This document shows, in pieces, positions 1-64,000 of a stretch of 64,000 nucleotides of DNA. The notes under the pieces were generated by a model, which was not told where the DNA came from, did not search any database, and saw only the letters and a program-made list of their open reading frames with translations. Made by a program: the position numbers and the translations under genes. Every line of letters starts with the position of its first letter. Position 1 is the first letter of the stretch. The stretch is from positions 412,501 to 476,500 of the forward strand of contig PUQB01000143.1 in NCBI GenBank assembly GCA_003024785.1. The letters are read 5' to 3'. This DNA comes from Selaginella tamariscina. Its lineage: Eukaryota; Streptophyta; Lycopodiopsida; Selaginellales; Selaginellaceae.

Positions 1-16
1 AGATGCGTAAATTACT

Positions 17-19
<3 letters not shown>

Positions 20-54
<35 letters not shown>
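20..54. repeat. (CT)n microsatellite
   Basis: A pure CT dinucleotide tract. The remaining sequence up to about 720 is AT-rich and shows no coding signature on either strand. Confidence 0.95.
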
Positions 55-55
<1 letters not shown>

Positions 56-730
56 AATCTAAGCATACCTTGTAGATCGTCAATATAACAAAATTACATG
101 AAACTCATGGTTTTAAGACAATATAAGTATGTAGAAAACTATTGAGGATCTGCAAATATGATTGAATCATAATAGGAATAATACCTTAGCGAAATTCGAA
201 TAATCGATCTATTGGGTCCTTGTAAAACCTTAAAAATTGTAAAGGAAAGATTAAAGCAGATCAATTAAGCTGCGCTTTTTCCCTGAAAATTCTAAGTCAG
301 TAACACAGAATATATTATTATTTAATTATAAATATTTAATTGGTGGCCAGATTCGACCCATCGACTTATATTATAATGCCAAGCAAATAATTAAACCTAA
401 AACTTTATATCATTTAAAATTACAAAGTCTTTTAGAAACGCGTAAGGAAAGGACTTGCCACACATGTGTGTCGTTGCTGATGTTACATCCTCCATACGTG
501 CTCCATACGTACATGTGTCTGCATACGTATATACGCTCTGATTAAATAAAACTTAATAAACATAAAAATGGTGTATGGAAAGCTTTCCCCTTGAATCCCG
601 CATTTTCCCATAGAATCCCGCTAGAATCTGCATTTCTTCGTACATTGCGAGGATGATTAAAGCGCATGCAAGAATTGGAGGAAATCCGCCAAGAATCGCC
701 ATAAATCTTAAAAAGCAGAGTACCTATGTG

Positions 731-754
731 TTTAGGGTTCTTGATTTTAGGGTT
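731..754 (+). promoter_or_regulatory. Two telo-box-like motifs in a leader
   Basis: TTTAGGGTT occurs at 731-739 and again at 746-754, 15-38 bases upstream of the ATG at 769. Telo-box motifs (AAACCCTA and its complement) are common in plant promoters and 5' leaders of housekeeping and translation-related genes. Their position directly before a short ORF supports that ORF being expressed, but this is inference. Confidence 0.5.
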
Positions 755-768
755 ACTGGAAGGAGAAG

Positions 769-885
769 ATGAACGCTGCTCGGGCTCTTTCGAAGGCGGC
801 GAATGCGATGGCGATCGTTGTTCCTGCGGCCGCCATAGCCGCTTACCTGACGCTTCCCAGATCGGATAAAAAGACGAACAAGTAG
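769..885 (+). CDS. 38-residue small protein, one hydrophobic segment
   Basis: ATG at 769, tandem stops TAG TAA from 883. The product is 38 residues. A basic/alanine-rich N-terminus (about residues 1-12) is followed by a hydrophobic Ala/Ile/Val segment (about 13-33) with a TLP turn, then a lysine-rich tail ending DKKTNK. This is the shape of a small membrane-anchored organellar or envelope protein, but I do not recognise the family. Support for a real gene is the telo-box leader, the alanine-rich codon composition inside an AT-rich region, and its isolation from any larger ORF on the same frame. It converges on the F-box gene that ends at 1,426. It could still be a chance ORF. Confidence 0.45.
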   Translation: MNAARALSKAANAMAIVVPAAAIAAYLTLPRSDKKTNK

Positions 886-960
886 TAAGAAAAATCCGAT
901 CAGGTACTTCATGGCTTGTTATAATTCAAGTGTTTTACATTAAAACTGGTCCATCATGGC

Positions 961-963
<3 letters not shown>

Positions 964-1022
<59 letters not shown>

Positions 1023-1027
1023 ATATA
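964..1027. repeat. (TA)n microsatellite
   Basis: A long TA tract, interrupted once near 1,011. It lies between the small ORF and the 3' end of the F-box gene. The flanking 1,030-1,425 is AT-rich without a gene. Confidence 0.95.
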
Positions 1028-1425
1028 GTATAATGCCGTAATAATGAAATCATTTTAAGTGTTTTTTATGTGAAAAAAACACTTAATCAAAAGATGAAAT
1101 GAAATCATAGAAATTTACTAAACAGTACATTTTAAATATATGTAATGCAGAAATGTGTATAGTATATAAATTTACATATATATGTAAATTTTATAAGAGA
1201 AATTAAATCATCAATTATTAGTTTATTTCAGTAGATAGCATTTTATACACAGGGTATATTACATAGACATACATATATAACAATCAGTTTGTCAAAATGC
1301 AAATCCATTATATATATTGAGATGCATCATATAAACAATGGTTTACAGAACAACACTCTTTTTATTACTCTATAAATCTACACGACCGTTCCCGGTTGTA
1401 AATATACATAAACACACCTTAAAAT

Positions 1426-3968
1426 CTACAGCCTGAGAAAATCATCATCGGGTCCTGACCTGTCTATCCATGGCCTGCGAAGTGCCGGCGGGACATCAAA
1501 CCCGTCATTAATATTAAGCCCACTCCTATCGTAACTGCTTGTGCCTCCGAATGGATGCATGCCTAAGTAAAACCACCATCTATATTAGCTTCATATAAGG
1601 TACAACACACACACACACACACACACACACGCACCATCGTGCATAATGTACAGACATATGCAGCAAAGTTCTGCAGATAATGCATATTTTATTAAGCATA
1701 ATAAATAATGACTTTAAAGATGAACGTATCGTATATATGCATGTTTCAAATGTACATATGATGAAATGATAATGTGCATTTGCAGTCCAGAGAAAGTGTA
1801 TATGTGTCGAAGATACAGAAATGGTTTATGCTAGGCACAGTAAAATCTCTCTCACGCACGCACGTACCTCGTGGAGGGTCCCCAAAACCAGGATAATAAC
1901 CTGGGTAAATATCATGATTACCGCCAATTATGAATGGAGAATTGGGATAGCGTGCTGAGGGCCACCTAGACCTGTGATGGGGAATCACACTGTCCCTCCT
2001 AGATACATGTATATGTTCTCGTCCTTGCATTCGCTTCCTTGAATACCAGTCTCGAATGTACGCCACTCTCCAACCCCCCACAGGCACCGCATCTCCTGCA
2101 TTTCATAACACTCAGTTCACATTTATATCTGCGTGTTATGCTTGTGAATTTCATGTTATAAGTAGTTTTTCTACATTATCTATATGGACATATATAGTCA
2201 TACGTGCACACAGGCACATTCATCTATGCATGCTGTCTAGTGTATGCAGAGAATTAATCAAGGTTCATGTATATGTTCTTTATATTGTATATACATATAG
2301 AAATATGTCGATATGCATTAAAATACATAACAGAATATCATCAGTTATATGAGCATACACACCGGTCTGTTGTATATTCTTATATATACATTAGCTCGGT
2401 TTATGTATAACTATTACACACTATACCTTCTTTCCATTTGAATTCCTTTACATACTTCTGCTTCCACAGTTCTTCGTTCGAGGCCAAGAACCGAAGCTCC
2501 GATGAAACACGGGCGAGAGCAGCGAGATCGACGGCTGAGACAAGCCCCAGGATCTTCATCTTAAGCTCCATGGGAAGAATTTGGAAACAAGAGGGGACGG
2601 TAAGACCTAGTTTCTCACATAAGAGCATGAGTACAGGCACTGCTAGCCTGTCCTTTATCTCTTTCCAAAGCTCAAACGAGTCCTGGTAAACGGACTCGGA
2701 CTCCGTACCATCACTCTCGGATATCCGTACGCTCGATCCGGACACACTCCTCAAGAACTTCGATATGCGCAAACTTAGTCTGTATACCTGCAAGATGGAA
2801 AGGGGGTATGTGTTGCATACATATAGTCTAGCACATCCATATACACATCTATGGGTAGCTGTGTTAGGTTATATTACTCTAGTACTTCGTACTAGAAAAA
2901 TAAGAGTAGAAATGGACCACTCGCACCAACAGACAACATCCACATACATATAAAGAGGTAAAGTGGTAAATTATTGATCGTGTATTCTGTGATTTCAATA
3001 GATACAAGAACTATACACCGTATTTTGAAATATTACAACAGTCATGTAGATATATGACACAGATACATTCTGGTATATTACTCAAATAAAACTACATATT
3101 AACACACGGGACGCACAGAGTGCATATTCAAAGATGAACTTTTCTGATTATGAATACATACACAGTACTGAACCTTAATATGATGTTTAACATATGTGCA
3201 ATAGATACAGGATACATACCTGGCCAGAACCGGAGACGCTTCCATAAACAATAAGGAACTTGCCCAAGCTCTGGAAACGAAGCACAACAAGAGCATCTGG
3301 GTTGTGCAACAGCTGGGGAAGTGTGTAATTTATAGAAACCCACGACATACGATCCTCAGGAGAACCCACAACAATGAAGCCGGTCTCGAGCATGACAACA
3401 TGAACAGCGACTGCCAGAAAATCCTGTGGGATCTTCACGCTCTCGCGTTCCTGGGACAGGACTCTGAAGAACAAGCGGGGAATCTGGTGCTTTGTATCAA
3501 ACCTGTGCAAATCTTCATCTTGGGTTGGAGAGGAAGGTCCGGCCTCTGGAACACCCTTCATGTCCGCCTCATGTGTACGCCTATCGGCTGCTGCCGCACA
3601 GAGCTCCCTTCTTCGTCCGCTTCTGTAACAACCGCGTCGGATATCGGCTCGTCCGTAGAACTCGGACGAGAATCCGCCTCATCCATCCGCGCTTCCGTGC
3701 GGCTCGGTCCAGCGCTCGGACGATCAAACCCTACATCCGCATCGAAGTAAAAGAGAAGATCGCCGGATCGGATGCCGACATCATTGAGACGTGCAGACGG
3801 ATCTCCTCCGATTTCGTCCCGCTTGTTGAGAGACAGGCGGATTGAATCGGCCGGGACGTAAATCGCTTGGGATATGACGTTCTTGAGATCATACAGAGTC
3901 GCACCTGTAGGTACCTGTACACGGATTGTCGCTCCTCCTCCCGCTGCCCGCACCCGCAATTTCTCCAT
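1426..3968 (-). CDS. SKIP22/FBXO7-type F-box protein, four exons
   Basis: Likely SCF ubiquitin-ligase substrate adaptor. Modelled exons are 3968-3220, 2787-2427, 2095-1868 and 1562-1426, all with GT..AG introns and matching phases. The N-terminus (MEKLRVR...) is a ubiquitin-like region ending GIRSGDLLFYF. The middle (MKGVPEAG to SGSGQ) matches the FBXO7/PI31-like FP region. The F-box lies in exon 2: LPMELKMKILGLV...LARVSSELRFLASNEELWKQKYV. The tail is Arg/Pro/Gly-rich with GGNHDIYPGYYPGFGDPP and ends PDDDFLRL, as in plant SKIP22 proteins. Oddity: within exon 1 the N-terminal frame stops at 3,560 while the downstream frame is open only from about 3,675. The two halves need a single-base indel, or an unlikely 65-nt intron, between those points. 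Start chosen as the ATG that opens the ubiquitin-like region. Confidence 0.85.
1600..1631. repeat. (AC)n microsatellite in intron 3
   Basis: A CA/AC dinucleotide tract inside the third intron of the F-box gene. Confidence 0.9.
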
Positions 3969-3969
3969 C

Positions 3970-4904
3970 CCTAAAAAATGCTAGAGGAAGATTAAACAAT
4001 GTATATACGCATATTTAAGGTGTAAAACTAATTAATTTATAATAAATTGATAAATATGAACGATTATTTATATTTTGATATACACGTTGAATTAGTTTTT
4101 CTTTTTTAAGTATAAAATTATAAATTAATAAATTTTAAAATTTTAATATGAAATGTAATATATAACTTGTAAGGTTCCATACAAACTGTTTGTATATTTT
4201 TGTTGTGCAATACCAAATGAGTGAGTATATGTAACCCCACATACTAATATATATACATTATGATATATTGTACAGTGATGTGTATTCTCAAATTAAGTTT
4301 TGAGTCGAAGTTTTGATCTTTAATTTATGTTAATAGTTTTATAGGGTTTAAAAATAAAGATTTATATATTCTTAAAGAAAATTTTTATTCTGTAATTTAT
4401 ATTAATTATGGTGGTTCTTTTAGGATATTAATAATTTAGATATAAAAATTCTAAGGGTTTTATATGTAAATATGATAAATTTAAAGGGTATAAATGTAAT
4501 TTTCACTTAAATCGTTAGTAAAACATTTAACACAGTATTGACAACAATTTTTTTAAATTTTAATAATTATTAATTTTAAATTTATATTTAAAGCATAAAG
4601 TTTTAGATTTTAATTTAAAATCTATAATGTATTTTTAATATATAATTTGTAATATATTGATACAATAAGATAATATTCAAGTTAAAATATATTTAAAAGT
4701 AATGTTATATATAAATATAATATAAAATTTAAAACATATATAGTATATAATTTAAAAATAGAAAAATATAATTTTCTTTAAATTTAAAATTACATATAAA
4801 TAACTATATACACAATTAAATTATATTAATATATTTATTGATGTCTAATCATTCAAACAACTTGTAATAGTAGAGGTGAGTTTAAAGGTGAATATGTAAT
4901 AAAC
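3970..4904. other. AT-rich intergenic sequence
   Basis: Upstream region of the F-box gene, very AT-rich. I see no coding signature and no clear repeat unit. Confidence 0.6.
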
Positions 4905-4907
4905 TTA

Positions 4908-5733
4908 GGGCCCATTAACACCACACATTAACTTATTAACATTAGCTAAATTTAATGTAATTATCTTCACACCAGCTTAAACATTACATTAAATTTTAAA
5001 AAGATAATGTAATGTCATTTATTAATGTAAATTTATTCACACCAGTTTAACATTAAATTAAAAGATAATGTTTACTTAATGTTTTCTTTATAAAATTTGG
5101 CATTAAGTTTAATGCCAAGATTTCTTGGCATTAACTTAATGCCAAATGCTTTAAGGTTTACATTAGGGCGTCCAAACGCTCCTGCGGGAAATGGCGAGAC
5201 CTCCAAACGCTCCTGCGTGAAAACAGCGAGACCTCCAAATGCTCCTGCATGGAAATGGCGAGACCTCCAAACACTCATGCGTGAAAACGGCGAGACCTCA
5301 ACGCTCCTCTCACATTGTACACAGTTGAGCATTAAATTTTTAAATTAAATTCTTTATAAAATTAAAATTTTTAAATATTAAATATTATTTTAAATTTCAA
5401 TTTGTGTGTGTGCATGTGTATGCAGAAACTAAAGGAAAATTCAAAATTTGCAAAACTTAAAATAATATTTAATATTTAAATATATAAATTGAGCTTTTAA
5501 TATAAAGTTAATGTAAAACATATGTGAAAACACATATATTTTAATAATTCTAATGTAATATGGTGTGAAGTCATTTACATTACATTACATTAAATTAAGT
5601 TACATTAACTAAAATTTTCTAATGTTGTGATTAACTAATACTGGTGTGAAGATCGACGACATTAACTAATAACATTAAGTTAATAATAACTAATGTAAAT
5701 ATTCATAACTTAATGTGTGGTGTGAATCGGCCC
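4908..5733. mobile_element. PIF/Harbinger-like MITE, 826 bp
   Basis: The ends are terminal inverted repeats. The left end begins GGGCCCATTAACACCACACA. The right end read in reverse begins GGGCCGATTCACACCACACA. Similarity continues for about 30 bases. The element is flanked by TTA on both sides (4905-4907 and 5734-5736), the 3-bp target duplication of the PIF/Harbinger superfamily. Subterminal copies of TTCACACCAG occur inverted near both ends (about 4,967, 5,035, 5,562 and 5,640). No transposase is encoded, so it is non-autonomous. Confidence 0.8.
5163..5305. repeat. Internal 32-33-bp minisatellite of the MITE
   Basis: About 4.3 copies of a 32-33-bp unit (core CTCCAAACGCTCCTGCG...GGCGAGAC). 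It is GC-richer than the rest of the element. Open frames across it on both strands are by-products of the repeat and not genes. Confidence 0.85.
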
Positions 5734-5736
5734 TTA

Positions 5737-6166
5737 AAGTGGTACTTCTTACTTTAAATTAGCTTAGCAAAATCATATTTAATTAATTAAAGGAATATTA
5801 CCCCACAAAATTACAAATTTATTCTTAAAAAATTTCAAATTATAATTTTATCCCTATGAAGTTTTGAATATTACAAAAGTATTTTTATTCAACCCTTCAA
5901 ACAAAATAATCTTTAGAATAATTTAAAATTTAATTTGGGGCAAAAAGATTAGGGATTAGAACTAATCAAGCTTTGGGGGATTATTATAGGAAATTGTTTT
6001 ACTCTCTTGAAAAGTTGCGAAAAGTGGTATAAATCAATGTTATTTGTGATCATTATGAATTTCACGTGATTTAAAAAGATACATTATAATTTGTAAAAAT
6101 AATGTTCTTGAATGTTGCATGCTTCAATTTTAAAAGGAGGACTAACTTGTTCGTGAGAAAGTGACA
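5737..6166. other. AT-rich spacer
   Basis: Sequence between the MITE and the chromovirus. I see nothing coding in it. Confidence 0.6.
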
Positions 6167-6171
6167 TGTTT

Positions 6172-6655
6172 TGTCAAGCCACGATCCAGGAACTAGGAAG
6201 AGAACAGGATTCCAAGAACAGGAAGGCTTGACTCAGGAGCAGGACCAAGAGCAGGACAGGAACAGGAACAGGACGGATCCTAGAGCAAAACAGGATCAAG
6301 ATAGGATCCGGGGCAAGATAGGAAGGCGCAGGACAAGATCCAGGAACAAGACAGAAACATGACAGGATCCGGGAACAAGACAGGAGCAGGACAGGAAACA
6401 AGACAAGAACAAGACAAGACAAGATTGATCGTAGTAAAAACTGGTGTTGATAGTAACTGATTGTACAACGAGCTTTTATGCTCACAACTCCAAGAGCTAA
6501 TCTAGGCATGAGTGCTAAAAGTGGTTGCATGCATGCAGAGGTTAAGATGAGTCCACATGTCCCTTATCCTCTAGGCATATCCTGTGGATATCCTGTAGGA
6601 AGTCTGCAACCCATATCCTGTATCCGGAATCCTGTATCTGTATCGGGTCGTGACA
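6172..6655 (-). repeat. Chromovirus LTR (3')
   Basis: On the plus strand it begins TGTCAAGCCACGATCC and ends GGGTCGTGACA, so the element sense is TGTCACGACCC...TTGACA. It is rich in ACAGGAT-like short repeats. It holds TTGATAGTAACTG at 6447-6459, the complement of the presumed RNA start. A 10-base deletion relative to the other LTRs lies between this site and the TATA-like box. Confidence 0.9.
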
Positions 6656-6659
6656 CACC

Positions 6660-9600
6660 TCCTCCCTAAAGACGAGTTCCACGAGTCTTGGGACCTGGTT
6701 TAGCAGGATAATGCCGATGGAAGGCAGCAACTTGGAAGAAGCATGGAGTAAGTTGGATGCAGGTTCCCAAGTGCGATCAGTAGGCTAACCTTTCCAATCC
6801 ACCAAGTATTGGAGTTGGGGCGATGAAGAAGAATCAAGGATGGCTGCAACTTCGTACTCAGGTTCAGTGTCAATGACCACAGGAGGGGGAGGAGAAGAAA
6901 CACGACCGGGAAGAGAAGAAGGATGATACGGCTCCAACAAGGAGGTGTGAAACACAGGATGAAGTTTCACCGTGGATGGTAACTCGAGTCGGAAAGCTAC
7001 AGGATTTACCTCCGCCACGATCCTGTAAGGGCCCAATCGTTGAAAATCCAACTTAGAAGAAGGCCTGTTGGTGCGAATGTGTCGACGAAGAAGCCACACG
7101 AGATCACCAATCTTGTATGCAGGTGCCGGCTGACGGTGAGCATCAGCATGATGCTTGTATCGTTCCTGTGCCTGCTGAAGATGAACCTGGAGATCATCCT
7201 GTACCTGCCGAAGATGCTGAAGACGATCCTGTACTGCAGGAGCGGAAGAAGGAGAAGGGAGGAGCAAAGTCAAAACGTGGATGGTGGCCTGTAAGAGCAA
7301 AGAAAGGTGTCTGTCCTGTAGATGCGTGAACGGAGTTGTTGTAGGCAAACTCCGCCATTGGAAGAAGGTCCAACCAGTTGTCCTGCTGGTAACTGATGAA
7401 GCAACGAAGATACTGTTCAAGGTCTGAATTGTGCGTTCGGACTGCCCATCGGTTTGTGGGTGATATCCTGAAGAAAGATCCGCTTTAACCTGTAGACTCC
7501 GAAGAAGCTCTCGCCAAAACTTGGACATGAATTGTGGACCTCGATCGGAAACAATGCTCTCAGGAAGACCATGATGTCGGAACACCTCAGGATCACCAAC
7601 TCGGCAGTTGTCTGACCTGTAGCTGTCTTGTTGCAGGGTAGGAAATGAGCCTGCTTGGTGAAACGGTCAACCACCACAAGAACTGCATCAAATCCACGAG
7701 AAGGAGGAAGATCTGTGAGGAAATCCATAGAAATGGATCTCCAAGGAGCAGAAGGAACAGGAAGAGGACGAAGAAGACCAGAGGGTGCATGATGAGGCAT
7801 CTTCGACCTTACAAGTGTCACAACTCCGTACAAACCTCTCCACAAAACCTCGCAACCCAGGCCACCAATAGTTGCGAGTCACCAACTCCACTGTCTTGGC
7901 CACACCAAAATGTCCTGTAGCCGGGGTATCATGACAATCCTGTACCACACGAGTCCTGGAAATACCAACAGGAACGTACAGGAGACCTTCCCGGTACAGG
8001 AGTCCATGTATGGTGAACAGGTTGTAGTCTGGACGGGAACTGGAGGAAGAGGAACTTGCAACGTCAGGATGAATGTGTGAGAACACATTCTTTGCCAAGT
8101 CGTCTGTAGCCAACTGCGAACGGACGTCCTGTAGGAGTGTTGAATTTGCTGGAGCCTGATGAACCTGCAGTGCCGCAAGCCGGAATCGATCAGGACCCAA
8201 CAACACTTGCCTTTGACAGTCAAATGCAGGATCGCCCGGGCTTGGTGCAAGGTAAGAGCGCCTAGACAATGCGTCCGCCTTGCCATTCCGAAAACCGGGC
8301 CTGTAGACGATGACGAAGTCAAAACGTGATAGGAACTCGCCCACCTAGCCTGTCGCCGACTGAGAACTCGAGCCGTTTGAAAGTACTCCAGGTTCTTGTG
8401 ATCCGTAAGAACTTGTACAGGATGTGCAGCACCTTCCAGGAAATGCCGCCACTCCTCAAACGAATCCACAATGGCCTTGAGTTCCTTGTCATGAATCTCG
8501 TATTGATCTCCGCCGACAGGAACTTACGAGAGTGAAAAGCTACAGGATGAAGCAACTTGTCCTCTCCAACTTGCGATAGGACGGATCCTACTGCAAAATC
8601 CGAGGCATCTGCTTCAATGAAGAAAGGATGAGAAGGGTCAGGATGTGCTAAAATCGGAGCTGTCGTGAAACGTCCTTGAGTGTTGTGAACGCGTGTTCCG
8701 CCTTGTCGGACCAAGAGAAAACCCTGTGCGCTTGGTGAGTTCTGTGAGTGGAAGTACACGCTTGGAGAAGTCCTGTATGAACCGCCTGTAGAAGTTTGCA
8801 AAGCCAAGGAAACATTGTACATCTCGTACCGACTTGGGCCTCTCCCACTCCACGATGGTCTTCACCTTGTGCATGTCCATGGAAACGCCAGCAGGAGAGA
8901 CGATGTAGCCCAAGAACTCCACCGAATCCCTATCGAAAAAACACTTCTCCAACTTCGCGTACAGGCCATGCTCGCGAAGCCGCTCTAGAACTAGTCGTAC
9001 ATGCTTGTCATGTGCCGCCTGGTCCTTGGAGAAAATCAAGATGTCGTCGAGGTAGATCACCACAAACTGGTCCAAGAAGTCACGAAAGATGTCGTTCACC
9101 ATGTGTTGGAACACGGCTGGGGCATTGGTAAGGCCGAAAGGCATTACCGTGTACTCAAAATGTCCATACCTTGTACGAAAGGCAGTCTTCCACTCATCGC
9201 CGGGACGAATCCGTACAAGGTTGTAGGCCCCTCGTAAGTCGATCTTCGTGAACACCTTTGCTCCTCGCAGCCGATCGAGAAGTTCCGGGATCAATGGCAA
9301 CGGGTACCGATTCCGAATGGTGACTTGATTCAAACCCCTGTAGTCCACAACCAAACGTAAACTCCCATCCTTCTTCTTGACAAAGAAGATAGGCGCTCCT
9401 GCAGGGGACTTTGAGTGACGAATGAAGCCGGATGCCAAGTTGTCCTCGATGTACTGACGAAGAACCTCCAACTCTGTGGGTGACAATGCATAAATCGGTC
9501 CGAATGGTGGAGTCTTTCCTTCCGCAAGATCAATAGGACAGTCGTAGGACCTGTGAACAGGAAGAACTGCAGCCTTGTGCTTGTCAAAAACGTCCTTAAA

Positions 9601-10635
9601 GCGTGTACTTGGATGGTAGGGAAGAGGAGGAAGGAGAAGGAGGAGTAGGAGAAGGAGATTGAAAAACAGGAGAGTCGGATACAGGAAAGGTAGAAGAGGA
9701 CGTAGGAGTTACTTGAAAGGCAAAAAGGTGGAAAGGAGCAGGATCAGTGGCGAGTTCATGCATGGTAGTGGTAAGAACTCGGAGAGGAGAAGGAGGGAGC
9801 TGTGACTGAAAAAGAGGAAGGATCTTGGGGGTGGAACAGAAGCAGGTAACAGAAAGAGGCAGGATTGGAAAAAACCTGTGTGGTGTTGATGAGTGTACAG
9901 GATTGGAAGAATCCTGTACAGGAGTCCGTGGTTGCACAGGAGTGGGAAAAGCCTGCGAATGTGCTGACGAATCAACAGGAGGTGGATCCTGTTGAGGAGG
10001 AACCTTCGACACTGATACAGGATTGGAAGAACCCTGTACAGGACACCGCAAACTTACAGGAGTGGAGAGAGCCTGCGGATGTGCTGAGGAACTGACATGA
10101 GGTGAATCCTGTCGAGGAGGAGTCTTCAACACTGGTACAGGAACAGGCACGGTCAATCCTGTAGCTTGTACTGCCTCAGATACTAAGGATGTATCCTGCA
10201 CGCAGGAAGGTACAGGATTGATCCTAGCTGTCGGAGAGGAAAACGTGAGCGTCCTAGACCTCCAGTCGATCTGCGGATTTGCAACAACGAACCATGGCAT
10301 GCCCAAAATGATGGGAGTCGACCGAGTCTTGATCAAGTTGAAGGAAATTGAACAGTTGAATGTGCCATACCTGCAGGAGAGAGGTTCGGTAGCATGGGTA
10401 ACTGCGCCAGAAGCAATAGACGCCCATCGGCCACCTCTACAGGAACTGCACGCTTCAACTTCACCACCGAAATGCCATGTTGAGTTGCAAACGTGTCATC
10501 CATGAAGCATGCATTTGCACCAGTGTCTAACAAGGCAAACTCCATGAGCTCTCGATTATTAAGATGAATGTGTACAGGAAACTTAAGTGATGGGATGGTA
10601 TGAGCAGCACCAATGGAGCCTGCACCTACGTCCAA
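6660..10635 (-). pseudogene. pol: Chromovirus pol (PR-RT-RH-IN-chromodomain), frame-broken
   Basis: Protease motif LLDTGANACFMDD lies near 10,540. Reverse transcriptase is open over 9486-8638 with [24 protein letters not shown] and YLDDILIF. RNase H follows with [15 protein letters not shown] and [10 protein letters not shown]. Integrase has the zinc-binding H-H-C-C region ([13 protein letters not shown]...CDTCK) and the catalytic core start MDFLTDLPPSRGFDAVLVVVDRFT with VSDRGPQF. A chromodomain follows at about 6,850-6,690 (EYEVAAILDS, YLVDWKG). Several single-base frame breaks separate these segments, for example near 8,700, 7,800 and 7,590, so the copy is probably inactive unless they are assembly errors. 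A long Pro/Ser/Val-rich linker sits between protease and RT. Confidence 0.85.
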
Positions 10636-10646
10636 CTTCGCGGCTC

Positions 10647-11619
10647 CTAGACGAAGTGGACATTGGAGTTTTCCGACTGAACTTCAGCTTCAACTTCACG
10701 CGTCTTGAAGTTCCTGGCTTTAATAGGACAATCTGCCACCTTGTGTCCTGCTCCACCACAATACAAGCACAGGTTCTCACTGCGACGACGTTGCTTCTCA
10801 GCAGCGGAAAGAGAGCCACGCTTGGATTTCTCAACCTCCATAGGAACTACTCCAGAAGGTGGTGCAGGAACATGTACCACAGCTGCAGGATTGGTTTGCA
10901 GGAACTGCTGACGGGATCTTTCCTGACGACGCTCGAACAAACGGTTGTCGCAACGAAAGCTTGTTGCATGATCTCCGCTAATGTTTGGGCATCCGGTAAC
11001 GTAAGGAGAAGGTCCTTCACGTCATCCCTCAACCCAAAACGGAAGTGTTCGATCAATGCAGTCTCGTCCCATGGAATGTTCGTGCAAAGTTGCTGAAATT
11101 CGGATGCATAGACGGAAGCTGGTCGGGATCCTTGAGTGAGCTTCCGTAACTTCGTGCATGCAGAACGGTACTTATCAGGATCTCCAAAACAGGCTTCAAA
11201 GGCAGCCACGAAACCTTCAAAGTCTTCCATCAATGGGTCGTCACGCTCCAGCAAGGGGGCAACCCAAGCCCGTGGAGATCCACTTAGTAAGGATGCCAAA
11301 AGACCCACCTTTTGAGCATCAGTCGAGTAGCCGTGGTTGCATACGGATCAAGAGCCGGATCTGATTCAGGAAACCTTGGAAATCGGCACGATTGCCACTG
11401 AACTTCTCTGGCATGCTAACCTTCGGCTCCGAAGAAAAGTTGATGAAGAGGGAACCACCGATGCCTGGGAGAGAGCCTGCGCAGCAGCCTTGGAGGATGC
11501 ATCAGCAGCTGCATGTGCCGCATGGTGGAACCTTGCAGGTCGGTGACCACTTGGCGCAAAGTGGCCAGCTCATGAAGTAACATTTGGTGCTCGCGTTGAA
11601 AGCGCTCAAAATCAGCCAT
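10647..11619 (-). CDS. gag: Chromovirus Gag
   Basis: Start ATG at 11619, first residues MADFERFQREHQMLLHEL, a coiled-coil-like N-terminus. The capsid-type region contains LLASLLSGSPRAWVAPLL and FEACFGDPDKY. A CCHC knuckle LCLYCGGAGHKVADCP lies near the C-terminus. Stop at 10,647. There are minor frame breaks near 11,400 and 10,950. Gag assembles the intracellular particle and binds the RNA. It lies immediately downstream of the element's 5' LTR and the putative self-priming site. Confidence 0.8.
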
Positions 11620-11691
11620 GATCTAGGAAAGAAAAAAAGGAGGAAAAAAGGAATCAAGAAAAAGGTAGCTGGAAAACGGAGAACTATGAAG

Positions 11692-11704
11692 CAGTTACTA
11701 TCAA
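11692..11704 (-). other. Putative self-priming primer-binding site (inner element)
   Basis: The plus strand reads CAGTTACTATCAA two bases from the LTR edge at 11,707. Its complement is present inside the LTR (11987-11999). In RNA sense the primer site can pair over 13 bases with the presumed 5' end of the transcript. Confidence 0.65.
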
Positions 11705-11706
11705 AC

Positions 11707-12257
11707 TGTCAAGCCACGATCCAGGAACCAGGAAGAACAGGATTCCAAGGACAGGAAGGCTTGACTCAGGAACAGGACCGAGAGCAGGACAGGAACTAGG
11801 AATAGGAACAGGACGGATCTAGGAGCAAGACAGGATCAGGATAGGATCCGGGAGCAAGACAGGAAGGCAAGACAGGATCCAGGACAAGAGAAGACAGGAC
11901 AGGATCCAGGAGCAGGACAGGAAACAGGAGCGAGACAGGAACAGACAGAACAAGACAAGACGAGATTGATCGTAGTAAGACTGGTGTTGATAGTAACTGA
12001 TTGTACAACAATTAGGTCGGAGCTTTTATGCTCACAACTCCAAGAGCTAATCTAGGCATGAGTGCTAAAAGTGGTTGCATGCATGCAAAAGTGATTGCAT
12101 GCATGCAGAGGCTAAGATGAGTCCACATGTCCCTTATCCTCTAGGCATATCCTGTGGCATATCCTGTAGGAATATCCTGTGTGTCCGGAATCCTGGTAGG
12201 AAGTCCTGCAACCCTATCCTGTATCCGGAATACTGTATTCTGTATCGGGTCGTGACA
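11707..12257 (-). repeat. Chromovirus LTR (5' of inner element)
   Basis: Bounded by TGTCAAGCC and GTCGTGACA. It adjoins gag sequence of the outer element at 12,258 without a second target duplication. The TATA-like CATAAAAG (complement at about 12,023-12,030) lies about 31 bases from the 13-base complement at 11987-11999. Confidence 0.9.
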
Positions 12258-12895
12258 GTTGCATGATCTCGCTAATGTTTGAGCATCCGGTAATGTAAGG
12301 AGAAGGTCCTTCACGTCAGCCCTCAACCCAAACAGAAGTGTTCAATCAATGCAGTCTCGTCCCATGGAATGTTCGTGCAAAGTTGCTGAATTCGATGCAT
12401 AGACGGAAGCTGGTCGGGATCCTTGAGTGAGCTTCGCGTAATTTGCGGAACGTACTTATCAGGATCTCCAAAACAGGCTTCAAAGGCAGCTATGAAACCT
12501 TCAAAGTCTTCCATCAATGGGTCGTCACGCTCCAGCAGGGAGCAACCCAAGCCCGTGGAGATCCACTTAGTAAGGATGCCAAAAGACCCACCTTTGAGCA
12601 TCAGTCGAGGTGCGTGGTTGCATACGGATCAAGAGCCAGATCTGATTTAGGAAACTTGGAATCGGCATGATTGCACTGAACTTCTCTGGCATGCTAACTT
12701 GACTCCGAAAAAAGTTCGATGAAGAGGGAACCACCGATGCCTGGGAGAGAGCCTGTGCAGCAGCCTTGAGGATGCATCAGCAGCTGCATGTGCCGCATTG
12801 GTGGAACCTTGCAAATCGGTGACCACTTGGCGTAAAGTGGCCAGCTCATGAAGCAACATTTGGTGCTCGCGTTGAAAGTGCTCAAAATCAGCCAT
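12258..12895 (-). pseudogene. gag: Truncated Gag of the outer chromovirus
   Basis: Starts MADFEHFQREHQMLLHELATLR at 12895 and is collinear with the gag at 11619. It stops abruptly at codons for an ATGCAA stretch, where the inner LTR begins. It carries several indels (for example near 12,600 and 12,390) that break the frame, more than the inner copy. The zinc knuckle and all of pol are missing. Confidence 0.85.
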
Positions 12896-12974
12896 AATCT
12901 ATGAAAGAAAAAGGAGGAAACAAAGGAAAAGAATCAAGGAAAATAAGTAGCTGAAAAACGGAGAGCTATGAAAG

Positions 12975-12987
12975 TAGTTACTATCAA
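12975..12987 (-). other. Putative self-priming primer-binding site (outer element)
   Basis: The plus strand reads TAGTTACTATCAA, differing at its first base from the inner element. The LTR of this same element carries the matching change (TTGATAGTAACTA at 13302-13314), so the 13-base pairing is kept. Confidence 0.65.
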
Positions 12988-12989
12988 AT

Positions 12990-13529
12990 TGTCAAGCCAC
13001 CATCCAGGAACCAGGAAGAGAACAGGATTCCAAGAACAGGAAGGCTTGACTCAGGAGCAGGATTGAAAGCAGGACAAGAACAGGAACAGGACGGATCTTA
13101 GAGCAAGACAGGATCAAGATAGGATCGGGAGAGCAAGATAGGAAGCAAGACAGGAAGGAACAAGACAGAAACATGACAGGATCCGGAAAAGACAGGAGCA
13201 GGACAGGATCCAGGAGTAGAATAAGAACAGGAGCGAGCAGGAGTAGGACAGGAAACAAGCAAGAACAAGACAAGACAAGATTGATCGTAGTAAGACTGGT
13301 GTTGATAGTAACTAATTGTACAACAATTAGTCGGAGCTTTTATGCTCACAATTCCAAGCTAATCTAGGCATGAGTGCTAAAAGTGGTTGCATGCATGCAA
13401 AGTGATTGCATGCATGTAGAGGCTAAGATGAGTCAATGTCCCTTATCTAGACATATCCTGTGGCATATCTGTAGAAGTCCTCAACCCATATCCTGTATCC
13501 GGAATCCTATATTGTATCGGGTTGTGACA
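12990..13529 (-). repeat. Chromovirus LTR (5' of outer element)
   Basis: Begins TGTCAAGCCACCATCC and ends GGGTTGTGACA. It is followed directly by the TGTTT target duplication. It contains the variant TTGATAGTAACTA at 13302-13314. Confidence 0.9.
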
Positions 13530-13534
13530 TGTTT

Positions 13535-15700
13535 AAGAAATAAAAAGTTAACTCTATGTGAATTGTTAATAATTTTCAGTGAGCCTTGGTAAAAGAACTA
13601 AGATTCGAAGGTGAAGCATGATATGTTATAAATGTATCGTACATGAAAGCTTGAAGGGGGAAAAGAAAATAATTAAAAAAGATTCGCATGAATCACGTAG
13701 AGACTTATGTAAAACTTCTTGTCATAATTTTAACCTGGTGGATTGACTATTTGGGTAAGATTGTGGGATATGTAGGCAAAAAAACCTAGCAGACCTGGGT
13801 CATCACGACCAAGGGCCCTCTCATAAACACCAATTGACCTTTACTAGTTGGCATAAGGGGAAAGGGAAAGGTTTTAACATTTGGTATCAGAGCAGTCTTG
13901 GGGCCGCTCTAATACCAAATCTACTAAGGTTGGCACACTTGTCCTTGCCTAACTAAACCCCTCGATCACATGTGTACAGCCAAGCGGCTTTGTGATCGCC
14001 TCTGGCCCGATTGACATGTGATGCAAGTACAGCCTACGCTTTTCTTGCCTAACTAAACTCCTCAATCACATGTGTATAGCCAAGCGACTTTGTGACACTT
14101 CCTTTGTATTCAGAGAAGCTTTTGAACAGCAATCTTAAAAGCAAAGTATTTATAAAAAAAGATGATGCAAGGTGTTTCAAGTAGTTGTTCGTTACTTTTA
14201 GACTATGCTTAACCAATTTCTCATGTTATATCTTTAATTGGGTTGGATGGAATATTCCAAGAGCTACTTTTTAGGTTACTTAGGAGTATATTGGTGTTAA
14301 TGCAAAAGAAACATTATATTTTTGACATTTGACATGGTTAACGTTAAGAATAATGCAAATTGAAAATGGTTTCTTTGGTGTTTGAATGATGCAATCAACA
14401 ATGAACGTTGTTTAACATTTTTTTCAATTGATAAAAGATGTTGTTAATGGTGTGTTAACAAGTTTTTAACCAAGTGAAACATAATTATTTAATGAAACAC
14501 TTGGCAAAGAACTTCCAAAAAAAATTTAAGAGTTTGGAACTTGTTCATCTTTTTATAAAAGGTTGTTCGAGCTATTTCTTCAACTTCTTTTAAAAAGGTA
14601 ATGATTGAAATGCATAGGAAAAGGAAATGCAGTCTTATGAGTGTTATTTACTATATATAAAAGGCATTGGGTAACTGCTTTTTAAGGTAAAACATTTGGA
14701 TATTTAATATTCAATATAGTAGAGTTTTTAATGCTTAATTACTTGAGACACATGAATTGCCAATTTAGGTATGTTAAAAGTTAAATTAAAGTTGATGACT
14801 TTCATTCTTCTAGTGACAATTTGAAGGACATAAAACTTGAGATGATGTTAGTAATATGGCTTCTACTAGTTTAGTGAATACTTAAAGGTTTAGATTCGTA
14901 AGTGCTTGCTATTGCATCATTTGTTCAATTAATATGGTAATATTCGAGATTCATTCAAACACCACATGAAGCTTGCCAAAAATATTTGTTCTTGCTTTTG
15001 GTTGACAAAAAAGTCAATATTCTGTGTGCTCATTGCTATCTGGAACATGTGGAATCGTTTGTTTCTCTCTTTGCTACTCACTTGGCTTATTGTGTCTATA
15101 TGATTTGAAGAGTTTATTAAAGAAAAATAGTTAATGAATAGAATATTCTAGATTATTTTAATTGAAGGGTTGAGTAAGAGTATTTTCTTCATAAGGGTAA
15201 AAATTTTAATTTTAGAACTTCTTACCTCTTTATAATTTTGGGGTATAAACAAAATTTAAATGAATGTCCTTTCTTTTTACCAATTATCCAAATCTTTTGT
15301 AATTAGCTAGAAGATCTTATAAAATATGCTAGAATATTTTTTTAAATAACCGGCTCAATAATTAAGGTAAATAAAGAAATTTGGAAAAATAAGTAAATGA
15401 ATCTAGATCAATGGCTAAGATTAAATATCTTATCTTAATTTAAATAAATCAATGAGGAGTAGCTTCATGATAATAATAAATAGGATAACTAGCTAAAAAC
15501 GCATGTATTTATGCAAATATATATAAACATCCTTAATTAATAATTGCTTTTAGTCCGTGTGAAATTCACCAAGATAGACATATAATAGTATACTCTAGTT
15601 GCTATACTGAAAGTTCAGGTCCACGTGTCCTCAAATAATAAGGTTACGGCTTAACCATTTAAGGTATATTATACTTAAGGTTTATGATTAGGTTATTTAA
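13535..15700. other. Intergenic, with LTR-retroelement remnant near its left end
   Basis: Most of this stretch is AT-rich without a gene. At 13882-13893 it holds TGGTATCAGAGC, the usual plant primer-binding site matching initiator tRNA-Met, so an old LTR element probably ended just upstream. No pol is recognisable downstream. About 53 bases (CTTGCCTAACTAAAC...) are duplicated at 13,944 and 14,044. Confidence 0.5.
13880..13920. repeat. Hairpin containing a tRNA-Met-type primer site
   Basis: TTTGGTATCAGAGC (13880-13893) is followed 12 bases later by GCTCTAATACCAAA. Thirteen of fourteen positions pair. Confidence 0.7.
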
Positions 15701-15730
15701 AGTTAGAGTTTTTAATGGTTTTTATAAGGC

Positions 15731-17132
15731 ATGTACCTCAGTAGTCATGGTGAGACACCACGGAGGAGGAAGAGACAGAGACGCTCAGAAAAGGGCAAGG
15801 TTGTTTCTGGAGAAGAAGATGTAATCGGATTGATCCTGCAGAAATTAGGGAAGGCAAAGGTTGTTTCTGGAGAAGAAGATGATACAAAGTTAGTTATTGA
15901 AGAGCTTTCTGCAGATGTAATCAGATTGATCATAGAGAAATTACCTTTTGCAGACGGTTATTGTTTATATTCCTTACTACGCGATAGTGAGCTGAAGAAA
16001 ACTGTCAAGGGTGTTCTTTCAAGGCGCTTGACCCTCAGTTACGAGTCGAACACTGTAACTTGTGAAGAAGGGTGTTGGAAGGTTGATTTGTCCCCTATTC
16101 TTTGGATGGACTTGGCTTATAGTAGGACGTGGGTGCCATGGTCATCCAGTGGTGGCCTCGTTGCTGCTCTGGTCTTCCAACCCACAGTAGAGATGGAACT
16201 AAAGATGGCACAGTTGAAACTAAAAGATGTCACAGGTGGAACCCGAGGAATTCCCAGAAGGAGAACAGTTGGACCTAAGTATCTCAGAACTGCAACAGAG
16301 ATTCACAATCGTTGTAACCAATGTGGTGACTGGCACCTGGAGGACAGTGGAGATGCCTTTCTTTGGGAGTCCCGACGCCGTTGTGGGTCTTGAGCCTAGG
16401 CTAGTGGTAACAACGGATTACAATATCAGCATAGTTTTGGAGTGCGACCCCGAGAGACAAACATATAAGATCATCATGACTGAAATCAAGTACTGCCTGA
16501 ACTTGTGCGACTTTACGATCCACGTTTACTCGTCAGAGACGGATAGGTGGGAGAAGCACAGGAAGGTTAGATTGGAGTTTGACACACGCATCAAGAACTT
16601 TTACGCAGTATGATCCGGCTTTCTCCATTTCTCGAGCTCGAGCCATGGCTCGCATAATTTGTTTTACACGCTCAACATGGCAGATATGACTCGCACTGAG
16701 AAGATAATATATCATCATTTCTGGGTGGTAGAGCCTCAACGGATGGTAAAGATTATGAGGCCTGCCATCTTTACCGAAGAACATGTACTGGCGTTTGGGA
16801 GTGAAACCAGGAATGGCCCCATCAATCTGTTCGAGTGGGATGCAACTAATGGATGGTGCATAGTGTCGACCCTACCTGTGGGAAAATTGACGAAGTTCCT
16901 TTCTAAATGCAATTTGTCTTCCTCCATGAAAGCTTACGTCAAGACTGTGACTGTCACGTTTCACCGGGGTAACAAGGTGGGGATGGCGCTTTTGAATCAC
17001 CCTGACTACGGACTGGAATACGATATGAACTCCAAACACTGGAAATGCATTTTCGATCCCAGCTTGCGGAACTTCATAAAATTTCCTCAGGACAGGTATC
17101 TTCACGTATCCGCCTCTATTGCACATGCTTAA
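15731..17132 (+). pseudogene. F-box-like protein gene, frame-broken
   Basis: ATG at 15731 opens a basic N-terminus with a duplicated 8-residue block KVVSGEED (residues about 24 and 44). A divergent F-box-like stretch follows, ADVIRLIIEKLPFADGYCLYS. The downstream part resembles the beta-propeller/associated region of plant F-box proteins (VVTGTWRTVEMP, VYSSETDRWEKHRKV, LFEWDATNGWCIVSTLPVG). The frame changes between about 16,222 and 16,330, and a TGA interrupts it at 16,611. After that TGA the frame stays open to 17,132. Two lesions in one gene point to a pseudogene, though assembly indels could explain the first. The 130 bases before the ATG are AT-rich. Confidence 0.6.
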
Positions 17133-17989
17133 ATAAAATGATTATTACGTGCACACACAAATGCAATGTGTGAATAATCTCTAGACATTGTGAAATATAC
17201 ATAGATAGACCAAACAATATAAGTTTGTGGACCACCTCAAAAAGATTCAGTACACCAGCATACAGAACGACAAAGTGGCGCGTGGAGTCTGGACCTGAAC
17301 TTATTCTACACGTCCCATTAGTTTCTATTCTTAGTGTATATATCTGTGTAAAACATCTCGGTGACAAACTAAAGCAATGCAAATACTATGTATTAATATT
17401 ATGTTTATATATATTATTTTCTTATATTTAACTTTACTATTAAGCTAAATTTATAATTTTCAAAATTAACTATCCAATCAGATATGTCCTATAGATTTTG
17501 TGGAAAATTTAATGTGATTGGAAAGCCACGATCGGGATGTCATGCATGCAACATTAGCCTTTTTCACTTCAATGTAATATAATGCATTTTATATGTAATT
17601 CTTCTTTGACTTCTATTTATCTTGTACCTTCTTATTTGATTCTTAATACAATGCCATATAATTTTTGAGTGTCAGCACGATTATAATATCTGTTTTTGTA
17701 TCATTTGTGATAGAAATCGAATATCTACATGTGTTCGATTTATATAATTTGTGATAACATATCCATCATGGGAGTATTATTAAAGTTGTAGCTCAGTTAC
17801 ATGATTAGACATAATAACAATATAATTCATATCTTAAGTGGCACTTTTTACATTTAATACATTGTTTTTCCACATGTTTATACATACTTTATCCATATGT
17901 ACATCTTGTATAAACATTAATTAGTACTTAAATTTTTATATTTAATTTATTCAACCCAATGTTGAATAAACTATTATAATAAATTATGT
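17133..17989. other. AT-rich intergenic sequence
   Basis: Downstream region of the F-box-like gene. I see nothing coding in it. Confidence 0.6.
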
Positions 17990-18440
17990 AACAACCTAAG
18001 CTCATTAGCATGAAACACTTACAAGGTCATGTATTTAGGGTTATCCAAATCTAACCTTTAGGGAGTTTGCTTAGCAAAACATTCATGTCCGCCTTGAGTG
18101 CACGCTCATGTCCTTACTAAGTACTAACCCTAGGTCTAGGGTATGACTTGCCACTTAAATTTTTAGGGGTTAGTCATGGTTCAGGGTACCCCTTGTCACC
18201 CTAAAGGGGTTGTACTCCTGAATGAGGATGATTCCTCAAGGGGTAAGTAATGATGCCTTAGCTTTGTCACGGGGGCATGTGAGAGACACATTTTCTTTGT
18301 GAGGGTAAGGCATGAACATGTCTAGGTCTATTAAGATAGGATTCTAAAGTTTACTGGGATATCCTCTAGGGTTTGGGATGGTCATTCTAGGGCTTAAGAT
18401 AGGACTTTAAGTCTTCTGTTTAATTAGGCATCTTAATTAA
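17990..18440 (+). repeat. LTR-like dispersed repeat, copy 1
   Basis: Starts TGTAACAACCTAAGCTCATTAGCATGAA. A related sequence lies in inverse orientation at 35,765-36,222; the central CACCCTAAAGGGGTTGTACT is identical in both. The TGTAACAAC start resembles LTR ends of plant gypsy elements. No coding region is attached. Confidence 0.7.
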
Positions 18441-18480
18441 ACTTTAGGGTCATCTTAGAAGATTTAGTATTGCTCACACA

Positions 18481-19190
18481 TGGAATTGACGTTGAAAAAG
18501 CCACTTACGACCACATGTTACCAAAACCCTGACACCAAGATTGTGCTAGCACCAATGGTGACAAGAATCAAGTTTACAAAGGTCATGGAAAATCCCTTTG
18601 GAAATGCACAACTTTATTGATTTCTTATGGGAGCCTTATTGTATGCTTCAACTGCAACAAAGACTAAAATGTAAGTTATGTTTTAAGAGTACTCTGTAGA
18701 TACATGCATTGTCCAACTGTAGCACATTGGCAAGCAAGGAATACCAAATGAGAGACAGAAGATGAGGCCTGTGGCTTATTCAGATGCTGATTGGGTTGGT
18801 GACATGGATAACATGAGGTCAACTACATGCATCTTTTATATGTTAGCAAATGCCCTTATTTCTTGGAATAACAAGAAACAACAGACAGTGGCTCTTTCAA
18901 GTGTAAAGGTTGATTATGTGTTCAACAACAATAGGAGACGTGATATGGTTGACATGCATGCTTAAGGAGCTTAAACAAGAGCAAGTTGAGCCAACTCCTT
19001 TATATTGCCATAAGCAAATCCTGTTTTTTCATTGACAACCAAATATATAGATATACAACATCATTTCATAAGGGAGAGAGTTGGAGACATAGGTATATTG
19101 GCTTGAGGAGGAGTGTAAAAAGTAAAGCCAATTTACTTAAGTAGAGCATTAAGCTAGTTGATGAACGTTAGAGGTGAAGCATGTTAATAA
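18481..19190 (+). mobile_element. Ty1/copia RNase H fragment
   Basis: A decayed C-terminal piece of a copia polyprotein on the plus strand. Recognisable are YSDADWVGDMDNMRSTTC, ISWNNKKQQTVALSS and, in another frame, KYIDIQHHFIRE, the usual end of copia RNase H. Stops and frame breaks occur throughout. No LTRs were found for it. Confidence 0.75.
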
Positions 19191-20278
19191 GCAATGTATA
19201 TATGTAACACAATTTGTGATGCTTGGTGTGTTGTTTTATGTGAATGATATATATTGCTTCTTTCTTTAAATTCTTTCAAAAAAAGTGCCTCTAATGCACT
19301 AATTTCTTTCTTTCTTAGTTTTTTGTTCATCCTTACCTTGGTCTTTTACCCTTTAAAACGGCATAACTATATATTACACAAGAATATTCTATGCATAATT
19401 TACCTTTTTTTGTATATTATTTTTTATTATAAATTCGATCCATTCCTCGTGTATATGGTGTGTATACATGTACGTAAACGTACATGTCTACATATTTACA
19501 CATTTCACAATCCAAGGCTGTGGCAAATGCCCTTATTGGGTGTATTATGGTGGAACTGCCATTTCTTACTTATATATGCGGAAACTATAAGAATCTAGCC
19601 TATGCGATGCTCCACGTCTCTAACATTCTAACAATTCCAAAGTTAATATAGAACAGGTGGGGATCCTGCTGACTTGAGTAATATCAAGCCTAAGGAAGTA
19701 CCCAGTATAAGTGCAGACATATATATGCATGAAGAGAAAGAAAAAGAGTACAGATGTTAACAAGAGTGCATTTGATATTAAACTACAAATTAAATATTAA
19801 ATATAAATATTTAAAAATATATTGGTGGTGGCAGTGGAGGTGGATAATGGCCGTGGACGTGGCCATGGTCACTAATACACATTGCCAATAACAGGGTAAT
19901 ATCTGTACATATGTATCTGAATATTAAGAGAAATCTATAACACCTGCTAGAAAATGGTAGAGAACAGTGACAGTCCCATTTATTTGTGGGAAGCACTATC
20001 CACACGCACGCACACAGACACGCGTACACATGCACACACTTATCAAGTACATCTACACATTAACTTTATACGCCAAACAAATATGCACACACTGAACGAA
20101 TAAAAGCTTGACAAAGTATGAAGAATGAAAGATTCAGAGTAAGAAAGCATATAGATACAAGTGGTGCAATCTCGTCCAAGCTTCCTATGGTAACCGAACA
20201 ATGTGGTGAAATTTAAATCTCTCCCTCGCCCTGTGTCGCCAGGTGTGAAGTAAAATCTGAACTAGCCCTTCAAAGACT
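19191..20278. other. AT-rich intergenic sequence
   Basis: No gene seen. A GGTGG-rich tract lies near 19,825-19,870 and a CA-rich tract near 19,995-20,040. Confidence 0.55.
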
Positions 20279-20453
20279 TGGAGCCATTGCAAAGGTTTTT
20301 ATTATATTTAAAACATCGTGTACAAGGTTATTATATACATCAATAAACCTATGTGTCTTAACTTCTTGTTGTGTATACCTAACGTTACATTTTAATTGTA
20401 TCTAAATGATCACCCTAATCGTACGGTCACCATAGTACAAATGTTTACTTACA
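20279..20453 (-). repeat. Copia 3' LTR
   Basis: Element sense starts TGTAAGTAAACATTTG next to a purine tract (GAATGAGGGGAG) and ends GCAATGGCTCCA. It shares TAACGTTAGG, TATACACAA and CTTGTACA(C/T)GATGTTTTAAATATAA with the copy at 30,653. Confidence 0.7.
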
Positions 20454-23400
20454 CTCCCCTCATTCGTGACTGAGTACCATGTCATCACTCCCAGTGATTT
20501 TCAAAGCTTTTGGAAGTAGGCTGGTGGCAGAGGCTTTGTTCAATATGTTTGCCATCATTTTTTTTGTTGGACAATACTTCAACTCCAAGTTCTATTCACA
20601 ACTATAGTAAAATTTGACTTGGACGTGTTTTGTTCTGGAGTGATAATGGGAATTCTTTGTTAGTGCAATTGTGCTTTGATTGTCACTTGATAGTTGCGTC
20701 AATTCATTTTGATGTTGCTTGAGGCCAGCAATGAATTTCTCAGCCAAACTCCTTGTGCCACCATAGTCATGGCAAATGTATTCTGCCTCAGTTGATGAAG
20801 TTGTTGTGATTGCATGTTGCTTGCTTGGCTAACAAATCTCATACGAAAAAGATATCTTGAGGTTGACTTTTTGCAATCTGGATCTCCTGCAAAATTTGCA
20901 TTTGTGTAGCCCGTTAACTTGAACTCTTCAGTGCTCTTGCACTGGTATACTAGTCGAATGTCTGCAGTGCCTTTTAGGTAACAAAGTATTCACTTAATTC
21001 TTGTCTAGTGCTCATAACCTAAATTTCCATGTAATGGGAAACTTTTCCAACAACATAGGAAATATCTAGCTTACACATGGTTAAGTAAATCAAAGAACCA
21101 ACTATTTGACGATATTGAACTTTGGCCATTTACTACAATTCTTCCTCTGTCTTTGGGCTCATCTTATGAGAGAGATGGATATTGTTCTGCATTGGAGTGG
21201 GAGAAAGATTTACTTCACTAAATTCAAAGCGATTCAGGATGTTTAGGATATACTGCTTCTATGATAACATGATCACTCCATCTCCTTGCTAAATCTTGAT
21301 TCCCAAGCAGTAGTGAATATCTCCATTTCAAACTCACCATCACAACCTCTTTGTCTCATGCATCCATGTATCAGCATTTGCCAAGAGTATGCAATCGTCT
21401 ACATACACTGCAACTATCACCAACTTATCTCCATGGCTCTTGATGTAGACGTTTGTGTCTGCTACACTGCACCAAAGCCTACCTATATGAGGAAATTGTT
21501 GATTCTTTCATACCAAGCTTTGGGGCTCTATTTTAGCCCATAAAGTGATTAGCACAAGCAATAGACCGGTGCTTTCTTCTCCCCCTTGAGCTCAAATCCA
21601 GTTGGTAAGCTAATATACACCTCTTCTTTAAGCTTGCCATTTAAGAATGTTGTCTTCACATCCAGTTGCTCAATGCATAGCAAGTACTGAGTAGCTACGG
21701 CCAGCAGCAATCTAACAGATGCCAACTTCATGATAGGTGAAAGCATCTCTTGGAAGTTAATGCCTTCTACATGGGAGAAGCCTCGAGCTACTAGTTGACC
21801 TTTGTATCTACAAAAGCTATCCATCAACACTGACTTTGATCCAAAAAACAGCCATCATGTACTCACTACTTGTCGGCCAAGAGGAAAGTCTAGAAACTGG
21901 ATGTAGAACTGCATTCTTCTCCAATGACTGCAATTCACTTTGAATAGCTACTGCCATTTAGGGGCTTTGAGGGCTAACCATCTCCTGCTGGAAAGTCTGA
22001 GGCAACACATCCCCAGAGATTGACTTTACAATAAAAATAAAATAAAGAACATTTTGAATCTTGTTGATTTCGTTGCCTAAATTTTTTTGTGAGGTAGCCT
22101 TTGTTGCTTTCATTTCAATCTCTTCATGATACTGCCGCCCTATTCTATGAGTTGATCTTTGCATAGGAGGAACCCTAGGAACATTCTATGGAATATTCTC
22201 TTGATTTGAATTATCAGGAGATGGCATCTAATGCAAAACAACATGAGAGATCCATAGGTTCTTTGTTCATAGAAAATTATGTCTCAAGCGATGATCATAG
22301 CTTAGAGTTAAGATTTAAGAGCTTATAACTATTGCTAATCTCACTATATCCCAACATTACTACTAGAGTAGCCTTTAAGTCCAACTTCTGTCAAAGATCT
22401 TTTGGCACATGAGCAAATGCCAAACATCCAAAAACTCATAGATCTGAAACTTCTGTGTTTACTTCCCAACCACAACTCCTCTAGCGTCTTTCCATTTTCT
22501 ATAGCTGCTATTGTGTATGGTGAGCAATTCCACAAATATGTTGTGGTTACAACTGCTTTGGCCTAGTATATTTTTGGAAGTTTGGAGTTGACTAACATCA
22601 CATGAGCTACTTCAACCAACGTTTTGTACATGCGCTCTACTACTCTATTCTTTCCTAAATATAGGGGATAGCAATTTGATGTTGATTCGTTAGCTTTGCA
22701 ATAATCTAAAAAGCATTAGAAACATACTCTACTCCATCATCACTACAGAGGATTTTCAGTTTGTGTTCAGTTTCAATCTCGATAGCAATATGAAAATCTT
22801 TGAAGTGTTTAAATGTTTCAGACTTGTGTGTTAGGAACTAGACGACCACCCATTTTGAAAAGTCATCAATGAAAATTGCTTTCCTCCTAGACTCTACACC
22901 TGCATGGGTCCATAGATATTAGTGCATATTAGCTCCAAGGTAGCTAAAGCTTTGCACCATGTTCGTTTTTCTAACGGTAGCTTATGCTACTTGCTGTGAA
23001 TGCATAGATCACAAACATGCAGATCTGATGGAAGGATTCACATACCTGTCACCATCTTGTCGTCAACTAGTTGGAGGTGACCAAATCGTTTATGCCATGT
23101 CTCAACATTTACTTTTGATCTGCTATGAGTGGGAATGATTGCTGCAATTAGGTTTGTTTTCGCTTCTTTTGCTTTTCATTCACACTAAATTGAGCAATTT
23201 AGCCGAAATAAGTTTCCACTCTTGTCTGCATATGTGACTTTCCCATGCTTCGAATGAATGAGGAAATTGCCTTTGGAAGGGAAAATGACTTCAAATCCTT
23301 GATTGATGATCAAAGCAATTGATAATAAGGTCTCAACTGCTTGAGGCACGAATTTCACTCCACTTACTGATGCAACAACACCTGACAATAATTCGATCAT

Positions 23401-23508
23401 TACCGTCCCATGTCCTTCCACATGTAATTTTGCCTCATTTACGATGATGATAATATCTTGAATTGTTTTTAAAATCAAATAGAATCTCTTTGCAATTTGT
23501 TACATGCT
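20454..23508 (-). pseudogene. pol: Copia integrase-RT-RNase H remnant
   Basis: From 5' to 3' on the minus strand: a GAG-pre-integrase-like part at 23478-23185 (VEGHGTVMIELLSG, KHGKVTYADKSGNLFRL). Then integrase C-terminal motifs near 22,440-22,350 (FWMFGICSCAKRSLTEVGLKGYSS, readable as the FGCLAFAHVPK region in a shifted frame). Reverse transcriptase is at 21830-21549 (YKGQLVARGFSHVEGINF, EQLDVKTTFLNGKLKEEVYI). RNase H is near 20,800 (SSTEAEYICHDYGG). Frames are broken many times, so it is inactive. Confidence 0.8.
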
Positions 23509-23513
23509 GCTCT

Positions 23514-24097
23514 TGTCACAACCCGATACAGGATACAGGATGCAGGATACAGGTTCCGGATACAGATACAGGATGCAGGATTTCGGATACAGGATACGGG
23601 TTACAGGATATGCCTGCAGGATATTCCTACAGGATATACCTATAGGATATTCCTATAGGATATGCCTATAGGATATGCTACAGGATATGCACAGGATATG
23701 CCTAGAGGATAAGGGACACTATTCTTAGCTCATGACTAGATTAGACTCATGACTAGATTAGCTTGGAGTTGTGAGCATAAAAGCTCCGACCTAATTGTTG
23801 TACAATCAGTTACTATCAACACCAGTCATTCTACGATTATTCTTGTTCCTTGTTCTTGTCTTGTTCTTGTCTTACTCTTTGCCTCCTGCTCCTGTCTTGC
23901 TCCGGATCCTGTCTGTTCCTGTCTTGTTCCTGATCCGTCCTGCGCTTCCTGTCTTCTCCGGATCCTATCCTGTCCTGTCTGCTCCTGGATCCGTCCTGTT
24001 CCTATTCCTAGTTCCTGTCTGCTCTCTCCTGTTCCTGAGTCAAGCCTTCCTGTTCCGGAATCCTGCTCCTTCCTGGTTCCTGGATCGTGGCTTGACA
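23514..24097 (+). repeat. Chromovirus 5' LTR
   Basis: Begins TGTCACAACCCGATACAGG, ends GTGGCTTGACA. The U3 part consists largely of ACAGGATAT-type short repeats. The part after 23,820 is rich in TCCTGTC and TTCTTGTC repeats. Confidence 0.95.
23777..23819 (+). promoter_or_regulatory. LTR core promoter and presumed RNA start
   Basis: A TATA-like ATAAAAG lies at 23777-23783. CAGTTACTATCAA lies at 23807-23819, about 30 bases further on, the usual TATA-to-start distance. Its reverse complement occurs just after the LTR (24100-24112). The start site is inferred, not measured. Confidence 0.6.
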
Positions 24098-24099
24098 GT

Positions 24100-24112
24100 T
24101 TGATAGTAACTG
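24100..24112 (+). other. Putative self-priming primer-binding site
   Basis: TTGATAGTAACTG, two bases inside the LTR end at 24,097, is exactly complementary to CAGTTACTATCAA in the LTR. No tRNA-type TGG start follows the LTR. Tf1 and sushi-group elements prime reverse transcription from their own RNA 5' end with this layout. Confidence 0.7.
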
Positions 24113-24192
24113 CTTTCATAGCTCTTCGTTTCCAGCTACTTTTTTTTCCTTGATTCTTTTCCTTCGTTTTCTCCTTTCTTTCTTTCATAATC

Positions 24193-25169
24193 ATGGCTGA
24201 TTTTGAGCACTTTCAACGCGAGCACCAAATGTTGCTTCATGAGCTGGCCACTTTGCGCCAAGTGGTCACCGATCTGCAAGGCTCCACCCATGCGGCACAT
24301 GCAGCTGCTGATGCATCCTCCAAGGCTGCTGCGCAGGCTCTCTCTCAGGCATCGGTGGTTCCTTCTTCATCGAACTTTTCTCCGGAGCCGAAGATCAGCA
24401 TGCCAGAGAAGTTCAGTGGCAACCGTGCCGATTTCCAAGGTTTCCTGAATCAGATCCGGCTCTTGATCCGCATGCAACCACGCCGCTACTCGACGGATGC
24501 ACAAAAGGTTGGCCTTTTGGCATCCTTACTAAGTGGATCTCCACGAGCTTGGGTTGCTCCCTTGCTGGAGCGTGACGACCCATTGATGGAAGACTTTGAA
24601 GGTTTCGTGGCTGCCTTTGAAGCCTGTTTTGGAGATCCTGATAAGTACCGTTCTGCATGCACAAGTTACGGAAGCTCACACAAGGATCCAGACCAGCTTC
24701 CGTTTATGCATCCGAATTTCAGCAATTGTGCACGAACATTCCATGGGACGAGACTGCATTGATCGAACACTTCCGTTTTGGGCTGAGGGATGATGTGAAG
24801 GACCTTCTCCTTACATTACCGGATGCTCAAACGTTAGCGGAGATCATGCAACAGGCCGTTCGCTGCGACAACCGTTTGTTCGAGCGCCGTCAGGAAAAAT
24901 TCCGTCAGCAGTTCCTGCCAACCAATCCTGTAGCCGTAGCACATGTTCCTACGACACCTTCTGGAGCAGTTCCTATGGAGGTTAACAAATCCAAGCGTGG
25001 CCCACTTTCAACTGCTGAGAAGCAACGTCGTCGGGGTGAGAACCTATGCTTGTATTGTGGTGCAGCAGGACACAAGGTGGCGGAATGTCCTAATAAAGCC
25101 AGAAAGTTCAAGACGCGTGAAGCCGAAGCTGAAGTTCAGTCGGAAAACTTCAATGTCCACTTCGTCTAG
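24193..25169 (+). CDS. gag: Chromovirus Gag
   Basis: ATG at 24193 (MADFEHFQREHQ). The capsid-type region has GLLASLLSGSPRAWVAPLLE. The frame changes near 24,657-24,680 by an indel. The C-terminal half carries the CCHC knuckle LCLYCGAAGHKVAECP (about 25,046-25,093). Stop at 25,169. About 320 codons when the indel is bridged. Confidence 0.85.
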
Positions 25170-25189
25170 GAGCCGCGAAGTTGGACGTA

Positions 25190-28100
25190 GGTGCAGGCTC
25201 CATTGGTGCTGCTCATACCATTCCATCACTCAAGTTTCCTGTACACATTCGCCTCAATAACGAGAGCTCAAGGAGTTTGCCCTGTTAGACACTGGTGCAA
25301 ATGCATGTTTCATGGATGACACTTTTGCAGCTCAGCATGGCATTCCGGTGGTGAAGTTGAAGCGTGCAGTTCCTGTAGAGGTGGCCGATGGTCGTTTGAT
25401 TGCTTCTGGCGCAGTTACCCACGCTACCACACTCTCTCTTGCAGTCATGGTGCATTCAACTGTTCGATTTCCTTCAACTTGATCAAGACTCGGTCGACTC
25501 CCATCATTTTTGGCATGCCATGGTTCGTTGTTGCAAATCCGCAGATCGACTGGAGGTCTAGGACGCTCACGTTTTCCTCTCCAGCAGCCAGGATCAATCC
25601 TGTACCTTCCTGCGTGCAGGATACATCCTTGGTGTCTGAGGCAGTACAAGCTACAGGATTGACCGTGCCTGTTCCTGTACCAGTGTTGAAGACTCTTCCT
25701 CGACAGGATTCACCTCATGTCAGTTCCTCAGCACATCCGCAGGTTCTCTCCACTCCTGTAAGTTTGCGGATTCCTGTACAGGGTTCTTCCAATCCTGTAT
25801 CAGTGTCGAAGGTTCCTCCTCAACAGGATCCACCTCCTGTTGGTTCGTCAGCACACTCACAGGCTTCCTCACTCCTGTGCAACCACGGACTTCTGTACAG
25901 GATTCTTCCAATCCTGTACACTCGTCAACATCCACACAGGTTTCTCCCAATCCTGCCTCCTTTTGTTACTCTGCTTCTGTTCCACCCCCAAGATCCTTCC
26001 TCTTTTTCAGTCACAGCTCCCTCCTTCTCCTCTCCGAGTTCTTACCACTACCATGCATGAACTTACCACTGATCCTGCTCCTTTCCACCTTTTTGCCTTT
26101 CAAGTAACTCCTACGTCCTCTTCTACCTTTCCTGTGTCTGACTCTCCTGTTTTTCAATCTCCTTCGCCTACTCCTTTTCCTTCTCCTCCTTCTTCTCTAC
26201 CATCCAAGTACCACGACTTTAAGGACGTTTTTGACAAGCACAAGGCTACAGTTCTTCCTGTTCACAGGTCCTACGACTGTCCTATTGATCTTGCAGAAGG
26301 AAAGACTCCACCGTTCGGACCGATTTACGCATTGTCACCCACAGAGTTGGAGGTTCTTCGCCAGTACATCGAGGACAACTTGGCATCCGGCTTCATTCGT
26401 CACTCAAAGTCCCCTGCAGGAGCGCCTATCTTCTTTGTCAAGAAGAAGGATGGGAGCTTACGTTTGGTTGTGGACTACAGGGGTTTGAATCAAGTACCAT
26501 TCGGAATCGGTACCCGTTGCCATTGATCCCGGAACTTCTCGATCGGCTGCGAGGAGCAAAGGTGTTCACGAAGATCGACTTACGAGGGGCCTACAACCTT
26601 GTACGGATTCGTCCAGGCGATGAGTGGAAGACTGCCTTTCGTACAAGGTATGGACACTTCGAGTACACGGTGATGCCTTTCGGCCTTACCAATGCCCCAG
26701 CCGTGTTCCAACACATGGTGAACGACATCTTTCGTGACTTCTTGGACCAGTTTGTGGTGATCTACCTCGACGACATTTTGATTTTCTCCAAGGACCAGGC
26801 GGCACATGACAAGCATGTACGATTGGTTCTACAGCGGCTTCGCGAGCATGGCCTGTATGCGAAGTTGGAGAAGTGTTTTTTCGATAGGGATTCTGTGGAG
26901 TTCTTGGGCTACATCGTCTCTCCTGCTGGCGTTTCCATGGACATGCACAAGGTGAAGACCATCGTGGAGTGGGAGAGGCCCAAGTCTGTACGAGATGTAC
27001 AATGTTTCCTTGGCTTTGCAAACTTCTACAGGCGGTTCATACAGGACTTCTCCAAGCGTGTACTTCCACTCACGGAACTCACCAAGCGCACAGAGGTTTT
27101 CTCTTGGTCCGACAAGGCGGAACATGCATTCACAACACTCAAGGACACCTTCACGACAGCTCCGATTTTAGCACATCCTGATCCTTCTCGTCCTTTCTTC
27201 GTTGAAGCAGATGCCTCGGATTTTGCAGTAGGATCCGTCCTATCCAAGTTGGAGAGACAAGTTGCTTCATCCTGTAGCTTTTCACTCTCGTAAGTTCCTG
27301 TCGGCGGAGATCAATTACGAGATTCATGACAAGGAACTCAAGGCCATTGTGGATTCGTTTGAGGAGTGGCGGCATTTCCTGGAAGGTGCTGCACATCCTG
27401 TACAAGTTCTTACGGATCACAAGAACCTGGAGTACTTTCAAACGGCTCGAGTTCTCAGTCGGCGACAGGCTAGGTGGGCGGTTCCTATCACGTTTTGACT
27501 TCGTCATCGTCTACAGGCCCGGTTTTCGGAATGGCAAGGCGGACGCATTGTCTAGGCGCTCTTACCTTGCACCGCCCGGGATCCTGCATTTGACTGTCAA
27601 AGGCAAGTGTTGTTGGGTCCTGATCGATTCCGGCTTGCGGCACTGCAGGTTCATCAGGCTCCAGCAATTCAACACTCCTACAGGACGTCCGTTCGCAGTT
27701 GGCTACAGACGACTTGGCAAAGAATGTGTTCTCACACATTCATCCTGACGTTGCAAGTTCCTCTTCCTCCAGTTCCCGTCCAGACTACAACCTGTTCACC
27801 ATACAGGATGGACTCCTGTACCGGGAAGGTCTCCTGTACGTTCCTGTTGGTGTTTGCAGGACTCGTGTGGTACAGGATTGTCATGATACCCCGGCTACAG
27901 GACATTTTGGTGTGGCCAAGACAGTTGAGTTGGTGACTCGCAACTATTGGTGGCCTGGGTTGCGAGGTTTTGTGGAAAGGTTTGTACGGAGTTGTGACAC
28001 CTGCAACAGGTCGAAGATGCCTCGTCATGCACCTCTGGTCTTCTTCGTCCTCTTCCTGTTCCTTCTGCTCCTTGGAGATCCATTTCTATGGATTTCCTCA

Positions 28101-29163
28101 CAGATCTTCCTCCTTCTCGTGGATTCGATGCAGTTCTTGTGGTGGTTGACCGTTTCACCAAGCAGGCTCATTTCCTACCCTGCAACAAGACAGCTACAGG
28201 TCAGACAACTGCCGAGTTGGTGATCCGCGAAGTGTTCCGACATCATGGTCTTCCTGAGAGCATTGTTTCCGATCGAGGTCCACAATTCATGTCCAAGTTT
28301 TGGCGAGAGCTTCTTCGGAGTCTACAGGTTAAAGCGGATCTTTCTTCAGGATATCACCCAAACTGATGGGCAGTCAGAACGCACAATTCAGACCTTAGAA
28401 TATCTTCGTTGCTTCATCAGTTACCAACAGGATAATTGGTTGGACCTTCTTCCATGGCGGAGTTTGCCTACAACAACTCCATTCACGCATCTACAGGCCA
28501 GACACCTTTCTTTGCTCTTACAGGCCACCATCCACGTTTTGACTTTGCTCCTCCCTTCTCCTTCTTCCGCTCCTGCAGTACAGGATCGTCTCCAGCATCT
28601 TCGTCAGGTACAGGATGATCTCCAGGTTCATCTTCAGCAGGCACAGGAACGGTACAAGCATCATGCTGATGCTCACCGTCAGCCGGCACCTGCATACAAG
28701 ATTGGTGATCTCGTGTGGCTTCTTCGTCGACACATTCGCACCAACAGGCCTTCTTCTAAGTTGGATTTTCAACGATTGGGCCCTTACAGGATCGTGGCGG
28801 AGGTAAATCCTGTAGCTTTCCGACTCGAGTTACCATCCACGGTGAAACTTCATCCTGTGTTTCACACCTCCTTGTTGGAGCCGTATCATCCTTCTTCTCT
28901 TCCTGGTCGTGCTTCTTCTCCTCCCCCTCCTGTGGTCATTGCTGGTGAACCTGAGTACGAAGTTGCAGCCATCCTTGATTCTCGTCTTCATCGCCCCAAC
29001 TTCAATACTTGGTGGATTGGAAAGGTTATTTGCCTACCGATCGCACTTGGGAACCTGCATCCAACTTACTCCATGCTTCTTCCAAAGTTGCTGCCTTCCA
29101 TCGGCATTATCCTGCTAAACCAGGTCCTAAGACTCGTGGAACTCGTCCTTAGGGAGGAGGTGC
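25190..29163 (+). pseudogene. pol: Chromovirus pol, frame-broken
   Basis: Protease LLDTGANACFMDD lies near 25,282-25,320. A Pro/Ser/Val-rich linker spans about 25,590-26,200. RT follows: [11 protein letters not shown] near 26,470, YLDDILIF near 26,763. A single base is missing near 26,496 relative to the other copy (caagtacc against caagtcacc), which breaks the frame inside RT. RNase H ([12 protein letters not shown]) lies near 27,210. The integrase zinc region is at about 27,880-28,010, its core opens at 28,088 (MDFLTDLPPS). The chromodomain (EPEYEVAAILDS, then a WKG-like core in another frame) lies at 28,950-29,110. Several frame changes make this copy defective as assembled. Confidence 0.85.
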
Positions 29164-29688
29164 TGTCACAACCCGATACAGGATACAGGATGCAGGATAC
29201 AGGATTCCGGATACAGGATACAGGATGCAGGATTTCGGATACAGGATACGGGTTACAGGATATGCCTGCAGGATATTCCTATAGGATATTCCTATAGGAT
29301 ATGCCTATAGGATATGCTACAGGATATGCCTAGAGGATAAGGGACACTATTCTTAGCTCATGACTAGATTAGACTCATGACTAGATTAGCTTGGAGTTGT
29401 GAGCATAAAAGCTCCGACCTAATTGTTGTACAATCAGTTACTATCAACACCAGTCATTCTACGATTATTCTTGTTCCTTGTTCTTGTTCTTACTCTTTGC
29501 CTCCTGCTCCTGTCTTGCTCTGGATCCTGTCTGTTCCTGTCTTGTTCCTGGATCCTCCTCGCCTTCCTGTCTCTCCTGGATCCGTCCTGTTCCTATTCCT
29601 GTTCCTGTCCTGCTCCGGTCCTGTCTCTAGTCAAGCCTTCTGTTCCTGGAATCCTACTCATTCCTGTTTCCTGGATTGTGGCTTGACA
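29164..29688 (+). repeat. Chromovirus 3' LTR
   Basis: Preceded by the purine tract TAGGGAGGAGGTGC. It is shorter than the 5' LTR through small deletions in the short-repeat tracts; unique parts look nearly identical, which suggests a fairly recent insertion. Confidence 0.95.
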
Positions 29689-29693
29689 GCTCT

Positions 29694-30652
29694 GCTACTG
29701 AGTTGAGCCAAAGATTGAACTGATCATTTTCATTCTTTGTTTGGTTGAGTCCCTTCAGCATTAGCAGGTAATTCACAAGTCGATTGAGTACTCGACTATT
29801 TCTTCTTGTCACCATGTGAGCATTTCTTGTCTATAATGTCTAGGTTCTTGCATTTATTGCAACGACTCCTTTGTGTTTCAAAAACTAGATGAAGAGGCTA
29901 AAGATGAAATACTTTCGTCTCTGGTTCCAAATTGATCTCTTCGAATTCTCTTTAGTACAAGCCATTTTTTTTAAGTGCCCTCCGCCTTGTTTGGATCTCT
30001 GGCTACTGAAGTTGCTCTCTAAATTTGTAAAGTAAAAATTTGATCTCTTAGTTTCTTTTTCAACAATCCTTGGTCAATATGTTTTAAATCTAGGAAAATC
30101 TAGGAATATCTTCTCAAGTCAACCCTCCATGAGCGTTTGAAAAGATCCTTGAAACTCATCCTTCAACCCATTCTGCAAACCCCTTAATCTCGTCTTGACT
30201 GGTGGATGATCCTTGCACACCTTCATTTCATGTATAGACGATTTGATTTTGGTCAAGAACACTGAAATTGACTCATCCATTTCCTGATGAAGCTAAAAAC
30301 TCTAATTTGAGGGAACCTAAAGTAACTTTGCTTTCCTTGCCAAGAATATTCTTGATCTTGGTCCAATTTTTTGCTGTGGTTTTGCTAATGTTCAAATGGC
30401 AGCAGGAAAGCTTGCCAAACATCTGTCCATCACTTCAAGACCTTTTTTGAATCCTTTGCTTCCAAGCTTTGATCTCATCTGCACTAGTCGCTAGGCATTT
30501 GGTTGAACTGTTCACCACATCCCACAAGTCCTTCTCCATAAGATAAAACTGGAGTGACATACTCCATCTATGAAATCCTTTTCCTTCCTAAATCTCCTAC
30601 TCTTTTAAGATGATGCCATCATGATCAAATTCGTAAGGTGGCTATGAGACCA
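29694..30652 (-). pseudogene. gag: Copia gag remnant
   Basis: Minus-strand remnant between the chromovirus and the copia 5' LTR. Readable pieces include MDESISVFLTKIKSSIHEMK (near 30,280) and a cysteine cluster CNKCKNLDIIDKKC (near 29,850), a degraded zinc knuckle. Frames are broken. Assignment rests on position after the primer site and on these fragments. Confidence 0.55.
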
Positions 30653-30795
30653 TGTAGCCATTGCATCAATTTATATTATATTTAAAACATCATGTACAAG
30701 GTTATGTTATTTTAAGAAGCATGTAGGTCTTCAACTTCTCGTTGTTATGTACGTTTCAACTTATTATTGTGTATACCCTAACGTTATCTACAAAC
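30653..30795 (-). repeat. Copia 5' LTR, probably truncated
   Basis: Matches the 3' LTR from TAACGTTAGGGTATACACAA to GCAATGGCTACA, followed at once by the degenerate tRNA-Met primer site. The outer end does not extend to the TGTAAGTAAAC start seen in the 3' LTR. Confidence 0.65.
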
Positions 30796-30999
30796 ACCAT
30801 CTCGTACTCGATGACCGTCTCACCTGCACCATATGTTCAGCCGCTCCGTAAGCTCCTCAATGGTGGCGTCCATTCACCAGGTAACGGGCGCACATTAGAA
30901 ATATTCGTATAGTGAGGCCATAAACCCTAGTCTGAAAGGCGTCCCACAGGCCGCACGTATTCATTCTGGCCGAGCCTGTCCCAATTCTCCGACGGTTTG

Positions 31000-31669
31000 C
31001 CTTCAATGTTGAGCAGGCTGGTCGTTGAGTCCGAGTAGAGTTGCCAGTTGTATACATTGACCACCTTCCTGGCTTGATTTCCACCTGGCATTCTGCTCAT
31101 GTCCCGCTATCGACTTTAAAAAGTTCATCACATTTTTGCTCACATACACAGAAGCAGGAACAAGTCGCTTTGCAAATGGTTGGTTTGAAGCTGAAGCAAG
31201 CGCACAACCTGCAACAAGAAAGAACGACCGTAGCATAGGAGAGAAATTTTGCACCTGTAGTGGGTCCTGGACTCTCCACATAGCTTGCAGCACCATCGAT
31301 GATAAGCCAGGTATCCCAGTCGACATCAAAGACGTCCATGTGGTCAGCCACGAGAACTTGTGGGATGCAACCTGAGAAGTCGAAGAAGTAGACGAATCTC
31401 CTGCCCTTTGGTTCGCCTGAATTGCATCCTTGAGTAATTCAGTATGAGCACCTGGAGTAGTCGCGATAATTGGTACTTTGCATGGCGATGTGGGGGAATT
31501 GGCCATAGGCAGGGGTCGTTTCGAGTGTACTCCATGCGGCGAGATGTGTTTGATTTTTGAAAAGCGCAGCAATCAGGTTGATAATGGCTATTTGGAATGG
31601 ATGGTCAACAACTTCCAAGCAGTTGATACCTCGACAAGGAGGGGGAAATGAAGCGGCAACAATCAGCAA
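31000..31669 (-). pseudogene. Unrecognised coding-like fragment
   Basis: Minus-strand frames here have gene-like composition and balanced codon use. Segments include INCLEVVDHPFQIAIINLIA (near 31,620-31,560), FKNQTHLAAWSTLETTPAYG, VADHMDVFDVDWDTWLIIDG (31,351-31,290) and VVNVYNWQLYSDSTTSLLNI (near 31,060). They sit in different frames. A GT at the end of the WLIIDG segment could be an exon end, so introns are possible. I do not recognise the family. It overlaps the start of the PPR pseudogene on the other strand by about 20 bases. It may be the 5' part of a real gene cut off by the copia insertion. Confidence 0.4.
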
Positions 31670-34064
31670 TCAGAGTTCATGTCCATGATCTCCTTTCTGA
31701 CTTAAAGTCCTGTTACAGTACCAGGAAAAAAGACCTGCAGAAGGGGAAACGAGTCCATGCAAAGGCAGTGGAAACTGGGAACGAGTCGAACGTGTGTTGC
31801 AACAACACTCATCAACATGTACGCCAGGTGCGGCAGCACGGTAGACGCTCGGACAGTATTTGACAGTATCCATGAGCCGGACGTGGTGTCCTGGACTGCT
31901 ATGATCCTGGGATATGCGGACAGTGCACAAGGTCTTACTGCCCTGGACTTGTTTTCGAGGATGAAGGACGAGGGAAGATGTGCGCCCAATTGCATGACAT
32001 ATGTTGCTGTCCTCAAGGCCTGCACGTCACTGGCAGCAGATGGAGATGAAAGTGGAAAGAAAAGGTGTCTGGAACGAGGTAGAGAGATACATTTGGAGAT
32101 TGGTTGCCATATGAATCAGTTCGTGCAGAGCACGCTCATAGACATGTATGCCAAGTGCGGAAGCATGGCAGACGCTCGGACATTGTTTAACAGTATCCAA
32201 GATCCGGACGTGGTGTCCTGGACTGCTATGATCCTGGGATATGCGGACAGTGCACAAGGTCTTGCTGCCCTGGACTTGTTTTCGAGGATGAAGGACGAGA
32301 GAAGATGTCGGCTCGATTCCACGACTTATCTTGCTGCTCTCAAGGCATGCACGTCACTGGCAGCAGATGGAGATGAAAGTGGAAAGAAAAGGTGCCTGGA
32401 AAGAGGTAGAGAGATACATTTAGAGATTGGTTGCCATATGAATCAGTTCGTGCAGAACATGCTCATAGACATGTATGCCAAGTGTGGCAGCATGGTAGAC
32501 GCTAGGAGTGTGTTTGACAGTATCCAGGAGCCGGACGTGGTGTCCTGGAATGCTCTGATTCTGAGCTATGCGGACGATGGGCAGGGTCTTGTTGCCCTGG
32601 ACTGCTTCTCTAGAATGAAAGAGGGTAGATGTGCGCCCAATTACGTGACATATGTTGCTGCTCTCAAGGCCTGCACGTCACTGGCAGCAGATGGAAATGA
32701 AAGTGGAAAGAAAAGGTGTCTGGAACGAGGTAGAGAGATACATCTGGAGATTGGTTGTCATGAATCAGTTCGTGCAGAGCACGCTCATAGACATGTATGC
32801 CAAGTGTGGAAGCATGGTAGACGCTAGGAGTGTGTTTGACAGTATCCAGGAGCGGGACGTGGTGTCCTGGAATGCTCTAATCCTGGGCTATGCAGACGAT
32901 GGGCAGGGTCTTGCTGCCTTGGACCTCTTCTCTAGAATGAAAGAGGAGTGCAAATGTGTGCCAATTGTGCAACATATGTTGCTGCTCTCAAGGCTTGTAG
33001 TTTGAATGGGGCTTTGGCCACTGGACGGAGGTTTCATTCAAGATAAAGGAATTTAATGCTCATGTGGTAACATCTTTGGTAACTTCTATGCAAAATGTGG
33101 AGCATGGAAGGGCTCGTGAAGTATTTAATTTACACCCACGAGTAAGGGATTATCAACATGGAATGCACTCTTAGCAGGTTATGGTAGGTTTGGGAACACT
33201 AATTCTATAATTTAATCTTTTTGAGGCAATGCAAGATCAGGATTTCCGACCAAATGGTATCACATTTTATGCATGCTTTGAATGTTGTAGTCATGCAGGT
33301 TTAATAAAAAAGGGCATGGGAGTATCTTGAAGTAATGCCTATGCGGTATGGACTTACCCCTACTGTGATGCATTACAATTGTATGGTTTGATCTTATGGG
33401 TCGTGCAAACAAGTGGACGAGGCTATTGCTTTGTTACAAAAAATGCCTTATAATCCCAATGTAGTAACATGGATGACACTTTTGAGTGCTTGTCGTAAAT
33501 GGGAAAATATTGAAATAGGAAAGATGGCTTTTAAGTCTTAATAAATTTGGATCAAAAGAAGACATCTGCTTATATACTTATGGCTGAGATATATAGTAGT
33601 AAGGTATGTGGAGGAGCAAGAAAGGGTATTGAAAACAAAAATGAAGTTTAGTGCTTGGAAATTGTGTGGCAAGCTTATGTTATGGATGGACTAGGGAAAT
33701 AGTTAGATTTGTGGTTGGGGAGAATGATCATGCATATGTTGAAGATAAATTAAAAGAATTTCTCAAAAGCATGCAAGAACACGAATGTGTTGTTAAATCA
33801 TATAGCATGAATCATTTTATAATAGATAATGAAAATGATAAGTCATTATGTGGGCACAATGAAAGACGTTGCTGTAGTTTATGGTATTTTAAATACACCT
33901 AATGGAGAGGTTGTTAGAGTTATTAAAAATATAAATGTGTAACAATTGTCATTGGATAATCAAAATGATTTCCAAACTTTCTAGGAGAGTTATAATTGGT
34001 AAGAGATGAGAATCAGTTTCATATTATGGAAAATGGTAATTGTTCATGTAGAGATTATTGGTAA
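31648..34064 (+). pseudogene. PPR protein of the PLS-DYW class, decayed
   Basis: DYW-class PPR proteins perform C-to-U RNA editing in plastids and mitochondria. ATG at 31648; the first helix pair reads DLQKGKRVHAKAVETGNESN. A frame change near 31,790 leads into the main frame (31757-32827). That frame has three modules of 109 residues, each with (S)TLIDMYAKCGSM, DVVSW(T/N)A(M/L)IL and TSLAADG(D/N)ESGKKRCLE. A further frame change near 32,760 leads to a fourth module. From 33,000 the gene is strongly degraded but still shows E-domain-like text. The DYW domain is recognisable: GHNE (the HxE zinc motif) near 33,855, NTPNGEVVRVIKN, then CNNCH near 33,940, and a terminal CSCRDYW followed by TAA at 34064. 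Confidence 0.8.
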
Positions 34065-34869
34065 TAAGATATGTAAATATAAGATTTAAAGAAGAATTAG
34101 TAAACTTCTTCACCACCATTATTCTTCTAATTACACATAAATTTTACCGTTGACATATTCAAGAAGGGAAACGTTTTTATTCTTGGAAAGTAATGACTCT
34201 TACATGGCATAGATAACCTTGTGATGAGAAAGATATGAATGCATGGTCACTTTTAGTATTGATTGAGACAATATTTTAACTTGACAAATGTAAGATTTTT
34301 ATTCTTATTGAAACAATAAGAACATGTACAACTATGTTTGGCATGGATGTTAAAAGTTATGTAAACCATACCATATGTGCATAATTATTAATGACAGCAT
34401 TTAGACCAACGAAGATCAAGAGTAAAACGTTTTTTCATATCCTTGAACTCTTAATTGTCATACACCACCTTAGACATATGCTTATTTCTAATTTATTTTA
34501 GATTTGATGGCTTATTCTTCAGCTTCAATCAGAAGATCATATGGATAGGGATCTTTAGAATCAACTTGGCCATATTTCAAAATAAATGGGAAACGTATTG
34601 GATTAACCATGGTTGCTGTCATATTAAATTTCTATCACATCATGTGAACAAGTAAAACAATGAAAAATAAATTCAATAGTCAAGCACTCGAGAGAAGTTT
34701 GCAAACCGAGATGGATGATACTCAAAATATATACCTCGTCCTATCCAATGTAATGTTCTCAAATTCGGAGGAGGCCATATACAACTCAAACCTTAGTTAG
34801 TTCTATTAGTTTGTAGATTACGATAATCACATGTACCAATGATGTTGACTATGGAATTTTTCTTTAACT
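34065..34869. other. AT-rich spacer
   Basis: No gene or clear repeat seen between the PPR remnant and the ParB-like remnant. Confidence 0.5.
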
Positions 34870-34875
34870 AAACAA

Positions 34876-35770
34876 ATGCCCATCTATGGAGAGGATCTGC
34901 TAGATGTCTTTTTTAAGGATCTCAATACCCATTTAAGTAGATGTATTCACAGTAGATATTGCTTCACAATACAGAAGATCCACAAATGGTGTGACATTAT
35001 TAGGGAGATTGAGAGGTTAGCTCGGTTCCAAGTTCTTTATAAATCATGTTCAATTTGCTTGGAAATCTTCAAAAGATAGAAGAGTGTGAACACTAGAATA
35101 GCTGCAATCGGGACTCACACGTGTTGATTCTACTCATAAGAGAAAGTCTTATGTTGTTCTATCAAATGCACCAGTGGCATCCCATGTTGCGATAAGCCAC
35201 AAGAAAATGATGTTGGATGATAAGATTTATGAGTGTTACAGTTAAGTATTACAAGTTAACCTTAACTTCAATTATAGGCCATTCAACTAGGAACATGTTG
35301 TTAAGCTCATGGAGAAGATGAAGAACGACAATTTGTACATCATTTCACATAATGTTATTTTGTGTCTATACTATAAAAGAAAAAATGCATTAAGATAGTG
35401 GGTGGTGACAACACCAGATCAAAAACGTGAAGATTAAACGGAGAGTAAAAAACCAATAAGGTACTACATATTAACAACTAATACACAATAACAGCAGCTT
35501 GATGAACACAATAAGGGAACAATGTCAACAAAACTTTTCAAACATACTCATGTGAAACTAACAACAAGATTGATTTTTTTAGCTAAACCGAATTTCACAA
35601 CTAAGCAATACCATAAGCTATTTGTGGAGTGGAACTATCAAAGTTTTAACCCAAAGGGCCAACACGTGGCAACATGTGGCTGCGTAGTGACATCTAGTGT
35701 TATCACCGTGTGTAGCAACGTTAAATCTTCTAAGATTGACCCCAAGAGTCTGACTCAGATGCATAGTTAA
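34876..35770 (+). pseudogene. Decayed copy of the ParB-like gene
   Basis: Collinear with the minus-strand gene at 43,430-44,450. Shared text includes RYCFTIQKI(H/S)KW, ASHVAISHKKMMLDDKI near 35,185-35,235 and the start of MSTKLFKHTHVKLTTRLIFL against MATKLSEHTREKLTKRSAFL. It is AT-shifted and full of stops. The ParB-like core is still visible as LNFNYRPFN near 35,265. Copies in opposite orientation 8 kb apart suggest the gene has been mobile or duplicated. Confidence 0.75.
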
Positions 35771-36222
35771 ACAGAAGATTTAAAGTCCTACCCTAAGTCC
35801 CCTAGAATGATCATCCCCCAACCCTAAAGAATATCTAAGTAGACTTTAGGATCCTATCCCAGTAGACCTAGACATGCTCATTCCCTAACCCCACAAAGGA
35901 GATGTATTTGACACATACCCCGTGACAGAGCTAATGCATCGTCATTTACCCCTTGAGGAATCACCCTCATCCAGGAGTACAACCCCTTTAGGGTGACAAA
36001 GAGTACCTAAAACCACGAGTAACCCCTAAGGTTTGAGTGGCCAAGTTATACCTTAGACCTAGGACTAGTACTTAGTAAGGACCCTAATGTGCACCGTAAG
36101 CGAAACACAAATGTTTTGTTAAGTAAACTCCCTAAGGCTAGGTTTGGATAACCCTAAGTATATGACCTTACGAGTGCTTCACGAAAGGGTTCATGCTAAC
36201 AAGCTTAGGTTGTTTCAACCCC
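35765..36222 (-). repeat. LTR-like dispersed repeat, copy 2 (inverted)
   Basis: Reverse complement of the repeat at 17,990-18,440, diverged but collinear over about 450 bases. Related CCTTGG-rich sequence continues to about 36,420 and may belong to a longer form of the repeat. Confidence 0.7.
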
Positions 36223-38160
36223 TTGGATTCCAAGGAGAACACTCCCCTAGCTAAGTGTGGCAAAGCACACCTAGTTACAAGACATAATCTTCTTTGAGCG
36301 AATGCCCAAGGCTTAACACTCTAATGCGAGCACAAGTATGCATGTTTGCTAAGGTATCCAACCCCTTGGCCAGAAAACCCATGACACAACCCCAAAGGGC
36401 ATGCCCTGGGTGTTGCATCATGTGATGTCCACCCTCATTTGACACTACCTTTCACAATGTGGGCTATCATGCCATAGCCCCTTAGATTCAAGAGTTGCAC
36501 CAAGTGCCACAAACATGACTCCTAAATGCCAACTCTAGAACTCCTTAGTGAACCCTCAAGAACTGGATAACGTGTTTCCATGTTCACCATTTGACACCAC
36601 TTTGTCCTACAATAGTCAATAGTGAAAATGCTGGTGATGCTCATCAAAGATGTAATATCCATCTTCACTCTCTATTGTAACTTGTTAGGGTAGATTTGTA
36701 GCCCATGAATCTCTTTTTCTTACTATATTACCAGCATAAAGAAGCTCTTCAAACAAGTGTTGTCTTTCGACCTTGTGTTGGATATGTTGAACCATTTAGA
36801 CATTTTAATTCAATAGTGAATCACTTTATTATGAATATAATATGCAATATGCCATTTAATGAAACCTTTATCACAATTACACCCACAAAGTATGTTCTTA
36901 ACTTCTCATCCGAAATGACCTCCATTGAGTTGACAACTGAAATAATACCCCTCCCAACCTTGATCTCATGCAAAAGGAGGATTACTTCATCTTTCACAAC
37001 ATGCAAGACTTCACCTTGTGATCTTGTAGATATATATCTATTTATGACTCTACCCCTATTAGCCTTGACTTATTGTATTTCATAGCACAGAAGAACCTTC
37101 TTTAAACTCCATTCCAACAACCTTGACATTTTGTAAATGGTATCAACCCAAATATAAATGTTAGACCCTTGTGGTATATTGTGACATGACGCGTTACCAT
37201 CTTGTACTTCAACATTTTCTATACCAACTAACTTACAATTTCGGAGATGTATCTTGTCTCAAGTGTTTAACATAATGACTTGCACATAAGGCATAGTGTC
37301 ACACACCATTAAGTTTGTTTATGCAATAAAATTTTAATCAAGTTCTCAAAATATAAATTAAATAGCATTTAGATTTTTAATAAGGATAAAGTTTAGCCCA
37401 TTGGAATTTGAAAATGTTAACGTCTCGTTAACGTCCAACTCCAAGACTAGATAATGTTAGAGAAAACTAACCAAAACTAACATATCACTCTATGCAGAGT
37501 CAGCCAAAAGTTCACATAATTTTTATTACCCCCCTTGCATTACACGAAACCAAGTACTTCAGAACCGTCGTTCACTAAGTCATAAACCTAACTGCCGAAG
37601 GCACCACCTGCGACATGAAGTCACTTGGAGATCTTTTGCATGTTTACAAAGTCTGTCACCCGACGTACACAACACAATGGTTAATTTCTTTACTTAACTA
37701 GAATTTATATTAGAGGTCTCTAGTTAGTGTTGTTGCCGGCCCCTTAGTTAACAAGAAATAAAGACTTGCTTTATTCCTTAATATTAAATGCTGTTGACGA
37801 CCTTTGTCGTCTAACACACAACAAGCACTTCTCAAATGCTTGACCAATCTCATTCCCAAAGGGAATATACTTGGTGAGTTATCCATCGACCCCTAAACCC
37901 TAACCTGTCAACCTGGGGGTATTTCTAAGCATGGAAGTGCTAGCTTCGCCCAGAGTTTCTTGCAAATACCTAATGATACCCGGCCGGACCATCACTAGAT
38001 ATCCAAGTGCACTAAACGGGCCTGTTTCTTTTACACCTAGGGCTTATCAACATAGTACAGTAGGTAACAACAGTCAACGTCCAAAGTAAAGAGGAGTCAT
38101 AGTAAAAACTATGACAACAGCAGCCATAATCCAATCAGCAACAGCTCTATCTCTCTCGAA
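36223..38160. other. Intergenic, no recognised gene
   Basis: Moderately AT-rich. A 61-codon minus-strand frame at 37006-36821 (MHVVKDEVILLLHEIKVGRG) looks weakly coding, but I cannot assign it. The part around 37,500-38,100 has more balanced composition without a supportable ORF. Confidence 0.45.
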
Positions 38161-39060
38161 TGGCCGCTAGAGCTTCTTCAAAATCACGATGAGTCAATGC
38201 TCGAGCAGCATTCCAAAGAAGATGAACCAGCTCAGTATTTTTAAACGTTTTTTCGAAAATTCTCTGAGAAATGTCTCATGCAAAACCCATGATAGGCATT
38301 TGGAAAGATCAAAGATACAGCGTCCAGAACACCTTTTTGTCTATCTGAGAGGAATGTGTAGGTTGAAGCATATGGGTGATTCATGTTGATGAGCCTCTTC
38401 AAATGCTCCAAAAACCAGACCCAGTTTTCACGATTCTCAGCATTTTGCAACTGCAAATGCCAATGAAAACAGTTGCCCTTTTGCATCCACAGCAGTTGCC
38501 ACGAGCATGCATCCCAAGTATCTGGATTTGATGTGCGTCCCATCCAATCCAATCAGAGGCTTGCAATATTGAAAGCCTGAGATGGAAGCATGATACGCTA
38601 AGAAAAGCCTTGAAAAACGACCTGTATCATCTTGCTGAATATCCAGAATAGAGCCGAGATTATTTCTCAAAAAACAACATCTTGTAACCTCTCAGGTTAG
38701 AGTATGCAGCTTCATGATCCCCATGAATTGCTAAAACAGCTTTCTCCTTCCCTTTCCATGCCAAGTCATAGGAGACAGAGACTCCATGATCTCATCTAAT
38801 TTCAGCCATTATACTCTTGGGAGTCACGTGTGGTTCATCCCTCACCTTGTTTTAAAACTTGTCTAAAATCTAGCTTGCTGAAGCTTCTTTATTCCTGAGA
38901 TAATCAATCCCACCATGAATGATCACTGATGAATGTTTTGATTGAGTAAGCATGGCCCTGATCAATGAGTGAAGCGTGCAAACGCCAAGAACACCCCTCT
39001 CTGTTACATCCAACTGTGTATTGAGATTTATCATTTTTTATTTTTTCTCAACTCAAATTT
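38160..39060 (-). pseudogene. MULE (Mutator-like) transposase remnant
   Basis: Minus strand. The core reads CKPLIGLDGTHIKSRYLGCM (38,570-38,510), then AENRENWVWFLEHLKRLI, TFLSDRQKGVLDAV and FPNAYHGFCMRHFSENFRK (to 38,250). These match the MULE transposase domain, with the first catalytic D in GLDGTH and the second in SDRQ. Upstream, DEPHVTPKSIMAEIR and GDHEAAYSNLRGYKMLFF (38,840-38,680) match the MULE N-terminal region. A frame break at about 38,470-38,520 and stops upstream show decay. Terminal inverted repeats were not found. Confidence 0.8.
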
Positions 39061-40390
39061 TCAGCTACAGCAGCATCTTTTACTGATCGCTTAAGCTCAG
39101 ATAGAGATGCGTAGCGCTGTCCCAAAACAAGCATCATTAGGGCAATCACATTTTCCCCTTTTTATTATTTTTTGGCGGTTCACAGGGGCCTTTTGACAAA
39201 TTCAAAAACTTCACAGGGGTCTTTTGACAATATTGTAATCTTTGGAGGGCCTTTTAAACAATTTTCCCTAAAAATAATGATAATTGTCTCATCACATCAT
39301 AGAGATAATGGTCTCTCTCTCACACACATTGTATGTAAATATTGAGTCAATCTAAAGTTTAGTTCTATTGTATAGCCGCATGTACGCTGGATAGTGAATG
39401 TTATAAAATATTAGATATCCATACATAATGCCATCTTTCGAGGTTAGTGTGTCATCCTTGGTGCCAAAGACATGTTCATGCATATAAATATTTATTACAC
39501 AATTATATTACAATGGTGAAAATATTTTTAAAAGTGAATTAAATTTTGTACAAGTATATTTGTGTTAAAAAAAAAAGAAAATGGTATAAATGAAATAAGT
39601 TTTACTACTTTATATTATTGTTATTTTTATTTCTTATTCAAATAAATATTTTGCATTTTAGATTGAACACGATGGATGTACTGAAACTAATACCTCATCC
39701 TTGGCATTGAGGATGGAGCATTACCATTGAGGGCCATGTGCCATCCTTGCGTTGAGGATGGAGCATGGTCATAAAGACAGCAAGTTCTCACCATCCTCAA
39801 TGCAGAAGATGGGCAGAATTCACACCCAAAGGAGATGCGACCCCGCTGCGGGCAGGTAGCGATCACGGGCATCCCACGAGGGATGCGCACAGATCGTCGT
39901 GCTCTGCTATATGTATATACCATGTGCATACACAAGGTTTAACTCTTATATAGAAATTAGCACTTGTGAAATATCCTTAACACTTACAAATACACAATTA
40001 TTTATTAGAAACCCCCAAAAACTTACCTTTACATCTTTTTTTAAGAAACATTATACCCCAAAGCTTACAAATAAGTCGATATGCATGTTGTAACTAAAGT
40101 GGGCATGATACGTGAAAATGGGAAATATAAAATAAATTACTAATTAATACTTAAGTTTTAATTATTTTAATTCATCATTTAATTAATATGTAATTAAGCC
40201 TTAAATATTAATTAATTAATTAATTAATCCTTCAATAACCTTACTTAGTAAGGAATATTCCTAAAATATCTTAGAATATTCATATTATTCTAAAAATAGT
40301 TTACAATAATGAAGAAATACTATCAAACATAATTACAAATGAAATCATTTTCTTATCAACATGTTAATTTTTTTATAAATACTTTCTTCC
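39061..40390. other. Intergenic
   Basis: AT-rich with a balanced-composition patch at 39,690-39,900 containing a repeated TTGAGGATGGAGCAT. No gene supported. Confidence 0.5.
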
Positions 40391-40392
40391 TA

Positions 40393-41475
40393 TCATACAA
40401 AGAAATCTTCTATTTTGTCTAAATCATCACTCTCCGGATTAATCAAATCATTTTGGTCAATATCTTGATGTTGTTGCCACCACCTAACACTTTCACGAAT
40501 GCAATTGGGAGTTGCCATCCTTGTTAATACATAAGATGTGATAAGAGAAGGTCTGCATAAAGGCTCATCTAAAAACTGACGTTCCTTAAGAATAATATTA
40601 TAAAGCGCCCGGTTGCTATCCTTCATTTTATAAAATTCAATATCACGAGAAAGAAAAGCTTCAAGAAATGTATGATACGGTGGATACTGCTCACAAAAAT
40701 TTTCGATCTGAGGCACGTATCCAAGTAGTTCACTAGCTCATCCATGATATCGGTATCAGAATATGGATCGAAAGTGATTGGATGAATACAAGCAATGTTT
40801 TTGGTTGAGCATAGCCTTCTGAGGAGAGTCGTCTACTACTAACATCTGTGCGTTCTTCATTATCCTTAAGCGACTGATCTCCCCATGAGTCCCAATTATT
40901 CTTTCATTCTTGAAGAAGTACAGCTTGCTTTCCTTTCTTATATTGTGAAATTCGAGAGGTTTATAACATATTCGCTGGTCAAAAATCCAATCTTTACGAA
41001 TCACCTCTTCTGCAACACTACAATGTTTCTTAAGTAAATTCAACAGCGGTGTTAAGTTATGAATCTGCATGCATGACCAAATCCCCACAAGCGCACCCAT
41101 CTCCTTAAGCTTTTGAAAAAGACGATCCAACCCTGGACGAAAAATAATATCATATCGAAATTTACCATGACAAGGAATGAAATCTCCTTGTTTGATTTTT
41201 TTTTTTCTATCCTGGGGCCTTTGTCGATGAAGAAGAACACCATTGACATCCAACAACACAATATGGCCATGAGTAACATGAGATAGCGTTGCCTCTTGAA
41301 TACTTTGCAAATCACTTGTTTGCTCCCTTTCACATTTATCCGTTGCCACTATCTCGTTGCCTATCCCTTCATCATTTAATTGTACATCATCCTTACAAGA
41401 TTTAGATATTGCATGCGCTGAAGAAATTGATTTCGGAATTGAAGCCAATAAAAATGATGATGAAGTGGCCCCCAT
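40393..41475 (-). CDS. FCP1/SCP-like HAD phosphatase domain protein
   Basis: ATG at 41475 (MGATSSS); an upstream exon is possible because the frame is open to about 41,570. The HAD core begins VLLDVNGVLLHRQ, the plant variant in which DxNG replaces the DxDxT nucleophile motif. It continues RPGLDRLFQKLKEMGALVGIWSCM and KNAQMLVVDDSPQKAMLNQ, the conserved lysine-aspartate end of the fold. FCP1-type domains dephosphorylate proteins such as the RNA polymerase II tail; whether this variant is catalytic is unknown. A one-base frame change near 40,715-40,740 separates the core from the C-terminal part (IENFCEQYPPYHTFLEAF, to 40,393). It lies downstream of and in the same direction as the ParB-like gene. 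Confidence 0.65.
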
Positions 41476-41799
41476 GGTAACGATGTTTTGAGCTGCATTA
41501 TTTAATCCATTTCCTGCATGAACTCTGTCATTCTGACATGTGCACAAGAAATTGTCGCCAAACCCTCTCTTACCTCATGCCAATGCTGAAAAATCCATGT
41601 TCTCAATTATTTCATTACATCTGCAAAATGATAATTAGCTGACCTTAAAATTATCAAGGTATATTATTTACCTTGTTAATGTGTGACCCATGTTTGAACT
41701 AAAAGCTTCATTAATCCTTGAGAATTTATTTTCTGTACAAATATAAAAGAAATATAGAAAAATGCCTTATGTTACACTCATTTATAACTATTCATCACT

Positions 41800-44700
41800 C
41801 TAACAATTCATTAACAATTCTTCTTCGCTATTACCTTCTGAGTGAGGCGAAGAAGGTCTAAGCCGCTTGTGAGATGGTTCAAGATCTTCTGCATCTTCTA
41901 TTGATGTTTCCATGGTCCTGGAGTGTGCGAATGTTTTGTACTCCTCAAGATAACTTCCGGTCTAATATCTGATTGAAGTTCGTTCTCAGACTCCGAGATT
42001 GAACCAGATTCACCTTCAGAGCTATCGCACTTATCTGGAGGGAACTTTCTCAAATACGCCTTTATGGATTCGTTGGGGTACTCAGTTGAGACCCTATCTA
42101 TCCACTTATTCAGGTCCTCAACCATGGTCTTATCCTTTTCAACGGCAAACACACATGTATGCCGAAGGTAACACTCCTTCAAGACGGACCCCTAGTGCAG
42201 TAGTAAAAAACCCACGCATCACTGTCAGGACCCCTAATCAAGTTGACGATGCTCCGTGCCGCTTGACTTGTAATGTTTGGATAACGTACATTGCCGAATA
42301 CGTCACTCCCACCTATCGGTGTATCGGATGGAGGTTCAGGGCCGTTGGAGTGCAAACAGATGCCTGGCCAGTCATTTGGAAGCTTGAAATTGTTTGGCGC
42401 ATTCCTCACAACCAAGTGAACAACGGTATCAATGCACTTGGGATTAGCATCGTTCATATAAAAATCCTGTCCAACGATGTCTATTCTTCTTGGCGAAGGC
42501 GAAGGCAAAAGTATCGGTGACATGAGTAAGAATCAAGAAATAAATACCTGAAAAAGTAGGTATCAGTGAAGAGCGCAAGCATGAATTCAATAATAAATAC
42601 CTTCTATGTATATGCTTGCACGGCTAAGTTTCTCACCAGATCCTCTAGTGCCCTATCTGTCGAAAGATTTTTTGACACCCGCCGATCCATCACGAACAAT
42701 TGAAACGGTTTCCTACAAGCAGTGATGTTACCCCATAAAGTCTCCGAATCTAACAACAAACATCTGTAGGGCTTGTCGTGATTCGTAGCATCCTCCTTTA
42801 TAAGGTTCAATTCGGTTCTCCGCTGCTGAAGGACTGCCATAAGAGAAGGCGTCATCCCAATGTTCTCCTTTTTGGCGTTGGCGTGCAATAGATTCTTGCC
42901 TAGATCTTCCGATTGGTTCACCCATTCGACAAGCATATCATCGTTCGTCACATGCAAATATTTGCTGACCTCTTCATATGTTGAAGTCGAGGTCCAACCC
43001 AGTTTGTGGCAGTGTATTCCCAACCACTCCTTGAAATGCCTGACCGTCTTCAACTCCATTGCCTTGAGATGAAAAGGAGAGGTTGGGCTGCTGTTATTAA
43101 TTTGTAGTTTGCCATCGATCACCAAATCAGCCAAGACTTCCATCTCCTCCATCGTTGTTCCATTTAAAGGCTTCAACCATGTGAGCTTGAAATCGTTGTC
43201 TACATCCTTTGTAGATTGAACAGACTTAGCCTTCGGCGTCTTACTGGGTTTCTTTGCAGACTTTTCTGAGGGCTCCCCTTCACTTGTCTGCTTCTTCTTC
43301 AGTGTTCCTTTTGAAAAGGATTCCATAATCCCCAACCATTTGGCAAAGATCCTATCTTCGGGGCAAGAAATCAACATCATCAGAAAGGATGTTTCCTTCC
43401 CGCCCACCTGGGCAAAATCAACTGCTGCAATTTCTTCAACTCTCTGAGGAAAAAGACAGATTAATATACCGGCGAGATAAATCCCGCCCAAACAATTTGC
43501 TTACCCGGTATTCCGCAGATTGTGTATTCCCTGCGGTAGCTCTTTGTGGTCGCTGAAGAGATTCCCACACGGCTCGCGTGTGTTTAAACTTCTCCCATAT
43601 TTTGCTGTTGTAGTGGTTGGTGTCGGCAGCGTCCCATTCCGCCGATAACTTATGGTACTGCTCGATTGTGAGATTCGGCTTAGCTAAAAACGCCGATCTT
43701 TTTGTCAGCTTCTCACGGGTATGCTCGGAAAGTTTTGTTGCCATCGTTCCTTTGTTGTGTTCATCGAGAAGTCGTTGGGCTGCCGTTATTGTGTGCTGGC
43801 CACTAATGATGTAGTACTTGATAGATTTTTATTCTCCGTCTGAATCTTCATGAGTTGTTCTGGTGTTGTGATCCAGACTTTGTCAGCCCTTCCTTCTTTC
43901 ATAGTATGGACACAAAACAGCATTATGTGGAACGGTATAAGAATTGTCGTCCTTCATCTTCTCCATGAGCTCAGCTACACGTTCCTGGTTGAGTGGCCTG
44001 TAATTGAAGTTTGGGTTGACGCTGCAATATTTAACCCTACAAGGATAAATCTTATCATCCAACATCATTTCCTTGTGACTTATTGCAGCATGAGATGCCA
44101 CAGGTGCAGCTGACAAAACGATTGATGATTTTCTTTTGCGATCCGAATCAACATGTGTGATCCCCGACTGCAGCTGTTCTAGTGTTCTCGGCACACTCTT
44201 CCAGCTCCCAAGCTCCCTAAGCAAATTGAACGTGATCTGTAGAGAACCTGAGACCGAGCCACCTCTCAATCTCCATTATGATGTCGCTGTGTTCTTCTTC
44301 AATGTGAAGAGGGAAGATTGCTCCACTTGCTGATTTTCTGTATTGTGAAGCAATATCTCCTGACAATACACCTACTCGATGAGTCTGAAGATTTCGAAGT
44401 AGACATCCAGATGGATCCCCTCCATAGATGGGCTTTCGTTGAGTTGAAGAAGAACTCCAAGGTCAACATCATTAGTGAACACGTGAACGTCATTATCCAC
44501 AAGTCGACAAAACCACCCGAAATTAATGTTGTAACTGACGACCTCTGGATCCGAGAACGTGACATTGGATGGAACAAGGCATATGTGTCGAGCATCGTCC
44601 AATCTGGGTTCGCAGCCTGCTTTCGGGTGCTTGACTAGCGAATCTACTTTCCATTGTTTTGCTTGTCCATGAGATGTGACAGAGGTTAATTTGACAGCAG

Positions 44701-44939
44701 CCATGGTTGCTCCAATGCGCTTCCCATTTATCTTAAAATATGGCCAAGTTGATTCCAGAATCCCCCTGCCCATCTCTTCTCCTGCTCTTGTCTTTAATGT
44801 CACCTCAATTCCACATCTGAATACAAAAATGATTAGTTCAAGTATCCGAGTATAACAGATTTTATTTTAATTCTTACCCAGAATTTGACGACGACTCCAT
44901 ACTAATGACTCGATCTCCTTGTTTGATCAAATCGTCCTT
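41800..44939 (-). CDS. ParB-like domain protein, multi-exon, possibly broken
   Basis: Coding-quality minus-strand sequence in several frames. A 62-bp exon 44939-44878 and the next exon from 44816 are joined by a clear GTAAGA..TTCAG intron; other joins are unresolved. Near 44,020-43,960 NPNFNYRPLNQERVAELMEK, and near 43,820-43,770 YYIISGQHTITAAQRLL, match the two hallmark segments of a ParB/sulfiredoxin-like fold. A Lys/Ser-rich linker (43,320-43,200) leads to a helical region open over 43491-42604. The C-terminal part (42523-42182, then 42182-41900) includes GSDVFGNVRYPNITSQ, WVFYYCTRG and LRHTCVFAVEKDK, faintly like the end of an N6-type DNA methylase (AVE-D motif). That last point is a guess. 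Frame changes near 43,800, 42,190 and 41,940 need indels or introns. A decayed copy is at 34,876-35,770. Confidence 0.55.
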
Positions 44940-45039
44940 CTGCAAAATAATACACTATAATAAATTATATAAAAACGCACACACACTTGTATAAACCCGA
45001 ATATACAAAAATAATACACAGAGAGAAGTAGACGTAATT

Positions 45040-45126
45040 AACTGTCCGAAGCTCACATTTGTGTTAGTGCAAAAGAAAGATAACATTTCGTTTTAGAACC
45101 ACCACAAATGTGAGCTCTGGACAGTT
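45040..45126. repeat. 24-bp foldback hairpin upstream of the ParB-like gene
   Basis: Arms 45040-45063 and 45103-45126 pair over AACTGTCC, two mismatches, then AGCTCACATTTGTG. The loop is 39 bases. Confidence 0.85.
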
Positions 45127-45236
45127 TTACATAGATTCCTAGCTTTTACTCGAAATATTATGATAAGATGATAAAAGTAAATAAAATGAGATATGCAACT
45201 TATATATACTAATACACATATATATTCACATGGAAG

Positions 45237-46835
45237 GTGCGGCGGGATTAATCTCGCCACCCCTTCAATGCCTCCTGAAAGAGTGGGCGGGATTAATCTC
45301 GCCACCTTTCTGGAGGCCTTGAACGGGAGTGCGGAATTAATCTTGCCACCCTTCTCGGTCTCAGAGAGAACTGGGCAGGATTTATTTCTCACACCCCTTC
45401 AGTGACTCCAGAAAGGAGGCGGGATTAATCTCGCCCACCATGTAAGGGATGGTTAAATGAATTTCCCCACCCTTCCCAATTCTCTCCATTGGTATGTTGA
45501 AACCTTCTACGTCTCAGACAGAAACGTTTGGGATTGGTCCGACTCACCAATGGAGAAAAAAGGAAGGGTGGCGGATTCATTCCTCCAACAGGCATTGAAG
45601 ACTCGGCGGGATTAATCCCGCCGCCCAGGGCCTTCACTCGGTCCCTATGCGGCGGGATTAATCCCGCCGGACGCCAATTCCTGCGGAATCGGGGGGCGAT
45701 TAATCCCGCCGCCTAGGCACTTCAGGCAGGCCAATGGCGGCGGGATAAATCCCGCCCGATTCCGGCAGGGATGCGTACGCGGGATTAATCCCGCCTCCCA
45801 GGCCCTTCACTCGGGCCTTAGTCGGCGGGATTAATCCCGCCGAACGCCAATGCCCTGTGCGAAATCTTGCGGGATTAATCCCGCCGCCTAGGCCCTTCAG
45901 GCAGGCCAATGGCGGCGGGATAAATCCCGCCCGATTCCGCGCAGGGCATGCGTACGCGGCGGGATTAATCCCGCCCACCATGTAAGGGATGGTGAAATTA
46001 ATCCCACCACCCTTCTCAGTTCCCTCCATTGGTATTTTGTAAACCTTCTCCGTCTCAGACAGAGTTAGTCGGGATTGATTCAACATACCAATGGAGGAAA
46101 AAAGGGTGGCGGGATTAATCCCGCCACCGGGTAATGAAGGTTCGGAGAGACTAATCCCGCCGCCCTCTCGTAAATCATGCGCTCACACATATATATTGGC
46201 TGCGGCATTTTGAACAGGGATGGGTGGGGGCGGGATTAATCCCGCCGCTTATATCCTGCGGAAGTGCCTGAGCGGCGGGATTAATCCCGCCGCCCTCCGC
46301 GAAGGGCATGAGCGTGGGGCCGGATTAATCCCGCCGTTCATGTCCTGCGTGAATTCCCTGGGCGGCGGGATTAATCCCGCCGCCTTACGCGCAGGACATG
46401 TCATGCAGGCTCTTCCCCGTGCAGGATCTTTCATGCAGGCTCTTCGGTTAGCCTCATGAGCGGCGGGATTAATCCCGCCGCCCATCCCCTGTAAATGCCC
46501 TGCGCGGAATCCGGCGGGATTAATCCCGCCCATTAGGGCCTTCACACAGGCCATTGCCGGCGAGATAAATCCCGCCGCATTCCGCGCAGGGCATGGGTGA
46601 GCGGCGGGATTAATCCCGCCGCGAGGCCCCTCACGCAGGCCATGGGCGGCGGGATTAATCCCGCCGCTCTTCGGTTTGTCCTAGAGCGGCGGGATTAATC
46701 CCGCCGCCCATAGCCTGCGTGAAGGGCCTCGGCGGCGGGATTAATCCCGCCCATGGCCCCAACCATATAGCGGCGGGATTAATCCCGCCGCCGAGGCCAT
46801 AAACCTATAGCGGCGGGATTAATCCCCGCTCGAGG
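45237..46835. repeat. Palindromic satellite array, about 30 sites
   Basis: About 30 copies of GGCGGGATTAATCCCGCC or close variants, spaced about 35-50 bases. Many extend to GCGGCGG..CCGCCGC. Spacers repeat too, in both orientations (CATGCCCTGCGCGGAAT and its complement; AGGCC(C/T)TTCA(C/G)GCAGGCC). The region is GC-rich in AT-rich surroundings. The left part (45,237-45,430) is diverged (ATCTCGCC), the right part nearly perfect. Open frames here read GGINPA or GLIPP on both strands because the unit is palindromic; they are not genes. Confidence 0.95.
45437..46128. repeat. Duplicated ~150-bp block inside the array
   Basis: A block starting CACCATGTAAGGGATGGT occurs at about 45,437-45,575 and 45,976-46,128. 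Each copy is itself an imperfect hairpin, with CCACCCTT...CTCCATTGGTAT facing ATACCAATGGAG...AAGGGTGG (the first copy has lost part of the right arm). Confidence 0.8.
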
Positions 46836-46927
46836 GGCTTAGCGTGTGTGCGAGAGAAAAATTAATAAATAAAAAAATTATACAGATAAAAACACACACA
46901 TATATATATGTGTGTATATATATATAA

Positions 46928-46963
<36 letters not shown>

Positions 46964-47324
46964 TAGGAGTGTACGTGTGTGTGCAAGAGATAGATAAATA
47001 AATAAAATTATACAGTACTGGTACACATAATATATGTGTGTACATAGGTATATATATGTGTGTATATGTATATCGTGTGTATGCGTGTGAGCGAAACAAA
47101 TAAAATCATACAGATAAACAAACACACACACACACATATATATACACAGGAGTGTGCGTGTGTGTGCGAAAGATAAAACTAATAAATAAATAAAATTATA
47201 CAGATAAACACACACATATATATGTGTGTATATAGATATATAACCATAGAGAAAGAGAGAGAGTCTGTGAATATATAAGCATATATATAAACTAGTGTTG
47301 TATACTATTTGTTAATATGCATTG

Positions 47325-47359
<35 letters not shown>

Positions 47360-48120
47360 GCAGTGTGCGTGTGTGTGGGAGAGATAGATCAATAAAAAAA
47401 ATTATATAGATACTGGTACACATAATATATGTATGTATAATGTATATAGGTAATATATATGTGTATATGTATATTGTTATGCGTGTGTGAGCGAAACAAA
47501 TAAATCATACAGATAAACACACACACATATATATGTGTGTATATAGATAATAACCCATATGAATATATAAGCATATATATAAATTAGTGTTACTATTTGG
47601 TAATATGCATTGATTATATATATATATATATATATATAATGTAAAGCAGTGTGCGTGTGTGTGGGAGAGATAGATCAATAAAAAAAAATTATAGATACTG
47701 GTACACATAAATTATACGCACACTCCTATACATATATACATACATACATATATACACACACACACACAGATCTCACCTGTGTGCACAGCCGCCGCCGCCG
47801 ATTTCACAGCCGCCGCCTCTTGAAACCTTAAGAATATACCTAAATACCTAAGGTATATATTAAACCCTAATAGAATATTCCTTCTGAGAATATACTTAAA
47901 CCCTAAAAAGAATAAAATATAGATTCGCCCTAAACGAATATTCTTTCATTATATTATTAGCGCGTGCGTGTGCGTGGTGTATCACATACACCCCAAAAAT
48001 ATAAAATCATGCAGGGATTTAACATGTGTGACACTGTGTCCATCAATACATACATACACATTGCATATATTAATACACATAATATATACATACACACGTG
48101 TATACACACACATACATACA
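46836..48120. repeat. Microsatellite-rich DNA
   Basis: Long TA, AC/GT, ATGT and mixed tracts, partly duplicated: the GTGTGCGTGTGTG...AGAGATAGAT...AAAATTATA unit recurs at about 46,970, 47,150, 47,365 and 47,650. A short CCGCCGCCG tract lies at 47,788-47,815. Low-complexity frames in this stretch are not genes. Confidence 0.85.
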
Positions 48121-48860
48121 TACATATTACATGGGTTTAGGGTTTAGGGTTTTGGATTTAGGATGGATCATGCATGGTGTGTATGTATGGGAGAAGAGAG
48201 AGTGTTGAAAAATTATTTTTGTACACATTGCATATATTAGTACACACATATACTTACACATATTACACAGATATACATACATAGTATATGAGAGAAAAGA
48301 GATAGTACATATTATGGATCATGCATGGTGTGTATTATACACACAAACAACATACATAGTACATAATATTAGAGAGACCGAGTACATATTATAGATCATG
48401 CATGGTGTGTATGTTTGAGAGAAGAGAGACAGTACATATTAACATGGATCATGCATGGTGTGTATGTATGAGAGAAGACAGAAAGTACACATATATACAT
48501 ACAGAGTACACATATATACATACACACGTGTATACACACATACATACATACATATTACATGAGTAAATTCATTGTGTTACATATTAGGGTTTAGGGTTTA
48601 GGGTTAGGATGGATCATGCATGGTGTGAAGAGAGAGTGTTGAAAAATTATTTTTGTACACAACATGTATACACAAGGTTTAGGTTTAGGGTTTAGGGTTT
48701 ACTCCCAACAAGCTTAATATAAATATTACACATGTAAATTCAATGTGTTACATACACACAGATTGAGTACATATATCATACATGCGTTGAACATGATGTT
48801 TTCAATAAAAGCAACATATTTCTTCAGTTTGGTTTAGGGTTGTGCGTGTGTGTGCATATG
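48121..48860. repeat. Interstitial telomere-like and ATCATGCATGGT repeats
   Basis: TTTAGGG-type runs at about 48,134-48,163, 48,587-48,606 and 48,674-48,701. Interspersed are five copies of GGATCATGCATGGTGTG (about 48,163, 48,315, 48,395, 48,447 and 48,610), the second to fourth within variants of TATTA(T)GGATCATGC. Confidence 0.8.
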
Positions 48861-48951
48861 TGTTTTTGTAAGTTCTTGTAATGCGTGTGTAAATTTATGA
48901 TTGTGTTTATATATGTGTGCAAAACAAACATCGAATAATTAAGAAAATAAT

Positions 48952-49800
48952 ATTAATAAACACACTATGAACATATTTTAAATTATACATAATAATAATA
49001 ATTTTATCTATATATAGCCATATATAGTTTTAAAATAATATATTAATTTAATATTGATAAAAAGGTTTAACATTGAAATATTCTTGAAATAATAAGAAAT
49101 TAATTGAGAAAATCCCATTAATATATACAAATGTAAATTAAGTACTCAAATAATTAACTAAATTAATTATCATAATCATGTTTAATATTGGAATATTCTT
49201 GAATAATAAGAAAATAATAAAGAATATCCCATTAATATAAAGAAGATTAATTACTCAAGTAATTAAGGAATGATATTAATATACACACTATGAACATATT
49301 TTAAATTATACATAATAATACATCATTTTATTAATATATAGCCATATATAGTTTTAATAATATATATTAATTTAATATTGATAATAAGGTTTAACACATG
49401 AATATTCTTGAAATAATAACAAATTAATTGAGAAAATCCCATTAATATATACAAATGTAGAATAATTACTGCAATAATTAAGAACAAGACTAATTTAATT
49501 ATGATAATCATGTTTAATATTAGAATATTCTTCAAATATTAATAAAATAATAAAGAATATCCATTGATACTAGGAAATGAAAACTAAATACTCGAGTAAT
49601 TAAGAAAATAATAATAATAAACAGACTATGAATATATTTTAAATGATACATAATAATATATCAATTTATTTATGTATAAGTATATATATATTAATATATA
49701 TATAATATAACTTGAATACTAAGAATGTAAATATAGTTTAAAATTTCGTAATATTAAACAGCTTGAATCACTTGAATAACATTAAATGCAATTTTAAAAT
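48952..49800. repeat. ~325-338-bp AT-rich tandem repeat, about 2.5 copies
   Basis: The landmark CACTATGAACATATTTTAAA recurs at about 48,963, 49,286 and, diverged, 49,624. Other landmarks (GCCATATATAGTTTTA, AATATTCTTGAA) keep the same spacing. Confidence 0.8.
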
Positions 49801-50274
49801 ACTCATTGGAACTGGAGAGTATATATGTCAGAGTGTCGGATATTTGTGTCAACTCATCTTTTATTTTCTGTTCTTTTTAAAAAATTTGAATTTCTGACAT
49901 ATGTATTGTCGGTCTGACATGTAAATTTGAAAATGCATTTAATTTCCCACTCAAATTCAGATCTGGTTCTTTCTCCGGCAAGGGTTTCTTCATTTCTGTA
50001 TTTTTCACTCTTTAGATCTTCTTTTTTCTTCATAGTGATCATCTCAGGAGCGAGATTAAATTGGGTGCTATTCTTTATAGGAAAGCACGCGCCTTCAGTG
50101 CTGTTTACAAGTAAGTATTATAAACAAATTAAAAATACTTATAAAGATTCACTCTCTTACATTCTCTCTTAAAATTATAATTTAGGGGTTTAGGAATGCA
50201 TAGGATTATAATAATTCCGTTAGGGATTTATCTCGTTTAAATATCCTTTTAACTTAATATTCTAGGTTAACCGG

Positions 50275-50702
50275 GGCGGCGGGATTAATCCGGCCATTTC
50301 TTTTTCGCCTCTTCGAAGAGGTGGCGGATTAATCCCACCACCATCTCTCGGGCAATGCTTCTCCGCCATGAAAAAGAGTGGCGGGATTAATCCCGCCGAT
50401 AAGAGTTGTCGACGGGATTAATCCCGCCAACCATTTTAGGAGGCAGGGAAGGGGTGGCGGGATTAATCTCGCCACACTTCCCTGTTTTAAGGATTTGGGA
50501 CATGATTTATCCTGAGATCTCTTTGAAATCATAGTTTTGGAGAGAGTTATGTGCGGGTTTAATCCCGCACCCATCCCCGTCGTAAGAATTGTGGGCGGGA
50601 TTAATCCCGCCGACTCTCTCCGAAGGGGTTGAGTCGGCGGCGGGATTAATCCGCCGACCGTTCCTCGTCGGAGGGATTCGTGGGCGGATTTAATCCCGCC
50701 CA
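50275..50702. repeat. Second palindromic array, about 9 sites
   Basis: Diverged copies of the same GGCGGGATTAATCCCGCC palindrome, for example near 50,380, 50,410, 50,455, 50,594 and 50,640, one with TTTAA in place of ATTAA. It ends about 180 bases before the DUF7869-like gene. Confidence 0.9.
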
Positions 50703-50878
50703 TCAGTTGTATTAATCAAACATGAGATATTATCTCTAAACATAATTATGTATTATTGCATATGTATATTATTAAGTAACCGTAATTCAGATTTCTTAGA
50801 AATATTGCATAAACAGATATCATAAATAATACAATTATTTATGTGCAGGACAATATGTTTTAATACTAAAGATAAAGT

Positions 50879-53605
50879 ATGTCTTCTTCGGAACAACGAG
50901 ATAGTTGCACTGGAACTGTGGAAGTTCGAGATAATAATGCATCATGTACAATATTGTCCAAGGATCTTGTGTGTACGTATGGGTGAACACCATTTACAAG
51001 CATGTTGAGGTTCTGGGAATGGAATTTGAGGAGGGTTCTCCTGTATTGTGGAATTTGGATGAAGTCAAGGCTGACACAGAATATGCAGAGTCACAAACAA
51101 ATAGTAGCACGAGTTTACCAGATGATGGCTTGCCTGCTGTGATGGATGGAGGTGATTCTCTTTCTTCGTGAGATTGAAGTCGGAAGAGGCATCATCACAG
51201 TTATAAATCCAATGGAAGCAGTGTCAGAAAGAAACTAGGGTCCGACTTCGTGGGTGTAGTTTGACAGAGGTTTCACTTAATGGCACATTGTATCCTGGAT
51301 CCCTCGTGGCGAACATCTGAATTAAGACGGCAAGATGGTTTAACATATTCTGGGTTGGATTTCAATAATAACAACCCGAAGAACAACTCATATTTGAAGA
51401 GGTTCCTTGCATTGGTCCTATTGTAAGAAAAAGGCGATTCATGGGTTGTACATTTCCCCTGCAAGTTTCAGCAAGAGGGTAAAGATGGATCTACATCTTC
51501 CGAAAGTGTTACGAGCATTTCTCACGATTGACTGTTGCAAGAAGAAGTGTTGTCAGATGGCAGACCGGAATGAAAATTACCAATGTAGACATGTCTTTCG
51601 TATGCTCACCCAAAAGCAAAGGCATGAGTTTTGTAATGCTGCACTAACTGGGTGTATTGATGGAATGGCCTCGACACAGGTTATCAGAGTACATCCATGG
51701 TATTTAATAAGGTGGCCATCTGCTTCAAAGCTTGGTACAGTATATACGGGATCCGAAAGACCACGTTCTACCGTCGGAGGGATGAGTGGCTAGATGGAGC
51801 GCGAACCTCAGTTCATGGGAACACTCGCTTGGTCAAAACCCGCTCTCACATCATGGTAGCCATAGAGAATACTCAAGGCTTTTGTGAAGCAATGCAGACA
51901 GGATGCCTCACAAATGCCGAACCACAAATGCAGGGGTCAGGGAAAATCTCAAGGTTTTGCCTTCAATCTACACTCAATTGAAGCTGTGTGAACATGAACA
52001 AGTGCCTCAGTTTGATGGGGCTCCAAGCAATCTGCACTGGTACCTTCAACAACATATGGAATACTCATTTTAAGGATGTGGAGATTGCAAAACACAGCTT
52101 TTCCAAGTGTGACACTTGTACATCATTGAAGGCTGCAGAGGCTTGTGCAAAAACCTGGTGGAGATCACTGCCATTCAAGAAGATGGAGGCCCACATGATT
52201 GCACAACAAACTTGCCGATCTCAGTACTATGCACACCGCATGCTTTCTGTGTCACGCCCATCAGAGTACCTGGCTTGATCCATGACAAGATGGATCATTC
52301 AAATACCAGCATTCCAAAGCTTTTGCAACACCAAAGTGCCTTAGAAATGTCATGAAACTTCCGATTTCATTGACAGGTGTGCTAACACATGGACACGGTT
52401 GTGAGTCATATGAACACTTTTCACTTCCACATTGGTCTAGCGACTCCAATTTCACTATTGGGTCGTTAGCCATGTGTTCAGAAACCTTGAAGCCCACTCA
52501 CAGACAAGTCCTATCAGTGATCTCAAAGTGAAGAAACAACACCTTCAACCTTTACATAATGCTCTCATGAACACGTCTTACTTGAGGCTACTTGGGAATA
52601 TGAGAGGCATTGTCAACAGCCTGCACAGAAAACAGATGGCCCTGTTGAGAGTTCTGGTTCAGTGGAGGGATCTAGCTCAAATAGTGTACATGTGTCCTCA
52701 ACATCAAATAACTTCCTCGTCATTTGCTTTTACAGATGGATAATTGTGCAGGCGAGAACAAAAATAGTAAATCATTTTACTTAAGGGTTTCTCAAGCTCA
52801 TACTTACTTTTATTTTCTAGATATGTGCTAGCATACTTGTCAATGCTTGTTTGCCAAAGGTGTTTGAAACAATCACGCTCAGTTTCCTTATGGTTGGTCA
52901 CACTCATGAAGATATTGATGTGTTCTTCAGCAAGGTCTCCAACTCTACAAAAAGGACAAGTGCACTTTACCGCATATGATGAATCTTTTTGAAAATTGCA
53001 TCTCCAAAAAAAGTTTGCTTTGCTTGTGACTGAGGTGCCAGACTTCAAAAAAATTCTCAAGGAGTATATAAAAGAAGGGAGTGATTCTTTAGTTGGTCAC
53101 CTTGTGCCGCTACAATTCTTTTTCTCCATACGAGATGGTAATACCTATTATGCAGTACAAGTTACGGCCATCAGAGCAGGAGTGGTTACTGAAAGAGGGC
53201 TTAATGCTCTTCAAAAGTGGAGAGGATGGAAAGCCACTTCTCCCAGAAGGACAACTAGAACCCTATTCCATTGAGTGCCCAGCTCAAGGAACAAGGTTAT
53301 TATTGATGGCATCAAAAAATAATGTGGCATGGGTTCAAAAATCGATGCCAAAGAATTCTGATAAGGCAACTGGTTACCAGAACTATATAACATGTGGTCG
53401 ACTATTGGGAGACTGTTGTTCGAGAGTTGGAAGGGCCTACTGTCACAAGTACAGAATTGCAACACCTTTCTGGCCTAAAATAAGGTGGCGAGAGGAGATT
53501 GAAATGACATCACTGAGCATAGACGACATAGAAGCCATAGTGATGTGGAAGTGCAAACCCCACACTTTGTTGGACAAAGGAACCAAAAACCTAAACATAC
53601 TTTGA
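50879..53605 (+). pseudogene. DUF7869-type putative transposase-like gene, broken
   Basis: First ATG 50879 (MSSSEQRD). Successive frames are collinear with the DUF7869 protein pattern as I recall it. N-terminal part: CCKKKCCQM and FRMLTQKQRHEF (51,530-51,640), VAICFKAWYSIYGIRKTTFYRR (51,711-51,776), then TGTFNNIWNTHFKDVEIAKH and FSKCDTC (52,035-52,120). Putative catalytic-fold segments: IHDKMDHSNTSIPK near 52,280, MDNCAGENKN near 52,737 and VGHTHEDIDVFFS near 52,890, giving three conserved Asp-containing motifs. C-terminal part: TEVPDFKKILKEYIKEG and EGQLEPYSIE (53,030-53,275). At least six frame changes occur. A relict intron is suspected at about 52,770-52,828 (TTTTATTTTCTAG end). Function as a transposase is inference. 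Confidence 0.7.
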
Positions 53606-55487
53606 TTGTTGCCAGGATCTTCAAAAACTAATGATGGTTCTCATTACTCCAGATGCGTCATATAATCAGCCTATTTGGATGGGTTAAATTATCGACACAC
53701 CTGAAGTAATCACAAAAAATAGTATTGTTAAGGTTGCATGTTCAAACCACAAAAAGGCGACACGAGAAGGAGAGCGAAGATATAATGGATGCCTAGAGAA
53801 AACATGGTCTCCCAATCAAAAAGACCCAGCATGTTTTTAAATGTTAAATCCATTCGATATGGGTGGATGTCAAAAGCGTTGATAAAGTCACGATTAACAA
53901 AACTGCAAGGGAATGTATGTTTTCTGAAGCTTAAAGCAATTACAAATTATAAAATATCATATATTTAATATTCATAATTATTATAACTCTTTAATAATAG
54001 TACCAAATTGTATACTAACTATATAAATTTAAAAAATGATATGGAAGATTGACTATATTATTATAGGATTTTATATATATATTATTACTACTACAAATTT
54101 AATTAATAATGTTATATTTAAATATTAATATTTTAATAACAACATCAATATTTATATAATGTACCTCTTATGCTCTTCCTTAATTGTTATATTAGGCAAT
54201 ATATTATATAATTTAATACCTTCTACTTTTATAATGTTATTAATTTTTGTTCATGAATGTTATAATTTATTAAAGGGTAGAATACAAATAAGAGATATTC
54301 TAAAGAATATTCTATTTTCAAATATATTCTAAAGAATATTCCTTTAATATTAGAAAATGCTAATTAAATAGCTAAAATTGCTAATTATTAGGAAATGGGA
54401 CTATAGCCATGCCCATTTTAGTTACAACTTGCATCGATGTTTCTAATTTCTATATGTCATTGGCATGCATGGAATGCTTAGTTACATTCAACCTTTGACA
54501 ATCAATGTCTTCAAGTGCATAAAGTTATTTGTTGGTGTCATATGTGAATGGTGCAAGTTCAATGATACTAGCAATTCCAACCCGTTTGTTCTTGTCATGT
54601 TAATCAAATGAATACCATGTAGTTCCTCCTTGCATATGTCTCTCCCTGTAGTAGGCAAATACAAAATCCAAATGCCTTTCTATGGCAATGTAGGAAGATC
54701 TTGTATATCTATGTTCTCCTTGAGTTTCTCCATGTGTTTCCCACTTTCTTCCTGATATTTAAAACACTACCAATATACCAAACACACCTAATATATCCCT
54801 TACTATTATGCCTTCTGCCCTTGCACTAGACTTCTATTGTCAGGAATGTTCTCCTCAAATGGTATATCACTATCAAACCCAACACAAATGGTTGTTGATG
54901 CACTCCAAGGCTTAGTTATACAAGCATACACAATGTTGTTTTTTACACAAGTTAGTTTATCCCTTGAAAGTTATAGGTTTCTATTTAGTTGGCTCACCAA
55001 TGTGCTCTTGCAAACATCCTTCCATCCACCCTAACCATTGATTTGATTTGAACCAACTGAATGTCATTGGCCACATCCAAAACCTCATCAAATACATGCC
55101 TTAATTTAAACATGTCTATCAACAATTTGTCCTCTTCAACCTCACTTTCCTCAACACAATCCTCTAAAACTTAAATATCCATAAGCCCAATAAGATCGTC
55201 TAACTTGTCTTAGCTTGCATTTGAAATCTCAGATATGTTTTTGTAAAAATCTTTGATTTTCCAAAGTGGTTGTAATTAAAAAAGGCCATCAACGAATTAT
55301 GATGTTCTACAAATCATACCAAGTTCATGACATAGTTCATGTGCTAAATTAAGTTCATAATAATAACTTCTTTATCAATTACTAATATAAAAAAGTCAAA
55401 AATGTTAGCATATTAAACAATTCTAATTTGTTATTACTCAAACTTCACCCAAATAGTTTCTAATTTAGCATGTGCCTTCATAAACTT
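53606..55487. other. Intergenic with a faint minus-strand coding remnant
   Basis: 53,606-54,420 is AT-rich with nothing seen. On the minus strand between about 55,240 and 54,420, pieces such as LIDMFKLRHVFDEVLDVAND and RHLDFVFAYYRERHMQGGTT suggest an old gene or transposon, full of stops. I cannot assign it. Confidence 0.35.
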
Positions 55488-55497
55488 CAACTCTTAG

Positions 55498-55764
55498 GTG
55501 ACCATGTGGACAATATGGCAAGTCCGCAATACAGAGGTTTTTCAAGGGCATAGATGGAGTCTGCAACGAACGGTGGCATTTATGTGGGTAACTTTAGTTT
55601 CATTAGTAGCCGGCTCGTATGAGGAAGCACGTGCCATGTGTGATATTGGGAGTACCGAGTATACGAAGAACAATGGCTGCCAGCATTTGGTCACATGGTG
55701 CAAAGACAGGGGAACTTGCGCACATCCGTTTACTGGAGGTGGCAACCGCCCTTGTGGTTTCTAG
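55498..55764 (+). mobile_element. Possible LINE polyprotein C-terminal fragment
   Basis: An 88-codon frame starts MTMWTIWQVRNTEVFQGHRW, the WxIWxxRNxxVF pattern common after the reverse transcriptase in plant LINEs. No RT lies upstream. A GATGTGGC-rich minisatellite follows (55,815-55,890). Confidence 0.4.
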
Positions 55765-56225
55765 AGGGAGATGCTTCGTTGGATGCTGCCTAGAGAGACT
55801 GATTTCCACCTTGGTGGCTGATGTGGTAGGTAGCTGATGTGGCAGGTGACTGGCGTGGCAAGTTGCTGATGTGGCCGTGGATGACGTGGCAAAGGTAGAT
55901 GAATAGGCTAGGCTAGTGGGCAGGGCAGTAGCAAATAAGGTAGGTTTCCCCTTATACGCAAAGGAATTCTCTGATGTACACTACTACACTACTGAATAAG
56001 TTACACAGAATTCCCATAAACTTCAACTCTTATACTACCTCAAAAATTACTATTTGATTGATAACCCTACACTATCCATGAGCTTCTTACCATCATAAAC
56101 TTGTCCATTTTGAACCATTCTTCCAACAAATTCTAACATGCATCAAACCAGTCGATGCCAATAGGACCTTGTAACTTGGATGAAATTCTCAAAATTACCT
56201 GATTAAGTGGATTACAAAGTGACAT

Positions 56226-56428
56226 TGAAAGAGCAGATTATATTAAATGAAAATCTGATATCTTAGTTTACAAAAAACCTGCTTATATACAGGAGTCTCC
56301 TGCCACGTGGCACACATGCGACACGTGGCGCTGACACATGGGGGCCAGATCACACCCATGGTCACTACGCATGTGCGTATATACACATGCGTATATACGG
56401 TACGTTATCTAATATACAGTATCTTACA
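56226..56428 (-). repeat. Gypsy 3' LTR
   Basis: Plus strand begins TGAAAGAGCAGATTATATTA, ends CAGTATCTTACA. It contains the duplicated motif CATGCGTATATAC. Confidence 0.95.
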
Positions 56429-59400
56429 CTATCCTCCCCTCTGCGGCTGTGTAGATGGTGATGGATCTGATGGTCCTGGATCCGTGTGAGCTGGGCCATC
56501 TAAGGTATGACCAAATGTACTCAACGAGTCTCGAACGACAAACCGTTTCATTCGAACCACGTGAACTATCTCAACCTCATGAGATCCCACCAACTTTACT
56601 TGATATACCTGAGGACCAACCTTTCGGAGTACTCGGTAGGGACCAAGCCACTTGTGTAATAAACCAGTTGCAAGCCCAGGTGCAGTCAGCTTGGGAAAAC
56701 GTACCAGGACTAAGTCACCGTCAGCAAAATCTGGTGGAATTTGATGTCGTGTATTGTAAGAAGATTGCTGCCGCATTTGAGCTCGACCAAGATGTTCAGC
56801 AGACTCTGCACGCAGAAGGGCAAAACAGCATCCAAATGTCGGAGCCCACATCTTTGCATCCTCGGCACGTGGCAGATTCGATGATAACCCCAATTCACTA
56901 GGCAACTTAGGATCATATCCATACAATGCCTTGAATGGAGAGATACCAATCGAACTCTGAATGCCTGTTACATAAGCAAATCTCAAACATCGCAAATACC
57001 AATCCCAGTCCGTGTGATTGAAGTTCACATACTTCGAGATCATACCCTTGAAGGTCCGATTCAATCGCTCCACCAAACCATCAGTTTGTGGATGATACGG
57101 AGAGGCAAATGAATGTTTTACCCTAACCTCTCACACAACACTCGGAATACCTCTGCAATGAAAGCGGGGCCATTGTCTGATAACATCCGCTCTGGACAAG
57201 AATGCTGCAAAACCACATTATCAAACAGAAACAAAGCTGTTGACATGGCAGTTGCATCCGGAAGAGCACCAACCTCTACCCATCGAGTTAAATAATCGGA
57301 TACAACAATGATGTACTGGTTACCTTGAGAAGAACGTGGAAAAGGTCCCATTAAATCCACTGCAATTAACTCAAAAGGGCGAGAGACATTGATGGATTCC
57401 AACACTCCCATGGCCGAGTCGTAGAGGAATTCCGAGTTTGACAAGTGGGACAACTTTGAATATACCTGATCACATCACCACGCATGCTTGGCCAATAAAA
57501 TGATCGGCGCAGCTTCTCCAACACTCGTTGATGACCAAGATGACCTCCAACAATAGGTGAATCATGATATGCTCGAAGAAGGTGTGGAACATATGTAGAG
57601 GGTACAACCAACGCCATCTGTCCTTGGATTTGTCCAATAAATACAATAACCATCCTGAAGTCGAAACTGAGCATGATATTGTCGAAACCGAGGTTCGGAA
57701 GACGGAATTGCAAACGCATCGCGTAATTGCTTCGTCCATGGTTCATGTTTTTGAGCATCCTGCCACTGTTCCAAGGATGGTAAGTCGGCATCGAATACCT
57801 GAGGGGCTTGTATCAAACCAAAATGCTGCAGCTACTGCATGAGCAGGCAAAGTGGAATCGGAGAGGGTGCTCGAGAAAGTGCATCCGCATCCACCATTGT
57901 TCGCCCAGGCCTGTGCACCACCTTAAAGTTATATACCTGGAGACGTAATGCCCCATCTGGCTACGCGACCCACTAAATTCTTCCGTTTTAATAAGGAAGT
58001 GACAGCAGCATGATCACACTCCAAAAGTGTTTCACTCCCATGTAAGTAGGCATGAAGTCGTTCAAAACCCCAAACAGCAGCAAGGCATTCTTTTTCAGTA
58101 GTGGAATAATTCCGCTCAGCCGGCGTGAGTACTCGACTAATGTAAGCCACCGGGTGTCGAATTGAAGAATCCACAGCATCAGTTTGCATCAATACACCAC
58201 CAATACCAACATCTGAGGCATCTACTCGTAAAATGAACGGACGAGTAAAATCTGGGTATTGAAGCAATGGTGGAGTTGTCAGGAACTCTTTTAACTGGTC
58301 AAATGCCTGCTGACACCTGCGAGTCCACCTGAAAGATACCTGTGGACGAACTAACTCCCGAAGAGGGGCAGTTCGATCAGTGAGATGATCGATGAATCGA
58401 CCCAAGTACTGCACCGTGCCCAAGAAACGCTGGACTTCCTGTACTGTACGGGGACGAGGAACTCTCGAACAGCTCGCAACTTCATTGGATCCACCTGTAA
58501 ACCCTCTCGAGATATACGGTAACCCAAGTAAGTGGTGTCGGTCGAACCAAACACACACTTTTCAAGTTTCAACTTCAGGCCAACTTCTCGAAATCGATCA
58601 AGAACGCGCCGTACATCACGAATGTGATCCTCCCAAGAACCAGACCCATGAATGAGCACATCGTCGATAAAATCGGCAGTGATATCAGGCATATCGGAAA
58701 GAAGCTCATCCATCATGCGTTGAAAGGTGGCAGGAGCTGAAGTCAATCCAAAAGGCATGACCAAAAACTCGTAAAGACCAAATGGTGTCCGGAAGGCCGT
58801 TTTTGGAATATCCTCCTCAGCCATAGGAACCTGCCAATATCCTGATGCCAAATCCAACTTAGTAAACCATCGACTCTGACCCAAACGATCTAATAGATCG
58901 GCAGAGTTCGGAAGTGGATAGACATCTTTGATGGTAACATCGTTAAGAGGTCGGTAATCCACACAAAATCGGAGAGATCCATCAGGCTTGGGAACCAAAT
59001 GAGGTTCACATGCCCATGGACTCCGTGACGGACGACACACTCGTTTACCAATCATATCAGTAACAGCTGTTCGCATGGCTGATAACTCCTTTGGTGACCT
59101 GCGTCGAACCGGGACTTTGAAAGGCTTTGCATTGCCGGTGGGTATACAGTGTCGAGTCTTCACACGTGCACCTTGGGACAGATCAAATTTGAACAAACTT
59201 GCATACTGTTTCTTAAGTTGTTCGATGCAGTGTGCTCGACACTCAGGTGACGGATCCGGCATTTGAACCTGTTGAGATGAACACCACCCAAGACCGGAAT
59301 CAAAGGAGCTGTATGCGTGATACAAACAGCAACAAGCTTCTCTGGACGTAAAGGAACAGACTGCAAAGACACAGACTCCAAGCGTAATACAGGAGGAGAG

Positions 59401-59654
59401 AGTGAAAAATCACATGTACCTTTCGACTGCTTTAACCAATCACATCCCAGAATGATGTCAAAGACCTGGGAAGGGACAACCCTAAGAGACCCAGAGGGAA
59501 ACTTACAGTTGGCACCCATAACCAGCGTAGTCGAAGTGGTGTACTGTGATACTGCACGAGACTGCCCATTACCATATAAAATGTGCAAGACCTTATCTGC
59601 TCGTCTTAAGGGTAATGAGCACCGATGCGCTAGAGAAGTAGTTATGGAAGACAT
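56429..59654 (-). pseudogene. pol: Gypsy pol (PR-RT-RH-IN)
   Basis: Protease C-terminal part DIILGCDWL near 59,450. RT open over 59325-58351: LVPKPDGSLRFCVDYRPLND, MPFGLTSAPATFQRMM and FIDDVLIHG, the last replacing the usual YxDD tyrosine by phenylalanine. RNase H over 58558-57929 (FILRVDASDVGIGGVL, STTEKECLAAVWGFE). Integrase zinc region near 57,600 (HLGHQRVLEKLRR...CPTCQTRN), core over 57453-57118 (IAVDLMGPFPRSSQGN, SDNGPAF) and C-terminal part 57076-56429 (WLGPYRVLRKVGPQVYQVKL). Single-base frame changes near 58,360-58,550, 57,830, 57,370 and 57,100 interrupt it. Confidence 0.85.
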
Positions 59655-60898
59655 ACTGATCCTGTATCCACAAGCACTGTGACTGAAACATCATTCACTC
59701 GTGCAGAAAATGTGAAAACTGGATGATTTGGTGGAACTTGCAACCCTTGATATGCATAGCGAAAAAACATGGAGGTGAGTTTCTCATCGCACGGGATCCC
59801 TCCGTCGCCCGTACGATTACTGGTTTTCCGCAACAGATCCACCCGCAAGAGAAGCGTCATCATCTGGAAGCTCATCATCAGACATAATGGCCGCCACAGG
59901 ACACCATCCGGAACATATGGTCGCCAGCCTGGATGTGGTGGACGCCAATCAGGATACACATCGCATGCCCGCCAAGTATGTCCAGGTGCCCAACAGGCCC
60001 AACAATGAACTTGATTGGGTCGACCTGCATTGTTCCGATTCCTCCTGTCACGAATCCGTGGATTTTGACCACCACGGGCAGGAACTGGAGCAGGTGCAGG
60101 ACGATTTCGTGGAGGTGGTCCACGGGGTGGGCCCCGAGGTCGACCACGAAAGGCTTGTCGTGCGGGCACATATGCAGCAGCATCAACCTCCATTGGATCA
60201 GCACGCTGAACAAGAGGAGCAGGTAACCCAAGGGGAACACGGCCCTCACCAGGCACCAACTCAAAACGTTGAGCTAGTGCAAAAGCTTCCTCCAATGTGG
60301 TAGGACGAAGAGCCCGAACGAATCGAACAAGTTCGGGTCGCATAGTTGGCCATAACATACCGAGCTTAATAGGCTCAGGCATGTTAGGATATGCACGCCG
60401 AACTAAATCCCCGAACCTAATACTAAACCGCATAACAGACTCACCAGGATGTTGTCGTATCGCATGCAGTTGTTGGAAAGCATCATCTGAATCCTCAACT
60501 TTGCCAAACGTACGTTTGAGGCATTCCGTTAACCGATTACTATTGGCTTGAATCTCCGCAGCCAATCCATTATACCACTTGAGCGCAGGGCCTTCCAAAC
60601 ATGTAGGGAATTCTCTGAGAGCACGGGCCTCATCCCAACCATGGTAACGAACAATGACTTGGAAATGATCAAACCAGTGGTATACATCATCTCCCGGATC
60701 ACCACAAAAAGATCGGGGTCGAACCCTCGGATTTGTGGCCTGTGAAGAAGATGAAGGAGTACTAGAAGCAGATCCCCCGGCATGAGGCTCAGACGGGGAA
60801 GAGGAGGACGGACCCTCAACAAAGCGCTCCAACAACTTAGTTTGTGCATCAATAGCAGTAGCAATAATGCTAAAAGCCGTCTCCATGTTCATTGTCAT
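59642..60898 (-). CDS. gag: Gypsy Gag with start of protease
   Basis: First ATG 60898 (MTMNMETAFS). Ser-rich linker, then the capsid region YHWFDHFQVIVRYHGWDEAR, FPTCLEGPALKWYNGL and LHAIRQHPGESVMRFSIRFG. An Arg/Pro/Gly-rich basic region and one zinc knuckle CWACWAPGHTWRAC follow. Protease begins VTVLVDTGS near 59,655, and the frame is lost at once; the rest of protease is in a shifted frame from 59,654. About 418 codons. Confidence 0.85.
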   Translation of the reverse strand: MTMNMETAFSIIATAIDAQTKLLERFVEGPSSSSPSEPHAGGSASSTPSSSSQATNPRVRPRSFCGDPGDDVYHWFDHFQVIVRYHGWDEARALREFPTCLEGPALKWYNGLAAEIQANSNRLTECLKRTFGKVEDSDDAFQQLHAIRQHPGESVMRFSIRFGDLVRRAYPNMPEPIKLGMLWPTMRPELVRFVRALRPTTLEEAFALAQRFELVPGEGRVPLGLPAPLVQRADPMEVDAAAYVPARQAFRGRPRGPPRGPPPRNRPAPAPVPARGGQNPRIRDRRNRNNAGRPNQVHCWACWAPGHTWRACDVYPDWRPPHPGWRPYVPDGVLWRPLCLMMSFQMMTLLLRVDLLRKTSNRTGDGGIPCDEKLTSMFFRYAYQGLQVPPNHPVFTFSARVNDVSVTVLVDTGSVCLP

Positions 60899-60949
60899 GG
60901 AAACAAGAAAAGAAAAGCGGAAGAAAGGAATACCCAACTTCTCCACCAA

Positions 60950-61152
60950 TGAAAGAGCAGATATATTAAATGAAAATCTGATATTAGTTTACAAAAAACC
61001 CTGCTTATATACAGGAGGTCTCCTGCCACGTGGCACACATGCGACACGTGGCGCTGACACATGGGGGCCAGATCACCACCCATGTGTCACTACGCATGTG
61101 CGTATATACACATGCGTATATACGGTACGTTACTAATATACAGTATCTTACA
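60950..61152 (-). repeat. Gypsy 5' LTR
   Basis: Near-identical to the copy at 56226-56428, differing by small indels. Confidence 0.95.
61003..61050 (-). promoter_or_regulatory. LTR promoter: TATA box and two G-boxes
   Basis: In element sense two CACGTG cores (plus-strand 61045-61050 and 61027-61032, the second within the palindrome GCCACGTGGC) are followed by GTATATAAGCAG. G-boxes bind bZIP and bHLH factors in plants. The same layout is present in the 3' LTR. Function is inferred. Confidence 0.6.
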
Positions 61153-61259
61153 TATTCAATTATTATATAATTTGAATATAAAATGTAAAAGACTCTCAGG
61201 CTAAGGAAAACTAATATTTAATTATTATAAATTTGAACAAAATGCAAAAGACTCTCAAG

Positions 61260-62545
61260 GTTTGTTGACGAACCCTAATGAAAACTATATTTGTCGTTAA
61301 AAATATGAAGATAATGTTGGGTTTACTAGCGAACCCAAGGAAAACTAATATTTAAATATTGCAAATTAGAACACAATACGGAAGACCCTTAGGGTTCACT
61401 AGCGAACCCCAATAAAAATTACATTTATTATTAAAAATCTAGAAGTTTTGGAAGATAGCATTGGTATTTGCCGATGAATGCTACAAGAAAACCATGGGGT
61501 TTGCTGAAAAACTTAAGAAAAAAAATATTGTTAAGATTTCAAAAATGCTGCAAAAAAACTATGGGGTTTGACAACAAACCCTAAAAAAAATAATGTTAAG
61601 ATTTTAAAACACATGGGGTTCGCTAGCAAACCCCAATGAAAATATAATTACTTGTTAATATATTAAAAACACAACAAAAAATGATTGGGGTACAAATCCC
61701 ATTAAAAAAAATTGTTAATATTAAGATTTCAAAACCAATCCAAAAAAACCATGTGAACCCCCCAAAAAAATAAAATTTAATGTTAAGATTTCAAAATAAT
61801 ACAAAAAAAACCATGGGATTCACTAGCGAACCCATTAAGAAAAATGTTAATGTTAAGTTTTCAAAAACATTTCAAAAAAACTCATGGGTTCATGAGCAAA
61901 CCCCCCAAAAAAATAATAAGGTTAAAATTTTAAAAACGCTGCAAAAAAACCGTGACATTCGCCAAAGAACTCATAAAAAAAAAATATAATGTTAAGATTA
62001 AAAATTAAAAAAAAAACCATGAAGCAAACCCCAAAAAGAAAATAATAATAATGTTAAAATAAACCATGGGGTTTGCGGGTGAACTCCTAAAAAAATCAAA
62101 AATAATTTTAAGATTTCAGAAATGCTACAAGAAAACGATGTCTAATAAAAAGATAAAAAAAAAAATTAATGTTAAGATTTTAAAAAACACTAAAAAAAAC
62201 CATGGGGTTCACCAACAAACCCCAAAAAAATAAAATATTAATATTAAGATTTAAAAACGATGCAAAAAAACCATGGGGTTTGCTGGCAAACCCTAAAACT
62301 TAAAGTTAAGATTTTAAAAATGCAAAAAAAAAAAAAAATAGTTGGCAAACCCCAAAAAATAATAATAAATATTAAGATTTCAAAAAATGTTGAAAAAAAC
62401 CATGGGATTTCCCATTAAAAAAATGTTAATGTTAAAATTTCATAAATGATGTAAGAAAACCATGGGATTGGTCAGCAACCTCAAGGAAAAAAAAACATTG
62501 AAAAAAAAACCATGGGGTTCCCCAAAAAACAAAATTATTAATGTT
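61260..62545. repeat. A-rich array with GGGTTYGCTAGCRAACCC palindromes
   Basis: About a dozen or more irregular units of 60-100 bases. Each has a GGGGTT(T/C)GC..GC(A/G)AACCCC imperfect palindrome (best copies near 61,385-61,410, 61,615-61,635 and 62,275-62,295), a poly-A run, and a linker close to AATGTTAAGATTTCAAAA. CCATGGGGTT recurs. No coding capacity. Confidence 0.85.
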
Positions 62546-62559
62546 ATGATTCTGAATAT

Positions 62560-64000
62560 TATTAGTAGGTTTTTTTGGTATAATTATTACTTTTTAAATA
62601 ATGTTTATGCACATGTCAAGCACATACATATGTATCAGAAATTAATTTCATTGTGACATACCCATTCTCTTTTTTAAAATATTATATAATTATATATAAA
62701 AAGCACATATATGAACGTTCGTGTATATCATAATTGTTTTGACATCGTGCAACTTCAACACATTATTTAAATTATAATTATTATTACGGGTTTAGGGATG
62801 AATTGTGAGAAACTAATTGTTGATAATGTTGTTAGCAACACATGTTATTAACAACTTTAAAAACACATTTTTATTTTTAACATGTTAAAACCCATATAAT
62901 TACTATTCATTAAAGAATATATTAGAATCTTTGCTGAAATATAAAGTCACATACTGTAAACATGCTATCAATTATGTTGTAATTTAACGTTCTTAATTGT
63001 TAAATATAGTTTTAATTATGACATGAGAATTGTTAATTATGTTATTATTTAATGTTTTTAATTATTAAATATAATTTTAACTATTACTCTCACTAGGTAA
63101 GAACTGTGACTTAATTAATGTGTGAAATAAGTAAAAAAACATATGACACAATGCTTTGCATAGTGCAAGTCCATTTCACATTGTCAAGGCATAATTGTTG
63201 TTGTGCTACACGTCTTTAATTATCTCCCATCGAGTATATCAGGGTTAGATTATCATTATAGTTTATGATTTTTTACCAAGTTAAAAAGTTGATTTGGGTA
63301 GCTGTTATTGACCTTAATGTAAGATGCAAGTGGTTCAATGCCACACCATGTCTTCTAGCACCAGTTACAAGAATTAACAGGTACGGCATAATAATGCCAA
63401 TGCATGTATGGTTTAATTATGCATAAAATAAAGTCCAACGCTGGGCTTGCATGGCATTGCTAGAGATCATAACATAAACCATGTAAAGAAAAGTTCTTAT
63501 GCATTATATATATAAATAAAGCTCTGGGGTGATTTAGGGTTGTCATATGTGCATGTATATTACATGAAGACTAAATATACTTATTAAAGCACACATATAT
63601 AGTACTATCATATAGTACATATATGTATCTATGTATATGTACTTGTATAAATTATTTGCTATAGATTGTATACATTGTCAATATTCAAATGTCATATTAA
63701 ATAATGAATGAACTTAAATATGTTACTATTACATAATTTTGTTTATTAAGTTAGTATAATATTGGAATAATATAGAGAAAAGAGCATATGTAATTCATGC
63801 ATGTGCTTTACTTTTGTATAACAAATTTGCACCCCTTTTTAATGATGTTCTAATTGTAAATTTAGATATGTATATGAGTCTCCCGGATAAGCACTGTGTT
63901 TTCTGTGTTGATGGTGCATTTATTTGGATCATCACACTCAAGATCACACTGCATAAGTGGTGTTTTGGAACTCTCTCAACAAGGTGGTGCACGGACATAT
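62560..64000. other. AT-rich sequence to the window end
   Basis: No gene supported. A 67-codon minus-strand frame touching the right edge (63998-63795) could be part of an exon but shows no recognisable motif. Confidence 0.5.

Follow-up and report, generated by a model that had tools for sequence, protein, structure and literature searches.

How does an LTR retrotransposon start reverse transcription when no tRNA-type primer site follows its LTR? The question is raised by one element, here called copy A, in a stretch of 64,000 nucleotides of Selaginella tamariscina DNA (the window). A sequence-only reading of the window had proposed that this element is primed by the 5′ end of its own RNA, folded onto a complementary site just past the LTR. 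After surveying the family to which the element belongs, we consider it highly probable that copy A, a degenerate element, belongs to an abundant, self-priming Ty3/Gypsy family of the Tf1/sushi-Tcn1 type. Its features, all on the plus strand, are as follows.

23509-23513 (left) and 29689-29693 (right), plus strand: target site duplication GCTCT, read from the sequence
23514-24097, plus strand: 5′ LTR of copy A, TGTCA...TGACA, from LTR alignment and self-comparison
23777-23783, plus strand: TATA-like ATAAAAG, each base agreeing in 41 or 42 of 42 rows
23808-23819, plus strand: putative 12-nt self-primer AGTTACTATCAA, the likely RNA 5′ end as judged from family copies; C at 23807 is base 13 of the match
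23821-23837, plus strand: LTR arm just 3′ of the primer, predicted to pair with 24084-24099 (U5-IR-like stem)
24084-24099, plus strand: predicted LTR-end arm of the U5-IR-like stem, including the GT that precedes the primer site
24100-24111, plus strand: core of the primer binding site, TTGATAGTAACT, exact in 34 of 37 copies
24112, plus strand: base 13 of the match, a hot spot one base wide, with G in most junctions and copies, C as the commonest substitute, and A, T or loss of the base in others
24193-25169, plus strand: gag region in two overlapping broken frames (Pfam DUF4939, Retrotrans_gag)
25840-27293, plus strand: reverse transcriptase and RNase H region, broken frames (Pfam RVT_1 and RT_RNaseH_2 in 26517-27293)
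27699-29297, plus strand: integrase region with a Tf2-1-like SH3, broken frames reaching into the 3′ LTR (Pfam Integrase_H2C2, SH3_Tf2-1)
29151-29160, plus strand: polypurine tract AGGGAGGAGG, read from the sequence
29164-29688, plus strand: 3′ LTR of copy A, with the 13-mer kept at 29435-29447, from alignment and sequence

The coding order in copy A, with gag, reverse transcriptase (RT) and RNase H followed by integrase, is that of Ty3/Gypsy elements. In copy A and in a second copy of the family in the window (copy B, below), Pfam reported SH3_Tf2-1 and no chromodomain in a region where the frames are broken, and a chromodomain-like stretch was seen by eye only. The U3 part of the 5′ LTR is rich in CAGGAT-type repeats and the U5 part in TCCTG-type repeats, which are roughly complementary; tests of this gave mixed results, as complementary 6-mers between U3 and U5 showed no excess (27, against a shuffle mean of 32.3) while the duplex energy of -177 was below that of all 50 shuffles (minimum -152).

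Both 13-mers lay where the sequence-only reading had placed them: TTGATAGTAACTG (24100-24112) is the exact reverse complement of CAGTTACTATCAA (23807-23819), and the latter begins, as claimed, 30 bases past the first base of ATAAAAG. The primer site begins 2 bases 3′ of the LTR end, the position at which first-strand synthesis must begin. Shuffling the 13-mer 20,000 times gave a longest LTR complement of 11 (4 times) and never one of 12 or 13. Across the window, a 13-mer with a complement no more than 590 bases upstream was found at 322 of 63,387 positions. Bare 13-mer complements are thus not rare in this repeat-rich sequence, and the weight of the argument is carried by the location of the site at the LTR end and by the evidence from the family.

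The proposal also held that no tRNA-type site follows the LTR. This stands with respect to TGG, the mark of such a site, of which there is none within 34 bases after the 5′ LTR of copy A; it is in that form, rather than for every tRNA-derived primer, that the claim can be kept. As controls we used Ty3 elements of three other kinds, five copies in all.

C154, 28553-33372: control kind 1, TGG-type site
Window, 56223-61152; C23, 37661-42598; C154, 39672-44511: control kind 2
C1284, 15590-20461: control kind 3, TGG-type site

These TGG-type elements, with primer sites TGGTATCGGAGC, TTGGTGGAGAAG and TTGGTGGAGGTG, share both superfamily and genome with the present family. A self-complement of at least 7 bases in the LTR was absent from all five (in the last of the kind 2 copies only part of the LTRs was covered), whereas the three family copies tested in the same way had complements of 12 or 13. 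The control copy in the window (56223-61152, minus strand) is a Ty3/Gypsy-like element with short LTRs of about 206 bases and the primer site TTGGTGGAGAAG, and has similar copies in C23 and C154. Alternatively, an internal tRNA fragment may prime copy A, as half-tRNAs do in some Ty1/copia lineages, in which case the complement in the LTR would be incidental. Half-tRNA primers need no TGG and are reported for plant Ty1/copia elements in the relevant passages of PMC6317226, but they would predict neither a complement of 12-13 bases at the expected RNA start nor the matched change at the RNA start described below, and we regard priming of this kind as extremely improbable. The 359,874 bases of the genome scanned with ARAGORN yielded no tRNA to set beside the primer site.

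In order to learn whether the two sites stay complementary in other copies, we searched the genome (300.7 Mb in 1391 contigs) with a query that included the primer site and kept the best 40 of 4,163 candidates. Five loci (L014, L021, L030, L031, L034) and a second reading of L033 were dropped from the count, which comprised 37 copies, namely 35 loci with a leader anchor and the two primer sites of copy B in the window (B1 and B2). Among these 37, 36 carried an exact AGTTACTATCAA at the presumed RNA start and 34 an exact TTGATAGTAACT at the primer site. When we instead required exact matches to the LTR end and leader and left the primer site free, 676 junctions were found in the genome, and none with a reversed control. 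Bases were read in the first 100 of the 676 listed, in contig order.

Ten of these 100 junctions carried TTGATTGTAACT, in which one base of the primer site is changed. The RNA start could be read in eight of the ten and showed the matching change, AGTTACAATCAA, in seven; L071 combined the changed primer site with an unchanged RNA start, and in L066 and L069 the RNA start could not be read. Removing copies whose compared stretch repeated that of another left five distinct matched copies. We then assembled a set of copies enriched on purpose for unusual primer sites, in which 81 raw junctions gave 72 distinct ones and, once 7 without a readable RNA start were left out, 65 distinct copies. In this set, the joint states of primer-site base 6 and RNA base 7 were A/T in 56 copies, T/A in five, T/T in one and other combinations in three. 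On a weakly resolved LTR tree (9 of 62 inner branches starred), four of the matched copies (L063, L064, L065 and L068) fell in one starred clade with L067 apart, and the tree called for the matched base to change twice at the RNA start and three times at the primer site. A tree forcing all five matched copies together was not rejected (p-AU 0.297). The change matched on both sides of the pairing thus represents one or two events, at most two, and the two independent pairs that agree on it are too few to reach significance.

Other variants were not matched in this manner. GTAATT stood in the primer site of six copies that could be read (L017, L073, L075, L076, L077 and L100), of which only L077 was matched at that base (position 2), the other five keeping a G at the RNA start that gives a G-U pair, and in L078/L079 the RNA start and the primer site were mismatched at three bases. 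The family members therefore mostly keep both sites complementary, including the matched double change, and in this respect support the proposal that the element is primed by its own RNA 5′ end, yet the 12-mers were not exactly matched in 17 of the 65 distinct copies of this variant-enriched set. On our reading, the mismatch in 13 of the 17 involves C-to-T or G-to-A, as would be expected of decay after insertion.

We also considered the predicted structure of the leader. In a fold of 23807-24192, the pairs of the primer duplex had probabilities of 0.63-1.0; in a longer fold (23807-24300) the duplex was absent from the minimum-energy structure and had an ensemble probability of 0.5-0.79. The U5-IR-like stem between 23821-23837 and 24084-24099 had a predicted energy of -16.4 kcal/mol, a value as low being reached in 9 of 2000 shuffles, and every pair of a 7-bp part of it, counting G-U, was kept in 59 copies, both arms having been located in 64 of the 65. 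No counterpart to the third duplex of the Tf1 “pretzel” was found in the leader, the best candidate being equalled in 37 of 300 shuffles. Such a strong leader stem could serve several roles, and the complement may have been kept for one of these, such as a hairpin used in translation or packaging, while something else primes. We consider this very improbable, since one edge of the match lies exactly two bases from the LTR end, the point from which reverse transcription has to set out if the LTR end is to be made, and since a hairpin offers no evident reason for a hot spot confined to one base at the opposite edge of the match. In addition, related families are known or proposed self-primers, as described in the portions of PMC7175516 that treat them.

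From its spacing of about 30 bases from the TATA-like box, the RNA most likely starts at A23808, which would give a 12-nt primer and place the start one base inside the 13-mer of the sequence-only reading. We prefer A23808 because base 13 is the hot spot and because the sequence here, TCAGTT, resembles an initiator. Alternatively, the primer may be 13 nt long and the RNA begin at C23807. This start is favored by the T:A pairs that B1 of the window, L080 and a diverged copy in L054 have at base 13, whereas the unmatched base-13 pairs of L024, L073, L081, L082 and L100 speak against it, and A23808 remains the preferred start.

Base 13 of the match (24112) was unlike its neighbors. It was not G in 27 of the first 100 listed junctions, being C in 15, A in four and T in one, while seven junctions were shortened and lacked the base; in five of these seven, AACTC stood directly before TTTC. 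In the 89 full-length junctions among the first 100 of the 676 listed, base 12 varied in none, base 13 in 20 and base 14 in two. Among the 37 copies, which were not chosen for base 13, G was absent in 11, three of which (L036-L038) were alike in the stretch. Only transversions are a telling measure here, because C/T changes are common in the leader, with up to 15 in one column. On the tree of the enriched set, in which 52 copies have the base, base 13 required 14 transversions, and none of 314 LTR columns required more than 6; the figure of 14 overstates the rate because the set was enriched for unusual primer sites. In the subset assembled without regard to base 13, in which 28 copies have the base, it required 4, a narrow lead over the 318 LTR columns, none of which exceeded 3.

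Two readings of this hot spot were weighed, both of which are compatible with self-priming. The simpler is that base 13, taking no part in the pairing, can mutate freely, with neither a cap nor a non-templated addition involved, and we give this reading slightly less than an even chance. It fits the mixed pairs at base 13, which are T:A in B1, L080 and the diverged copy in L054, T:G in L024 and L073, and C:A in L081, L082 and L100; other leader columns also vary much by C/T change, and the weakness of the tree inflates the number of changes at all sites. It fits less well with the near-fixed neighbors on either side (2 of 89 at base 14 and 0 of 89 at base 12, against 20 of 89), with the narrow lead in transversions in the unselected subset, or with the fact that 15 of the 20 substitutes are C, as G to C is normally a rare change.

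The other reading, which we advance tentatively and with somewhat more doubt than belief, is that, as the 12-nt primer is being copied into the plus strand, reverse transcriptase appends a C opposite the cap or past it. The added C would either replace base 13 (G to C) or slip onto the next C, so that the G is lost, and genomic copies would thereby record the capped 5′ end of the RNA. MMLV-derived enzymes are described, in the sections of PMC3877366 concerned with this activity, as adding non-templated bases with a preference for cytosine, and an analogous process may operate in this Selaginella family. The open-licence literature that we searched, little of which comes near the question, contained no earlier report of a scar at base 13. 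If this reading is true, a one-base hot spot would map an RNA start from DNA alone and would demonstrate that the next generation receives a copy of the self-primer. Genome copies could then serve to locate RNA starts and to probe other such families for self-priming, and they would reveal how each cycle renews the primer site.

The proposed cycle can be outlined as follows. Transcription would start about 30 bases after the TATA-like box, at A23808, and the first 12 bases of the RNA are predicted to fold onto the primer site two bases past the LTR, with a second predicted stem joining the LTR end to the LTR arm that follows the primer. By analogy with Tf1, RNase H would cut after base 12 (23819/23820), and the freed 3′ end would be extended into U5. 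The plus strand, in copying the primer, would write the RNA start into the new primer site. Such copying would keep the two sites matched, and may leave the base-13 scar where it ends at the capped end.

The second member of the family in the window is copy B.

6172-13529, minus strand: copy B, same family, with three LTRs (13529-12989, 12257-11707 and 6655-6172) and two primer sites, from self-comparison and sequence

Its order is LTR, truncated gag, LTR, internal part and LTR (6167-13534, minus strand), with a single site duplication, AAACA, around the whole; this three-LTR insertion is probably a tandem product of recombination or reverse transcription. The primer site of B2 has an exact 13-bp complement, and that of B1 matches with T:A at base 13. 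RT and integrase parts were recognized in copy B by Pfam. The family is very abundant, with the 676 exact junctions reported above and many of the listed RT places lying in long open frames, which suggests recent spread. Elsewhere in the window, a frame resembling a PPR gene, which contains near-identical repeats of 322-327 bases in tandem, lies beside copy A (31757-32827), and direct and inverted repeats of about 65-89% identity are densely clustered at 45283-46835.

In its RT, copy B shares 68% and 64% identity with two Cryptococcus proteins (P0028 and P0072) and 45-55% with four from Tanacetum. In an RT tree of 44 rows, the window RTs of the family fell within a group of 39 rows together with fungal and vertebrate rows (99/96), and this group excluded the four Tanacetum plant rows and the other window RT. 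The rows nearest to the window RTs are proteins without names, and we would assign the family to the Tf1/sushi group (Tcn1 clade) from a tree whose rows include none named Tcn1, Tf1 or sushi. P0028 and P0072 are named only “hypothetical” and are not sisters of the window RT; that they represent Tcn1 is a guess. A further RT search, in which 138 of 18,889 first-look candidates were scored, listed only matches 92-100% identical to the query, and these therefore provide no independent family of the clade for comparison.

Tf1 is the founding self-primed element. In Schizosaccharomyces pombe it primes with the first 11 bases of its RNA, according to the account in PMC7175516, and, like the family described here, it has an RNA 5′ end complementary to a primer site near the LTR, as the pertinent passages of PMC7175516 and PMC10085805 describe. 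The Tf1 primer is cleaved between bases 11 and 12, whereas that of the present family would have 12 bases. In Tf1, further duplexes form between the LTR and the flanks of the primer site, and of the two extra duplexes of the pretzel one was not found here. Those parts of PMC10085805 that deal with the pretzel report it for Tf1, Tf2 and several relatives, and we do not take all three duplexes to be required of the self-primed group. Tcn1 of Cryptococcus neoformans is named as a proposed self-primer in the corresponding section of PMC7175516 and resembles the present family in this regard, although the kingdom of its host differs.

The sequence-only reading had asked whether self-priming is reported in plants, and it had in fact been predicted. 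The majority of plant Tcn1-clade chromoviruses, found in mosses and club-mosses, are stated in the relevant text of Neumann 2019 (PMC6317226) to lack tRNA-type sites and to be predicted self-primers like Tf1/sushi, and the same text extends this prediction to the TAR lineage of Ty1/copia. Like those chromoviruses, the present family has a non-seed plant host, the Ty3/Gypsy coding order and no TGG of a tRNA-type site in the 34 bases after the LTR. SM-Tcn1 of Selaginella moellendorffii has LTRs of 440 bp, and the passages on it in Novikova 2010 (PMC2864245) give evidence for neither tRNA priming nor self-priming; in contrast, the family in S. tamariscina has a 5′ LTR of 584 bp and a clear self-primer of 12-13 bases. 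Self-priming is thus already known for relatives, and this family probably adds another such element. What it contributes is sequence evidence, gathered copy by copy and including a double change that matches on both sides, for self-priming in a lycophyte element, where the account of SM-Tcn1 from 2010, in the passages cited, had found none.
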